From the NCBI RefSeq assembly GCF_002234675.1, contig NC_019879.2, positions 5,895,325 through 5,959,324 on the forward strand: a stretch of DNA of 64,000 bases, read 5' to 3'. Numbering within the stretch: the stretch's first letter is position 1; each line of letters begins with the position of its first letter. The notes under the pieces were generated by a model. The model worked only from the letters and a program-made list of their open reading frames with translations, did not search any database and was not told where the DNA came from. This DNA is from Oryzias latipes (lineage: Eukaryota; Chordata; Actinopteri; Beloniformes; Adrianichthyidae). This document shows, one piece after another, positions 1 through 64,000 of the stretch. A program made the translations under genes and the position numbers.

Positions 1-1395
1 GCAGTTCTAATACGGAGTTCGGTGCAGCGTCGCTGGAACAGCAAATACTTTCATTTCTCACATCTAAAGGGATTTCCCTGGATCTCAATACCATCGAGAC
101 CTGCCACCTGCTCCCCAGGAGAAAGGAGACGGATAAACCAGCGATCCTCATCAGGTTTGTGAATCACAAACACAAGCTAGCTTTGATGAACCAAAGGAAA
201 CAACTGAAAGGTTTGGCTGTTTATCTGAACGACCATCTGACCAGAAGGAATGCTGAAATCTCAAAACATGCACGACTTCTCAGGAAGCGTAAGCAGATTG
301 AGAACACTTGGGTTAAAGGCTGCAGGATTTACGTCAAACCGCTCGGTCCAGAGGACCGGTCCAAGGTTCTGGTCGTGAACACCATGAAGGACTTTGAGAA
401 GTGCTTGATTACGGTTGTCTGAAACAACGTGGAGTAATAAATCAAAGAGCCAAATAATTTCAAGAAATATGACACCTGGAATCATCACTTTCTCTGTATG
501 CCTGACGTAACCTGAATAGCAGCAGAGTTCTGACCTGCAGACAACTTGACCTCAACTTTCACCGCAGCTGATATCAGCTGAAGAAGGATATGGACCTGAA
601 TCTAATGTCTGCAGACATAACATGGAAGAAAACTATTAACTGTTTAAACCAAGAAAATCGGCTGTTATCAGTAAAAGAAGAAATGCCAACCTTGGACAAT
701 TCGACAGTTTATGGACCCTTTTTATTTTTCCCCCACAGCATTACTTTATTATATAAAAAAAAGAAGAAAAAAAAAGAAAAATACAAAAAAAAAAAAATAC
801 AAAAAGAGTAAAACAAATGATTAATCACTTATTGATAATTGTTAAATTGATTGACTTTTGATGATAGTACTTCACTAGCTCCTAAAATTGATAAATTGAT
901 TCAAAAATCTTTCCTAATGTAGCATAACTTTGCACATGTTTTTAACTTTTGATACTTGATGAAATTTTTGCTATGAAAATTCCTGAAACAGTGTTGTGTC
1001 TATTTTACTGATATAGTATTATGTTTTAACATAATTTGCATATATTTCAGATGCTGCATTTGCCATGTTGATTTCTAAAATAGTTATTTTTGACGTAGTA
1101 CTTAAGTAATTCATCTTTGGCATGTGCTTTATTGATACCTTATGATTATTAATTCTGTCTGATAAAACCTAGGAACCGGATATTGATAAATCATGTAATA
1201 AAATGGTTATAGTATAACGGGGTGGGATTATATAAGTTCGCTTCCTTCCACTCCCTTTCAAGCAATATTTATTAATCATGTCTAATTATCCTAAGTTTGA
1301 TTAGTTACCGTATGAATGTATAACTGATGATTATATTGTTTTTGTGTATTATTTCTATTTGATTGCTTGAAATAAACCATTTCAAATCAAATCAA
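1..1395 (+). mobile_element. Non-LTR retrotransposon, 3' portion
   Basis: The segment opens inside an open frame resembling a LINE ORF1 (to 422). A non-coding AT-rich stretch follows, with short A-rich runs at about 750-805, and it ends near a polyadenylation-like AATAAA around 1371 and a short repeated tail (AAATC units) at 1380-1395. No reverse transcriptase is seen, so the copy is either internally deleted or a non-autonomous derivative. The right boundary is inferred from the tail. It could also be two unrelated elements lying side by side. Confidence 0.45.
3..422 (+). pseudogene. LINE ORF1-like protein, C-terminal part
   Basis: The frame is open from the window edge to a TGA at 420-422, about 139 codons without a start, so the N-terminus lies outside the window. 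The residues ILIRF, then a basic KRKQIENTWVKG stretch, then RIYVKP resemble the RNA-binding and C-terminal parts of L1/Tx1-type ORF1 proteins. In that family the protein coats the element RNA and acts as a nucleic-acid chaperone. The frame has no visible breaks. The assignment rests on pattern similarity only, and the exact clade is not resolved. Confidence 0.5.
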
Positions 1396-1708
1396 AAACA
1401 CTGTATCGTCACGTCTTTACAAAATTCAAAGTTTCCACACATTTGAACTGTGTGTTCATCACGCGTGTTTTCTTCTGTGATGGCACTTGGACGTTTTTAC
1501 ATTCTAGTAAAATAAAGCGGACATCTCTCAATCCAAATGGTATTTTCCAATATCATTATAATCAATTGATTTGATTTTGAATATATTTTAAAATGGTATA
1601 TGTCTATTTGATTTGATTTGTTTAACAACTTACCACAGATAGAACAATCTGCTTAGATCACAGGAATATAAATCAATTCATTGATTAATCTGATTAGTCG
1701 TTTCACCA

Positions 1709-1925
1709 CTATTAAAAATGTACATTTGTAAAAGATACAGCTGCATCACATGATATTTAAATGGTTTCACTAAAAGGAAAATAAGAATAAATGTACAAAA
1801 ATTACGCTATGATGACCTTACTGATTTCTTCTTTGAATTATCGATGAATGCTTTTCAGACATGTCTACCCTTGATTTAATTTAGTTAATGTATACATATC
1901 GGTAATGCTTTGGCTAAAAATCTTT
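1709..1925 (+). repeat. Diverged copy of the lectin stalk intron
   Basis: From about 1709 the sequence matches the intron that follows the stalk exon at about 2830-3085: the same TTAAAAATGTACATTTGT start and the same TAATGCTTTGGCTAAAA near the end, with many differences between. This suggests that stalk exon plus intron was once duplicated here and that the upstream exon has been lost. The rest of 1396-2679 holds no other coding signal I can support. Confidence 0.5.
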
Positions 1926-2679
1926 AATTATCATATAAAATCTAAAGATACAGAAGAAGATGACACAAAAAAAAGATGCAGTAACGTTATTCAAGGCTAA
2001 AACAATGCTACATGCAATATTTGTCAAACAAATTATAATATTACTATTTATGACCTCATATACCTCAAACAGTTGCACTGGAAAGCGTCTTTAACAGGAG
2101 CTTCTTATAGCTGTTGTAATACATTTTTATCCGATCATGTAACTTTTCCTTATACAGTAGAGTTAGTCGTGGTGTAACACAGGGCTCTGTGGTTGGTCTA
2201 ATGTGCTTTTGTCTTTGCATGTCTCTATTAGGTAACATTATAAGGCAGCTCAGCATAAACACTTTTTTCCAGTATCTGGCAGTTTCAAACTTCTCTAAAA
2301 AGTCTTCAGCTGCTTGAAGCTACGTCCACAAGTCGGAAGATCTGTGTTGTATTAAAGCAGGACCTTAAGAAATCTTTATAAACTGATACTATGGACAAAC
2401 AAATTTGGTTCAGAGACTCGTGTAACAAATCAGTCTCTAATGGCTGAATAAATATCAGTTCAGAAAAGAATTATTCAACTTGGTTTATGGTTAATTTTTT
2501 CTATGATGTCTTTATGTCCCCATTTTTTACAGTCTATATCTGCACGTTGGGTAACAATGTTAATATTTATTTTCTGTGCACCTGTACTCTTAAAGTCTGT
2601 TAGCTAACTGCACTTGTTCCACCATCCATTCTGCTTATGTCACCGATAAAGTTATTATTTTGGCCTGATTTCATTTCAG

Positions 2680-2814
2680 ATGGTGACTCAGTAACACATT
2701 TGTCAGAAATCTCTGACAACAAAGACAATCTGACTGAGCATCTGAATGCTGTTATTGAGAGGATGAATTCCAGCCTCATTGAAACAACCAAGAAGCTGAT
2801 GGACTTTAAACAGA
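2680..2814 (+). CDS. Lectin stalk exon
   Basis: 135 nt, phase 1 at both ends, acceptor TTTCAG and donor GTAAGT. It encodes 45 residues rich in Leu, Ile, Asn, Glu and Lys with heptad-like spacing (LSEIS, LTEHLNAVIERMN, LIETTKKLMDF), as expected for a coiled-coil neck that oligomerises the receptor. Phase 1-1 exons can be duplicated without frame damage. A diverged copy lies at 48221-48356. Confidence 0.8.
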
Positions 2815-5800
2815 GTAAGTCTGAAAATCCTTTATTAAAAATGTACATTTGTGAAGATGCAGCTATAACATGTATTATTCCAATAGTTTCTCTGAAAAGA
2901 AAAGAAAAAGAGTAGACGAAAAAAAGTTATTGTTTTTAAATGATGTGCAATACACAATATTTAACAAAATGATCAACGGTTTTGTTTGCAATCATAGGTC
3001 TTCCTTGAAACATTGATAACTTTCTGAGATGATTACACTTGATTTCAGTTTAATAATAATGCTTTGGCTAAAACCCTAAAGTTGTAAAAATTGATGCAAC
3101 AAAAGTAGAACCCAAATTTAAGTATAAGTTTTCTTTTGTCCTAAAACTTCCTTATTTTTGGTGTTAGATCACAGAACAAGCCAGATTCTCACATTGTTGC
3201 TGCTGCTGCAAAAAAATATATCTGACATTTGCTGAAACCATTTTTGACACCAATCATAAGGAACAGAAATTGACTATGAATTTATTCAGAACCTTTAAAC
3301 TCATTCAGAGCCTGTATGCGGCAACATGAGCGGTTCAGGCACACACTAAATAAAATGGGGACTCAAACCAAGTGGATACGTGTGTTCAAATTTAAAAAGA
3401 TCTATTATAAATACTATTTAAAAGATAAAACCACTAGGGGCCTAAAGCCAACCTGTAAACAGAAAGCTGGTCACTCAACAAAAACAAAACACCCCACTCA
3501 CATGCATACACAGAATGTGACAACGGAAAAACTGAACTTCCACTTGACAACCAGTTACTGTTGCAAGTAGCTAGGAAAGAGAAGAAGTTACGAGTTTCAA
3601 ACAGCCTCCAAGTCTCAAGAGTGCCTGTGCAGCGACGTGATAGGCCACAAGTGGGGGTGTTGTGTGGAGGTCGCTGCTGTTCAGCACTGACTCAGTGGAC
3701 CGTTTGAGAAGAGGGACCCGTGATGCATCTGCAATTAAACCCAACAAGGCCACCAAAACCTGTACTAAGCAGCGGGTTCCACATTAAAGACCAGGGGCCT
3801 CATTTATAAAACTTTGCGTAGGATTTGCGTCAGAAATGGCGTACGGATGAAACATAGGACGTGCGTACGCACAGAAATATTCGGAGTTACAAAACCGTGC
3901 GCACACACGTCCTACGCATCTTTCCCTTAATAAATCACAACCAATTCTAAATGCTGCGCAGCTTTTGCGGCTTCATGACACGCCTATAGTTGCCCATAAA
4001 TAGTCCGTGAAACGCCCACAAATGAATATTCATTGATTGCGAAACCATGGCACACACCGAGAGGAAATCAAAAAAACGTAACTTCACTCAATGTGAAGTA
4101 GAAGTTATCGTTGGCGAGGTGGAAAAGAGGAGAAAAGTGTTGTTTGGAGGGCACAGTGTGGGCATTACTAATGCCAAAAAGGCACGTGAGTGGCAGACGG
4201 CGGCAGACGCCGAAAATGCTGCAGCCTCAAAACCTCGGACCGTGGCCGAAATAAAAAAGAAAAGGTCGGACATCAAAGTCAAGGCAAAAAAACGTCTAGC
4301 GCTGAACCCCCCCCACACACACACACACCCACCCGTGTCTGCCACGGGTGTGTGTGTGGGGGGGGGGGGGGGGGGGGACACCGGAGCTGACCCCTCCTGA
4401 TGAGAGACTGGCGGCAATAATTGGGGAATCCCTTTTAAGTGGAGTGGTGACTGAGGCGCAGGGGGACGCCGACGCACCAGATGCACCGGGTGACACACCC
4501 CCAAAAGCCCGCAGAGGAAGTCGGAACCGGCTCATAAGCCACTCGTCCTCGTTTGCCAACAAGTCTTCATGCTGTCTAAAGATGCGTTCACTCCGAATTC
4601 TTTCATTTGCCACATCTTCTAAGAGCGCAAGATCAGCCATTGTGCGTCATTACGCATTGTGATGGGGCATTTTATTTCCATCCATTTAATTACATCTGAC
4701 AAGCTACAGATGTCGGTAATAATCGATGTGGAAATGGGAAATTGTTCAGCGCGAATGTAATTTCTTTTTGCTTGCTGAATAGTTGAGACATACGCCATAC
4801 ATTATTTTATCAAAAATAAAACAAACTAAAGGCATATGCATGAATACCATAATTCTGAACCTTATGAAGAAATGTTTTACTATGAAACAACTTTCCCCAG
4901 TGGACAATTAATACATCTCTCTCTATCTATCCATCTGTCTGTCTGTCTGCACCTATATCTGCTCCGCCAGACGGACACATTGACGAGAATGTCAGTTTTG
5001 TACATTATTTCGTTCTGTTAAATATATTATTTATGAGGATGAATTGCACAACATGCCAATATTGCAGAACATATTTCACTTTTCGTTTGCAAATAAGTGT
5101 TCATTTGAATTTCTGTTGTAATTTTCATTTGATTTTTTTTGTTTGTTTCACTGCTGATCGATCAAACGGGTGTTCGTGTAGGCTTTTAATTGTAATACTT
5201 GCTTTGTGAAGTCTTCATGTTATTTATGAGAGGCAGTATTGTCATTTTCACTTTCACGTGTTTCCTCCATCTGCCGACGGCGTCGCCGTTTCTCATTTCA
5301 CCCGTTTTTGTGCGTACGTCTGGGTCAGAGCTTGCGTGAAGGACCGCACATTTTCCCGTCAAGTTTGCTTTTTATAAATCTCAACTATTGCGTAGAGAGT
5401 TGCGTACGCCTTCTTTTGTACGTACGCAACGTTTATAAATGAGGCCCCAGATCACTGCTGAGTATCACCTGAAGGGAGGGGCAGGGAGCGATTCACTCCG
5501 TTCCAATTCACCTTTCTCTAGCCACAAGCAGATCCACTGTGTGACAAGGAATTGTGATAACCACTGCACTGACAGAGGAGCAGGACCCCAGATAGAGAGG
5601 CAGTCTCAGCCAGGAATCAGGGAGAGCAGCTCAGTCCTATTTTATAGGTGGCCGTGCTCATTAGCAGCACCAGAATGGGAGTGACTACACCTGTGACCCA
5701 ATTAGCTCATCCTGCCACATGTAGATAAAATGAAAAACAATTTGCTTATTGCAAGTAATGTGTTAATATTTTGTCCTGCTTAAAATGTCAAATGTGTTCC

Positions 5801-8800
5801 AGGGAAAACAGGATGTCCTGAGAAATGGATCAGATTTAGTTCTTCTTGTTACTTTTTCTCTGGAGAGTCTAAGTCCTGGGATGAAGCAAGAGAGTTCTGC
5901 AGAGCAAGAGGAGCTGATCTGGTGGTGATAAACACTGAAGGGGAAAATGTACGTTATTGTATTTTTGGTCTATTTGGATTACATCAACATTTACAAATCA
6001 ACCATAACATTTAAGCATCCGTCTGATTGGGTTTAGACAGATTCTCAATGTAATTTAGATCTTATTAAAAGACTGAAGCAACTCCCTAGAACTGTAAAAA
6101 TGTGTAAAATGGGAATCAGTATTTTGATTGTCTGATCCGCATCAGAAACCAGGTGGTTTTAACTTCTGCCAAAGAAAGTGGATTATTCAAGGAAATACTC
6201 TGGTGTGAATTAGGCCTTACAATGTAAATGTATTTATGAAGTCAACCAGGAAACCCTTTTTGTTTGCCAGAGTATTCTAAACATGTGTGTTAAGATGTTT
6301 TCCACCTTGATGTCTCTGTGGAAAATCTTTTTGTCCTGAAGGGAAATGGCTGCTTTTACTAGTTGTTTCAGGATAATCTTGGCTTCTTTTTCTCCAAACA
6401 AATCTCTACGTTCTTGAACGTGAGTCTGAAGATCCACTGCTGGCATTGGTCTCTCCAAAACCAAGATCAGCTCATGTGGCAGCACATACCAGTCTAGCAA
6501 GGCGATTGGTGCTTTGCTGCTGGCGGAGTTTGATGTTCCGCTCCTGAGTTTCAGCATCACAACCACTTCCATGGATAACTTTTTTCCCTTTTTATCCACG
6601 TGTTTGCAGCACTGGTACTTATTGGGGACGTGTTTGATGGCAACGTCCAAATGATCTGATTTGCGATAGCCAGCAAACACAGATCCGCATCCTCCTTGAC
6701 CGAGTGGATTCAGTTGCACATATTTTGCCTCAAATTTAAGCTTTGGGTTTTCTTCTTCAGCTGGAATTTCTTTTGAATCTTTTTCCCAGCGATTGTTCCA
6801 GATAGCTTGACTTTCTCTTTCTGTTATGGTCAGGAATTGAGAATGCAGATTCATCATTTAGGGAAGGAAATTCAATTCCCCTTCTTTTCTTTGTTGGTGT
6901 TGCAGATTCTTTGTCATTTTCAAACATTTTCCTTTTGGTGCATCATCTTGAAATTGAACAGTGACATTTAGTGGGTCACTGTGAAATGGAGGATTTTGAT
7001 CTTTGCTTTCAAGGAAAAGGACTTTTCTAAGAAAACTGCCCTGTTTCTGAAACATGGTTTTCAAAAATTTTTAGTAAGGAGTAAACCTGACTTGGGTTAG
7101 CACGTCTGTAAGAGCATTCGTTTGGTCATCATGATGTCATAAAGCTGTTGGTGACATACTTTGTAATGTTGCTAGGCAACATGACTCTAAGGCTTCATCA
7201 AAGGGCCCTGATGATGCCTTCATGATGTCATGTTGCTAGGCAACGGAACTTTTTTCTTAGGACAGAATAGGAATGATGCTATCACTAACACAATTCATCA
7301 GTGCTCTCCAGCTGTTCAAACAATGATAAGTCAATGTTGAAAACAGAATCAAGAAAACTATGGAACAAAAAACTTAAGGACAGAAAAGAAAATGCAAAGT
7401 AAAAAAGAACATACATTCACAGGTAAATACATGTATTGCACACAAACATTATTGCACTTCCATACTTCCTGAGGTCACTAGCAGCTTATTTTCTGAGTTA
7501 TTCCTCCTGAGTTTTCTTAAGTGTAGACGCTGGGCCTTCTCCACTGCTGCTGTGGTGTTTTCTGTCCAGGAGAGGTCCTCAGTGATCAGGTAGCAAAAAG
7601 AGTGTACCCTATCCACGCTGTCTCTATTGATGTACAGTGGGAGTCTGAAACTACGTGATCAGGCCCAATTTCCGATCATCTGATCAGATCAGAACATCTC
7701 TTGTCACTGCACTAACCTCTTTGTCTCATTTGGATAAATCAAATTTTTAGCTGACTTATCACTATAACACAGAAGTACAATGTACTACGCCGATAAGCTC
7801 GTTTTCATTCTGTTTTTGATATAGCCTTTTGTGGCAGTTTCCCCTGACTGAAACTTCACACAAGAACTCAAACATACACACACATACACATGATAAACTC
7901 AGGGACCAAGCTAATGCTGGTTGGGTGGGTGCACACAGTCAACCATTATAACATCTGAGCAAGTTCCCTGATAATGATAACACACACTGAAGGACACTCT
8001 GTTAACTCCTTTATTATTTTGGGTGGTTTGTTTGGGTTTATTATGTTTATGTATTTTAGCATGTTTTGCTGACTTGTGCCTTACCTTTTGCAGTTTCACT
8101 GCCTGGGTCAAAGGACTCGATCAAATATGGTTGTTCCACTGAAAGTTTTATTTTCTTCTTCAGTGAAGATAAGTTAGCATTGTACTGTTTGTTGAAAATG
8201 GAGGAAGAGATAATCAAATGTTTAGATGTTGTATATTCATGTTTGTATAAACTCATTGTTACTTTGGAATTGGTCCTTCTTGGAAGGCTGATCACAATTC
8301 CGGCCACTGTAAGCCTGTGAGCCACAGGAATCCTTTAAACCCCTCAATAAAATGTTGATTGACAAAAGCTTGTTTGTAAAGGATTAACTAGTTAGTTGAT
8401 GTCTATAGTCTGCTTATGGTTGTGCTGTAGCTCAAAATAAAAATAGTTTATTTAATTTTCTTTTATTATTTTTAAATGTTTTGATGATATCCTATTTGAA
8501 TTCGAATGCATTTAAATCATTAACTTCTGTTAACTTTGACATTTTGAAAGTGTTTCCTTTCTTTTTGAAAGGCTGCTGAACAGCTTTATGAGTCAAAGCA
8601 AAAGTACATTTTATTTTTTCTTTTCACACAATATTTTTACATGTTTTGCAGACTTTTCTTGTTACATTCAGAGATCAACCAGTCTGGATTGGACTGACTG
8701 ATAAAGTCCACGAGGGAACCTGGAAATGGGTAGATGGAAGTCCTCTGACTCTGACGTGAGTGTTCAGTCTGAATCAGTGCTACTAAAACACAGAGTGGGC

Positions 8801-9171
8801 TGGGGGTTGGTTTAACTGCTTGCATTTGATTATAATTGTTTCTTTCTGTAGTGGGTTAAAAGGCACAACATTAACACACAGTCAAATTTATATCTATGTG
8901 TATATTAGGAAAATTTTGTTTGTTTTTTTAATTGAGAAATACAAATACGGTAATTAGATGCATGTCTGTATGCTGTCTGAATCAGATTATTTTTATTTTC
9001 TGACCTGACAGGTTCTGGGGAGACGATCAGCCTGATGATGGTGGTGGAATACAAGCTTACGGAGAAGAAGACTGTGTTCAAATTAGATATACTTCTGGAT
9101 CCTGGAATGATGTTGCATGCAAAATGTCTCAGAAGTGGATCTGTGAAAAAGAAGCAACTTTATTTGTTTGA
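2680..9171 (+). CDS. C-type lectin receptor-like gene, partial (5' exons not found)
   Basis: Four exons on + join with consistent phases: 2680-2814, 5803-5948, 8652-8755 and 9012-9171 (stop TGA 9169-9171). Each is flanked by AG and GT. Exon 1 encodes a helical stalk; exons 2-4 encode one full C-type lectin domain. Visible landmarks are GCPEKW at its start, a WIGLTD core, a QPD triplet, a WND triplet and a final WICEK. In this family QPD usually goes with galactose-type binding and WND with calcium coordination. Fish genes of the CD209/asialoglycoprotein-receptor type have this exon plan and encode type II membrane receptors of leukocytes. No cytoplasmic or transmembrane exon was found upstream in the window, so the 5' end lies outside it or was missed. 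The introns are filled with Harbinger and kinase sequence. I cannot say which lectin subfamily it is. Confidence 0.85.
4047..4400 (+). pseudogene. Harbinger Myb/SANT-like protein, N-terminal fragment
   Basis: The open frame starts MAHTERKSKKRNFTQCEVEV and continues with the VIVGEVEKRRKVLFGG helix pattern of the Myb/SANT-like DNA-binding protein found in Harbinger elements. After about 85 codons it runs into C and AC repeats and then translates as low-complexity Gly. The true product ends at the deletion point. A second copy at 50134-50310 shares the first 45 or so residues almost exactly, which supports the start codon. Confidence 0.65.
4307..4377. repeat. Long low-complexity hairpin at a deletion junction
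   Basis: C8, then an AC run, then CACCCGTG (4330-4337), a 5-base spacer TCTGC, CACGGGTG (4343-4350), a TG run and about 20 G. The two halves are near-perfect reverse complements. It sits exactly where the Myb-like and transposase fragments meet. Confidence 0.8.
4515..4640 (-). pseudogene. Harbinger transposase, N-terminal fragment
   Basis: About 42 codons on - (MADLALLEDV, then RSERIFRQHEDLL, then DEWLMSRFRLP) match the start of HARBI1-like transposases, in which the RFRLPR segment precedes a helical domain. The catalytic DDE residues are missing, removed by the internal deletion. Reading frames beyond 4515 belong to sequence joined by that deletion. The paralogous fragment at 50363-50551 reads further into the domain. 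Confidence 0.6.
5803..5948 (+). CDS. Lectin domain exon 1
   Basis: 146 nt between TTCCAG and GTACGT, phase 1 in, phase 0 out. The first split codon completes as Arg with the stalk exon. It encodes the start of the C-type lectin fold: a Cys pair region (TGCPEKW, SSCYFF), then the WDEAREFCRARGADLVVI helix typical of the family. All expected Cys are present and there are no frame breaks. Confidence 0.88.
6151..6287 (+). repeat. Segment shared with 49691-49830
   Basis: About 137 bp starting AGGTGG and ending AAACATGTG, matching 49691-49830 with few changes. In the second copy it lies beside a Harbinger end; here it lies between lectin exon 1 and the kinase fragment. The simplest reading is that it belongs to the duplicated lectin intron. 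Confidence 0.7.
6234..7064 (-). pseudogene. Pim-like Ser/Thr kinase fragment, antisense in a lectin intron
   Basis: The frame from 6857 down shows protein kinase landmarks in order: LGQGGCGSVFAG (ATP-binding Gly loop), VAIKHV (catalytic Lys), LLDWY, LVLERP (hinge-like) and FHRDIKVEN (catalytic loop). This wording fits the Pim-kinase-like genes expanded in fish. The match stops after the catalytic loop at about 6298; no DFG-type motif or C-lobe follows, and the frame runs into the intron repeat at 6287. A further 68 codons in the same frame upstream (7064-6861) are separated by one TAA at about 6858. No intron is visible. With the C-lobe missing it cannot be an active kinase, so I call it a pseudogene. 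A distant second exon on - is not excluded, since the break after VENIL could be a donor site. Confidence 0.72.
7065..7458. other. Lectin intron, no gene
   Basis: Contains short near-repeats of TTGCTAGGCAAC (about 7170 and 7232), then AT-rich sequence. No coding signal seen. Confidence 0.5.
7459..7643 (-). mobile_element. LINE reverse-transcriptase C-terminal scrap
   Basis: Read on -, it gives LYINRDSVDRVHSFCYL, then EDLSWTENTTAAVEKAQR and LRKLRRNN. This matches the post-catalytic part of fish L2/CR1-type reverse transcriptases; compare VESFCFLGT and QDLKWEQNISS in the element at 53199. Only about 60 codons remain. Confidence 0.6.
7644..8651. other. Lectin intron, no gene
   Basis: AT-rich intron between lectin exons. 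I see no coding or RNA gene. Short ORFs on both strands at 8056-8325 overlap each other and show no domain pattern. Confidence 0.5.
8652..8755 (+). CDS. Lectin domain exon 2
   Basis: 104 nt between TTTGCAG and GTGAGT, phase 0 in, phase 2 out. It encodes PVWIGLTDKVHEGTWKWVDG, the WIGL hydrophobic core and W.W.DG turn of the C-type lectin fold. Length and phases match the middle exon of vertebrate three-exon lectin domains. Confidence 0.88.
9012..9171 (+). CDS. Lectin domain exon 3 and stop
   Basis: Acceptor TGACAG, phase 2 in. It encodes FWGDDQPDDGGG (QPD triplet), then GEEDCVQI, SGSWNDVACK (WND triplet) and WICEK, followed by six more residues and TGA. These are the calcium and sugar loop residues plus the last two Cys pairs. 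The QPD form predicts galactose-type preference by family rule; this is inference, not shown by the sequence. Confidence 0.88.
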
Positions 9172-9785
9172 AAATTACTTAAAATTGAGATGCATTTTGA
9201 TCTGGTTTTTTTACCTTTCAGAAAACATATATGGTACAAGACCATGCAAAAAATTGCTTATTTTTCAAAAGTAGAAAATACTTGTAGCTCAATTTGAAAG
9301 AGAAATAACTACTTAATATATTCCTTACTTAAAAATGTAATCAGTTCTTTTATCAAAATCTGCTTTGTGTCTGAAGATTTCGTTTTTAAATTTGACATTT
9401 CATTGCCAATCGAAGAACTTCTTTTATGCTTTTTTGACGACAGTTGAATGAGATTTCTATCAATCAGCTTCTTAGTTTTGGTTTCTGCTTAATCTCACTT
9501 TTCATGCAACACTTCTTTCATTTGTATTTCATAGCTCATAAAACATAAAATATCAACATAAAAACTGTTCATTCTTTTCTTATAGTTTTCTGTGTTTTGG
9601 TTTTACATTTCAGGGCCTGACTATAAAAAAAACAACAACACAGTACTAAAAGAATTAAATTTGAGCTTTTCCAAACTGGGTAACATCAGATTTTGTTTTT
9701 TGTTTTTTAATTTACAAAATCTGACTATGGGGTACTAATGTTCTGCAGAACTTCTTGGTGTGTAGGTTTTATATGTACCAGTTGC

Positions 9786-9791
9786 AATAAA
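9786..9791 (+). other. Possible polyadenylation signal of the lectin gene
   Basis: AATAAA about 615 bp past the lectin stop codon. The 3' untranslated stretch between is AT-rich without other features. Weak evidence on its own. Confidence 0.35.
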
Positions 9792-9825
9792 ATTAGAGTC
9801 TTAGCTTGCTACATGTGTTAAATGC

Positions 9826-9866
9826 CACCTTTAGCATGTGGTCAATGTGTCCACATGCTAAAGGTG
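9826..9866. repeat. Perfect 16-bp inverted repeat
   Basis: Arms 9826-9841 and 9851-9866 (CACCTTTAGCATGTGG and complement) with a 9-base loop. It lies just past the possible lectin polyadenylation signal. Confidence 0.75.
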
Positions 9867-10133
9867 TGACAAATATGGCCAGCTCTTCTTCTGTTTTTAG
9901 CCAAACTTTTTTTTTTTTAGCAAAACAAACATCAGGTGCATTCTACGGTGGCCCTGAAGTGCACATCAAATCAACAAATCACTCCACATGAAAACACGTA
10001 AAAGGTCACAACGACTACTAGAAAAGCAAAACAAATAATAGTAGTAAAACAAAATTTATTTCAAATCAAAATTTCCATTAAATGAAAAAAATAAGTCTAC
10101 ACACGACTTTGAAAATAATAATAATAATATAAT

Positions 10134-10481
10134 GGATTGGATTTATCTGCACTTTTCAAGACACCCAAAGCACTTACATTGTGTCCATTATTCATTCACT
10201 CCTCATTCATACTTGGTGATGGTAAGCTATGGTTGTAGCCACAGCTGCCCTGGGGCAGACTGACAGAGGCGTGGCTGCCAGTTCGCGCCTACGGCCCCTC
10301 TGACCATCACCGGGATCATTCATACACATTCACACACCAGTGAAGCCACACTGGAGGCAAGGAGGGTGAAGTGACTTGCCCAAGGACACAACGACATTTT
10401 GGCTCGTGGGAGCAGGGATCGAACTGCCAACCCTTCGATCATTGAACGACCCGCTCAACCACCTGAGCCACTGTCACCCCC
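10134..10481. repeat. Teleost interspersed repeat with tRNA-like B-box motif
   Basis: A stretch of familiar fish-repeat wording: GTGAAGTGACTTGCCCAAGG, then GGGATCGAACTGCC, then CACCTGAGCCACTGTC. The GATCGAACTG motif resembles a pol III B box. I recognise it as a dispersed teleost repeat but cannot give a family name. Confidence 0.55.
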
Positions 10482-10616
10482 ATCAATAAGATTTGAAGGG
10501 GAATGGAAGAAGCTAATGCTTATAAAAGTCCAAACCCCCACTCAACAACACTCGTAACAACAAAACGAGATTTAACAATTTGACATATCTCTAACATAAG
10601 AGAAACACCTGACAAA

Positions 10617-10650
10617 GACAGACAGGTGACTAGCCTGTCACCTGTCTGTC
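10617..10650. repeat. Perfect 14-bp hairpin
   Basis: Arms GACAGACAGGTGAC and complement at 10617-10630 and 10637-10650, 6-base loop. No known function. Confidence 0.7.
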
Positions 10651-10703
10651 TTCGAGAAAGATGACGGTACAAGTGATTGAGGAGAATTGAAAATTCTCCT
10701 TAA

Positions 10704-10908
10704 CCCTTGTGCTATCCTAGGCACTTTAACGTTGGGAGTTGGGTCACCTAGACCCACTAGACAGTGCTCTGAACCTTTTCTCTTCAAATATTTGTAATCT
10801 TCACTGGTGTCCATGGATTACATGAAATCTTTCCACCTTTATCCACCTTTGTCATGGTAGGGAGAACACATCAATGTAATCTGGAGGTCATCTAAGATAG
10901 CACAAGGG
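10704..10908 (+). mobile_element. piggyBac-like MITE, copy A
   Basis: 205 bp with ends CCCTTGTGCTATC and GATAGCACAAGGG, flanked on both sides by TTAA (10700-10703 and 10909-10912). TTAA targets and CCC-starting inverted ends are the piggyBac signature. Non-coding. It is the most intact of five copies in the window. Confidence 0.85.
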
Positions 10909-10953
10909 TTAATTTAATAAAATAGCAACCAATGTTAGTTAAAACACCAACCA

Positions 10954-10987
10954 ATTTTCCACATTATATCATTATAATGTGGAAAAT
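10954..10987. repeat. Perfect 15-bp hairpin
   Basis: Arms at 10954-10968 and 10973-10987 around a 4-base TCAT loop. AT-rich with a GTGG core. No known function. Confidence 0.7.
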
Positions 10988-11019
10988 ATTATTCCATAAT
11001 AATAGATAGAAGTGAAACG

Positions 11020-11554
11020 TGTCACGGTGCCTCCGGCTGTTGCCTCCCCCTCCCTGCTCTCTCTTTGGAACCAGCTGACCTCCATCACCTCATCATCTGG
11101 CAGAACAGTCTTAAGGAGATCCACTCCAGCATTCTACGCCAGTCCGTTATACTCACTCCGGTGATCATGCCTGGCCTCAAGTTGAGTAACTCTCGCTCTA
11201 GTAAATCCTAGCTTGTATTTACCGTTTGTCTCACGTATTCAGGTCATCTCTTCACTGATCACGCTGATTCCTCACCACGTTCCTGTCTCATCGTCCTTGG
11301 CCTCTCCACTCACTCCAAGCGGTGCTCGCCGTCCTCGGTGCTCCGCCTCGCCACAGACTGTCTACGCCGTCCTCTGCGCTCCACCTCGTCACAAGCTGCC
11401 CCGCATCGTCCTCGGTGCTCTCCCTCGCTCCCAGCAGTTTCCCGCATCCACGACGTCCACTTCCATCTCTTATTAAACATCCTCATTCTACATCGCCTCC
11501 TGAGTTTCTTCCGGGTTCCAGCATCTGGGTCTCCCTTGTAGTCCGACCATGACA
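11020..11554. mobile_element. Solo LTR
   Basis: It starts TGTCACGG and ends CATGACA. The 6-bp flank GAAACG is repeated exactly on both sides (11014-11019 and 11555-11560), as expected for LTR-element integration. There is no internal region, so it is a solo LTR left by recombination. Pyrimidine-rich CTCCGCCTC blocks in the middle are imperfect tandem units. Confidence 0.82.
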
Positions 11555-12502
11555 GAAACGATTAATAATGATTCAATTCGATATTTGTTGTTGGTGATTC
11601 GATTCACTTTCCAGTCTTCCGTTTCGAAGGAGGAAACGCCACGCAGGCATAGAGCAGCTGCACTCCTCAACTCTATTTACTGCATAAAAGAGAAAAGCAA
11701 TTCCTAAATATGCCACCGGAAGAAAAAAAAACAGTGTTGGAGGAATATGAGGACTTGAAGAAAATCCTTGATTTCGTGCTGGATGAGATCAAAGTTATAA
11801 AGATTGTTTACGGACAAATTCAGGAGAAGTGTTTCAACAGGATGGATTTAATCGAAAAACGAATGGATGACAAAAGCAGATCTCCAGATCTAACAACGTG
11901 AAAATCATTGGATTAAAAATAAAATCCGGTCATACGCGCATGCAGTGACCGTCGAGAACGGTGAGGAATCCAAGAAGCAGCAGACGAACTCTGTGGAAAA
12001 ACAGGTGGAGGAATTCATAAAGTCCAAAAGAATTTCTCTGAATGGTGAGCAAATCGACCTTAACATATTCAGTGATAATGATAACAACCTTCAAGACATC
12101 GACCCTGATCTATTCTTATCCACTGTTAATATGGACTGCAAATATTACACCGTTGATGACTTTAAAAACTCGGTTATCCCAGAAGAAAAGCTTTCAATTC
12201 TTCACTTTAACAGCAGAAGCATGAATACCAACTTTGAAGACATCAAGGACTATTTACAGAATATGGGGCATTCTTTTGATATCATGACCATATCTGAAAC
12301 TGTGACATGGACGCTGATTTTGAATTGGAAAACTATGAATTCAACTATGTGAACAGAGTAAACAAAAAAAGTGGAGGAGACGAAATAAATGTGAAAAATA
12401 ATACAAAGTTTACAGTAATTGATAAATTGTCAGTTGCAGCGGCTGGAATACTGGAATGTCTTACAATTGAAATATGTAACGATTCAGGGAAAAATGTCAT
12501 TA

Positions 12503-13527
<1,025 letters not shown>

Positions 13528-13859
13528 AAATAACAAAATATTATTCATCTGTGGAGACTTCAATATTGATCTGATAAACCCCAGCAAACATAAAGCAACC
13601 TACGACTTTATCAGCAGAATGTATGCTATGAGTTTATATTCAACCATAAAACCAAGCCATCTTGATCATACAAACCATTTATTTTATCAATCTAGACCTA
13701 TCCGCACCTGCCCTCGCCGCCCACCTCTCGCCCCATCCGCCCTTACTGCCCACGTCTACACCCCACCCGCCCCTGCTCCCCTGGTGTAGGCACCACCGCC
13801 GGTCTCACCACCCACCTTTGAACTGACCCCACTTTCTGAACAGACACTACATAATCCTG

Positions 13860-14011
13860 CCCCCCCCCCCCCCCTTCTCTTCATTTGAGGCGGATCAGAG
13901 ATGCAAGTGATGTCCAGGGTGTAGCCTTAGCCCAATAGTAGCCAGGCTCTTGCAGCTCTGTGTCCCCAAAAGGGATCAAACTGTTGAAGAAAATGGATGG
14001 CTGGATAGAAA
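13860..14011 (+). repeat. 3' tail of a fish SINE/LINE family
   Basis: After a C tract (about 13859-13874) the wording GATGTCCAGGGTGTAGCC, AGCCCAATAGTAGCC, AAAGGGATCAA and AAATGGATGGCTGG matches the common fish tail ending in GGATGGATGG. The GC-rich CCGCCC stretch just before (13700-13860) is low complexity. Confidence 0.5.
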
Positions 14012-14410
14012 CTTGACTTTGTAGGTTTAGCATCCACAGGGGGTCATATTTTCCTTGTGTTGTTGCGTCTTTTGACTGTAAACTTGGTAACTCCTTAGTA
14101 TGAATGTATGAAGAGTTTGTATGAATGTATGAACCTATTTTTCATTTTGTGTTAGCATCCAACAGTGAAAGTTTTCACTTAACAAAGTGCCAGAACCTGA
14201 GTGAACCACAATATGAATGCATGAATCTTAAATTCAGATAACAGTTCATTTGACTATAGCTCATAGAATCAATGACATTTCAGGTATAATGCAAATATGT
14301 GAAGACAGACATGAAACACACTTGTTCTTTTCTCCAGTATGAAGAGACTTTTATTCCTGCAACACAGTTATTTACAAGATTTTTAGTTTTATGACTGACA
14401 AAATCTTAAC

Positions 14411-15391
14411 CCCTTGTGCTATCCTAGGCACTTTAACATTGGGAGTTGGGTCATCTAGACCAGTGTTTTTCAACCAGTGTGCCGCGGCACACTAGTGTGC
14501 CGTGGGAGATGGTCAAGTGTGCCGTGGAAAATTGCCCTCATTAACTGATCTAAAAACATTTCCCATCTCCAGGATTCAGCTCTGTGTTCATCCAAACAGG
14601 CCCTGATAAAACACTGAGGAGTTAGGAATATAAAAGATCGTAAAATACTTTTTCTTTGCGTTTATTTTATTTTATTAAAGACATTTTGATAAGAATGACA
14701 GTACCACGATTCAGCTGCAGTTCCGGCTGTGTTTGGGAAAAGTCCCGTTCCTTTAACTGTCTCCACCAATCATTCTTGGGGAGCTTAATCACATGTCATC
14801 AGTCTGACCAATCAGAAGTGGTTAAAGTCTTCACTTCCTTGTCCCGATTTAGCTCGTAAAGTCGCTCAGTTCTAACAAAAATACCAGCTAAAGCTCGTCT
14901 TTTGCGGTGTAGCTTTCCACAGAATCCGGTATCAGAACATGTAACAAGTGAACAAAACAATGAAGCTCCGAAAACCGATCTTCGTCCGTTTTATGCACTA
15001 CATCTCCCATGATGCATTGGGTTGTGAGAGTGACAGCACATACGGAGATCTGTTGTTAAACGTCTTGAAACCAACGAACACGCATCAAACTATTTTTAAA
15101 TCTTCTAACTTAACTTTTATTGAATCTTTTAGGAAAAAAAAGCTGCAGTTTCCAGCTTTTTCTGCAAGAATAATCTCAAAAATGCATGTGAGATTGTGGA
15201 GGGGCTGTAGATCAATACATATTATGAGTTTCTCCTTCTTTTTTTTTAATTTTTGGATGCTGGTGTGCCGCGGGATTTTTTTTAAGGTTAAAGTGTGCCG
15301 TGGCTCAGAAAAGGTTGAAAAACACTGATCTAGACCCACTAGACAGTGCTCTGGACCTTTTTTCTTCAATGATTTGTGATCTTCACTGGTT
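14411..15391 (+). mobile_element. piggyBac-like MITE, copy B, interrupted by a hAT
   Basis: The left part (14411-14460) follows a TTAA; the right part resumes at 15328 (CTAGACCCACTAGACAGTGC) and stops near 15391 without its right terminus. The middle 867 bp is a hAT insertion. Confidence 0.8.
14461..15327 (+). mobile_element. Non-autonomous hAT transposon inside the piggyBac MITE
   Basis: Ends CAGTGTTTTTCAACC and its complement. The 8-bp target ATCTAGAC is duplicated exactly (14453-14460 and 15328-15335). Subterminal GTGTGCCGCGGCACAC wording is typical of hAT-type repeats in vertebrates. A 126-codon frame at 14948 has no transposase motif. Confidence 0.9.
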
Positions 15392-15658
15392 ACACCCACT
15401 ATGAACAAAAAAAAGCCTTGTAAACACAAAAGTCAGTGCGATTGTCCTTTTTCCGTTTAAAGTGCTCATGCTTCAGTGTATATATGTGTGTTTGTGATTG
15501 TGAGGATGTGCGGGCTTCCGTCTTGCTGGTCCTTGGAGGAGCATGAAGAGTCCATCAGCGTCTTCATCACTGCAGCTTCTGCTTTCTATCACCCGATGTA
15601 GAAAAGAGAAATCCCTTTAGAACAGAGCAGGCCTTTTATCTGTTCAATGAGTTCGCAT

Positions 15659-16133
15659 CAGGGTTCCTGGAAGTTTCTTCAAGTTCAATCTAAGACTTTT
15701 TAAGACCTTTTTAAAAAATTCAGACCATGTCTCAGCCTGTTTCCCAAGACCTCTGACAAAGAAAAATGAAATCCTTCAATGTCCCGTCAGTAAATTCTTA
15801 AACAAAACCACAGCACTTGTGAAAGAGTAACAAAAATCCACATGGTTGGTCAACAGCATGTTTGTAGTCCAGCCACGGGTCTAACCTGGATACCACATCC
15901 ATGTTGCATAATATCAACACGACAAGCTCATATGACTGTCATTATTTCTTCATGTCAGGTGTGTTTGAGAGATTTATTTCTTTAAATGGCTTTTTTCTAA
16001 CAATAGCTGCGATACACAGAACATTTCAGGCTCAGCCATCACATTTTAAAACTTTTTAGACTTTTTCAGGAACAATGTCCTCATTCATAAATGTAATGCT
16101 TTTGAGACTTGTTGGGAGCCCACAGGAACCCTG
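15659..16133. mobile_element. hAT-like MITE
   Basis: Inverted ends CAGGGTTCCTG and CAGGAACCCTG bound about 475 bp. Both ends are followed inward by TTTAAGAC/CTTTTTAGAC motifs, common in fish non-autonomous hATs. The flanking 8 bp do not match cleanly, so this is a decayed or approximate call. Confidence 0.6.
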
Positions 16134-16762
16134 TTACACACTTACATCCACACATAACACAACCATGCTGAAAGTCTGCAATGCATGGCTTTGGAGTGAC
16201 ACTGAGACATGACTGTCCAAAGGTGAGGCCTTGTCCGTGTGCTGCTGTCTATAGGAGGGGCCCATGTTTATTGTGACATGCACAGATCTGAAGAAAAAGA
16301 ATGGATAGAAATTACATTCATGTCCCACCACAATATTTCTGAGATGACAATACCAATTTCTAAAGAAAATAAAGTGTTAAACCATTTACAGCATTGAATG
16401 AGATCTTTAGCAAGTGTGAATAAAATGTTAGTAAGATTTGGAACCAGTGAATCTAAACTGTTCTTAAATCTTTACTAAATTACTAAAAAGGGCAGTTTCA
16501 ACATGAAATTGGTTTCTGCTTTTAAAAATTCTGCAACATTAGACATTTTGTTACAGACACCATGTTAATATAGTTACCATATATGTTGAAATCAAAAAGA
16601 TTTACATATTTATTCATTAATTTGTTAAATAGAAATCAGTTTTTCAGAACCGCAATGAAGATTAGCTTTTTTCACTCTGAATGTAGTACATTTCTGTCCA
16701 CTAGATGGTGCAAAGGAGCACATGAAGCGCATTTATGGGCAAGCTCGTCAAATACACCTTAA

Positions 16763-16945
16763 CCCTCGTGCTATCCTATGCACATTGGGAGCAAAACAGC
16801 GCGCTAAACCTTTTTTCTTCAATGATTTGTGATCTTCACTGGTGTCCATGGATTACATGAAATCCTCTTCACCTTTATCCACCTATGTGATTCTAGGGAT
16901 AACACGTCACTGGTCATCTTGACCCCATTGGATATAGCACAAGGG
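16763..16945 (+). mobile_element. piggyBac-like MITE, copy C
   Basis: Preceded by TTAA (16759-16762). Ends CCCTCGTGCTATC and ATAGCACAAGGG; the internal sequence matches copy A with deletions. The right-hand TTAA has mutated to TTCA. Confidence 0.78.
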
Positions 16946-17917
16946 TTCAAAATGTCCACGTAGGTACTGTACATGGTCGTAGTAGTAATAAAACTATACA
17001 ATTATCATGCACATATTTTAATCTTTACAAAACTTACTTTGGATTGGACATTTTTCCAAGAATATTACCCGAAAAAAAAACGCGTTACCAAGACGTGTGT
17101 TACCCCTAAACCTTTTATACGTGAAACTAACAAAGGTTCCTATTAGAAGTTAATCAATAGACAGTGAAGAGATGCAGACACTAGTTTGGGTAAAAAAAAA
17201 TAAAAAAAAAGTAAATAAAAAACTAGTTTGGGTAAATAAATGTGGAGTGAAAGTGGTTTGATGCACGTTGTAGCACAAAAGCATTTAATTAAAGAATTGA
17301 CATTATACTGAATTCTGTGTCAAAATCATATTGTAGTGACTAGTTAGTTGGTCACTTACAGCTGGAACAGGAGCCAAGCTGTCAATCAGTTGAGCTGTCA
17401 ATCGACTGGCTGGGCTGGAGACCCGTCCGTGTCCCATACACTGCACGATTCCGAACAGCTTTAGAGAGGAGGAGGCAGCAAGAAAAGCTGAGAGTAATCT
17501 CCCTTCCAGCATAGCAAACCCATTTATTTTGAACACATACAACATCGAGCATTGCACATGGGTCATCACCCTTCCCACACTCACGGTGCAACAAAAAGAA
17601 ACAAACATAACAGGAAGTATAAACTAAGGTGGAACAACAAAACTGCCATATGAAAAGAAACGGGACATTTAAAGAAAATGATTTGGTTTCGAGAGACTGA
17701 GGACTAATATACAATTTGGGTTAAAAATATACTGAATGACAAAGAGTAAAATCTGTTGTGTAAATGTATCAATTTAAAGATTCTAAGTACCCTAAAATTG
17801 AAATGAGCACTAAAATAAATAAATAAATAACATTTCAAATCAATTTGGCGTCAAGATGGTTTTTAAAACAATTCTCGGAACCGGAAGTGGCAAAGACGCA
17901 CATTTTCATGAGCACAA
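16946..17917. other. Intergenic, no gene recognised
   Basis: AT-rich. Two overlapping frames on - (17303-17714) show no domain pattern. A short duplicated ACTAGTTTGGGTAAA lies near 17188 and 17222, and an AAAT microsatellite near 17815-17830. I see nothing I can name. Confidence 0.4.
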
Positions 17918-18276
17918 CCCTGTTGATGCAGTCTAACATAGCAGCTGGTTACAGTGAAAAAAATTAATTAGTGACCACAACAAAAACCTGAGGTTTGTGT
18001 GTGTCAGTGATCTCATTATAATGCAGAGAAGGGGACGTAATAAATGCAAATGGGTGGGGGCAGGGCTAGTGGTTTCACAATGTGTTTATGTCATGATGTG
18101 TTATGATGTCATGACATCATAAAGTGATATGACACTTTGACACTTTATGATGTCATTAAGTGTTTTTTTCTGATGAATATCTTGTATGAATGTCATTTGA
18201 TGTCATCAAACCAGAGTTTCTATATAGACCCCAAACTTGGGAAAATCTGTCAACGATTTTAAACTTGAGGGGAGAG
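17918..18276 (+). promoter_or_regulatory. 5' flank shared by the duplicated 500-codon genes
   Basis: Homology between the two copies begins near CTGTTGATGCAGTC (17918) and continues into the ORF. The last 130 bp are rich in TGATGTCA-type half palindromes, including the perfect 18-bp ATGATGTCATGACATCAT near 18104. These resemble CRE/ATF-like sites by shape only. No TATA box is convincing. This is the likely promoter region, by position. Confidence 0.4.
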
Positions 18277-19779
18277 ATGGCCCCATTATACTTACACGAT
18301 CTGAGCACGGACTTAACGTTGCTCTTGCAGTTTGACCTGCTCAGATTTTCAGGGTCACAAAGATCACAGCTGATCAAAGGACATCCTGATGTCAAATCCA
18401 AAGAAATAATAAGAGATTTGATGTCAAAGATCGTAAACCTGATTTCAAAACATTTGCAAAATACGAATGAAGGTATGCGAACAAAGGAAGCTGTGATGGA
18501 CCTTGTCACCAGGACTCTTCCCACAGCATTCATGGAAGTCCTCCACAGCAGCAAAGACCCCACATCATCCCACGCCTGCAACACCTTGATTGTCTTAATA
18601 ACCGAGGAGGTGTTGAGGCAAAGGGAATCCAGCAACTTACAAAGCTTTTCCAATAACTTTGACTTATTCGTATCAAGCTTTTGTAAGTTACTTTGGGATC
18701 TTTGTATAAAAACAAAAAGCAAAGAAGGAACCAAGCAGCAAGCTGGCTCCACTGCGGCGGATGGGCTCACAGATGAAAAAAGTAATGCTGGAACCCAAAC
18801 ATCCCAAAAAAGGGATGATGGAAAAGCCCAGAAGGATCTGCATGCAGCCAAAGAAGCTCAAAAGGCCCTTCTTGAAAAACTGGTGGAGGATCTCATAAAA
18901 TGTACCTTCAAAAAGAGTAAAACGCCTTTAGGCCAAGAAAAGTTTGAATCCTACAGGAGGCGTCTCTTTACAAGACTCTGGAAAGAAGCAGAGACCTTGG
19001 AATGCTACATAAGTGAGAAAAACTTTGAAGGACTAAGCAAAGTCATTTATAAAAAGGTCACCGAAAGTTTAAAGATGAATGGCATTCCAATAGTCATGGC
19101 TATGGATCTGGAGGATCAGATACATGACAACCTTGTTGCAGCCATCTTTAAACAAAGCCTTTTGACGAAAAAGGTTGTCTGCAGAGACCTCAACAGCTGC
19201 CCAAAGATGACTTCTGCTCGGAAAAAACAAGTTGCTGCAATGCAGACATGTAACGGCAAGAAAAAGACAGATGAACAGAAGTCAATCTTAAAATCAGTCC
19301 TTCCAGAAACGTCCACAAGTAAATCTTGGTCAACCCAAACCTCTGTGGACATAAACCTCCTGTCACCTGAGGAACTAGACATTCTAGAGGCCAAGATGGA
19401 AAATTGCAACACCTTGTTAAACGAGTACCTCACATTTGCAATTCCTTACATCTTCAGAAAAGCAGGTTATACATGTTCCAAGAGTAACTTTCAACTGCTT
19501 TTCAAAAGGCTGTATGATGTCCTGTGGGAAATGTGCAAAGCTTATGGTTTCAATTTGGCAAATGACAAACTCAAAGGCCTGGAAAAAGTGACGTACATGA
19601 ATTTGATCAATTTCTGTAAATATCCAGAAAGTGTAACTCTCATGTGCATGAACTTGGACCAGTCTGTGTGTGACTTTGTCGTGGCCAAAACCTTTGAAAA
19701 GCACATTCTGAAAAAGAGGTCTAAGTTTGCAAGGTTTATCTCAAAAATTGAGATAGGCGTCAACAGGGTGTTTTACTAA
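18277..19779 (+). CDS. Uncharacterised intronless 500-residue protein, copy 1
   Basis: The open frame could start at 18190, but the second copy has a 1-base deletion there. The first start usable in both copies is the ATG at 18277 (GAGATGG, purine at -3, G at +4), giving 500 residues. No signal peptide or membrane segment. Three related helical units are visible: about residues 101-147, 174-299 and 353-481. Shared marks are (A/N)CNTL in units 1 and 3, F-x4-5 then (R/C)L or KL then LW (Trp at 140, 235, 417), and in units 2 and 3 L(E/K)GL.KV.Y, a M.L(E/D) turn, and (V/A)A..F...LL/IL.KK. Ser/Thr/Lys-rich linkers containing TQTS precede units 2 and 3. I do not recognise the family and propose no function. 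Against copy 2 there are 7 replacements and about 15 synonymous changes (by eye), indicating selection on the protein. Confidence 0.8.
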   Translation: MAPLYLHDLSTDLTLLLQFDLLRFSGSQRSQLIKGHPDVKSKEIIRDLMSKIVNLISKHLQNTNEGMRTKEAVMDLVTRTLPTAFMEVLHSSKDPTSSHACNTLIVLITEEVLRQRESSNLQSFSNNFDLFVSSFCKLLWDLCIKTKSKEGTKQQAGSTAADGLTDEKSNAGTQTSQKRDDGKAQKDLHAAKEAQKALLEKLVEDLIKCTFKKSKTPLGQEKFESYRRRLFTRLWKEAETLECYISEKNFEGLSKVIYKKVTESLKMNGIPIVMAMDLEDQIHDNLVAAIFKQSLLTKKVVCRDLNSCPKMTSARKKQVAAMQTCNGKKKTDEQKSILKSVLPETSTSKSWSTQTSVDINLLSPEELDILEAKMENCNTLLNEYLTFAIPYIFRKAGYTCSKSNFQLLFKRLYDVLWEMCKAYGFNLANDKLKGLEKVTYMNLINFCKYPESVTLMCMNLDQSVCDFVVAKTFEKHILKKRSKFARFISKIEIGVNRVFY

Positions 19780-20910
19780 GGGAAGTGAACCCTAGTAGGT
19801 TAGTTAATATTAGTTTAGTGTTTTAGAAGGTTTTCTCCTAAAAATGGAAGAAAACCTTTAGTAGGATCCTGTTCTGTTCTTTGTTCTATTAAAAGGAAAA
19901 AAATAAAAAAAACAATGTCAACATTTCATTTAGTTTAGTATTTTTAGTTGTTTTTTAGTGAGTAGGTCTTACTTCAAAGGGTTAGGGTTAGCAGTACTCT
20001 GATGTTGGTTTTATTTGGCCGCAAGAAGTTAGTAGTGGGACTCTTTCTAATTCCAATTTGATTGTAAAATATATTTAGAAGGATCTGCATTTCCAGAAAA
20101 AAAGGAAGGTTTGAAATCCTGCTGAATGAAATGAAACTTGAATAATAATTGGCAAAACAATAAAGAAAGAAATTATCAAAGTTGACTGTAAATAAATTGA
20201 AAACAGCACAATAACAAAAATATATATTTGGGAAAAATCCCAGAGCCGGGTCTTGAACCAGCGAAAAATTGTGAATTTGAGAACAAAGAATTCCCCTAAA
20301 AAACAATAAAATAAAACTAAATACTTGGTCTTTGAACATCACAGAATGACCAAAAGTCTTAGATGGAAAAAGCTGCAACAGCTGAACATGGCTAATATTG
20401 AATGATTAAAACAGCTGAAAAATTGTAGAATGACTTAAGCACCAAAAACTGCCAGAAGATGCTATAATAAAGAAAGAAACTAAGGAGCTGAATATCCAGG
20501 AGAAAATGCAGGGTTGAATGTTATATTGCTGAATGAAAAATTAAGTTGACCATAGATGAAATCAAAATATCACAATAACAAAAAAATATATTTGGGAAAA
20601 ATCCCAGAGCCGGGTCTCGAACCAGCGAGATGCTGCACAAAGGAGCCAAAAGTCCTGGAAATCCTGGAATATCTTGAAAAGTTCAAGGATTTCAAGGCCC
20701 AAAATCGTAGCAGGAAAAAGCTAAAAGAGCTGAACATTTTATTAGTTAAATGGTTAAAATAGCTGAAAGGAGTTAAGAGCCGAAAAACGAAACAGGAAAA
20801 CAATTGGTTGAAAGCTGTATAGCATTCAACCAATTGTGGTCTTTTGATTATTGTGGGAGATACATTCAAAAAACAACATACAAAATGTCAAATCTGCAAA
20901 GTAGTCATCT
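19780..20910. repeat. 3' flank of copy 1 with about 365-bp repeated modules
   Basis: Matches the flank of copy 2 for several hundred bp. Two modules start near 20222 and 20590 with TTTGGGAAAAATCCCAGAGC. On the - strand each contains GGTTCGAGACC or a variant, which fits the pol III B-box pattern, so these may be tRNA-derived. No coding signal. Confidence 0.55.
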
Positions 20911-20913
20911 TAA

Positions 20914-21102
20914 CCCTTTGTGCTATCTTAGATGACCCCACCCTTACATTGACGCGTCTCCCTACCATGACAAAAGTGGATAAAGGTGGAAAGATTTCAT
21001 GTCATCCATGGACACCAGTGAAGATCACAAATCATTGAAGAAAAAAGGTTCAGAGCACTGTCTAGTAACTCCCAATGTTAAAGTGCCTAGGATAGCACAA
21101 GG
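20914..21102 (-). mobile_element. piggyBac-like MITE, copy D (reverse)
   Basis: Reverse orientation relative to copy A, with TTAA at 20910-20913 on the left. The right side ends GATAGCACAAGG followed by TATA rather than TTAA. The central GGGTCTAGATGACCC part is deleted. Confidence 0.78.
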
Positions 21103-21430
21103 TATACTTGTAACACTTTTCAAGTGAGGGAACACTGTACACAGTAAAAGAGAAAAGAAAAAAGAGACAATAAGCAACCAGAAGAAGGTAGTATCTTATG
21201 CTTTCATGTGCTGGTCCCAAGTCCAGATAAATGCAGAGGGTTGTCAGATACGACTTATTAACAATCTGAAATCAACCATGCTGTTGATGCAGTCTACTAG
21301 AGGGCTGCATTGGAATCAGGTCCCGCGGGACCCAACCCAAATCTTGCGGGAGCGGGCGGTTAGAATTGTGCCGCGGGCGGAAATAAAAAACACTGCGGGA
21401 TAAGGAAGGAGCAGGTTGCCTGGCTAAAAA

Positions 21431-23425
21431 ATGTCAATTGATGAAGCAGAAAAGAACCTCAAAGTAGGTATTTACAGCACAAAAGCGAAACAAGGAAAGT
21501 CTGACATTTGGAGGACTTTCTCGATAGTTTGTGATGAGGATGGAAAGGAGCTGGACTTTGTTCGTCGTGACAAATGTGGTAAAATGCTCATCTTCAATGG
21601 GCACAAATCCGGCACGTCTGGGTTGAGGTGACACACCTGTGTTTGTTCTCCCCGGTCAAAGTAAGCTGGTTTTTAAGGATAAACATCTCCCTACGCACAT
21701 TAAGCAAGAAACTACAGAAAAATGTGTGGAAATGTGCTGTCTAGACATAAGGCCATATGACTTTGTCGCCGGGAAAGGCTTTGTTAATATATCACAACAC
21801 TTTGTTAATGCCGCCGATAAATGAGGCAAATTTGACGTTAAAGATGTTTTACCTCATCCAACCACTGTATCCAGACATGTCGAAGGGCGTGCCCAAGTTC
21901 TGCAGGCGTCAGTGGCAGCGGAGATAAAACCTATCATTGATACGTATGGATGTGCCATCACAACCGATATATGGATGGAGGATTATCATAAAACTTCCTT
22001 CAAATCCGGCACCATCCATTATACAAATAACAACTTCTACCTTGTTTCCAGGGTGTTATTCGCGGCTCCTTTTGAGAGTGGTGTGTCAAAGACAGGGGAG
22101 ACTATCAGGAGCCTGCTGTTCCAGAAACTCCGTGAATTTGGAATAGATGTATCACTCCTATCTGGCCGTGTTGTGTTCGTCACTGACCGTGGAGCCAACA
22201 TAGCTGCTGCCCTGCGCGGATACACCAGACTGAACTGTAACGCACACCTGAACGTCACCCTATCAAGTGCATTTGCGCCAGACGTGTTGGCTGAAAGTAC
22301 TGAGCTGTCCGAACTGTTGACCAGTGCAAAAAAACCTGGTGAAATATTTCAAACATTCCGGTCTTCAAAACAGCTTAAAAAAATCCCTTAAGCAATCCAT
22401 CGAGACACGATGGAATTCAAATAATGAAATGCTGGATTCCATACTGCAACAGCATGAGAAGATCTCCACAATACTGCTTAGAAATAACCAGTATGAAAGA
22501 ATTGCACAGCTCAATGCAAACACGTTAAAAACAGTAGTTGTGTTCCTTAAGTTATTCAAGGAAGCTACGAATGACTTAGAGTCCGACAACTCCACTCCCA
22601 GCGCAGCACTTCCACTGCCGTGGTCCGTGAAACTCATTGAACACTGCCAAGCAGCAACGCTCGAGCCCTTGCTCTCTGGAGTCGCCAAGCTATGTGCCTC
22701 GCATCTGGAAGAACTGATGGGTACCAGTGACACATCTGTATCACCTCTCCACATGATGTACAGAATTGCAACGCTCCTGACTCCTAAAATGCAAATGCTA
22801 GGGATGCTGCCCCCAGATGAAAAAGATGAAGTGGGTAAAGGTGGGCTATATGTAACCTATTACAGATATAAACTAAACACAGTGCAATGACAATAGAATA
22901 AGTGAAAAGCAGTTTAAAAAAAAGAAACGCAGATAAAAGACAATGAATTAATAAAAAATCTAATGAGCCATTTTCAAAATACATATTAATTTTTATATTA
23001 ATCAAATCCTATCCAAAGGTCCAAAGGAAATGATCCAGAAGATGCACTTTCACCTGGACACAGCCACAGCAGAGGATGGGCCACCAGCCAAAAGGCAAAG
23101 CACAGACTGTTTTGGAGACTGGGAAGACGATGTGTCCGTTGCTTCAGTGCCAAAGCTGATGGATGATGTAATGGCTAAATATCTCAGCTCCTGGCTCTCT
23201 GATAACCCAGACCCAGACAGCGTGCTTCAATGGTGGAAGTTCAACAAAGAGCACTTCCCGGCGCTCTCAAAGCTGGCACGTTTCATCTTTAGTATCCCTG
23301 CATTCAGTGCGCCTTCAGAGCGGGCCTTTAGTGTCTGTGGGCGCATCTTGGAAGAGAGACGCACAGGATTGGGACCGCAGTCGATCAGCAACATTCTCTT
23401 CCTCCACAGCAACATTGCAAAGTGA
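21431..23425 (+). pseudogene. hAT transposase, full length but disrupted
   Basis: The fragments line up in order: an N-terminal zinc-finger-like region (21431-21631, DIWRTF and RRDKCGKML); then from 21639 DIRPYDFVAGKGF and HPTTVSRHV; the catalytic-domain pieces AITTDIWMED, VTDRGANI and LNCNAHLNV; then ETRWNS (hAT RW motif) after a frameshift near 22340; and the C-terminal dimerisation block SAPSERAFSVCGRILEERRT (23300s) with NILFLHSN. A TGA interrupts at 21822. A GT-AG intron of about 184 nt (22835-23018) would join DEKDEV to PKEMIQKM in frame, as some hAT genes have introns. At least two frameshifts and one nonsense codon make it inactive. Confidence 0.85.
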
Positions 23426-24282
23426 TTCATTTGTTAAATTCATTAGTTAACGTTGTTTATTTTATGTTATTTATGAGTGTTGTTTTTTTCAGCACAGTCC
23501 CTCGATGCCAAGAGGCGTGATGATGCCAGTATTATTGAGCAGGCTGCCTAAGTTTAAATGTTTTTATTCTTATTTGTATTTTTTAAACAGAATACCTGCA
23601 ACATTTGGCTAATAATTATAAAACTGTTGTTTTTCATGTAGCCTAATTCATCATATTATGTATATTTTTTTGTAAAGCAGTCTATTTTTATGTTCAAAGT
23701 TTTTGATAAAACGGAATTATGTTTGAATGTATTGTGTGTTTGTCTTTTTTTTACATGCAGGCCAGGGAAACGAATCAAACAACCCAAAAACCTCCTTTCA
23801 TTAATTTGGGCTTTGTCTGTGGAGCTTAAAGTCCTGTTGAACCATTACAATGTTTTTTTCCTCGATAAATTCAAATGACTTTGACCTGCATCTTTACCAG
23901 CTGGTTCAGCGCGCTTTAGGCCGTCTGTCTGCGCGCGGACACACGCACACACGGAGGGACAATTTTTAAAGATATATTAAAGATCATATTTTACAGCAAA
24001 AGCAAAATCCCATCCCTCTGAGCTGTCACAACTCAGAAGTCATCAAGTCTACGCGTCCGTGAGCTGCTGCTGAATGGAGAGAAATGAAAGAAGGTGTAAA
24101 GAGCAAACATGAAGAAGAGTTTTCTTCTCTTTCACCGTTTCAGAGCAAAGCTGCAGGCTGACCTTCAAACTCTCCGTGAATCCAAACCGAAGGCAGAACC
24201 TCCTCCAAAACCATCAGAACCAGAAAGCTAAACTCCATCAGAACCTCCCTGAGCGAGGAGCACCCACTTTCCCTATGGCAAA

Positions 24283-24328
24283 AACATCTGGGAACGTGTG
24301 ACCGTCAGTGAACACGTTCCCAGATGTT
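24283..24328. repeat. Perfect 17-bp inverted repeat in the hAT 3' region
   Basis: Arms AACATCTGGGAACGTGT (24283-24299) and complement (24312-24328), 12-base loop, inside the non-coding 3' part of the hAT element. It may be a transposase-related subterminal structure or the remains of a nested insertion. Confidence 0.75.
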
Positions 24329-24830
24329 ATATTTAATATTAAGTTGCACATTACACAAAAGAGGAATGCATGAAAAGATGAGGCTGGAGGAGGGACATGA
24401 AGCTCTTAAATAATGTCAACACAAATACGTGTTTTTTTCCTGGGGGAAGAGAGACAATACAAAATCAATGCATCTCAATTACTGTGCGAGAATATATTCT
24501 CAGAGTTTTGCGGGTGCGGGTGAGAGTGGACATACATATTGCGGGTGCGGGTGGGAGTATAACGCATACGTTGCAGGAGCGGGCGGGATTGGTCAAAATT
24601 CGGCGGTTGCGGGCGGGAGCGGGATGAAGGAAATAGTCCCGCGTAGGGCTCTACAGTCTACCATAGCAGCTGATTACAGTGAAAAAATTTAATTAGTGAC
24701 CAAAACAAAAACCTGAGGTTTGTGTGTGTCAGTGATCTCATTATGATGCAGAGAAGGGCCGTAATAAATGCGAGTGGGTGGGGGCAGGGCTAGTGTTTTC
24801 ACAATGTGTTTATGTCACGATGTGTTTACG

Positions 24831-24865
24831 TGACGCTTTATGATGTCTGACATCATAAAGCGTCA
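24831..24865. repeat. Near-perfect 35-bp palindrome upstream of copy 2
   Basis: Arms TGACGCTTTATGATGTC (24831-24847) and exact complement (24849-24865) around one T. It lies in the likely promoter region of copy 2. The matching region of copy 1 has a shorter 18-bp palindrome. Confidence 0.75.
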
Positions 24866-25096
24866 TTTATGATGTGTTAATGATGTGTTTACGTTATGAT
24901 GTCATGATTTTTTTTATTTATGACACTTTGACACTTTATGATGTCATGATTTTTTTTAATGACACTTTATGATCTCATTAAGTGTTTTTTCTGCTGCATT
25001 TCTGGTATGAATGTCATTTGATGTCATCAAACAGAGTTTCTATATAGACCCCAAACTTGGGAAAATCTGTCAACGATTTTAAACTTGAGGGGAGAG

Positions 25097-26599
25097 ATGG
25101 CCCCATTATACTTAAACGATCTGAGCACAGACTTAACGTTGCTCTTGCAGTTTGACCTGCTCAGATTTTCAGGGTCACAAAGATCACAGCTGATCAAAGG
25201 ACATCCTGATGTCAAATCCAAAGAAATAATAAGAGATTTGATGTCAAAGATCGTAAACCTGATTTCAAAACATTTGCAAAATACGAATGAAGGTATGCGA
25301 ACAAAGGAAGCCGTCATGGACCTTGTCACCAGGACTCTTCCCACAGCATTCATGGAAGTCCTCCACAGCAGCAAAGACCCCACATCATCCCACGCCTGCA
25401 ACACCTTGATTGTCTTAATAACCGAGGAGGTGTTGAGGCAAAGGGAATCCAGCAACTTACAAAGCTTTTCCAATAACTTTGATTTAATTGTATCAAGCTT
25501 TTGTAAGTTACTTGGGGATCTTTGTATAAAAACAAAATGCAAAGAAGGAACCAAGCAGCAAGCTGGCTCCACTGCGGCGGATGGGCTCACAGCTGAAAAA
25601 AGTAATGCTGGAACCCAAACATCCCAAAAAAGGGATGATGGAAAAGCCCAGAAGGATCTGCATGCAGCCAAAGAAGCTCAAAAGGCCCTTCTTGAAAAAC
25701 TGGTGGAGGATCTCATAAAATGTACCTTCAAAAAGAGTAAAACGCCTTTAGGCCAAGAAAAGTTTGAATCCTACAGGAGGCGTCTCTTTACAAGACTCTG
25801 GAAAGAAGCAGAGACCTTGGAATGCTACATAAGTGAGAAAAACTTTGAAGGACTAAGCAAAGTCATTTATAAAAAGGTCACAGAAAGTTTAAAGATGAAT
25901 GGCATTCCAATAGTCATGGCTATGGATCTGGAGGATCAAATACATGACAACCTTGTTGCAGCCATCTTTAAACAAAGCCTTTTGACAAAAAAGGTTGTCT
26001 GCAGAGACCTCAACAGCTGCCCAAAGATGACTTCTGCTCGGAAAAAACAAGTTGCTGCAATGCAGACATGCAACGGCAAGAAAAAGACAGATGAACAGAA
26101 GTCAATCTTAAAATCAGTCCTTCCAGAAACGTCCACAAGTAAATCTTGGTCAACCCAAACCTCTGTGGACATAAACCTCCTGTCACCTGAGGAATTAGAC
26201 ATTCTAGAGGCCAAGATGGAAAATTGCAACACCTTGTTAAACGAGTACCTCACATTTGCAATTCCTTACGTCTTCAGAAAAGCAGGTTATACATGTTCCA
26301 AGAGTAACTTTCAACTGCTTTTCAAAAGGCTGTATGATGTCCTGTGGGAAATGTGCAAGGCTTATGGTTTCAATTTGGCAAATGACAAACTAAAAGGCCT
26401 GGAAAAAGTGACGTACATGAATTTGATCAATTTCTGTAAATATCCAGAAAGTGTAACTCTCATGTGCATGAACTTGGACCAGTCTGTGTGTGACTTTGTC
26501 GTGGCTAAAACCTTTGAAAAGCACATTCTGAAAAAGAGATCTAAGTTTGTAAGGTTTATCTCAAAAATTGAGATAGGTGTCAACAGGGTGTTTTATTAA
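25097..26599 (+). CDS. Uncharacterised intronless 500-residue protein, copy 2
   Basis: Same length and reading frame as the gene at 18277-19779, starting at the shared ATG. The frame upstream of this ATG is shifted by a single missing C near 25031, so the longer start possible in copy 1 is not available. Replacements relative to copy 1 are His to Asn, Phe to Ile, Trp to Gly (residue 140), Ser to Cys, Asp to Ala, Ile to Val and Ala to Val. The Trp to Gly change hits a position conserved as LW in all three internal units, so copy 2 is the derived state there and its first unit may be weakened. The other two units are unchanged at their key residues. No intron. The function is unknown; it may be a host gene family or a domesticated or mobile-element protein whose element ends I could not define. 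Confidence 0.8.
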   Translation: MAPLYLNDLSTDLTLLLQFDLLRFSGSQRSQLIKGHPDVKSKEIIRDLMSKIVNLISKHLQNTNEGMRTKEAVMDLVTRTLPTAFMEVLHSSKDPTSSHACNTLIVLITEEVLRQRESSNLQSFSNNFDLIVSSFCKLLGDLCIKTKCKEGTKQQAGSTAADGLTAEKSNAGTQTSQKRDDGKAQKDLHAAKEAQKALLEKLVEDLIKCTFKKSKTPLGQEKFESYRRRLFTRLWKEAETLECYISEKNFEGLSKVIYKKVTESLKMNGIPIVMAMDLEDQIHDNLVAAIFKQSLLTKKVVCRDLNSCPKMTSARKKQVAAMQTCNGKKKTDEQKSILKSVLPETSTSKSWSTQTSVDINLLSPEELDILEAKMENCNTLLNEYLTFAIPYVFRKAGYTCSKSNFQLLFKRLYDVLWEMCKAYGFNLANDKLKGLEKVTYMNLINFCKYPESVTLMCMNLDQSVCDFVVAKTFEKHILKKRSKFVRFISKIEIGVNRVFY

Positions 26600-27690
26600 G
26601 GGAAGTGAACCCTAGTAGGTTAGTTAATATTAGTTTAGTGTTTTAGAAGGTTTTCTCCTAAAAATGGAGGAAACCTTTAGTAGGATCCTGTTCTGTTCTT
26701 TGTTCTATTAAAAGGAAAAAATAAAAATAAAAAAACAACATCAACATTTCATTTGGTTAAGTATTTTTAGTTGTTTTTTAGTGAGTAGGTATTACTTCAA
26801 AGGGTTGGGGTTAGCAGTACTCTGATGTTGGTTTTTATTTGGCCCCAAGAAGTTAGTAGTGGGACTCTTCTCAAATTGCATCACATGACCACCCTTTGGA
26901 CTCTTTCTAATTCCAATTTGATTGTAAAATATATTTAGAAGGATCTGCATTTCCAGAAGAAAATGCAGGGTTGAAATCCTGCTGAATGAAAATGAAACTT
27001 GAATAATAATTGGCAAAACAATAAAGAAAGAAATTATCAAAGTTGACTGTAAATAAATTGAAAACAGCACATTAAAAAAATATATATATTTAGGAAAAAA
27101 GCCAGAGCCCGGTCTCGATCCAGTGAGCTTCTGCACCAAGGATTCCCCATGTATTTCAAAGGAGCCAAAAATCCTGGAATAATTTGAAAATTTTGAGGAT
27201 TAGAAGGACCAAAAGTCATAGATGAAAATTTTAATATTTGAATGATTAAAACAGCTAAAAAATTGTGGAAAGAGTTAAGCACCAAAAACTGGCAGAAGAT
27301 ACTATAATAAAGAAAGAAACTAAGGAGCTGCATTTCCAGGAGAAAATCCAGGATTTAATGCTATATTGTTGATTGAAAAATTAAGTTGATCATAGATTAA
27401 GTCAAAACAGCACAATAACAAAAACTATATATTTGGGAAAAATCCCAGAACCGGGTCTCGAATCAGCGAGCCACATGATAAATTACAGTGGGTTTTTCTT
27501 TTATCACGCATACCAAAGTTACACAGCTTTGGTAACGTGTAATAAAATGAAAAAGAAAAACACAGGACGTTCCTAAAAACATGCTCAAGAATTACTGAAA
27601 AATTGGGAATTTGGGAACAAAAAATTCCCAAAAAAACAACAATAAAATTAAACTAGATACTTGGTCTTTGAACATCCCATTCCTGGGACA
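26600..27690. repeat. 3' flank of copy 2 with repeated modules
   Basis: Matches the copy 1 flank but carries an extra piece (about 26872-26902) and a different module order. B-box-like modules lie near 27093 and 27436, about 345 bp apart. A TACCAAAGTTACACAGCTTTGG hairpin-like spot lies near 27510-27535. No coding signal. 27690-27944 holds nothing I can name. Confidence 0.5.
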
Positions 27691-27944
27691 TGTGAGACTA
27701 CCCTGTTGATGGCACAGACTCCTTCACACGCGACATATTGAAATTAATGAAGATAGTTTTGCTCGGGTGAAAATCACCCACCGGCCGATGGTGCTATAAG
27801 GTTAACAACAACTGCCACAGGAAATCCTGTGGTCATCAAACCAGACCGTCTCGGCCCTGGTTGTACCCAGAAATTCTGTCCTGGATCTCAGTTTTGACTA
27901 TCAGCCAAACTCTACTCTCCAGATCCACATCATCTGGTCTCCCC

Positions 27945-28455
27945 ACTTAAAAACAGGAGCCACCAACCATGTCTGCCAGTCCAGTGGAACTGTTCCCGAC
28001 TGCCAGGCAATGCTGCTCTGTGGCAATGCACTGGCAGCTCAGGAACAAGCCCTGAGCTGGCAGGATGAGCGCTTCAGTGCTGTCCTGTAGACCACCCTTT
28101 CTAGCCATTGGTAGGACCATCAGCCACTTCAGTTGTGGTCCGGTGGTACATCCCATGCTGGGGTTTGTCCTCCCATGAGAATCTGACCTCCAGCACTACA
28201 TCCTCTTATCTCCATTGCCTGAGACATTCACTGAGCACACTGTCAGTTGGGGCCTTGAGCTTGATGTACTCATGCATCTTGGATTTCTCAGGGTGCTGGA
28301 TTTGGGATGGAACCCTCCATGCATGGTGAGGAGCTTTCATATCTTAACATCTGTGGTCTGTATCGCTTCCTTTGGCCATCCTATTATTCCTGCAGGGTAT
28401 CTGATGACTGGCAGTGTGTAGCTGTTTATTGCCCGGGTCTTGTTAAGTATTATAA
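27945..28455 (-). mobile_element. Degenerate LINE reverse-transcriptase C-terminal part
   Basis: On -, starting near 28440, the reading INSYTLPVIRYPAGIIGW is followed by KLLTMHGGFHPKSSTLR and then, in the same frame after stops, KGGLQDSTEALILPAQG. This is the wording of the post-catalytic region of fish non-LTR elements of the R2/NeSL type. Several stops break it. The clade is assigned from memory of family wording and is uncertain. Confidence 0.62.
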
Positions 28456-28493
28456 TTACCAAAGGTAAGTTGTGTTCTTTTTGTATTTGTAAT

Positions 28494-29390
28494 CAACCCG
28501 GTCTCATCCTAAAATGTGTAGTAGCTACATTTGTCCATATGGAAATGCGTGAGAGTTTTACAAAAACGCCCCCTAAACTGTGAGGGGGATACGTTTCATT
28601 TTTCTATTCATTTTCTACGAGCCTTCTCAGGATCACGTGACTTTGGAGGTTTGGCCTGCCGTGAGCAAAAAACATGGTGGATGCACGTTCATTTTTCGGT
28701 GGAATATCCCATAAAACAAGATATTTTGAGGACTAATTTTTATTTTGACAACATTTCTAGTGAGAAATATACCATTTTCTTTTAAAATATGCTTTCATTT
28801 TGGACATACAGTTTGTAGTTTGCTTGTTTCGTTCAACTTTTTCTCCCAAAGGCTCTGTTACGTTGGAGAAACACGTTAACTTTCATTCATATCTGCAGAC
28901 GTGCGCGTGGGTCACGTGACTAATATGATTCTCTTTTTTTCCGCAGAAAATGCCATAAAATAAGAGTGATTGTGGACTAATTTATTTTTGAAAACATTTC
29001 TAGCAGTATATATCCCCTTTATTTTCTTAATATTGCAGACATGAAGTTGTTTGTTTGTTACGTTCAACTTTTCCTCAAAGGATCTGAAAGCGTCTGATCT
29101 TTTCCATTCATATATGCGGGCTGACGTGGGTCACGTGACGTGCCTTTCTCTTTTTTTCCTGTGGAAAATCTCGTAAAAAGGTACGTTGCGATTTACTAAT
29201 TTGTTTTATTTACATTTCTAGGAACCCGTGTATAGGTTTTCTCGTTCCGTGTTGCTCTTGCGGCGATCAGGCTTTGATTGACATGTGACAACAAACCGGG
29301 AAAATGTTGAGTTCAGGGACGGACCAAAGAGTTCTTTAAATTGATTTTTCTGCATTTTAATTTATTTACACTACGAGTCTAATGGTGTGT
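28494..29390 (+). repeat. Left inverted-repeat arm with tandem subterminal modules
   Basis: Built from three diverged modules of about 200 bp. Each contains a TCACGTGA core (near 28634, 28913 and 29131), then TTCTCTTTTTT, then a TAAAA-rich stretch, then ACTAATTT and ACATTTCTAG. TCACGTGA is self-complementary. Confidence 0.8.
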
Positions 29391-29769
29391 GATAAAAAAA
29401 AAAAAAAACTATAAATATTATGATAAATGAGATGAAACAATTATTTTGATGGGCTTTATAAAATATTAGGATCTATTATATTCTTTTTTCTTTAACTGTC
29501 AATTTTTTGACGTATCTCATATATTATAGTATTACAATGAAGTGCTCTAATTTATCTGTTAAAAAAGGTTTCATCACTGTTTCCTGTAGTAATTCTCAAT
29601 AATGTTTTAAATAGGATATATTAAATAGGATATATTATCTAAAGTAAACAGGCTTTTAAGCCTTCAATTTGCCCCAATAGACCTTTTTCACACTTCCGCA
29701 TTTTTTGACCGGAAATACGTCAATGACGTGTAAAACAACTTCCTGTTAGCATAGCGGCACATATGAAGA

Positions 29770-30094
29770 ATGGCAGAGTCGAAGAGTTGCAGTTTCTGTT
29801 GTGTTCCAGGCTGTTCGTCTTCCAACCAAAAACAGCCTGGCCTCTCGTATCATTATTTTCCTGTGGATCCAAACCTGAAACCCAAATGGATATAGGCGAT
29901 CTGAAGAGAGGAAGGGCATAGTTTTAATGTAAACACAGGTAGCACCCTCTGCTGTCGGCACTTACTAACTTCGCTCCGGATGTGTGGTGCGGCTGCGTCG
30001 TTCGTCGCCTGAAGAGTGGTGTCGTCCCGAGTATTTTCCCTTGGAAAAACTTTACTGCTCCTTTGAGAAGGGAGTCAGTATATGACAGAACCTC
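29770..30094 (+). pseudogene. THAP-domain region of the ISL2EU transposase
   Basis: ATG at 29770 starts MAESKSCSFCCVPGC, then LSYHYFPVDPNLKPKWI, the C2CH-type THAP zinc finger that binds transposon ends. A TAG follows at once. Frames beyond it still show AIRREEG, a Cys-His stretch and RRLKSGVVPSIFPWKNF, the usual THAP C-terminus. Stops and frameshifts make it non-functional. Confidence 0.78.
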
Positions 30095-30159
30095 AAACGT
30101 CAGTCTATGCAGCTATGCTGTGAAGCTAGCGACACGGTGGCTAAGCTAAGGCAGTAGAG

Positions 30160-30843
30160 ATGGATCAGGACTACGTGACACACCCACCTGCAGGTAAGGT
30201 TGTTCATAATGTGTTTGGTTAACGTTAGTCAACTATGTGTACCGTTATTGGATAAATGCATTTCTACCTGAAAAAATTAATGTATATAATAAAAGCTGTT
30301 CACGCTCTCACCTATTTTAATTACATGTATTTAATTAATTTTGGGTATTTTGTCATTAACCAAAATAAATGAAATGTATTTGTAATTAAATACTTAACAT
30401 ACTTTTCAAAACATGATTACTGTGTTGTGTTGAAAGGTAGAATAAATATATTAAGACTGATTTTTAATTTCTTTATCTTCACAGGTGCTCTGGATGAGGC
30501 TTTGGATTACATCCATGACTTAGAAGCCAAGTTCCTTTGCTGCAGCCAGGAGACGATGTCATGGCGGACAAAAGTTCCTCATTGAAGACCTCCTTACTGA
30601 CAATGGGTCTAAGATCATGATTCCACCTTTTAAGCTTTCAGCTCCATCAGCAAGGAGGAAATAGAACAAACCCAAGCCATTACCCGCCTCAGAATTATGG
30701 TGGAAAGAGTGATCAGTAGGATAAAGTCCTTTCACATCTGGGACTCTCTCATGCCGCTCACACTGATGGGCAGTGTGAATCAGATCTGGCTTAAATGCCG
30801 TGTTTTGGCAAATTGTCAAGGACTTTTTTGTGTTGAAGAGTGA
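30160..30843 (+). pseudogene. ISL2EU transposase: leader exon fused to DDE C-terminus
   Basis: Exon 1 (30160-30193, MDQDYVTHPPA) and a GT-AG intron to 30484 lead to ALDEALDYIHDLEAKF. The sequence then jumps to the transposase C-terminal half: GDDVMADK (a catalytic-Asp region), FLIEDLL, PPFKLSAPS, EQTQAITRLRIMVERVISRI (the Glu-helix) and GSVNQIWLKC, ending in TGA at 30841. The middle of the catalytic domain is missing. One or two frameshifts (near 30570 and 30662) break the rest. Confidence 0.78.
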
Positions 30844-31230
30844 ATTAATGTTTGGTATGTAAATAATGTATAATGTGCAAATAGTATGGAAAAATTTAGT
30901 GTTTCCACATATTCTTAAAATCTAGTTAAATATAATTGTTATATTCGTAATATTTTCCTGTTGAAATGTGACTTTGACTTCACAAAAAAATTAGATGAAC
31001 AAATAAAACAATTTTGGTCAAAATTGTGCCTCATTTAATATTTTTAGGTATGCGTAACAACAACTGATTAATAACAACACAAATAACAAACATTTACAAT
31101 AAAAAATAACATTACAGATCAACAGTAAGGCAGAAGGCTGAACTGATTGTTAAAGACAAGATAAGTGTAATTTAAGGTATGCATTCATGCATTTGCTATA
31201 ATATCTATCCAAGTTCTCTTTCATTCCATC

Positions 31231-31881
31231 TCAGAAACCCCATCCAACACAGCCATGAGAGGTTGGGGCTGCACCTGGCATAATCTGCTTCCAGATGCCA
31301 TCATATATGGATCTGGCTGTGGTCCTACACAAGAGAAACACAACACACAAAAGTTAGACATAAGTGCATAACTACATTTAAATTTAATGTAATTTTTTTA
31401 CATTTAAACTTAACTTGCTCTCACAAAGCAACAAAAAGTTAAATTATTCACCTGTAAATGCCTTGTACAGTGTGGACCTCAGACCGTCCCTGCCAACTGT
31501 TTTGGGCTTTTGCACCACCAGCTCACTAACCGGTTCAGGATGGATTCCCTTATAAATAAAAGGCAAAAAGAAATTACAGTCTGTAATAACTACTGGGGGT
31601 GTTTTTATAATAATCTACAGTTGTTATGGATACACATCCATTCTTAAATCATAATGATAATTTGATCACAAACCCACCTGTGTTCTTGGTCTGTGCCATC
31701 TTTGCAAGCCACTCGTGCAGGCCAGGGGGGGGTGGATCAGCCTGCTGACCCAGCTGTGAATAATGTGCGGTCTGGAACAGGATGGCAAAAGGATGTCATT
31801 GCAGAATCCTTTACCAGCTGCACAACTGCAGGAGAAAGCTTTCAGGTTGGCACTTTCTGCATCCAGTGATATCTAACCACA
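31231..31881 (-). pseudogene. SWIM zinc-finger protein of the ISL2EU element
   Basis: Three exon-like blocks on -: about 31881-31680 (CSCAAGKGFCN, a SWIM CxCxnCxH start, then TAHYSQLG-like wording), 31552-31453 (GIHPEPVSELVVQKPKT and GLRSTLYKAF) and 31325-31231 (SIYDGIWKQIMPGAAPTSH, stop). They are separated by introns with plausible GT/AG ends. The partner protein of this superfamily often carries a YqaJ nuclease upstream; no nuclease part is seen here. One frameshift interrupts the first block. Confidence 0.7.
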
Positions 31882-31954
31882 ATAAATTAAATAGGTTAAA
31901 ATTAAGACATACTTATGTTGCTACATCAATGTAACATGAAACTATAACTGTCAG

Positions 31955-32150
31955 TAGGGTGACCAGATTTGAGTTTGTAAAAAAGAGGAGTGAAGTGAGT
32001 TTGTGAGATATTTCATCGAGAGTAATTGGTGTGCAGAGCTGCATACATGAAGCAAATATGATTACATTTCATCTATGTTCAATGTTATTTTATCATATAA
32101 GTATCGAAAAATAGGACATGTCCAGGAAAAGAGGACGTGTGGTCACCCTA
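31955..32150. mobile_element. Short MITE inside the ISL2EU element
   Basis: Ends TAGGGTGACCAGATTT and its complement-like GTGGTCACCCTA bound 196 bp. The GGTGACCA terminus is seen in vertebrate hAT-related repeats. No clear target duplication. Confidence 0.6.
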
Positions 32151-32586
32151 CTTTCAGAAAAATAATACTAATAGTAAGTGAAGAAAGTGCCGCAACTGTC
32201 TGCAGCAAGAAGAATGAAGACGCAAACGGGCACCTTAACATTTCTTATTTACAGCTTCACCAAATTTTTGGGTGTTATGTTAATCTCATGCCTTTTCACT
32301 TAAACACACACACAACATATTAACTGCGATGTGTTATACCTTATATTACAAATAACACCAGGATTTACAGTTGACGTAAACAAACACACAGAGTTACCGG
32401 TGATGCGGCTATGGCTAAGCTAGCTGAAGCTTACCTTGGTAATGGTGGATAAACTCTTCATGGACGAATTTATATCCCTTGTCCAATTTGTTTCCTTTAG
32501 TGGACGAATGCATCTTCACACTCTTCATCGCATCGGCGCTGATGAACTTCGGAACACAACTCAGGCTCTTCGAAAACACTCTAGGC

Positions 32587-33712
32587 CAGGGGTCGGGAAC
32601 CTATGGCTCGCGAGCCATATATGACTCTTTTGATGGTCACATGTGGCTCGCAGACAAATCTTTAATTATAGTTTTTTTTTTTCATTAGACCAGTCCTTCT
32701 CGGGCGCGATGCGATGTCAGAGGCGCGCAGTAGTAGCAGTGCTTAGAGAGAGAAATCTGCGCCAGCGCTATCAGTTACTATTATCTATTGTTTCACAGAG
32801 TTTGTACCAGCTGGAAACCTGTGAATTGACGTGCCTAAAACTGCGCGCTCCCGTCTCTGAGAAAGAGCGCGCAGATGCGGGGACGGGATGTGTGAGGGAG
32901 AAAGCAGAGGGTGGGGCTGAGGTGTTGTGGGGACAGGCAGCAGGTGAATCGCGCAGGGATTGTAAAAACGTAAAACCCGCTTCCCGTCACTCACTGCAGC
33001 GTGTGAGTGTGTGTTTGGCTCCCCGTCTGCATGTGAGCAGTCTGTCTCACATCTACAGAACATTCAGACCTACGATGACGTTTAAAGTCTCAACGCCTGA
33101 ACGAAGCAGAAACTCACCACGTATCAACCAGACTAGACCATCAGCAAAACTACCACGAGAAATACTCATCATTTATTAGCAACAGAATAACAATGTTATT
33201 AAAAAGAATCCACAGACTTATTTTACTTTAAAAATGTTAAAATTAAATCAAATGCACACATTCATTTGTATATTTAGTTTTAAACAAATTGTCGCGGACT
33301 GAGTTGGATGGCTGTTGGGCCGCGTTAAAAGTTCTGGAGTTCATTGAACGCGTCAAGCAGAGATCTGATTGGCCCTCAGTTCTGTCGCTCAGCCTGTTGT
33401 TAGGTAGTTTGGACCAATGGGGTTCAGCTATGGGCCGAATAAGGGAAATGGGAGGGCTGCAGCGGGAGCAGGGGAATTTAAAGTTGGGAGAAGCGCTCTC
33501 GTGTCGGCGGGAGAGATTCAGGAGTTGCTGAATTAATTGAAGGGCGTTTGTTGCGGTCTGCAGTAATCGGAATAAAGAACTTTAAAAGAGGTTAAGTCTC
33601 CGTGCCTCAGTGTGGGGAAAGGACACTACATTATTGTATGGCTCTTTCGAAATTAAATTTCAAAATATGTGGCATTTATGGCTCTCTTGGCCAAAAAGGT
33701 TCCCGACCCCTG
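32587..33712 (+). mobile_element. hAT transposon inserted in the ISL2EU element
   Basis: Ends CAGGGGTCGGGAACC and exact complement, with the 8-bp target CTCTAGGC duplicated exactly (32579-32586 and 33713-33720). Subterminal ATGGCTCGCGAGCCATATATG wording is typical of this hAT group. The interior has unusual CG-rich stretches (32700-33060) and a region at 33290-33630 with TGT and ACA ends that could be a nested LTR. Confidence 0.9.
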
Positions 33713-33934
33713 CTCTAGGCTCTGCCATTCTCCGCCAGCGAAGCACAAACCGGAACTAGGTTTACACGTTGCTGACGTGTTTCCGGTTTTTGCGAAAAAG
33801 GTCTATTGACATGAAGTGCGCATTTCGAAAAGCCAGTGAACGCAGCGTCATACGGGCACCCCCACCTCACTCCCCCGGAAACCCCCGGATGAACCCGCAG
33901 GAAGGCGCGCGGCTGAAGAACTCTTGGACAGCTG

Positions 33935-34061
33935 GAAGGTGGGCGATGCTTTGAACTTTTCTCTGTAGAAATGTAATGTTTAGATTTGGGAAACCAGAGA
34001 TGGGTTTTTAGTAAAAACGTGTTGGCTGTTTAGGATAAACGTTGAATGACGAGGCGTTTTT
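33935..34061 (+). repeat. 127-bp direct repeat, left copy
   Basis: Almost identical to 39908-40034, starting GAAGGTGGGCGATGC and ending GACGAGGCGTTTTT. The first bases (GAAG then GTGGGC) could be a splice donor, following a GC-rich exon-like stretch at about 33810-33937. Confidence 0.8.
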
Positions 34062-34184
34062 CCATCTTAAATTTAAAAGGCCGCAGGATCACGGTGAAGG
34101 CCTCTTCTGTATAGAGGACGGGGGCGGAAACGTCACGTGGTCTCCGCAGAGGTAAGTTTCCTTTTGGTTCATTTAGCCAGAAAC

Positions 34185-35248
34185 GGGGGTCTGCAGCCCT
34201 TTAAACAGCTAAGAGCCTTTCAAATGTCTCACTGTCCAGAACTCAGTAGGACACACAAGGTGTCTCTTCAGCCTTTAGAAAATCAAACACTCATTTGCAT
34301 TTATGTTATTTTGGAAACTGGATAACTACTGGGGTTTACAAAGGCTTTTTTTTTTACACATTGTAGATTTTATGTTGTTAGTACATCTCAGCCAGTATTT
34401 CTTTAAGGGCCTATATCATGCAACACCAACGATTTAAAATTTTAAAGTGTATTATAATGTTAATTCCTCACAAAAACTAATCCACAGCGGTATTTTGATC
34501 CATTCACGCATCTCTCAGCATTCCTCTGAAACCCTCTGAGCACCAGCCCCTCCCAATTCACAATAAGAGGGTCCTCACATTGTGACGTCATCATAAGTGA
34601 GGAGCAGCCTCTTCTAGGAAGAGCCTGTGCAGCTAAAACCGCCTCCAGGCTAACAGACACGCCCACTTTCTCAATGGAGCTAGTGGTGATCAGCAAAATG
34701 CTTTCATTGCACAATATTCACATCCATCTTTGCAAAAGTTTGGATGGAAGAAACGCAGAAACGCTGCCGACGCCGACTCTAGGTTGATGTCATGAAATAG
34801 GCGACACCCACAAGAAGAGAAAGGCGGAGCCTCAGAGATCGAGGAAATAGTTTATTCTAAATGGCTAGCATGGTATAGGCCCTCTAAATTGTGCGTATTG
34901 ACCTCAAATTGATTTTTTTAGGGTACGTTGTCAGGTTTAAAAAAATTCTTCATAAATGCTGGAATTTCTTAAAATATTGTGCATCACCGCTTGATAGATT
35001 ATTGAAGCATTATGGGTACTGTAGTCAGGAGCCTGGCACAGTAATACTTTGCTTCAACTGTTGAGTAGATCACCAAGTTGAGTAAAGTTTGACTTATCTG
35101 ACTGTTTTGTTTTGCGTGATGCGCTGTGTCGTCTGAAAAATAGGATATTTGTTTGAATTAAAAACATTTTTATTTTTTGTCGGAGAACCACAGAGGAGGG
35201 GTCAAGGAGCCACTTGTGGCTGTGGAGCCTCAGGCTGTAGACCCCTGG
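34185..35248 (+). mobile_element. hAT-like element with a nested MITE
   Basis: Left end CGGGGGTCTGCAGCC and right end GGCTGTAGACCCCTGG are inverted, with AAGAGCC and GGAGCCACTTGTGGC just inside, the wording of a hAT group common in vertebrates. The target duplication is not clear. Another MITE interrupts it at 34406-34883. Confidence 0.55.
34406..34883. mobile_element. MITE with AGGGCCTATA ends
   Basis: Inverted ends AGGGCCTATATCATGC and the complement of AGGGCCTATACCATGC bound about 478 bp of non-coding sequence. The flanks TCTTTAA and TCTAAAT may be a decayed target duplication. Confidence 0.65.
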
Positions 35249-37330
35249 TCTAAACAGTTATGGCTGATTTGGCTGACCACATTTATTTATCCTAGCGTTG
35301 TCAACAAAGTTAAAGAGCCGCTCCAATGGAAGTCATGTTTTTAAGATCAAACATTTTTCTCTTTATTGAGAACATTAACAAAAATATAAACACATACACA
35401 ATAATATAAGATTAAAACTGTTTCTGAGTATTTATTCAAATCTCAATGGATCAGGAGAAGATGAAACTGATTGTCTCAAAAAGCTTATAGTTGTGACGCT
35501 CTAACTGCCATGAATGGGCAGAGTCTCTGCTCCACTCCAATTCTGATGCATCCACTGCAGACAAATACCGGTAGATCCATTAATGTCCTGAGTTCCCTTG
35601 TCTGAGCTGGTATCTGGCTCAAAAGTGTACACATGGATAGCTCCAATGTTGCTCATTGATTTTTTTTTTTTTGCTATGCTAATGTCGGCTAGGGCTTGTG
35701 AGGTGCTATAAGCTAGCGGGAGAGAGAATCAACAAATGGTTTATGGGAAATTAGCAGAGGCAAACATCTGCACCACAGCTCTGAGGTGAAATTCTTATGA
35801 GCTGCTGTGCTGCAGAAAAATGTCTTAAAAAAACAAAATGATCGTAATTACAAAAAAAACTGGGAACGATTTTATAATAGCTAAAAATTCTTTTGGAGTG
35901 GGACAACAGAATGTCTGATTCCTGATTCTTGTATGTATGTATATACATAAAAGAACCTCATGTTTTTTTCCCTTTCCTCTCTCAGACTGGTCAGTTATTT
36001 GGAGACAACATGTACAAATAGTTCCTGGACTGATCTTCTGCTAACTTTGAGATGGAGAGGCTGTCAGGTTCATCTGTTTCAGGGTCCTGCATGCTCTCCC
36101 TCCATGTTGGCTGTAGCAGTGGATGGAACTTGCTAAATGTACTGTTTTGAGAGCCAACTGGGTTGTGTAAAATTCTTTTCCACCTACATTTTTGATGGTC
36201 TAAATGTTTTTTTTATGTAAACTTTTCTGTTCTTTTAGGCTCAGTGGTTATTTGGAAGATGCGTTTTTGACCAAAAACACTGTGGTGACCTCCTTTGTGA
36301 ACTGCATTCATGGGGAAATAGAATATGTAAAGTTATTTTCATGGCCTCTTCCTTAAGAAAATGAACATGCCTCCATATATGTTTTATTGTATTTTGTGTC
36401 ATATCATCATGTTAATATACGACATTCATTTGTTTTGATAGAATCCTGGAGATGGGAGATGTGGAGCAGGTAAGTTTGTGGCAGCACCAGAGTCCTCCAA
36501 CAAGTTTTCTGGCAAAGTAAATGAGGAAGGATCGCAGTCTGCCATCGTGGAGTTTTGCTGAAAGGCCTGAACACGTTCCATCCATGCATCCATCTTCTTC
36601 CATTCATCAGGAACCAGGTTGTGAGGGCAGCAGTCTAAGCAAAGATGCCCACACTTCCCTCTCCTCCAGCTCCTCTTGGGGGACCCCGGGGCCAGCTGAG
36701 AGACGTAGTCTCCCCAGCGTGTCCTGGGTCTCCCTTAGGGCCTCTGCCCTTATTCCTGTTGGAGTTTTTTTCTAACCCCTTATGTTTCAAAAGTTTGCAA
36801 ACATACATTTTGGTTGAAATGATGAGGATCCGAGGATGAAATCAAGAAGGGACAACATCAGGGAAAGGGACTGAACCGACTGAACAGCTTCCTCTCTTCA
36901 GCAGACACATGTTCCGAGTACATATGTGTCAAATATTGGTAAATACTCATTGAAGATGCATCCTTTTTGTGTAGTTTGTTTTCTCAGTTTAATACATTTT
37001 GATCTTTTCATTCTGCACAGACATCCTCGCCGTTCAGGCCGGTGGCTGGAACAAGCGGAAGTCAGAAAAGCTGGAGCAGACGTTACCAGAATGATACCTC
37101 CAGGTAAAGACTGTGGTAATGTTGTAGATAAATGTTGGCTTGTTTCTTTCATGTTACTCTCATGCTGTTGATGTGGAATATCTCTTGATTTCTTCAGTAT
37201 TATTAATACATTAATCTCTTCCCACAAGGACCAATCAAAATGACCCAGAGAAAAACACTGAAGGGCTTTGTCTGAGCATCAGGAAAACAAGAATCAGCTG
37301 TCATCAACATATGGTAAAAATCTTTTGTAA
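35249..37330 (+). other. Interior of the 16.5-kb unit with exon-like islands
   Basis: Mostly AT-rich. Three stretches look like exons by splice sites: 36241-36327 (after TTCTTTTAG, before GTAAAG), 36441-36470 (after TTTTGATAG, before GTAAGT) and about 37021-37104 (after TGCACAG, before GTAAAG). Their translations show no domain I recognise. No complete gene can be supported. Confidence 0.35.
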
Positions 37331-37535
37331 TCTTTGTGCTATCCTATGACCCCACCCTCACATTGACGTGTTCTCCCTACCATGACAAAGGTGGATAAAG
37401 GTGGAAAGATTTCATGTAATCCATGGACACCAGTGAAGATCACAAATCATTGAAGAAAAAAGGTTCAGAGCACTGTCTAGTGGGTCTAGATGACCCAACT
37501 CCCAATGGTAAAGTGCCTAGGATAGAACAAGGGTT
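37331..37535 (-). mobile_element. piggyBac-like MITE, copy E (reverse)
   Basis: Same family as 10704-10908, in reverse, complete in the middle (GGGTCTAGATGACCCAACTC present). The left terminus reads TTTGTGCTATCC with the TTAA lost; the right end is ACAAGGG followed by TTAC. Confidence 0.78.
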
Positions 37536-38359
37536 ACACTTTCTAAAGTTGTTGCATAACTGATCAAGCATGATGTGATGGATTGCAGGTTATGGTGCCA
37601 TGGTAAAGAACTAAAGGCTCTATGATGTCATGCTGCTGACCAGACTGTGGTTGGTGAAGTCCAGCAGCACTGCAGGTCCTTGAAGTGTGGTTGAAGAGCT
37701 CTCCTCCCAGCTTTTGGAAGGTTCTGCCCCACAAAGTCAGGAGGTTTCTCTTTGTGATCTGCATGGATGTCCAGGGCTTGTGGCATTTATGTGTTTTCTT
37801 CTTCATTTCATTTTTAGGCAGCACAGAGTCATTGATGGAGAGAGAACATGAGGGACTAATTGTCTGCTGAGGAGGAGACTTTCTGCAGTTCAAGCCCCAG
37901 CTCCACCCCTAAAAAAAGGCTTATATAAAGGAAAACCTCATTTCAACTTTGTACCAATAAATGACTTTTAATTGAAATGAGAGATTTTTTTCTGAACTGC
38001 ACCAATGAAGGGTTTTTCAACCTAAATTTCAACAATTACATTGTTTTTTACCTCCGTTCAAGTTTCTACAACACTAGCTAAACATTTCAGTGCTCACACC
38101 TGTGCTGAAGACACTTCTCATTTTAACTCAAACGTTTGGCCTTTGATTTGTATGTCCAACACCTTACAATGAAACACTGACCTATTAAACTCATATAATG
38201 TGCTATGCATCTCCAAATCCTTTGTCAGGGTACAGACTACATTTTAATTGTAGCAAGACTGAAGTAAAATGTAACAAAATGACAATGAGTTATCTTAAAT
38301 TAGGGGTAAATGACATGAGAAATTAAGAATATTAGAAGTGTGGAGTGATACGTGTATTT
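37536..38359. other. No gene recognised
   Basis: AT-rich sequence inside the 16.5-kb unit. A 109-codon frame on - (37564-37893) shows no domain pattern. Confidence 0.4.
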
Positions 38360-38700
38360 ATCAGTATGTTAGCTGCAGGAAGGGTGCTGTCCTTGACACG
38401 TTCCTTTACTCAGACAGGATGACAGGTAGGGAAGGGGGTAGCCGATGATCTGCTCCAGTATCTTCAGCACTGAAGCTTCTACTGCTCTTCTTCAGTTTGA
38501 TCTGAGAGCCAGACCATGATGCAGTTGGACTGGCTGAGCGGTAGGTTGCCAGCAGCTTCAGACGTGCTGATGTGCCTTGTTTATAACGTCCTGGATGTTA
38601 GGAAACCAAGTTAGATCAGCTGAGATGGGGATGCCAAGGAAAGGGAAGCTGTGAACCCTCTGTGCCTACTATAGTCCAAGATGACTTTCATGGTCTTTTA
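38360..38700 (-). mobile_element. LINE reverse-transcriptase scrap
   Basis: Read on - it gives FPFLGIPISADLTW, then INKAHQHV and EQIIGYPLPYLSSC. This is the same post-catalytic region as in the L2/CR1-type element at 53199-54110 (FCFLGTIISQDLKW, EKVIGCHLPSL). Frames are broken. Confidence 0.58.
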
Positions 38701-38989
38701 TTTGCCGATCAGCCTTACACTATACAGTTTCCGCACTTGTCTACAAAGTTCACCTCAGTGACCTTTAATAAGTCTTTGTTATTGGCAAGTTAATTACTTA
38801 TATCCAAGACATGGAGATGTGGGTCCAGTATGAGCAGGATTTGGGAAATGGCAGTTGCCAAGAACTCACATGAAGTTTCAAGGTTTTTCCCTTTATTTGG
38901 AGGAAAAAAAGTTTTTGTCCTTTGTTTGTTGTGCAGAATTGCAAACCTAGAAAGAAATCAAGTTGAAAGAATTTATATAAATGTATTTG

Positions 38990-39430
38990 CCCTTCTTTTG
39001 ACCCTTCTACATCATGAATATTTGGTGGCTGTTGCTTGGCGACTGTGAGATCTCTCCATAGGATTGACATGGGCTGGGCCTCTCAATGACCTTGATATGA
39101 TTGTTCTTCAGCCATTCCTTGGTTGCCTTGGCTGTAGGTTCTAGGTCACTAACCTGTTGGAAGACCCATCCATGACTGATTTGAAGGGTCCTGGCTTAAG
39201 GAGGGTAGGAAGTTCTCACTCAGGATTTTCCATTAATGGCTCCATCAACGTGGTGACGTAGCTCTGTGCAGAAAAATAGCCACAAAGCATAATGCTTCCA
39301 CCTCCATGTTTGACAGTGGGGAAGCTGTTCTTGGGGTCATAGGTAGCAATTCTCTTCCTCCAAACCCAATGGTTGAGTTGATGCCAAAGAGCTCAGTTTT
39401 GAGCCAAACATTCCATTATGCAGAATAAAC
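38990..39430 (-). pseudogene. Tc1-like transposase, C-terminal half
   Basis: On -: IATYDPKNSFPTVKHGGGSI, then MLCGYFSAQ, then [13 protein letters not shown] wording and [12 protein letters not shown]. The KHGGGS-MLWG block and the final LWRDL are standard in Tc1 transposases of fish. Stops and frameshifts disrupt it. Neither inverted end was found. Confidence 0.72.
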
Positions 39431-39719
39431 TGATAAAGCAAACCCTATTTTTCAGTGTGTGATTTTCATTTTTTCATAAATCTTAGGACAATTTAGATGA
39501 TAAAAGTAATAAATATATGAAAACAGTATAATACAGTAAATATGTAAATATTTGATGTGATGAACAATGCTTATCTGATTTAGACCCAACATGGAATATT
39601 TTATGACAGACACACATCAAGTTGTGTTATTTAATGCTCGTAATTTAGACACAAATGATAGAAATGTTAGGTTTATATGTCAAAGAGGCCATGTGAAAAT
39701 TTTAGTGCAAATACGCATG

Positions 39720-39855
39720 CGTGCGCGCCGTGCACATTAAGCCACCCCACCCCCACGTATCCGCGCGCCGGTCGGTGGGTGTTGGGCGTCAATAAAGGTA
39801 ATCTGGTTGTCGCGCGTTCTGCATCTCTGCACGAGCTAAAGAAGTCTCAAAGGTA
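39720..39855 (+). promoter_or_regulatory. CpG-rich promoter-like spot with splice donor
   Basis: A short run rich in CG dinucleotides (GCATGCGTGCGCGCC, TATCCGCGCGCCGG) inside AT-rich sequence, followed by a potential donor (CTCAAAG then GTAAGAAA) at about 39851. It could be the promoter and first non-coding exon of a gene carried in the 16.5-kb unit. No linked coding exon is certain. Confidence 0.35.
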
Positions 39856-39907
39856 AGAAATGTAAACACAAGAGGCAGTAATGAAAATACTTTATGGTCA
39901 TCTGAAA

Positions 39908-40034
39908 GAAGGTGGGCGATGCTTTGAACTTTTCTCTGTAGAAATGTAATGTTTAGATTTGGGAAACCAGAGATGGGTTTTTAGTAAAAACGTGTTGGCT
40001 GTTTAGGATAAACGTTGAATGACGAGGCGTTTTT
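39908..40034 (+). repeat. 127-bp direct repeat, right copy
   Basis: Matches 33935-34061 nearly base for base. It lies just downstream of the CpG-rich spot, as the left copy lies just downstream of a GC-rich stretch. Confidence 0.8.
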
Positions 40035-43000
40035 TTGCTAATTCCAGTTATTTGTTTTACAAAACTGTTTCTTTATCACAAGTTATTCAAATTATAGACT
40101 GACCAACAGATGCCTCAGTAATAGCATGTGCCACCTTGAATGTTTGTTTGACAAATTCCACCAAGCTCACTTTCAGTGGAAGCAGTGTGGACTTTCAACA
40201 AGCTTACTCCTGATTGGCGACAGTAGTTGCCATAGAATTGATACTCAGATCAATCACTGTCAACTGGCTCCAACGTGGTGACGTCTGTATCACAGAGAAA
40301 CGACGACAGAATTGAATTTGTTATGATGGATCTGGAAGGAAATGGGTGACGTCACACTCGCTCAAACCTTTTCTCTGATCCAGTCAAACTGCTTTTTTAC
40401 CAGTTTTATTCCAGAAATCATTTTGGATAAGAGGAAAGACATCTTCAGCTCAAAACCAAGTCTTCATGACCTTTTTTTATAACTTTTCTTTTTAAAATTC
40501 AGAAATAATAACCTGCACATTCTTACAAAACTGTTAGACTTCAATTGCTACCTTAATTTAATTGTAAAACTAATAACCACTAATTGTCATTAATATGGCA
40601 ATATTTTCCCCAAATCTTATCAGAATGGGGAACTGGAGACATAAAAATTCTGCTTTTCCTATTTTCAGCTGACTCTGCCACGAGGCTCGACAACTTCTTG
40701 CATCAACTGTGATCGCTGTGGCCGCCAAAACATCCAAATGTAAGGCGGGCTACAAAGATTTCAGGCCAAAAGAGAACGCCTCACATGTGATGAAGTGTCT
40801 GTATTGGTATGTATTTACCATCTGTGACTCAGAGTCATTAACCAATTGTCGATCTGTTCACAGTGTTATATGATAATTTAAATTTTGACGATGACGATAC
40901 AAAAATTGCTGCCAAACCTGCCAAAAAGTCCCGCCTCTTACCACACACATGTTGTGCCCCCTGAGTTGCCCTAAGTTCCCTGATCAAGCAGAAACGTGCT
41001 TTGACTGGATGAAGGCCTTGTATCAGGTATACTGGTAATAATAATTTTACATTCACCTCAGTCTGTTGTTTTAACTCATTATTCATGGAAGCTTGATGAC
41101 ACGACATCTTCAATCTGCATGAACTCTAGTTTGATTAGAAACTTTCATTTGTGAACCGTCAGCAGATCTGGTCATGTCTCACCAAAACAACCACACTAAT
41201 CATTTTATCATTTTCATCCATTAAGGTTGGAAAAACCAGCAGCCCTCCAGTGCTTCAGCCGTCCAACCATCAACCGTTTCAGACATCCATCCTCCCACCA
41301 CTTCAGCCCCACAGCCGTCCACCAGTGTCCCAAGTCCTGACATTTTACTATCCTGGTACAATCTTATTTTTCTGCACAGTTAGCAAAAATGATGTGTTTT
41401 TTAAGAAATTCCTGTGTTTTTTTATCCTCAACAAATGTTTCTCCAAAGAAATGTGAAACTACAGAATTATTCATCTGGTGGTTATTTTTACACTTTTCCT
41501 CAAATCTTTAATAAGAAAGAAATAATTCAGTTCAAGTTTACTTTAGCTTTTCTTTTTAATGGGCATTACAGTTGATATAAAACATATAACATGCAATTAA
41601 AATGCTTTGTAGTTAAAAACATTTTACACACTATTAAAAGATTCTATAAAATATTATTTAAAAAGAATCCTTTCCAAGAAAATGTTGACTACCGTATATC
41701 TTACAATAGTAGCCCTGGCGTTTATTCCATCACAGACAGCACGGTGATGGTTAATGGGTTTATTTTGCAGCAAAATTTCATCAAGAAATGTAGACAAACA
41801 CCAGCAGATGAACATTTCAGGATTTATTCAAATGATGAGAATATTGGATTGTGTTCTGATCAGCACTGGCTGTTGACGTTTCTTTTCTCCTTGAAGCATC
41901 AGCCTCCGTATCAAAAATCATGTTGGTTGTCATGAGGATCTCTTTCCTGGAGACACGCCCACCTTTCCGTCTTTGTGCAATAATTCATGTTCAAACCAGT
42001 TCTTCTAAGTTGTCGCTTTTCTTTGCATTTCCACCAGTAAAAAGTAATACGACAAAATACTTGCAGAATTTGTAAAGATTTGGATTTTGTATTATTAATT
42101 TGCCTTTTTTAGTCTTTTATTATAAAATAACTATGCATTATTACTTTATTTTAACTAACACATTTATCTTAGTTTACAGTGGTCCTCTTAAACATCTCTT
42201 AAACAAGTTTACACTTTTCATCTTTCAGAATGCAGCCGTGTGATTGGAGGAAAAGATTAATATGCAATGAGGACATTTAAAGAAAAAAGGAGCAGTTTTT
42301 ATTTTACATTATTACTATTTTAAAGTAGAACTCTAATGTATATAAATGCTTTTTTATTAATTTGTTTGGCATATTTACTGTGTTAGAGTTCTGATGATTG
42401 TTTTGAGTGGTAAACGTTTTTATTTTATTTATGAAACCCAGATGGAGTTAATGGAGTGCTCGTCATGTTTTATGTTGTATATATTATTAATGAATTGATT
42501 TATTTATTTTGAAATGCCTGTTTGCAAGTAAAGAAGCCGGGGTTATGGTTAAAATACGTGCGGACAATCCAGCAACGTTCCTCTTCAACATGAATTTCCA
42601 TCAGTTTTTTTGCTTGGTCGCAAATAAATAAGTCCAAATAATAATCAGCCTAATTTGTTTTTTTGTTTATTTAAAATTATATAAATCTTTTCTAATTTTG
42701 TCAATAAAAGGACAAAAGGGGTAGATGATGGATGCATGTCCAAGTTTTATTATTCATGTTCTACAAGTTGTTAGATATTGATTATTTGATGCTTTTGTGC
42801 TATGCGTTAAAAATCAATGTAATATTGTAATTATTCATGAATATTTGAATAGTACTAATATTTCCTACAAAGGATAACTGACACTAATCAAATTAAAAAC
42901 AGTCGTCCTGTAAGCACTGAGTGAACAAACTGTAGCCCATTGTCTATCACAGTTTGATTGAACCTTCTCTACTTTTCTTGCAGGGGGGGGTCATGGCCTC

Positions 43001-44110
43001 TACACTGGATTCCAAAAAAGAGACAAAAACCCCCCCGACCTCAACCCCCACTCTTAGTCAGACATGTTTATTTTTTTTTATTTACAATAATAAATAATAT
43101 ACTATGTACATTTATTTTGTTTTACTTTTTTATACTTAGTTTCCTTATTTCCTATAATATTTATTAGTAGTTGTTGTTTGTTGATGTTAGTTCTTTTTAG
43201 CCCCTTTTATGTTAAAATAGACGTAAATGATCCAGATGCTGATATTCTAATATATAGACAGATTTATGAATGAATTATTCTCAACAGAAGTTCAACGCTA
43301 TTGTGGTAGCAGTTTGACTGTTTTACTGTAATCTGTCGTGCCTCACCCACTGTCCATCCCATAAAAAAGAACAATTCTACATCATTAACCTTTTTTTATT
43401 TTTATTCATATGGCACATTCATAAATACAAAGTTATAAATCATACCCCCCATTTTTCTGACTTTATCAATGAGTTCAAACAAAACATGAACACAGTAAGA
43501 AACTCTGACAATAAGAAAGCATTTAAAACATTCAATCTGTGCGTCAGTTTCAATGTTTTTGTGAAAAATTTCATAATAATCCCCTGGTTTGTTTCTGTCT
43601 TGTTGCTTTTTGGAATTGTTGTTTTGAATTGTTACAGTCAATAAAGTTTGAATAAAAAACAACTGCAATCTGTCATGCGACAAGGTACCTTCGCTCTGAA
43701 AAACATTTGATTTTTTGTTTCTTTAAGTACCTGCAAAACAAAAAGTTTGCATTAGTAATGGAAACATTAATTTCTGTAAAAAATAAAAATAAACACCTGT
43801 TTGTCGCTGGGCTTATTTTTAAAACTTAATCTTCCCGATAAACGTGGGAGCAATCACAAAACCAGTTTAGAGCCAAACGTCTTTTTTTATTATTTACAGT
43901 GTATTTCTTAACTCAACTAGTTGATGTTGAAAAAATACGCTTGCATGGACGTTACGACAGAGTACATCGGTCCCTAGAAATGTTATTAAACGTAAATATT
44001 AAACCTCAGACGATCTTATTTTACGAGATTTTTTTTCCACGGGAAAAAAAAGAAACTCGCGTCACATGACCCCACGTCGGCCCACAGATATGATGGGAAA
44101 GATCAGACAT
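40035..44110. other. AT-rich interior of the 16.5-kb unit
   Basis: Two more exon-like stretches (about 40670-40805 and 41227-41356) have plausible splice sites; the second has a frame rich in Ser, Pro and Thr. A 114-codon frame at 41591 and a 93-codon frame on - at 43402 show no domain. No gene can be supported. Confidence 0.35.
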
Positions 44111-45035
44111 TGTACACAGCATTTAGACTTGTAGTGTGAATACTTTAACATGTAAAAGAATATTGAATAAAATAAATCGCTAAGTAAATTTAGAGAACTC
44201 TCCAGTCCGTTCCTGAACAACATTCTTCCGGTTTGTTTAAATGTCCTTCAAAGTCGCAACTACTACACAGCATGAAACCTATACACGGGTCCGTAGAAAT
44301 GTAAATAAAAATAATTAATAAATAGCAACGTACCTTTTTACGAGATCTTCTATATGAAAAAAGAGAAACTCAGGTCACGTCACGTGACCCACGTCAATCC
44401 GCATATATTTATGGAAAAGATCAAACGCCTTCAGATCCTTTGAGGAAAAGTTGAACGTAACAAACAAACTACGAACTGCATGTCTGCAATGAATGGATAT
44501 TATGAAAATAAAGGGGATATATACTGCTAGAAATGTTTTCAAAAATAAATTAGTCCACAATCACTCCTATTTTATTGCATTTTCTGCGGAAAAAAGAGAA
44601 ACATATTAGTCACGTGACCCACGCGCACGTCTGCAGATATGAATGAAAGTTAACGTGTTTCTCCAACGTAACAGAGCCTTTGGGAGAAAAAGTTGAACGA
44701 AACAAGCAAACTACAAACTGTATGTCCAAAATGAAAACATATTTTAAAAGAAAATGGTATATTTCTCACTAGAAATGTTGTCAAAATAAAAATTAGTCCT
44801 CAAAATATCTTGTTTTATGGGATATTCCACCGAAAAATGAACGTGCATCCGCCATGTTTTTTGCTCACGGCAGGCCAAACCTCCAAAGTCACGTGATCCT
44901 GAGAAGGCTCGTAGAAAATGAATAGAAAAATGAAACGTATCCCCCTCACAGTTTAGGGGGCGTTTTTGTAAAACTCTCACGCATTTCCATGTGGACAAAT
45001 GTAGCTACTACACATTTTAGGATGAGACCGGGTTG
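44111..45035 (-). repeat. Right inverted-repeat arm
   Basis: Reverse complement of the left arm, ending with the same terminus and sharing its modules (CACGTGA cores near 44382, 44612 and 44890). A fourth, more diverged module lies just inside at about 43975-44110. Small insertions and deletions relative to the left arm increase inwards. Confidence 0.8.
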
Positions 45036-45594
45036 TTGTAATGCATGTGTTCATTTTGAAAGTTCATCTTTCCTTGTAAATGTTCATTTGTTATAAAATG
45101 TTTGGTTCCTTTTACTATATTTCAACAAGCATGTGACACAAAAACACATTGTAATGTGCAACAGTTTTTAAAGTTATTACATTAACAATTAGTTCAAGTG
45201 AATTTAATCATGTGAAGTCGCATGCTGGTTGGAATCCAGGTTTTGCTTCCATATTCAGTCAAAAAAGCAAAAGGCATTGGTAGATGGTACTCTGGCTTCA
45301 GCTAGACGGGGTTCAACTCCCTGCAGTGTCCTTGAAAATTCTTTGACTTTGACATGAAATATCAAAGTAAATACTCTTACAAAAAAGATGATTGTAAAGT
45401 TGTAAAGATTTTTATATGTTGATAAGGAATTTTTTGGAATTCATAAAATATAGCAATATTAAATATCTATCATAATAATTGTTGAATTGGTTTGTATTAT
45501 GATGGGACCAGCCAGACTCTTCATTTTCCCCTGAAGTTTCAGATATGAGGAGTTGGCTGCGGCTGTTCCTGGAATGGTCTTTTAGGGGTGAACA

Positions 45595-46915
45595 TGTTAC
45601 ACCCCTAATACCCACCTATTGTAAAAGTCAAACCGGCGGTTGCCCCGGCCGGTTGGCTGCCTCAGTCCCGTTCGAGGCCTGACCAGAGCTCTTCCAGGGC
45701 CGGCGCTTGGGGGTGGGGGCTGCTTGGCAGTGGTCCCCCTCCCATGGTTGCCGTATGGAATGGACCCCCCTCTTTCAGTTTTATTTGCACCTTAGACATG
45801 TAGGGCCCTTGGTAGGGGGGGTGCTTGGACATCACTGCCAGCAAGCAGCAGATGTCCTCCTAGCACCTTCCCGCCAATTTTAACCGCACCTTAGACATTT
45901 ACGGCCCCTTGGTGGGGAGGGTGAGGGGACATCACTGTGAGTAAGCAGATGTCCCCTCAGTGCCCTACCCGCCAATTTTAACTGCACCCCCGTAGTACAC
46001 ACACCTTTACTCCTCAAAATATACATTCAAACATAAACACACACACACATGCACACACACACCCTCACAAACACACACAAACGCACACACATTTTGCAAG
46101 GAAGATGGTACCTAGGACCATCTGTCCCCTACCCCATCCCTGGTGGGGGGTACGGGGCCCTTGGTAACGGAGGCCGTGTCCCATGGGTGCCGGTTTCCTG
46201 GGCCCGGCGGTGCTCTCTCCGCGCGGGGAGGGGGTTCACATTACACCTGAGCCGGGGGTGTCCGTATCCCTGTGGGGTGGGTTCTGGTCCTTGCCCCTGA
46301 GCGCTGGGCCCCGCCAAATTTCCAACTGTGGCCGAGCCTGGTCGGGCCATGTTTACAACACCCCTTGTGAGCCCCCCTTTTCCCCGGGTTGCTCCCCTCC
46401 TGGGCGGGAGCGGCCGGCCCCTGCCTTGCTCATTCCTGGACCAACCGTGGGCCGGGTGGGTGGCTGCCTGGAGTGCGGAGTGGGTCTTTCTTGGGGGGTC
46501 CTGGCTCGTACCTGGGGTTGGGGCGGGGGATGCTCAGAACACCTGGGTGGTGATGGGGTGCTCGTCTGGGGCTGTGGGCGCCCTTCTCGGATGGGGCCCT
46601 GCGTTGGGCCCACCCGGCGCAGCGGAGGGGGCTGCTCTCCTGGTTGGGCTGAGGCAGCACTCTCTTTCCCCCCATGCCTCCCTGCTCTCTGGTTCTGGGG
46701 GCCTCGCGGCAGTCCTGCTGGCCCTGGCCTGGGTGGCCGATGTGGTCGCCCGAGGGGCGGTTGTTCCCTGCCTGCTGCCGTGTGGCGTTGGGGGGTTCCG
46801 GCTGCCGCTGCGGCGGGGGTCTTGGTGTGGGGATGGCTGGGCACTCTCCCTCCTTCTTTTCACATTCCACCATCCATTTTAGGAGAACATAAACACTCAC
46901 CTGAGAACAGGTCTT
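45595..46915 (+). other. GC-rich segment, no convincing gene
   Basis: A sharp rise in GC content, strongest at 46120-46860, with G-rich runs such as GGGGTGGGGGC on +. It creates long open frames on both strands (244, 184, 163 and 156 codons), all low complexity in Gly, Pro, Arg and Ala with no domain. An imperfect repeat of about 120 bp is seen at 45775-45975 (CACCTTAGACAT, GGGCCCTTGGT, GACATCACTG twice). It may be a GC-rich fish repeat; 45043-45594 before it holds nothing named. Confidence 0.45.
46021..46092 (+). repeat. CA-rich microsatellite
   Basis: Imperfect CA repeats (ACACACACACATGCACACAC and similar) just upstream of the GC-rich core. Confidence 0.75.
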
Positions 46916-47621
46916 AGCTCACCTTTGCACTAATAGTTTGCATGATTGAATGAATGAAATATTTCACACTAGTTGGTTTGAAGGCATAAATAAGTATGCG
47001 TGTGTGAACACTTTCTGTTTTGTGTACATGTAGACATGTGGACTTTTTTGCAGCTAGCAGGTGTGTTGATAACATTTGAGTGTGTGTGTGGACAGACCCC
47101 GACCTATGAGATTTGTACTACATTTGAACCTTACCGTAATGATAAACAACCAGTAAACTTGTTGCTCTATGCTGCTTCATGGTCTTAAAAAATGCATTTA
47201 AAAATCTTAAATTTGACACATCGGAAAAATTTAGACATGTTGGTAGAATATTATATAGGAGTTTTCAATACAAAAAACCACAGTGAAGATCTATGAATGT
47301 CGTAGAAGAAGCAGGAAGGCATGTGAGAGATAAAACAGCAGATGACAGAATGAAAACATTTTGCTGTAAGAGAAAGCTAATTATGTGGCTTTATGCTTTT
47401 ACTTCAGTGCGATAAATATTAAATAACATTTGTAAATGTTTTTTAGGCCTCAGTGCTTCATTTGACCCACTTGATCAAAATGTCTCTATTAGGTAACATT
47501 ATTAGGCAGCATAGCATAATAAATAAAAAAATAAAAAATTTCACTATCTGGCAATTTCACAACTTCAATAAAAAACTGGTGGAACAGGCAACGACCACAG
47601 GTCAGATGAGGATTTGTTTTA

Positions 47622-47968
47622 CAGTGGGACAAAAAAGTCTTTAGTTATCCACCAATTGTGAAAGTCCTCCCACATAAAAAGGTGAGAGGTGGTCTGTAAT
47701 TTTCATCATAAGTAAACATCAACTATGAGAGACATAAAGAGAAAATCCTATTGTCTGATATTTAAAGAATGCATTTGAAAATTATGGTGGAAAAAATGTA
47801 TCTTGAAAGAAGCAAGATTTCTGGTTTCACAGACCTGTAACTTCTTCTGTAAGAGGATCCTCAGTCCTCCACTCGTTACCTGTATTAATGGGACCTGTTT
47901 GAACTGGTTATCTATATAATAAACAACCACAAACTTCAAACAGTCACACTCCAAACTCCACTATGGCT
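47622..47968 (+). mobile_element. Tc1-like transposon 5' end
   Basis: Starts CAGTGGGACAAAAAAGTCT, continues CCACCAATTGTGAAAGTCC and TTTCATCATAAGTAAACA, and ends at CACTCCAAACTCCACTATGG, the leader and start codon of a widespread Tc1 family of fish and frogs. The rest of the transposase is missing. Confidence 0.72.
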
Positions 47969-48220
47969 AACAAATCAGTCTCTCTAATGTTTTATCATTA
48001 AAAACAAGAGAAGTTAAACTTTGTTGTTCATTTTTTCTCTGTGAAGATCTGGCTTTATGCACCCATTTTGTACAGTCTATTCCTGCATGTTGGGTAATAA
48101 TGTTTAATATTTTCTCTGCACCTTTACTCTTATAGTCTGTTAGTTAACTGCACTTGTTCTACCATCTATTCTGTGAGTAAGTCACTGATAAAGTTTTTAT
48201 TTTGGCCTGACTTCTTTCAG

Positions 48221-48356
48221 ATGGTGATTCAGTAAGATATTTGTCAGAAATCTCTGACAGCAAAGACAATTTGACTGAGCATCTGAATGCTGTTACTGAG
48301 AGGATGAATTCCAGTATCATTGAAAAAAAAAGAGAACCTGATGGACTAAAAACAGA
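48221..48356 (+). pseudogene. Duplicate lectin stalk exon with 1-base insertion
   Basis: Acceptor TTTCAG and donor GTAAGT are kept, and the first 30 codons match the exon at 2680-2814. An A-rich run near 48322-48332 adds one net base (136 versus 135 nt), which would shift the frame into the next exon. Either a pseudogene exon or an assembly error beside the gap. Confidence 0.7.
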
Positions 48357-48468
48357 GTAAGTTTTAAAATTCTGTATTAAAATGTACATTTGTGAAGATG
48401 CAGCTATACCATGTAGCATACAAATGGATTATCTAAAAGAAAATGAAAAAAGAAGTAAACAAAAAGAA

Positions 48469-49468
48469 NNNNNNNNNNNNNNNNNNNNNNNNNNNNNNNN
48501 NNNNNNNNNNNNNNNNNNNNNNNNNNNNNNNNNNNNNNNNNNNNNNNNNNNNNNNNNNNNNNNNNNNNNNNNNNNNNNNNNNNNNNNNNNNNNNNNNNNN
48601 NNNNNNNNNNNNNNNNNNNNNNNNNNNNNNNNNNNNNNNNNNNNNNNNNNNNNNNNNNNNNNNNNNNNNNNNNNNNNNNNNNNNNNNNNNNNNNNNNNNN
48701 NNNNNNNNNNNNNNNNNNNNNNNNNNNNNNNNNNNNNNNNNNNNNNNNNNNNNNNNNNNNNNNNNNNNNNNNNNNNNNNNNNNNNNNNNNNNNNNNNNNN
48801 NNNNNNNNNNNNNNNNNNNNNNNNNNNNNNNNNNNNNNNNNNNNNNNNNNNNNNNNNNNNNNNNNNNNNNNNNNNNNNNNNNNNNNNNNNNNNNNNNNNN
48901 NNNNNNNNNNNNNNNNNNNNNNNNNNNNNNNNNNNNNNNNNNNNNNNNNNNNNNNNNNNNNNNNNNNNNNNNNNNNNNNNNNNNNNNNNNNNNNNNNNNN
49001 NNNNNNNNNNNNNNNNNNNNNNNNNNNNNNNNNNNNNNNNNNNNNNNNNNNNNNNNNNNNNNNNNNNNNNNNNNNNNNNNNNNNNNNNNNNNNNNNNNNN
49101 NNNNNNNNNNNNNNNNNNNNNNNNNNNNNNNNNNNNNNNNNNNNNNNNNNNNNNNNNNNNNNNNNNNNNNNNNNNNNNNNNNNNNNNNNNNNNNNNNNNN
49201 NNNNNNNNNNNNNNNNNNNNNNNNNNNNNNNNNNNNNNNNNNNNNNNNNNNNNNNNNNNNNNNNNNNNNNNNNNNNNNNNNNNNNNNNNNNNNNNNNNNN
49301 NNNNNNNNNNNNNNNNNNNNNNNNNNNNNNNNNNNNNNNNNNNNNNNNNNNNNNNNNNNNNNNNNNNNNNNNNNNNNNNNNNNNNNNNNNNNNNNNNNNN
49401 NNNNNNNNNNNNNNNNNNNNNNNNNNNNNNNNNNNNNNNNNNNNNNNNNNNNNNNNNNNNNNNNNNNN
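48469..49468. other. Assembly gap of 1000 N
   Basis: Exactly 1000 N, probably a placeholder length. The expected lectin-domain exon 1 of the duplicate would fall here. Confidence 0.97.
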
Positions 49469-49690
49469 TTCTCGTCAGTGTGTCCGTCTGGCGGAGCAGA
49501 TATAGGTGCGGGCGTGCGGACGGACGGACAGATGTACTAATTGTCCACTGGGGAAAGTTGTTTTCATATTAAAACATTTCTTCATAAGCTATGGAATTAT
49601 GGTATTCATGCATATGCCTTTAGTTTGTTTTATTTTTGATAAAACAATGTCTGACGCAAATCCTACGCAAAGTTTTATAAATGAGGCCCC
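49469..49690 (-). mobile_element. PIF/Harbinger derivative, copy 3 (partial, reverse)
   Basis: Runs from the gap to the terminus AAATGAGGCCCC. Read on -, the 45-bp end is joined directly to sequence equivalent to 4799 onward in copy 1, skipping both gene fragments. It is therefore a shorter deletion derivative. The other end is in the gap. Confidence 0.75.
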
Positions 49691-49830
49691 AGGTGAGGTT
49701 TTAACTTCTGCCAAAGAAAGTGGATTATTCAAGGAAATAAACTCTGGTGTGAGTTGGGCCTTACAATGTAAATGTATTTATGAAGTCAACCAGGAGCCCC
49801 TTTTTTTTTTCAGAGTATTCTAAACATGTG
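49691..49830 (+). repeat. Segment shared with 6151-6287
   Basis: The same piece that lies after lectin exon 1 in the first copy, supporting the view that the duplicated lectin intron continues past the gap. The kinase fragment that follows it in the first copy is absent. Confidence 0.7.
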
Positions 49831-50133
49831 AAATGTGATGATTTTAATCGCATTTTGCGCACTGAGTCCACCTAAGACCAGGGGCCTCATTTATAAAACT
49901 TTGCGTAGGATTTGCGTCAGAAGTGGCGTACGGATGAAACATAGGACGTGCGTACGCACAGAAATATTCGGATTTATAAAACCGTGCGCACGCACGTCCT
50001 ACGCATCTTTCCCTTAATAAATCACAACCGATTCTAAATGCAGCGCAGCTTTTGCGGCTTAATGACATGCCCATAGTTGCCCATAAATAGTCCGTGAAAC
50101 GCCCACAAATGAATATTCATTGATTGCGAAACC

Positions 50134-50310
50134 ATGGCAAACACCGAGAGGAAATCAAAAAAACATAACTTCACTCAATGTGAAGTAGAAGTTATCGTTG
50201 GCGAGGTGGAAAAGAGGAGAAAAGTGTTGTTTGGAGGGCACAGTGTGGGCATTACTAATGCCAAAAAGGCACGTGAGCGGCAAACGGTGGCAGACGCCGT
50301 AATGCTGTAG
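50134..50310 (+). pseudogene. Harbinger Myb/SANT-like protein, N-terminal fragment
   Basis: 58 codons, MANTERKSKKHNFTQCEVEV, then GEVEKRRKVLFGGHSVG, to TAG at 50308. It differs from copy 1 by only a few residues before its own deletion junction. Confidence 0.62.
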
Positions 50311-50362
50311 TGCATCGCGGGCGGGACCGGAGCGCCAGATGCACCGGGTGACACGCGTGGTT

Positions 50363-50551
50363 CCTCCGAGTGCCCCTCTGTAACGCCTGGCCCAAAAGCC
50401 CGCAGAGGTCCAACAGGACGGCTCGAGGAAGTCTGAACCGGCTCATAAGCCACTCGTCCTCGTTTGTCAGCAAGTCTTCTTGCTGTCTAAAGATGCGTTC
50501 ACTCCGAATTCTTCCATTTGCCACATCTTCTAAGAGCGCAAGATCAACCAT
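50363..50551 (-). pseudogene. Harbinger transposase, N-terminal fragment
   Basis: About 63 codons on -: MVDLALLEDV, RSERIFRQQEDLL, DEWLMSRFRLPRAVLLDL, GLLGQALQRGTRR. It extends further into the HARBI1-like N-terminal domain than copy 1 and again lacks the DDE region. Confidence 0.65.
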
Positions 50552-51025
50552 TGTGCGTCATTACGCATTGTAATGGGGCATTTTATTTCCATCCATTTAA
50601 TTACATCTGACAAGCTACAGATGTCGGTAATAATCGACGTGGAAATGGGAAATTGTTCCGCGCAAATGTAATTTCTTGTTGCTTTCTGAATGGTTCAGAC
50701 ATACGCCATACATTGTTTTATCAAAAATAAAACAATCTAAAGGCATATGCATGAAAACCATAATTCCGTAGCTTATGAAGAAATGTTTTACTATGAAAAC
50801 AACTTTCCCCAGTGGACAATTAATACATCTGTCCGTCCGTCCGCACGCCCGCACCTATATCTGCTCCGCCAGACGGACACATTGACGAGAATATCAGTTT
50901 TGTACATTATTTCGTTCTGCTAACTTTATTATTTATGAGGATGAATTGCACAACATGCCAATATTGTAGAACATATTTCACTTTTCGTTTGCAAATAAGT
51001 GTTCATTTGAATTTCTGTTGTAATT

Positions 51026-51175
51026 AGGGCCCGAGCACGGAGTGCAAGGACCCTATTGTAATTCGAATGTTTATTATTATTAGGGCCCGAGCACGGAGTG
51101 CAAGGACCCTATTGTAATTCGAATGTTTATTAGGGCCCGAGCACGGAGTGCAAGGACCCTATTGTATCTGTAAGA
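51026..51175 (+). repeat. Three tandem leader copies of a high-copy fish repeat
   Basis: AGGGCCCGAGCACGGAGTGC begins at 51026, 51082 and 51132, each followed by AAGGACCCTATTGTA. The spacing is 56 and 50 bp. The sequence marks the left edge of a teleost repeat I recognise by wording but cannot assign to a class. Confidence 0.75.
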
Positions 51176-53183
51176 GTTATTATTATTATTCTTTTTCTTC
51201 CGACAGAAGAGTCGCCATTTTGAGGCCTTTAACATACCCCAAAACTCACCAAATTTGGCACACACATCAGGAGTCGCGAAAAATTTCGTATTTTACAGGA
51301 GATTGGCATGGGCGCACAAAAACGGCTCAACAGCGCCACCTACAGTGACATTTGTCCCGAGCCCCCGCATATGCTTTGACATACAAGCTTGATTTTTTCA
51401 GGACATGTTCATCAGATGGAAACCTACAAAAAAGTCTCTTGGTACCAAGCTGTCAGTCGCACAGGAAGTCTGCTATATTGATGTCAATATGTCATTTTTG
51501 CTCTATTTTGGACATTTGTAGGCCTCCTTCTAGAACGAACTCCTCCTAGAGATTTATGAATAATGACTCCAAACTTTGGTTTTGTAAACTAGACCCATGT
51601 CCGATGTTAAATTGCGAAGCTTTAAAGGTATTACGGATGTTTGTGACCGTGGCGGCGCGTCGAACTTGGAGGTCATTTTGAAAACACGCCATGAAAAGAA
51701 AAATGGACATTACTCAGCCATGCAAAATCCAATCTGATCCAAAGTTGATATGCATGATTTTAGTCTGACTCTGAACACATCTGCAGTGGAAAAATCCAGA
51801 ACAGGTGTAGCGCCACCTGCTGGCAGCAGGAAATGACATGTTTGACTTGGAGCATCACTGCTCCAAGTAGGATGAGCCGACACACCTCAAAATGATGTCC
51901 ACCTGTTGAAAAGCCATTGAAGTTTACTCTGATAAAAAGCCATAACTTTCAACGCAGGGGTGTGGTCGTGACAGAGCGGCGAAGTTGGGCGTCTCGCCGT
52001 GCACACAAAAGTTGCTCTCACGTGCACATTCCTTGTCCAATCTCACTGAAATTCAATGGAGGTAATGAGGCTTCCATTCTGAACCAATGGATATGACAAT
52101 CTTGGACGAACTCCACAGCGCCACCTAGATATTGACAAATACATTTTATGTCACATTCTGACCTATCTTTTCTCTGCGCTTCGTCCGACGTGCATGAAAT
52201 TAAAACTGGAGATACTCAGAAAGGTCCTCTCTCATCATCTAAAATTTCATGGGTGTACATCTGACTGTGCCTTCATAAGGCCTAACAGGAAGTGGTCAAT
52301 TGCACTTACTCATAAAACAAAGCTTCATAGCAAATCAGCCGTTTGTCTCAGGAAGCTGAGATTTCAGAGTTAGATGCCTCTTACAAATCTCCAACTTTGA
52401 TAGATACACTATAGGGTCTACGAGAAACTTCATACCGTGTTTTTCCTATGCAATTTTGGACTGAACAAAGATTTTTAGCATAAATTCTGTTTAGGTTATC
52501 AGCACCAAAGACTACACTTTAATAGGCATTTATGTGCTACTGCTTCCTAAAAAAATTCAGAATGATTGAAGTTACAGGTGAACTTTTAGACAGCATTTCA
52601 TCCAAAAAGGTCCGAAAACGTCTTTTTAGGCAAAACTGCAAACACCTATTTTTTTGGATAACTTATCTTTCAAATATCAACACAAAAAAATTAAAAACGG
52701 TAGGGATCTGTGTTTGCTGCCTTCCATATTTTTTTCAGACTTAAAAGTGTAACAGATGATTTATAAAAAATCCTTTTTCATCCAAAAACCTGTGTTAAAT
52801 CTGTCTAGACTCCAAACAAACATTTTTTTATGGTAACTTATGTTTCAACAATCGACACCAATTTTCACAAACCTATAGCTGAACATGTCCCATAGCTCCC
52901 TGAATATTTTCATAGATATAAAATGAACTGGTCATTGTAACATCTAGCATTCTAACATCTAACATCTTACATGTCAAAGCCTCTCTCAGCCTGGCTCTGC
53001 TGAAGGAGTCGTGTTACAACCCCGCCCCCTCCTGCTGGGACCCCTGCTATGTAAATTAGCAAGCAGTGAACAGAGAGATGAGGAGTAAGAATGGCCATTA
53101 CTCAGGCATGCATAATCCAAAGACAGCCAGTTAAACACTGAAAGACATATTTTTTCGGTATGTCTTTCATACATCTTTAGTAT
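51176..53183 (+). repeat. Array unit 1
   Basis: Non-coding repeat: AACATACCCCAAAACTCACC at about 51231, AGCGCCACCTAC, GCATCACTGCTCCAAGTAGG, GGAAGTGGTCAATTGC, then AT-rich sequence to 53183. It has one 1.1-kb sub-repeat where units 2 and 3 have two. Short frames on both strands recur in every unit and are by-products of the repeat. Confidence 0.75.
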
Positions 53184-54329
53184 TAAAAACTCTCCAAGAT
53201 GAATGTGCCTGACTCCACCTGCAGGTGGATCACAGACTTCCTGACGGACAGACAGCAGTATGTGAGGCTGGGGAAGCTCGTCTCAGATACTCGGACCACA
53301 AGCACCGGATCCCCCCAGGGCTGTGTCCTTTCACCCCTGTTACTCTCCCTGTACACAAACAGCTGCACAGCTGGTCACCTGTCTGTCAAACTCCTGAAGT
53401 TTGCTGACGACACCACACTCATCGGCCTCATCTCTGACGGAGATGAGTCGGCCTACAGGAGTGAAATAGCCAGGCTGGTGTCATAGTGCAGCGCTAACAA
53501 CCTGGAGCTTAATGCTCTGAAGACAGTGGAGATGACAGTGGACTTCAGGAAGGCCCCAGCCCCCCTCCCCCCTGTCATCCTCTGTGACTCCCCGGTGACC
53601 TCTGTGGAGTCCTTCTGCTTCCTGGGAACCATCATCAGCCAGGACCTCAAGTGGGAGCAGAACATCAGCTCCATCACTAAGAAGGTCCAGCAGAGGATGT
53701 ACTTCCTGAGGCAGCTGAAGAAGTTTCACCTCCCTGAAAAGATGCTGGTAGACTTTTACACCGCCATCATCGAATCCACCCTCACGTCCTCCATCACAGT
53801 CTGGTTCGCTGCGGCCACGGCCAGAGACAAGGCCAAGCTGCAACGCGTCATCCACTCAGCAGAGAAGGTGATCGGCTGCCACCTCCCGTCTCTCCAGGAG
53901 CTGCACATCTCCAGGACCTGGAGGCGGGCAGCCAGGATTGTAGCCAACCCCTCTCATCCAGGACATAATCTCTTTCGGCCCCTCCCTTCTGGCAAGAGGC
54001 TCCGGTCCATCAGGACCAGGACCTCGCGCCACAAGAACAGCTTCTTCCCCACTGCAGCCAGCCTGCTGAACAGTACCCCAACTCCCCCAGGTGACCCCCC
54101 CTCCCCCCCGCCCACCAAAGGACTGTCGGTGCCACTTACAGGCCCCACCATCCCAGCCCATCTGTGCTCCCACTTTAATTCACCTTACTCTACTGTATAT
54201 AGTGTGTTGTTGTTGTTAACTTAATTTTTAACTTATTCTTAATTGCACTATACACCAAGTCAAATTCCTCGTTTTGTAAAGTGCGCTCTACTGAACCTGG
54301 CAATAAAACTTTTTCTGATTTCTGATTCT
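53184..54329 (+). mobile_element. 5'-truncated L2/CR1-type LINE
   Basis: A truncated reverse transcriptase, a 3' untranslated part (AATTGCACTATACACCAAG) and a terminal AATAAA plus TTTCTGATTTCTGATTCT microsatellite tail. It is inserted where units 2 and 3 read straight through (CATCCTT(T/A)GCACTAATCA). Confidence 0.82.
53199..54110 (+). pseudogene. Reverse transcriptase, C-terminal half
   Basis: The frame opens inside the palm (WITDFLTDRQQYVRLG, GSPQGCVLSPLLLSLY) and contains the catalytic FADDTTLIGLI at about 53398. One TAG at 53484-53486 replaces the Trp of the family's LVSWCS. The same frame then continues through ESFCFLGTIISQDLKW, SITVWFAAATARDKAKLQR and SIRTRTSRHKNSFFPTAASL, the usual C-terminus. 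In this family the enzyme copies element RNA at nicked target DNA. The 5' truncation and the stop make this copy inactive, but it is otherwise well preserved, so it is fairly young. Confidence 0.85.
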
Positions 54330-54461
54330 ATTAATCATTGTTTTTTATTCATTCAAAATGCAATTAAATCAATATTTTATCTTTTTTCTTTTCCTTTTTC
54401 TTTTTTTTTATCTCTTATATCCTTTTTTATAATCAATGTTTGAACTTCTTTTCCTTTCTAT

Positions 54462-54881
54462 TGTCATGGTTTCAGTTTGTTGTCTTGTTTTTCGCTTTAG
54501 TTCTTGTTCTGTCTTGTTTGGTTCTGTTTCCTGTTTTATTTTGAAAGGTTTCCTGTCTTGTCATGTTTCTTGAGTTTTACTTCCTTTGGTCCCCATCTGC
54601 CCTAATCGTGTTCACCTGTGTCTTGTCTGCCCTGTCTGTATATAAGTCTTGTCTCTGCCTTCCTCCTGTGCTGGTCCATTAACTTCTGCTCATGTTGATC
54701 ACGTCTTCTTGTCTGGCGTCCATGTCCCTTGCCATGCCACAGTAAGTTTTTGTTTTTAGTTTTGTCATCCTGCTCTGCAGCGCTTTTTGTTAGTTAAATA
54801 AACCCACTTGCCCTGAACCCGTTTGCCTCCCGTCTCTGCGCCTGGGTCCTACCTGCTCTCGAGCCTCCCCCCCACACGACA
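54462..54881 (+). mobile_element. Solo LTR with TATA and AATAAA
   Basis: 420 bp from TGTCATGG to CACGACA with the 5-bp target TCTAT repeated on both sides (54457-54461 and 54882-54886). A TATATAAG lies at about 54639 and AATAAA near 54799, giving a readable LTR promoter and polyadenylation site. Unit 3 keeps the empty site near 59505. Confidence 0.87.
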
Positions 54882-55429
54882 TCTATACATCCAATGAAAT
54901 TAAACTACAAATCAACAAACACAACTGATAACAAATGTCTCTAAAAAATGATGTGTATATTTGCAGAACCTTAAAAACACCAAACAAATAACAAATGCTT
55001 CCCAATTAAAGCACAAAAAATGGAACACAAAATGTAAAACCCAAGTTAGAAATTGCAATTTGAAAAAGATACTTTTTTCAGCAGCTTTTCAAAATCAATC
55101 ACCAATTCTACTCTTCTGTGGATGAAACAAAGAACTCCAGAACAATGAAGCCATTTCTCTAAGTCTCTCTCACCTTCAGTTTTAAACAAGGTCTGTGAAA
55201 ATCCACCATACATTGGTCACATGAACTCAGAGACCTGCTAAAAGTGCACAATTGTAAAAGCTCTTTTATATAGACAACTGTTTGTTTGCTTAGAGCTCTA
55301 AATATAAAAAAAAATGCTTTTCTATCACCTAGACACAGATGGAGAACCATATCAACTGGATTAATAACAGGGTGGCATGTTTAGACAACATGAAGCTGTC
55401 CATCACATTTTTGACCTAAACATGTAAAC

Positions 55430-56290
55430 ACATCCTTGGCTCTGCGGTTAGGAAATGGTATTTGGGAATCTCTTTATACCAGGAGCCAGCCTGGCCATTG
55501 GAACATCGCCACAGTGCCCATCCAGATGGGACAGCAACGGGGTCCACTTCAGAGCCGTGAGCTGCTGTGTTTAACTCCAGCTGTCCCAGCAAGGGAGACA
55601 ACTGCAGCAACATCCACTGACCAAGCTGACAAGCCCTGGCAGAAAAGATCCCCACAAGAAAAACACTGGCTCAGGCAGGCTGGTCAAAAAAAAATAGTTT
55701 TGCCATTGTCTTGCAGCTCGCAGATCAAGTGGTTTAGTTTTCCAGTAATGTCAGTCAAGAATGCAAGTTCAGATTCACAATGTTCATATTCACCATATTC
55801 AACAGACATCTCCTCCAATAGCACCTTAAAAATCCTGTGCTGTTTTGCTTTGCAGCTGAGGTTGTTTACGATTTTCAGAATAAGAGTCATTATATGTCCA
55901 GAGCCAATCACTTCTGCACATAAGGCCTGCTGGTGAATGACGCAGCAGTAATGCAGACATTTTGGAAAGTCTGGGTCAGCTTTACAGTGAGTGATGAAAC
56001 CTGTTTGTCTATTGATCATAGCAGGAGCCCATCTGCAGTCACTGCTACCAGCTTTTCTAATTGTACCTTTTTCTGCACAAAAACTCCTTCACCGTGTTAT
56101 ACATTTCAACTCCTCTTGTAGTTGTCTGTTAGGGCAGATGTGTCAGGAGTTCTTCTCTTGTGGAAACCAAAAGCTATGCTGTACTGTTGCCGTCCACAGA
56201 CTCATCACACTGGACGTTAACCACCTGCACTTTGCAAGATCCCGGTCCAGCTAATTGGCCAAGTTATCAGACATAGCTGACACTCATCTA
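55430..56290 (-). pseudogene. hAT-type transposase remnant (GTF2IRD2/ZBED-like wording), unit 2
   Basis: On -: KLVAVTADG, a frameshift, MINRQTGFITHCKADPDFPK, LHYCCVIHQQALCAEVIG, FKVLLEEM, then AFLTDITGKLNHLICELQ. This order matches the C-terminal half of hAT-derived proteins such as GTF2IRD2-like and ZBED/EPM2AIP1-like proteins. About 30 residues between EYG and AFLTD that carry the RW motif in the family are missing. No function expected. Confidence 0.7.
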
Positions 56291-59290
56291 GACATTGTAG
56301 TGGAAATTGAATGAGTTCTATTGTTCTCATCCTTAGGGACAGTGATAGCAATTATCATCATTGCTTGAATTTTTTTCATGCTATATGCAAAAGTCTTTGT
56401 CCCTTAAGGCAACAGATTACAGCCCCCCCCCCCCCCCCCAGGCTGCTGTCGTATTAACAATAGCTTGGAGCTCCAGAATGGACAAGAAAAAACGACGAGA
56501 ATGGCTCGAGCAGGGCGTTGCTCACGGGGCGGTCGCTCGTGCCAGGCGGTCGCACGTGCTCGGGCCCGCTAAATGCTACTTGTAGCTTTAATTATTATTA
56601 TTATTATTATTCTACCGGAAGAGTCACCTTTTTGAGGCCTTTAACATACCCCAAAACTCACCAAATTTGGCACACACATCAGGAGTCGCGAAAAATTTCG
56701 TATTTTATAGGAGATTGGCATGGGCGCACAAAAACGGCTCGATAGCGCCACCTACAGTGACTTTTGTCCCGACGCCCCGCATACGCTTTAACGTACAAGC
56801 TTGATTTTTACAGGGCATGTTCTTCAGATGGAGACCTACAAAAAAGTCTGAAAGGACCCACCTGTCACTCGCACAGGAAGTCTGATATATTGAGGTCAAT
56901 ATGTCATTTTTGCTTCATTTTGGACATTTGCAGGCCTCGCTCTAGAACGAACTCCTCCTAGAGATTTTGGAGTAATGACTCCAAACTTTGGTTTTGTAAA
57001 CTAGACACATGTCCGATGTTAAATTGTGAAGCTTTTAAGTTTTTACGGATGTTTGTGACCGTGGCGGCGCGTCGAAAATGGAGGTCATTTTGAAAACACG
57101 CCATGAAAAGAAAAATGGCCATTACTCAGCCATGCAAAATCCAATCTGATCCAAAATTGATATGCATGATTGTAGTCTGACCCTGACCACATCAGAAGTG
57201 GAAAAATCCAGAACAGGTGTAGCGCCACCTGCTGGCAAAAGGAAATGACATGTTTTACTTGGAGCATCACTGCTCCGAGTAGGATGAGCCGACACACCTC
57301 AAAATGATGTCCACCTGTTGAAAAGCCATTGAAGTTTACTCTGATAAAAAGCCATAACTTTCAATGCAGGGGTGTGGTCGTGACAGAGCGGCGAAGTTGG
57401 GCGTCTCGCCATGCACACAAAAGTTGCTCTCACGTGCACATTCCTTGTCCAATCTCACTGAAATTCAATAGAGGTGATGAGGCTTCCATTCTGAACCAAT
57501 GGATATGACAATCTTGGACGAACTCCATAGCGCCACCTAGATATTGACAAATACATTTTATGTCACATTCTGACCTATCTTTTCTCTGTGCTTTGTCCGA
57601 CATTCATAAAATTACAGCAGGAGATACTCATAAGGGTTTTCTCTCATCGTCTAAAGTTTCATGGGTGTGCACCTGACGGTGCCTGCGCAAGCCACCACCA
57701 AACAGGAAGTGGTTGATTGCGTTGCAGTCAGATAATTAAAAATTCATAAAAAATCAGCCGTTTGTATCACAAGGCTGAGATTTCAGAATGAGATGCCTCA
57801 TAAATATCTCCAACTTAGATATACAGCACTTGCATGGGTGCACAAAAACGGCTCAATAGCGCCACCTACCATGTTTGTTTTTGAGAGCCCCGCCATGTTC
57901 TTTAACATACAAGCTTGATTTTTACAGGACATGTTCATCAGATGGAGACCTACAAAAAAGTCTCTTGGTACCAAGCTGTCAGTTGCACAGGGAGTCTGCT
58001 ATATTGATGTCAATATGTCATTTTTGCTGTATTTTGGTCATTTGCAGGCCTCGTTCTAGAACGAACTCCTCCTAGAGATTTTTGAACAATGACTCCAAAC
58101 TTTGGTTTTGTAAACTAAACACATGTCCAATATTAAATTGCGAAGCTTTTAAGTTTTTACGGTTGTTTGTGACCGTGGCAGCGCATCAAAATTTGAGGTC
58201 GTTTCGAAAACACGCCATGAAAAGAAAATGGCCATTACTCAGCCATAAATAATCTAATCTGATCCAAATTTGTTGTGCATGATTGTAGTCTGACTTTGAA
58301 CACATCTGCAGTCGAAAAATCCGAAACAGGTGTAGCGCCACCTGTTGGCAACAGGAAATGAATGTTTTACTTGGAGCATCACTGCTCCAAGTAGGATGAG
58401 CCGACACACCTCAAAATGACGTCCACCTGTTGAAAAACCATTGAAGTTTACTCTGATAAAAAAGCCATATCTTTCAAAGCGGGGGTGTGGTCTTGACAGA
58501 GCGGCAAATTGGGCGTCTCGCCATGCAGACAAATGTTGCTCTCATGTGCACATTCCTTGTCCAATCTCACTGAATTTCAATGGATACGATGAAGCTTCCA
58601 TTCTGAACCCATGGATATGACAACTTTGGACGAGCTCTATAGCGCCTCCTAGTTATTGCATGGGGCACATTCTGCCCTGTATTTTCTATGTGCTTTTTCC
58701 GATGTGCATGAAATTAAAACTGGAGATACTCAGAAGGCTCTTCTCTCATCATCTCAAGTTTCATGGCTGTACATCTGACGGTGCCTGCGTAAGGCACTGC
58801 CAAACAGGAAGTGGTCGATTCCGTTGCAGTCATATAATCAAGCTTTATAGGAAATCAGCCGTTTGTCTCAGGAAGCTGAAATTTCGTCCTACAAAGCTTC
58901 ACGTTTGAAAAGCAGCACTATACGTAGGAGAAACATTTAACCACCTTAATCACCCTATTGTGCTAAAAGCAAATTTTTGGACATTTTGACTCAAGCAAAT
59001 ATTTTTATCATAACTTCTGTTTAGTTTATCAGCACCAAAATAAAAAAGATTTACATTTATAAAATGAACTGGTCAACTCTAGGATTTTATTTATTCAATC
59101 TTACATCCTCAAGCTTTTCATCAGTCTCCCCTGCTGCAGGAGTGGTGTTAGCCCCCCCCCCCCCCCAACCCCCGGCTGTGTGCTCACATGTAAATTAGCC
59201 AGGAGTGGCAGACAGAAAGTAGAACAGTTAGAAAGCCTAGTTCAACACTAAAATACAGCAATTTCCTTTGTTTTGTTTGTCTTTTATACA

Positions 59291-62200
59291 TCCTTTGCAC
59301 TAATCATTGCTTTTTTATTCATCCAAAATACAATTAACTTTATATTTTATCTTTTTTTTTTTTTTTTACAAACAAAACATATGAATGTGCTCCAAAACAA
59401 AACCCAGCCTCAGTACACTCCTACAGATGTAACATCAGACAGTAAATGTCTCTTTTATGCTTTTTTAAATCAATGCTGCAACTTCTTTTCATTTCCTTTC
59501 AATACATCCAATAAAATTAAACTACAATGACAACAAACACAACATATAGCAAATGTCTCTAAGAAGATTGTGTATATACAATATGTACCACCTTTAAACA
59601 CCAAATAAATAACAAATCTTTCTAATAAAATCACAAAAAATGGAACACAAAATGTAAAACCCAAATTAGAAATTGCAATTTTAAAAAGATACATTTTTCA
59701 GCAGCTTTTCAAAATCAATCACATATTTTACTCTTCTGTGGATGAAACAAAGAAGTCCAGAATAATGTAGTCACTTCTCCAAAGTCTCTGTCACCTTCAG
59801 TTTTAAACAAAGTCTGTGAAAATCCATTATACATTGGTCACATGTATTCAGAGACCTGCTAAAAGTGCACAATTGTAAAAGCTCTTTTATATAGACAACT
59901 GTTTGTTTGCTTAGAGCTCTAAATATAAAAAAATGCTTTTCTATCACCTAGACACAGGTGGAGAACCACATCAACTGGATTAGTAACAGGGTGGCATGTT
60001 TAGGTTTAAACTTACATCAATAGACAACATGAAGCTGTTCATCACATTTTTGACCTAAACATGTAAACACATCCTTGGCTCTGCGGTTAGGAAATGGTAA
60101 TTGGGAATCTCTTCATACCAGGAGCCAGCCTGAACATTGGAACATCACCACAGTGCCCATCCAGACTGGGACAGCAACGGGGTCCACTTCACAGCCGTGA
60201 GGCTGCTATGTTTAACTCCAGCTGTCCCAGCAAGGGAGACAACTGCAGCAACATCCACTGACCAAGCCGGCAAGCCCTGGCAGAAAAGATCCCCACAAAA
60301 AAAACACTGGCTCAGGCAGGCTGGTCTATAAAAAAATATAGTTTTGCCAATGTCTTGCAGCTCGCAGATCAAGTGGTTTAGTTTTCCAGTAATGTCAGTC
60401 AAGAATACAAGTTCAGATTCACCATATTCATATTCACCATATTCAGCAGATATCTCCACCAATAGCACCTTAAAAATCCTGTTCTGTTTTGCTTTGCAGC
60501 TGAGGTTTTTTTTATGATTTTCACAATAGGAGTCATTATGTGTCCAGAGCCAATCACTTCTGCACATAAGGCCTACTGGTGAATGACGCAGCAGTAATGC
60601 AGACATTTTGGAAAGTCTGGGTCAGCTTTACAGCTTACAGTGAGTGATGAAACCTGTCTGCAGTCACTGCTACTGGCTTTTCTAATGGTACCTTTTTCTG
60701 CACAAAAACTCCTTCACCGTGTTATACATTTCAACTCCTCTTGTAGTTGTCTGTTAGGGCAGATGTGTCAGGAGTTCTTCTCTTGTGGAAACCAAAGCTA
60801 TGCTGTTCTGTTGCCGTCCACAGACTCATCACACTGGACGTAAACCCTCTGCACTTTGCAAGATCCCGGTCCAGCTAATTGGCCAAGTTATCAGACATAG
60901 CTGACACTCATCTAGACATTGTAGTGGAAATTGAATGAGTTCTATTGTTCTCATTCTTAGGAACAGTGATAGCAATTATCATCATTGCTTGTTTCTTAAT
61001 CTGATAAAAACCTTCTTCTACTTGATGAGAAATTGAGCAGGTCTAAACGAGGCTTAGATTTAAGAATTTTTTTCATGCTATATGCATAAGTCTTTGTCCT
61101 TTAAGGAAACAGATTACAGTCCCCCCCCCCCCCCCCCCCCCACAGGCTGCTGTCATATTAACATTATCTTGGAGCTCCAGAATGGACAAGAAAAAACAAC
61201 GAGAATGGCTCGAGCAGGGCGTTGCTCACGGGGCGGTCGCTCGTGCCAAGCGGTGGCACGTGCTCGGGCCCGCTAAATGCTACTTGTAGCTTTAATTATT
61301 ATTATTATTCTACCGGAAGAGTCGCCTTTTTGAGGCCTTTAACATACCCCAAAACTCACCAAATTTGGCACACACATCAGGAGTCGCGAAAAATTTCGTA
61401 TTTTATAGGAGATTGGCATGGGCGCACAAAAACGGCTCGATAGCGCCACCTACAGTGACGTTTGTCCCGACGCCCCGCATACGCTTTAACGTACAAGCTT
61501 GATTTTTACAGGGCATGTTCTTCAGATGGAGACTTACAAAAAAGTCTGAAAGGACCCACCTGTCACTCGCACAGGAAGTCTGATATATTGAGGTCAATAT
61601 GTCATTTTTGCTCTATTTTGGACATTTGCAGGCCTCGCTCTAGAACGAACTCCTCCTAGAGATTTGTGAATAATGACTACAAACTTTGGTTTTGTAAACT
61701 AAACACATGTCCGATGTTAAATTGCGAAGCTTTTAAGTTTTTACGGTTGTTTGTGACCGTGGCGGCGCGTAGAAATTCGACGTTGTTTCGAAAACACGCC
61801 ATGAAAAGAAAAATGGCCATTACTCAGCCATGCATAATCCAATCTGATCCAAAATTGATATGCATGATTGTAGTCTGACTCTGAACACATCTGCAGTGAA
61901 AGAATTTGGAAAAAGTGTAGCGCCACCTGCTGGCAAGAGGAAATGACATGTTAGACTTGGAGCATCACTGCTCCAAGTAGGATGAGCCGACACACCTCAA
62001 AATGATGTCCACCTGTTGAAAAGCCATTGAAGTTTACTCTGATAAAAAGCCATAACTTTCAATGCGGGGGTGTGGTCGTGACAGAGCGGCGAAGTTGGGC
62101 GTCTCGCCGTGCACACAAAAGTTGCTCTCACGTGCACATTCCTTGTCCAATCTCACTGAAAATCAATTGATATGATGAAGCTTCCATTCTGAACCAATGG

Positions 62201-64000
62201 ATATGACAATCTTGGACGAGCTCCATAGCGCCACCTAGATAGTGACAAATCCATTTTTTGTCACATTCTGACCTATCTTTTCTCTGTGCTTTGTCCGATG
62301 TTCATAAAATTTCAACAGGAGATACTCACAAGGGTTTTCTGTCATCCTTTAAAGTTTCATGGGTGTACACCTGACGGTGCCTGTGCAAGCCACCGCCAAA
62401 CAGGAAGTGGTTGATTGCGTTGCAGTCAGATAATTAAAAATTCATAAAAAATCAGCCGTTTGTATCACAAGGCTGAGATTTCAGAATGAGATTCCCCCAT
62501 ACATATCTCCAACTTAGATATACAGCACTCCCACGGGTGCACAAAAACGGCTCAATAGCGCCACCTACAATGTTTGTTTTCGCAAGCCCCGCCATGTTCT
62601 TTAACATACAAGCTTGATTTTTCACAGGACATGTTCATCAAATGAAAACCTACAAAAAAGTCTCTTGGTACCAAGCTGTCAGTTGAACAGGAAGTCTGCT
62701 ATATTGGTGTCAATATGTCGTTTTTGCTGTATTTTGGTCATTTGCAGGCCTCATTCTAGAACGAACTCCTCCTAGAGATTTGTGAATAATGACTCCAAAC
62801 ATTGGTTTTGTAAACTAAACACATGTCCGATGTTAAATTGCGAAGCTTTTAAGTTTTTACGGTTGTTTGTGACCGTGGCGGCACGTCAAAATTGGAGGTC
62901 GTTTCGAAAACACGCCATGAAAAGAAAAATGGCCATTACTCAGCCATGCATAATCTAATCTGAACAAAAATTGATGTGCATTATTGTAGTCTGACTTTGA
63001 ACAAATCTGCAGTGGAAAAATCTGGAAAAGGTGTAGCGCCACCTGCTGGCAACAGGAAATGACATGTTTTACTTGGAGCATCACTGCTCCAAGTAGGATG
63101 AGCCGACACACCTCAAAATGATGTCCACCTGTTAAAAAGCCATTGAAGTTTACTCTGATAAAAAGCCATAACTTTCAATGCGGGTGTGTGGTCGTGACAG
63201 AGCGGCAAAGTTGGGCGTCTCGCCATGCACATAAAAGTTGCTCTCACGTGCACATTCCTTGTCCAATCTCACTGAAATTCAATGGATATGATGAGGCTTC
63301 CATTCTGAACCAATGGATATGACAACTTTGGACGAGCTCTATAGCGCCACCTAGTTATTGCATGGGGCACATTCTCCCCTGTATTTTCTATGTGCTTTTT
63401 CCGATGTGCATGAAATTAAAACTGGAGATACTCAGAAGGCTCTTCTCTCATCATCTCAAGTTTCATGGCTGTACATCTGACGGTGCCTGCGTAAGGCACT
63501 GCCAAACAGGAAGTGGTCGATTCCGTTGCAGTCATATAATCAAGCTTCATAGGAAATCAGCCCTTTGTCTCAGGAAGCTGAGATTTCAGAATTAGATGCG
63601 TCTTACAAAGCTCCACGTTTGAAAAGCAGCACTATACGTACGAGAAACATTTACCCACCTTAATCACCCTATTGTGCTAAAAGCAAATTTTTGGACATTT
63701 TGACTCAAGCAAATATTTTTATCATAACTTCTGTTTAGTTTATCAGCACCAAAATAAAAAATATTTACATTGAGAAAAAGGAACTGGTCAACTTCAATCT
63801 TACATCCTCAAGCTTTTCATCAGTCTCCCCTGCTGCAGGAGTGGAGTTAGCCCCCCCCCCACCCCCCGGCTGTGTGCTCACATGTAAATTAGCCAGGAGT
63901 GGAAGACAGAAAGTAAAACAGTTAGAAAGCCTGGTTCAACACTAAAATACAGCAATTTCCTTTGTTTTGTTTGTCTTTTATACATCCTTAGCACTAATCA
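59291..64000 (+). repeat. Array unit 3 (continues past the window)
   Basis: Same order as unit 2 without the LTR: AT-rich part, transposase remnant on -, C tract (about 61122-61142), CTCGGGCCCGC junction near 61263, two sub-repeats (about 61320-62490 and 62530-63610), C tract near 63850. It ends at GCACTAATCA, the start of a next unit, at the window edge. Confidence 0.8.
60120..60960 (-). pseudogene. hAT-type transposase remnant, unit 3
   Basis: Copy of the remnant at 55430-56290, with HSPVGLMCRS and FLTDITGKLNHLICELQD still readable. It has its own small deletions (for example near 60660), so both copies decayed partly after the duplication. Confidence 0.68.

What the first reader, a model, noticed from the sequence alone, without database searches (positions are those of the whole stretch)
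18277..26599. Duplicated intact 500-codon intronless genes of unknown family
Two ORFs of identical length (18277-19779 and 25097-26599) survive in DNA where nearly every other ORF is broken. By eye they differ at about 15 synonymous and 7 replacement positions, a ratio well below neutral. I recognise no known family. This is the best candidate for an undescribed protein in the window.
Basis: partly seen in the sequence, partly recalled or inferred. Interest (0 to 1): 0.82.

Follow-up and report, generated by a model that had tools for sequence, protein, structure and literature searches.

The report
Unknown gene family, shared promoter signal
Two intact 500-codon genes on what is probably a fish chromosome belong to a large, apparently undescribed family of single-exon genes under purifying selection, and a repeated eight-base DNA signal in front of them also sits in front of unrelated multi-copy genes, which suggests a shared on-switch.

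Summary
ORFs 18277-19779 and 25097-26599 are intact and differ by 16 synonymous and 7 replacement changes, dN/dS 0.11, p=6e-7. They are not just a pair: the same genome holds 17 long open frames of the family in a first search, these two included, and about 15 more distant ones. No Pfam or PDB sequence match; no transposon domain. The protein holds two copies of a ~115-residue helical domain shared across the superfamily; in the one pair examined by part, constraint is strongest there. One outside public protein is an intact relative. Unexpected: all 11 subgroup representatives tested carry CRE-type octamers (TGATGTCA/TGACATCA, fewer TGACGTCA) within 400 bp upstream, 37 in total, while little else upstream aligns. 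Such arrays also precede unrelated single-frame genes: 7 of 9 loci looked at, a partly biased sample without matched control. Best reading: real, lineage-amplified intronless genes under a common CRE-type promoter, probably active in germ cells. Expression is untested. A hAT element (3,356 bp) separates the two copies.

The parts
18277..19779 (+). Copy 1: 500-aa single-frame ORF
25097..26599 (+). Copy 2: 500-aa single-frame ORF, 98.5% identical DNA
18104..18205 (.). Four TGATGTCA/TGACATCA octamers upstream of copy 1 (18104, 18112, 18148, 18198)
24848..25026 (.). Four octamers upstream of copy 2 (24848, 24897, 24939, 25019)
18221..18232 (+). TATATAGACCCC of copy 1, 56 nt before the ATG
25041..25052 (+). 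TATATAGACCCC of copy 2, 56 nt before the ATG
18838..19185 (+). Copy 1 domain M (residues 188-303), first repeat of the helical domain
   Evidence: M against C: hhalign probability 98, E 1.4e-13
19372..19728 (+). Copy 1 domain C (residues 366-484), second repeat; predicted helical, pLDDT 82, pTM 0.78
25658..26005 (+). Copy 2 domain M
   Evidence: by position
26192..26548 (+). Copy 2 domain C
   Evidence: by position; piece used
19888..19907 (+). ATTAAA and AATAAA after copy 1 (polyadenylation-signal-like)
26707..26731 (+). ATTAAA and AATAAA after copy 2 (polyadenylation-signal-like)
21298..24653 (.). hAT transposon, 3,356 bp, 8-bp target duplication CAGTCTAC at 21290 and 24654, inserted in the 5' flank of copy 2; not part of the gene
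6234..6854 (-). Broken PIM-like kinase gene (N-terminal half) with TGATGTCA at 7132 and 7223 and two X-box-like palindromes (7168-7180, 7232-7244) upstream: possible further member of the same promoter class

Best explanation
The two ORFs are working copies of an apparently undescribed, lineage-amplified family of single-exon protein-coding genes. The protein is all-helical by prediction, probably a non-enzymatic adaptor or structural protein, built from two copies of a ~115-residue domain joined by less constrained linkers, with a further helical N-terminal region in this subgroup. Transcription starts from a TATA box about 55 nt before the ATG and is driven by an array of CRE-type octamers (here only the CpG-less form TGATGTCA/TGACATCA) read by a CREB/CREM/ATF-type bZIP factor; the most likely site is germ cells, testis first. 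Shown: intact frames, purifying selection, domain duplication, strongly enriched upstream octamers across the family, and the same octamers before some unrelated single-frame genes. Inferred: absence of introns in the transcript, the factor, the tissue and the protein's role.
For: dN/dS 0.11 between the copies; 0.47-0.50 to the C22 cluster; 0.26-0.29 at two deeper pairs whose dS is above 1.3 and so near saturation. 17 long open frames of 19 matches in the first genome search, about 15 more long open frames with the 714-aa query. In the C21a-C22a pair dN/dS is 0.32 and 0.28 in domains M and C. Outside relative P0003, 58% identical to the C22 12.7-Mb member and 46.8% to the window copies. Octamers: 27 within 400 bp upstream in 7 representatives, against at most 4 in any of 2,000 dinucleotide-preserving shuffles and 2 in 44.7 kb of their remaining flank; 37 CRE-type octamers, 11 of 11 representatives having at least one. 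With the octamers and near variants masked, 2 of 153 pairs of upstream stretches still align, against 24 unmasked. TGATGTCA is described as a functional, lower-affinity CRE variant (PMC1796609, passages). Expanded pim-like genes are male-biased in flounder (PMC12562241, passages and section 3.6).
Against: No transcript or protein evidence. In the C13 trio one pair has 1 synonymous and 7 replacement changes and one copy lacks the aligned start codon, so some copies may be decaying. A TATA-like string between -30 and -110 is present in 8 of 11 representatives, not in C22x, C13y or C4a; ACCC beside it in 5 of 11; neither was tested against a control. Each window ORF also carries two octamers inside its coding region, and six lie elsewhere in the window, two of them upstream of the pim-like gene. 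[quoted passage not shown] The flounder paper itself proposes that expanded pim genes act as pseudogene-like piRNA templates, not as proteins. The high coding identity of the C21 copies could partly reflect gene conversion.
Confidence: 0.7

Rival explanations
1. The ORFs are the protein of a mobile element (transposon, retroelement or endogenous virus such as the medaka herpesvirus-like Teratorn), copied by transposition.
For: Multi-copy, single-frame, found on ten chromosomes, C17 only as a degenerate remnant; a hAT sits between the copies.
Against: No transposase, polymerase, gag or viral domain in Pfam scans; no close relative in viral contigs (a search that reaches close relatives only). 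Subfamilies differ deeply (many at 25-60% identity), show purifying selection, and copies within a subfamily mostly lie in local clusters. The hAT has its own ends and target duplication. Terminal repeats and target duplications of the gene copies themselves were not tested.
Confidence: 0.07
2. Recently duplicated pseudogenes or chance open frames; selection is not acting now.
For: The window's hAT and pim-like frames are broken; broken family pieces exist on C17, C9 and C20; one C13 pair has a ratio above 1 on 8 changes.
Against: dN/dS 0.11 with p 6e-7 for the window pair; 500 codons open in all three C21 copies; outside relative of full length.
Confidence: 0.05
3. Real genes, but the octamer arrays are a spreading repeat or simple-sequence by-product without regulatory role.
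For: Some arrays are long and regularly spaced (C3 and C1 loci); TGATGATGTCAT is partly self-similar; tandem clusters inflate the genome-wide count.
Against: In the family the sites have irregular spacing and both orientations; sequence between them is hardly shared; the nearest one begins 67-232 nt before the start codon in the seven representatives, and the rest of those flanks holds 2 in 44.7 kb.
Confidence: 0.15
4. Real genes with the octamer promoter, but expressed in ovary or egg, early embryo or immune cells rather than testis.
For: CRE-type sites serve many tissues (recalled).
Against: Only indirect: male-biased pim-like genes in flounder and X-box-like palindromes beside the octamers of the window's pim-like gene.
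Confidence: 0.35

Closest known systems
Expanded teleost pim-like kinase genes (PMC12562241; passages and section 3.6 seen)
   Same: Multi-copy, mostly open single frames in this genome; the broken one in the window has two of the same octamers upstream
   Different: Kinase domain; our protein has none and no detectable relation. Only this one, broken, pim-like promoter was looked at
CRE-driven promoters (CREB/CREM/ATF; PMC1796609 and PMC3091680, passages seen)
   Same: CRE-type octamers close upstream, mostly several per promoter
   Different: Canonical TGACGTCA was 0 in seven representatives including the window subgroup though CpG half-sites occur in C22a; the CpG-less variant dominates, in arrays
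Mammalian ampliconic, testis-expressed multi-copy gene families (recalled)
   Same: Near-identical clustered copies, lineage-specific amplification
   Different: Here spread over many chromosomes and several unrelated protein families; expression not shown
Teratorn herpesvirus-transposon of medaka (PMC5601938, passages seen)
   Same: Multi-copy, carries a pim-like gene
   Different: No viral domain found in our ORFs; no direct comparison with Teratorn genes was made

Membership tests
Known protein family (Pfam) | Match above curated cut-off | tested here: not met
   P0001 and P0002: none at E<=10; 9 rows of A1: best E 0.045; L024 719-aa frame: none at E<=0.1
Protein with a solved relative | Sequence match in the PDB | tested here: not met
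   none at E<=10; profile, best E 0.054 over 37 positions
Protein with a solved fold | Significant structural match | tested here: inconclusive
Transposable-element protein | Transposase, RT, integrase or gag domain | tested here: not met
Transposable-element protein | Terminal repeats and target duplications around each copy | not tested
   only the neighbouring hAT was examined
Viral gene | Relatives in viral contigs | tested here: inconclusive
   none, but a single-protein query reaches close relatives only
CRE-type promoter | TGACGTCA or its TG/CA variant close upstream | tested here: met
   11 of 11 representatives within 400 bp of the ATG; a twelfth, C19, has one octamer but no placed ATG; upstream of the C20 18.2-Mb, C9, C4 29.206-Mb and C19 24.4-Mb members was not fetched
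CRE-type promoter | Binding by CREB/CREM/ATF and response | not testable with these tools
   needs ChIP or reporter
Lineage-amplified multi-copy genes | Several near-identical copies with open frames under purifying selection | tested here: met
   met for C21; C22 pairs 0.20-0.34 on 2 to 9 changes; C13 and C20 pairs uninformative or above 1
Testis-expressed genes | Transcripts in testis | not testable with these tools
   no expression data
Retrogene (processed copy) | Intron-containing parent, poly-A tail, target duplication | tested here: inconclusive
   genome searches returned mostly single long frames plus some broken or partial matches and no evident multi-exon parent; tails and duplications not tested

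The most novel reading that the evidence does not exclude
A single transcription programme, read through arrays of a CpG-less CRE octamer (A)TGATGTCA(T), drives many unrelated families of single-exon, repeatedly amplified genes across this genome (this helical superfamily, a family of single-frame protein kinases, coiled-coil proteins, perhaps pim-like kinases). The array would act as an amplification-friendly promoter, and these families would be dispersed counterparts of mammalian ampliconic germline genes, possibly in genetic conflict. The octamer array would be a tool to list the whole set.
Probability: 0.35. Interest if true: 0.82.

Novelty: new variant of a known kind. Interest (0 to 1): 0.62.

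Why it matters
A protein superfamily with about 32 long open frames in one vertebrate-sized genome and no Pfam or PDB sequence match is a sizeable gap in annotation. The shared octamer may link it to other multi-copy families and gives a direct, cheap test: one motif predicts which orphan single-exon genes are switched on together. If the tissue is the male germ line, it opens a fish system for studying rapid gene amplification and conflict.

Tried and rejected

Limits of the wider-regulon test: nine array loci were looked at. Five were chosen because they lay in tandem clusters (C2 15.49, C2 9.43, C1 31.51, C3 2.91, C7 32.44 Mb), a biased choice; four were other hits from the list (C1 0.68, C1 34.70, C1 15.30, C2 11.67 Mb). 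Seven of nine have an open frame next to the array and pointing away. Not so: C2 9.43 Mb, where only one side was seen, and C1 0.68 Mb, with two octamers and a GC-rich frame that may be an ordinary exon. The frames at C1 15.30 and C2 11.67 Mb were seen for 100 and 97 codons, that at C1 34.70 Mb for 230 and that at C3 2.91 Mb for 405 before the fetched DNA ended; at C2 15.49 Mb the frame overlaps the array and its start was not placed. No matched random loci were examined. The pattern count (265 against 64 for the reversed pattern; 100 places listed, C1 to C7) is inflated by tandem clusters: 48 of the 100 listed are on C7.
Full report
OBSERVATION. Codon by codon they differ at 15 synonymous and 7 replacement codons. 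Nei-Gojobori dS is 0.0535 and dN 0.0059, ratio 0.11, p = 6e-7 against a neutral split. The third copy, about 106 kb downstream of copy 2, gives 0.17 against copy 1 and 0.11 against copy 2.

THE FAMILY. Searching the window's own genome with copy 1 gave 19 matches. Seventeen are long open frames: three on C21, four at C22 13.67-13.71 Mb (86% identity), one at C22 12.71 Mb (48%), three at C13 22.4 Mb (32%), one at C20 4.8 Mb and five at C20 14.56-14.59 Mb (29-31%). The other two are a broken fragment on C20 and a weak match inside a 719-aa frame on C13. That frame, used as a 714-aa query, gave 44 match rows on ten chromosomes: long open frames of 353 to 1,056 codons at 15 places by my count (C13 x3, C8, C18 x3, C4 x2, C20 x2, C19 x2, C9 x2), some shorter or partly broken pieces (a further C18 place, C19, C4), degenerate remnants on C17 and C9, and weak matches to the C21 and C22 copies. 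The tool calls its counts lower bounds. C-terminal pieces fetched from ten of these places align over the same ~115-residue domain; 7 of the 10 were put into alignment A4. The distant members share a signature around LVYKDLxKxW and FKKHL; the window copies read TYMNL and FEKH there.

PROTEIN. Residues 185-305 and 365-500 of copy 1, compared as small profiles, are homologous (hhalign probability 98, E 1.4e-13): an internal duplication. The N-terminal 150 residues showed no detectable relation to either. The second domain alone was predicted with pLDDT 82, pTM 0.78 as helical. Pfam and PDB sequence searches found nothing; fold comparison was inconclusive. Between C21a and C22a dN/dS is 0.32 and 0.28 in the two domains, 0.65 in the N-terminal part, 0.40 and 0.95 in the linkers, on 10 to 39 changes per part: the duplicated domain looks like the constrained part. 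One protein from an outside public contig (P0003, 489 aa) is 58% identical to the C22 12.7-Mb member and 46.8% to the window copies, so the family seems to be kept intact elsewhere too.

SELECTION IN OTHER GROUPS. C22 near-identical pairs 0.20-0.34 on 2 to 9 changes; C21 against C22 0.47 and 0.50; deep pairs 0.29 and 0.26 with dS above 1.3; C13 pairs 0.50 and 1.76 on 6 and 8 changes, with one C13 copy lacking the aligned start codon; C20 near-identical pairs have 1 to 7 changes and say little.

NEIGHBOURHOOD. Between the two genes lies a hAT element, 21298-24653, with target duplication CAGTCTAC and a hAT dimerisation domain. It landed in the 5' flank of copy 2; copy 1 shows the corresponding uninterrupted sequence, with one base different in the target. 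At 6234-6854 on the minus strand is the N-terminal half of a PIM-like kinase; its 20 other match rows lie on C9 and C1, nearly all without stops.

PROMOTER SIGNATURE. The window copies have TATATAGACCCC 56 nt before the ATG and AATAAA within 130 nt after the stop. Upstream lies an array of TGATGTCA/TGACATCA. In representatives of seven subgroups there are 27 such octamers within 400 bp of the ATG (2 to 5 each), against at most 4 in any of 2,000 dinucleotide-preserving shuffles and 2 in 44.7 kb of their other flank; canonical TGACGTCA was 0 in these seven. In the window as a whole there are 18: 8 upstream of the two ORFs, 4 inside them, 6 elsewhere, two of these upstream of the pim-like gene. 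In four further representatives canonical TGACGTCA appears (C8, C4a, C18c) or the variant again (C18a, C18c); all 11 have one or more, 37 in total. A twelfth upstream piece (C19) has one octamer, but its ATG could not be placed and it was left out of the count. TGATGTCA is described as the functional, lower-affinity product of CpG deamination in the CRE (PMC1796609, passages), which fits a family that has drifted from canonical to CpG-less sites; the direction is inferred. A TATA-like string between -30 and -110 is present in 8 of 11 and ACCC directly beside it in 5 of 11, without a control.

BEYOND THE FAMILY. Two octamers within 30 bases (ATGATGTCATN{0,30}TGATGTCA) occur 265 times genome-wide against 64 for the reversed pattern, a figure inflated by clusters. 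Of nine such loci examined, seven have an open frame next to the array and pointing away: a 787-aa protein kinase on C1 (five copies of 99-100% identity; in four of the five a pattern hit lies exactly 249 bp before the ORF start), a 309-aa coiled-coil-like protein on C7, a 523-codon frame on C2, a coiled-coil-like frame of at least 405 codons on C3, and three frames seen only in part. None looks related to the window protein by eye; only the C1 and C7 proteins were scanned against Pfam. The window's broken pim-like gene also has two octamers, at 7132 and 7223, with X-box-like palindromes beside them (the name X-box is recalled). With octamers and near variants masked, 2 of 153 pairs of upstream stretches align, against 24 unmasked, so the arrays are not one transposed repeat.

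MECHANISM AND TISSUE. The best-supported account is a bZIP-driven promoter, often with a TATA box, that keeps its octamers while the rest turns over. The tissue is inferred: expanded teleost pim-like genes are male-biased in flounder and heavily piRNA-targeted (PMC12562241, passages and section 3.6), though that paper takes them for pseudogene-like piRNA templates; [quoted passage not shown] RFX2 papers (PMC4498915, PMC4745085) were seen in a listing only. I put testis at about one half.

AGAINST. No expression data; some copies look to be decaying (C13 trio; fragment at C20 14.596 Mb with a stop); TATA absent in some; the choice of array loci was partly biased and had no matched control. Interest is moderate to high because an unannotated superfamily with a testable common switch is useful, but the kind of thing, lineage-amplified single-exon genes, is known.

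Noticed in passing
window 21298-24653: hAT transposon with 8-bp target duplication and recognisable ends; its transposase appears split over several frames.
   Followed up: partly
window 6234-6854 (-), upstream to 7244: Broken PIM-like kinase gene with two TGATGTCA octamers and two GTTGCCTAGCAAC palindromes upstream; relatives, nearly all without stops, on C9 and C1.
   Followed up: partly
L063 (C1:31508300-31511300): 787-aa single-frame protein kinase with seven octamers upstream, five near-identical copies in the genome, and many more distant single-frame kinase relatives.
   Followed up: partly
L065, L066, L067, L069, L070, L071: Other single-frame genes or gene starts next to octamer arrays on C7, C2, C3 and C1; four of the six frames run off the fetched DNA.
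   Followed up: partly
window 54998-64000: A ~4.6-4.7-kb unit repeated head to tail; a 300-nt piece of the region occurs five times (also at 51393).
   Followed up: no
window 46168-49572: Long overlapping open frames in several frames on both strands, as expected of tandem repeats (not tested).
   Followed up: no
window 53487-54221: Open frame with an ALKBH8_N match in Pfam (E 4.9e-17), possibly the end of a retroelement reverse transcriptase (recalled).
   Followed up: no
window 28494-28939 and 44590-45035: Inverted repeat of 446 nt, 99% complementary, 15.65 kb between the arms.
   Followed up: no
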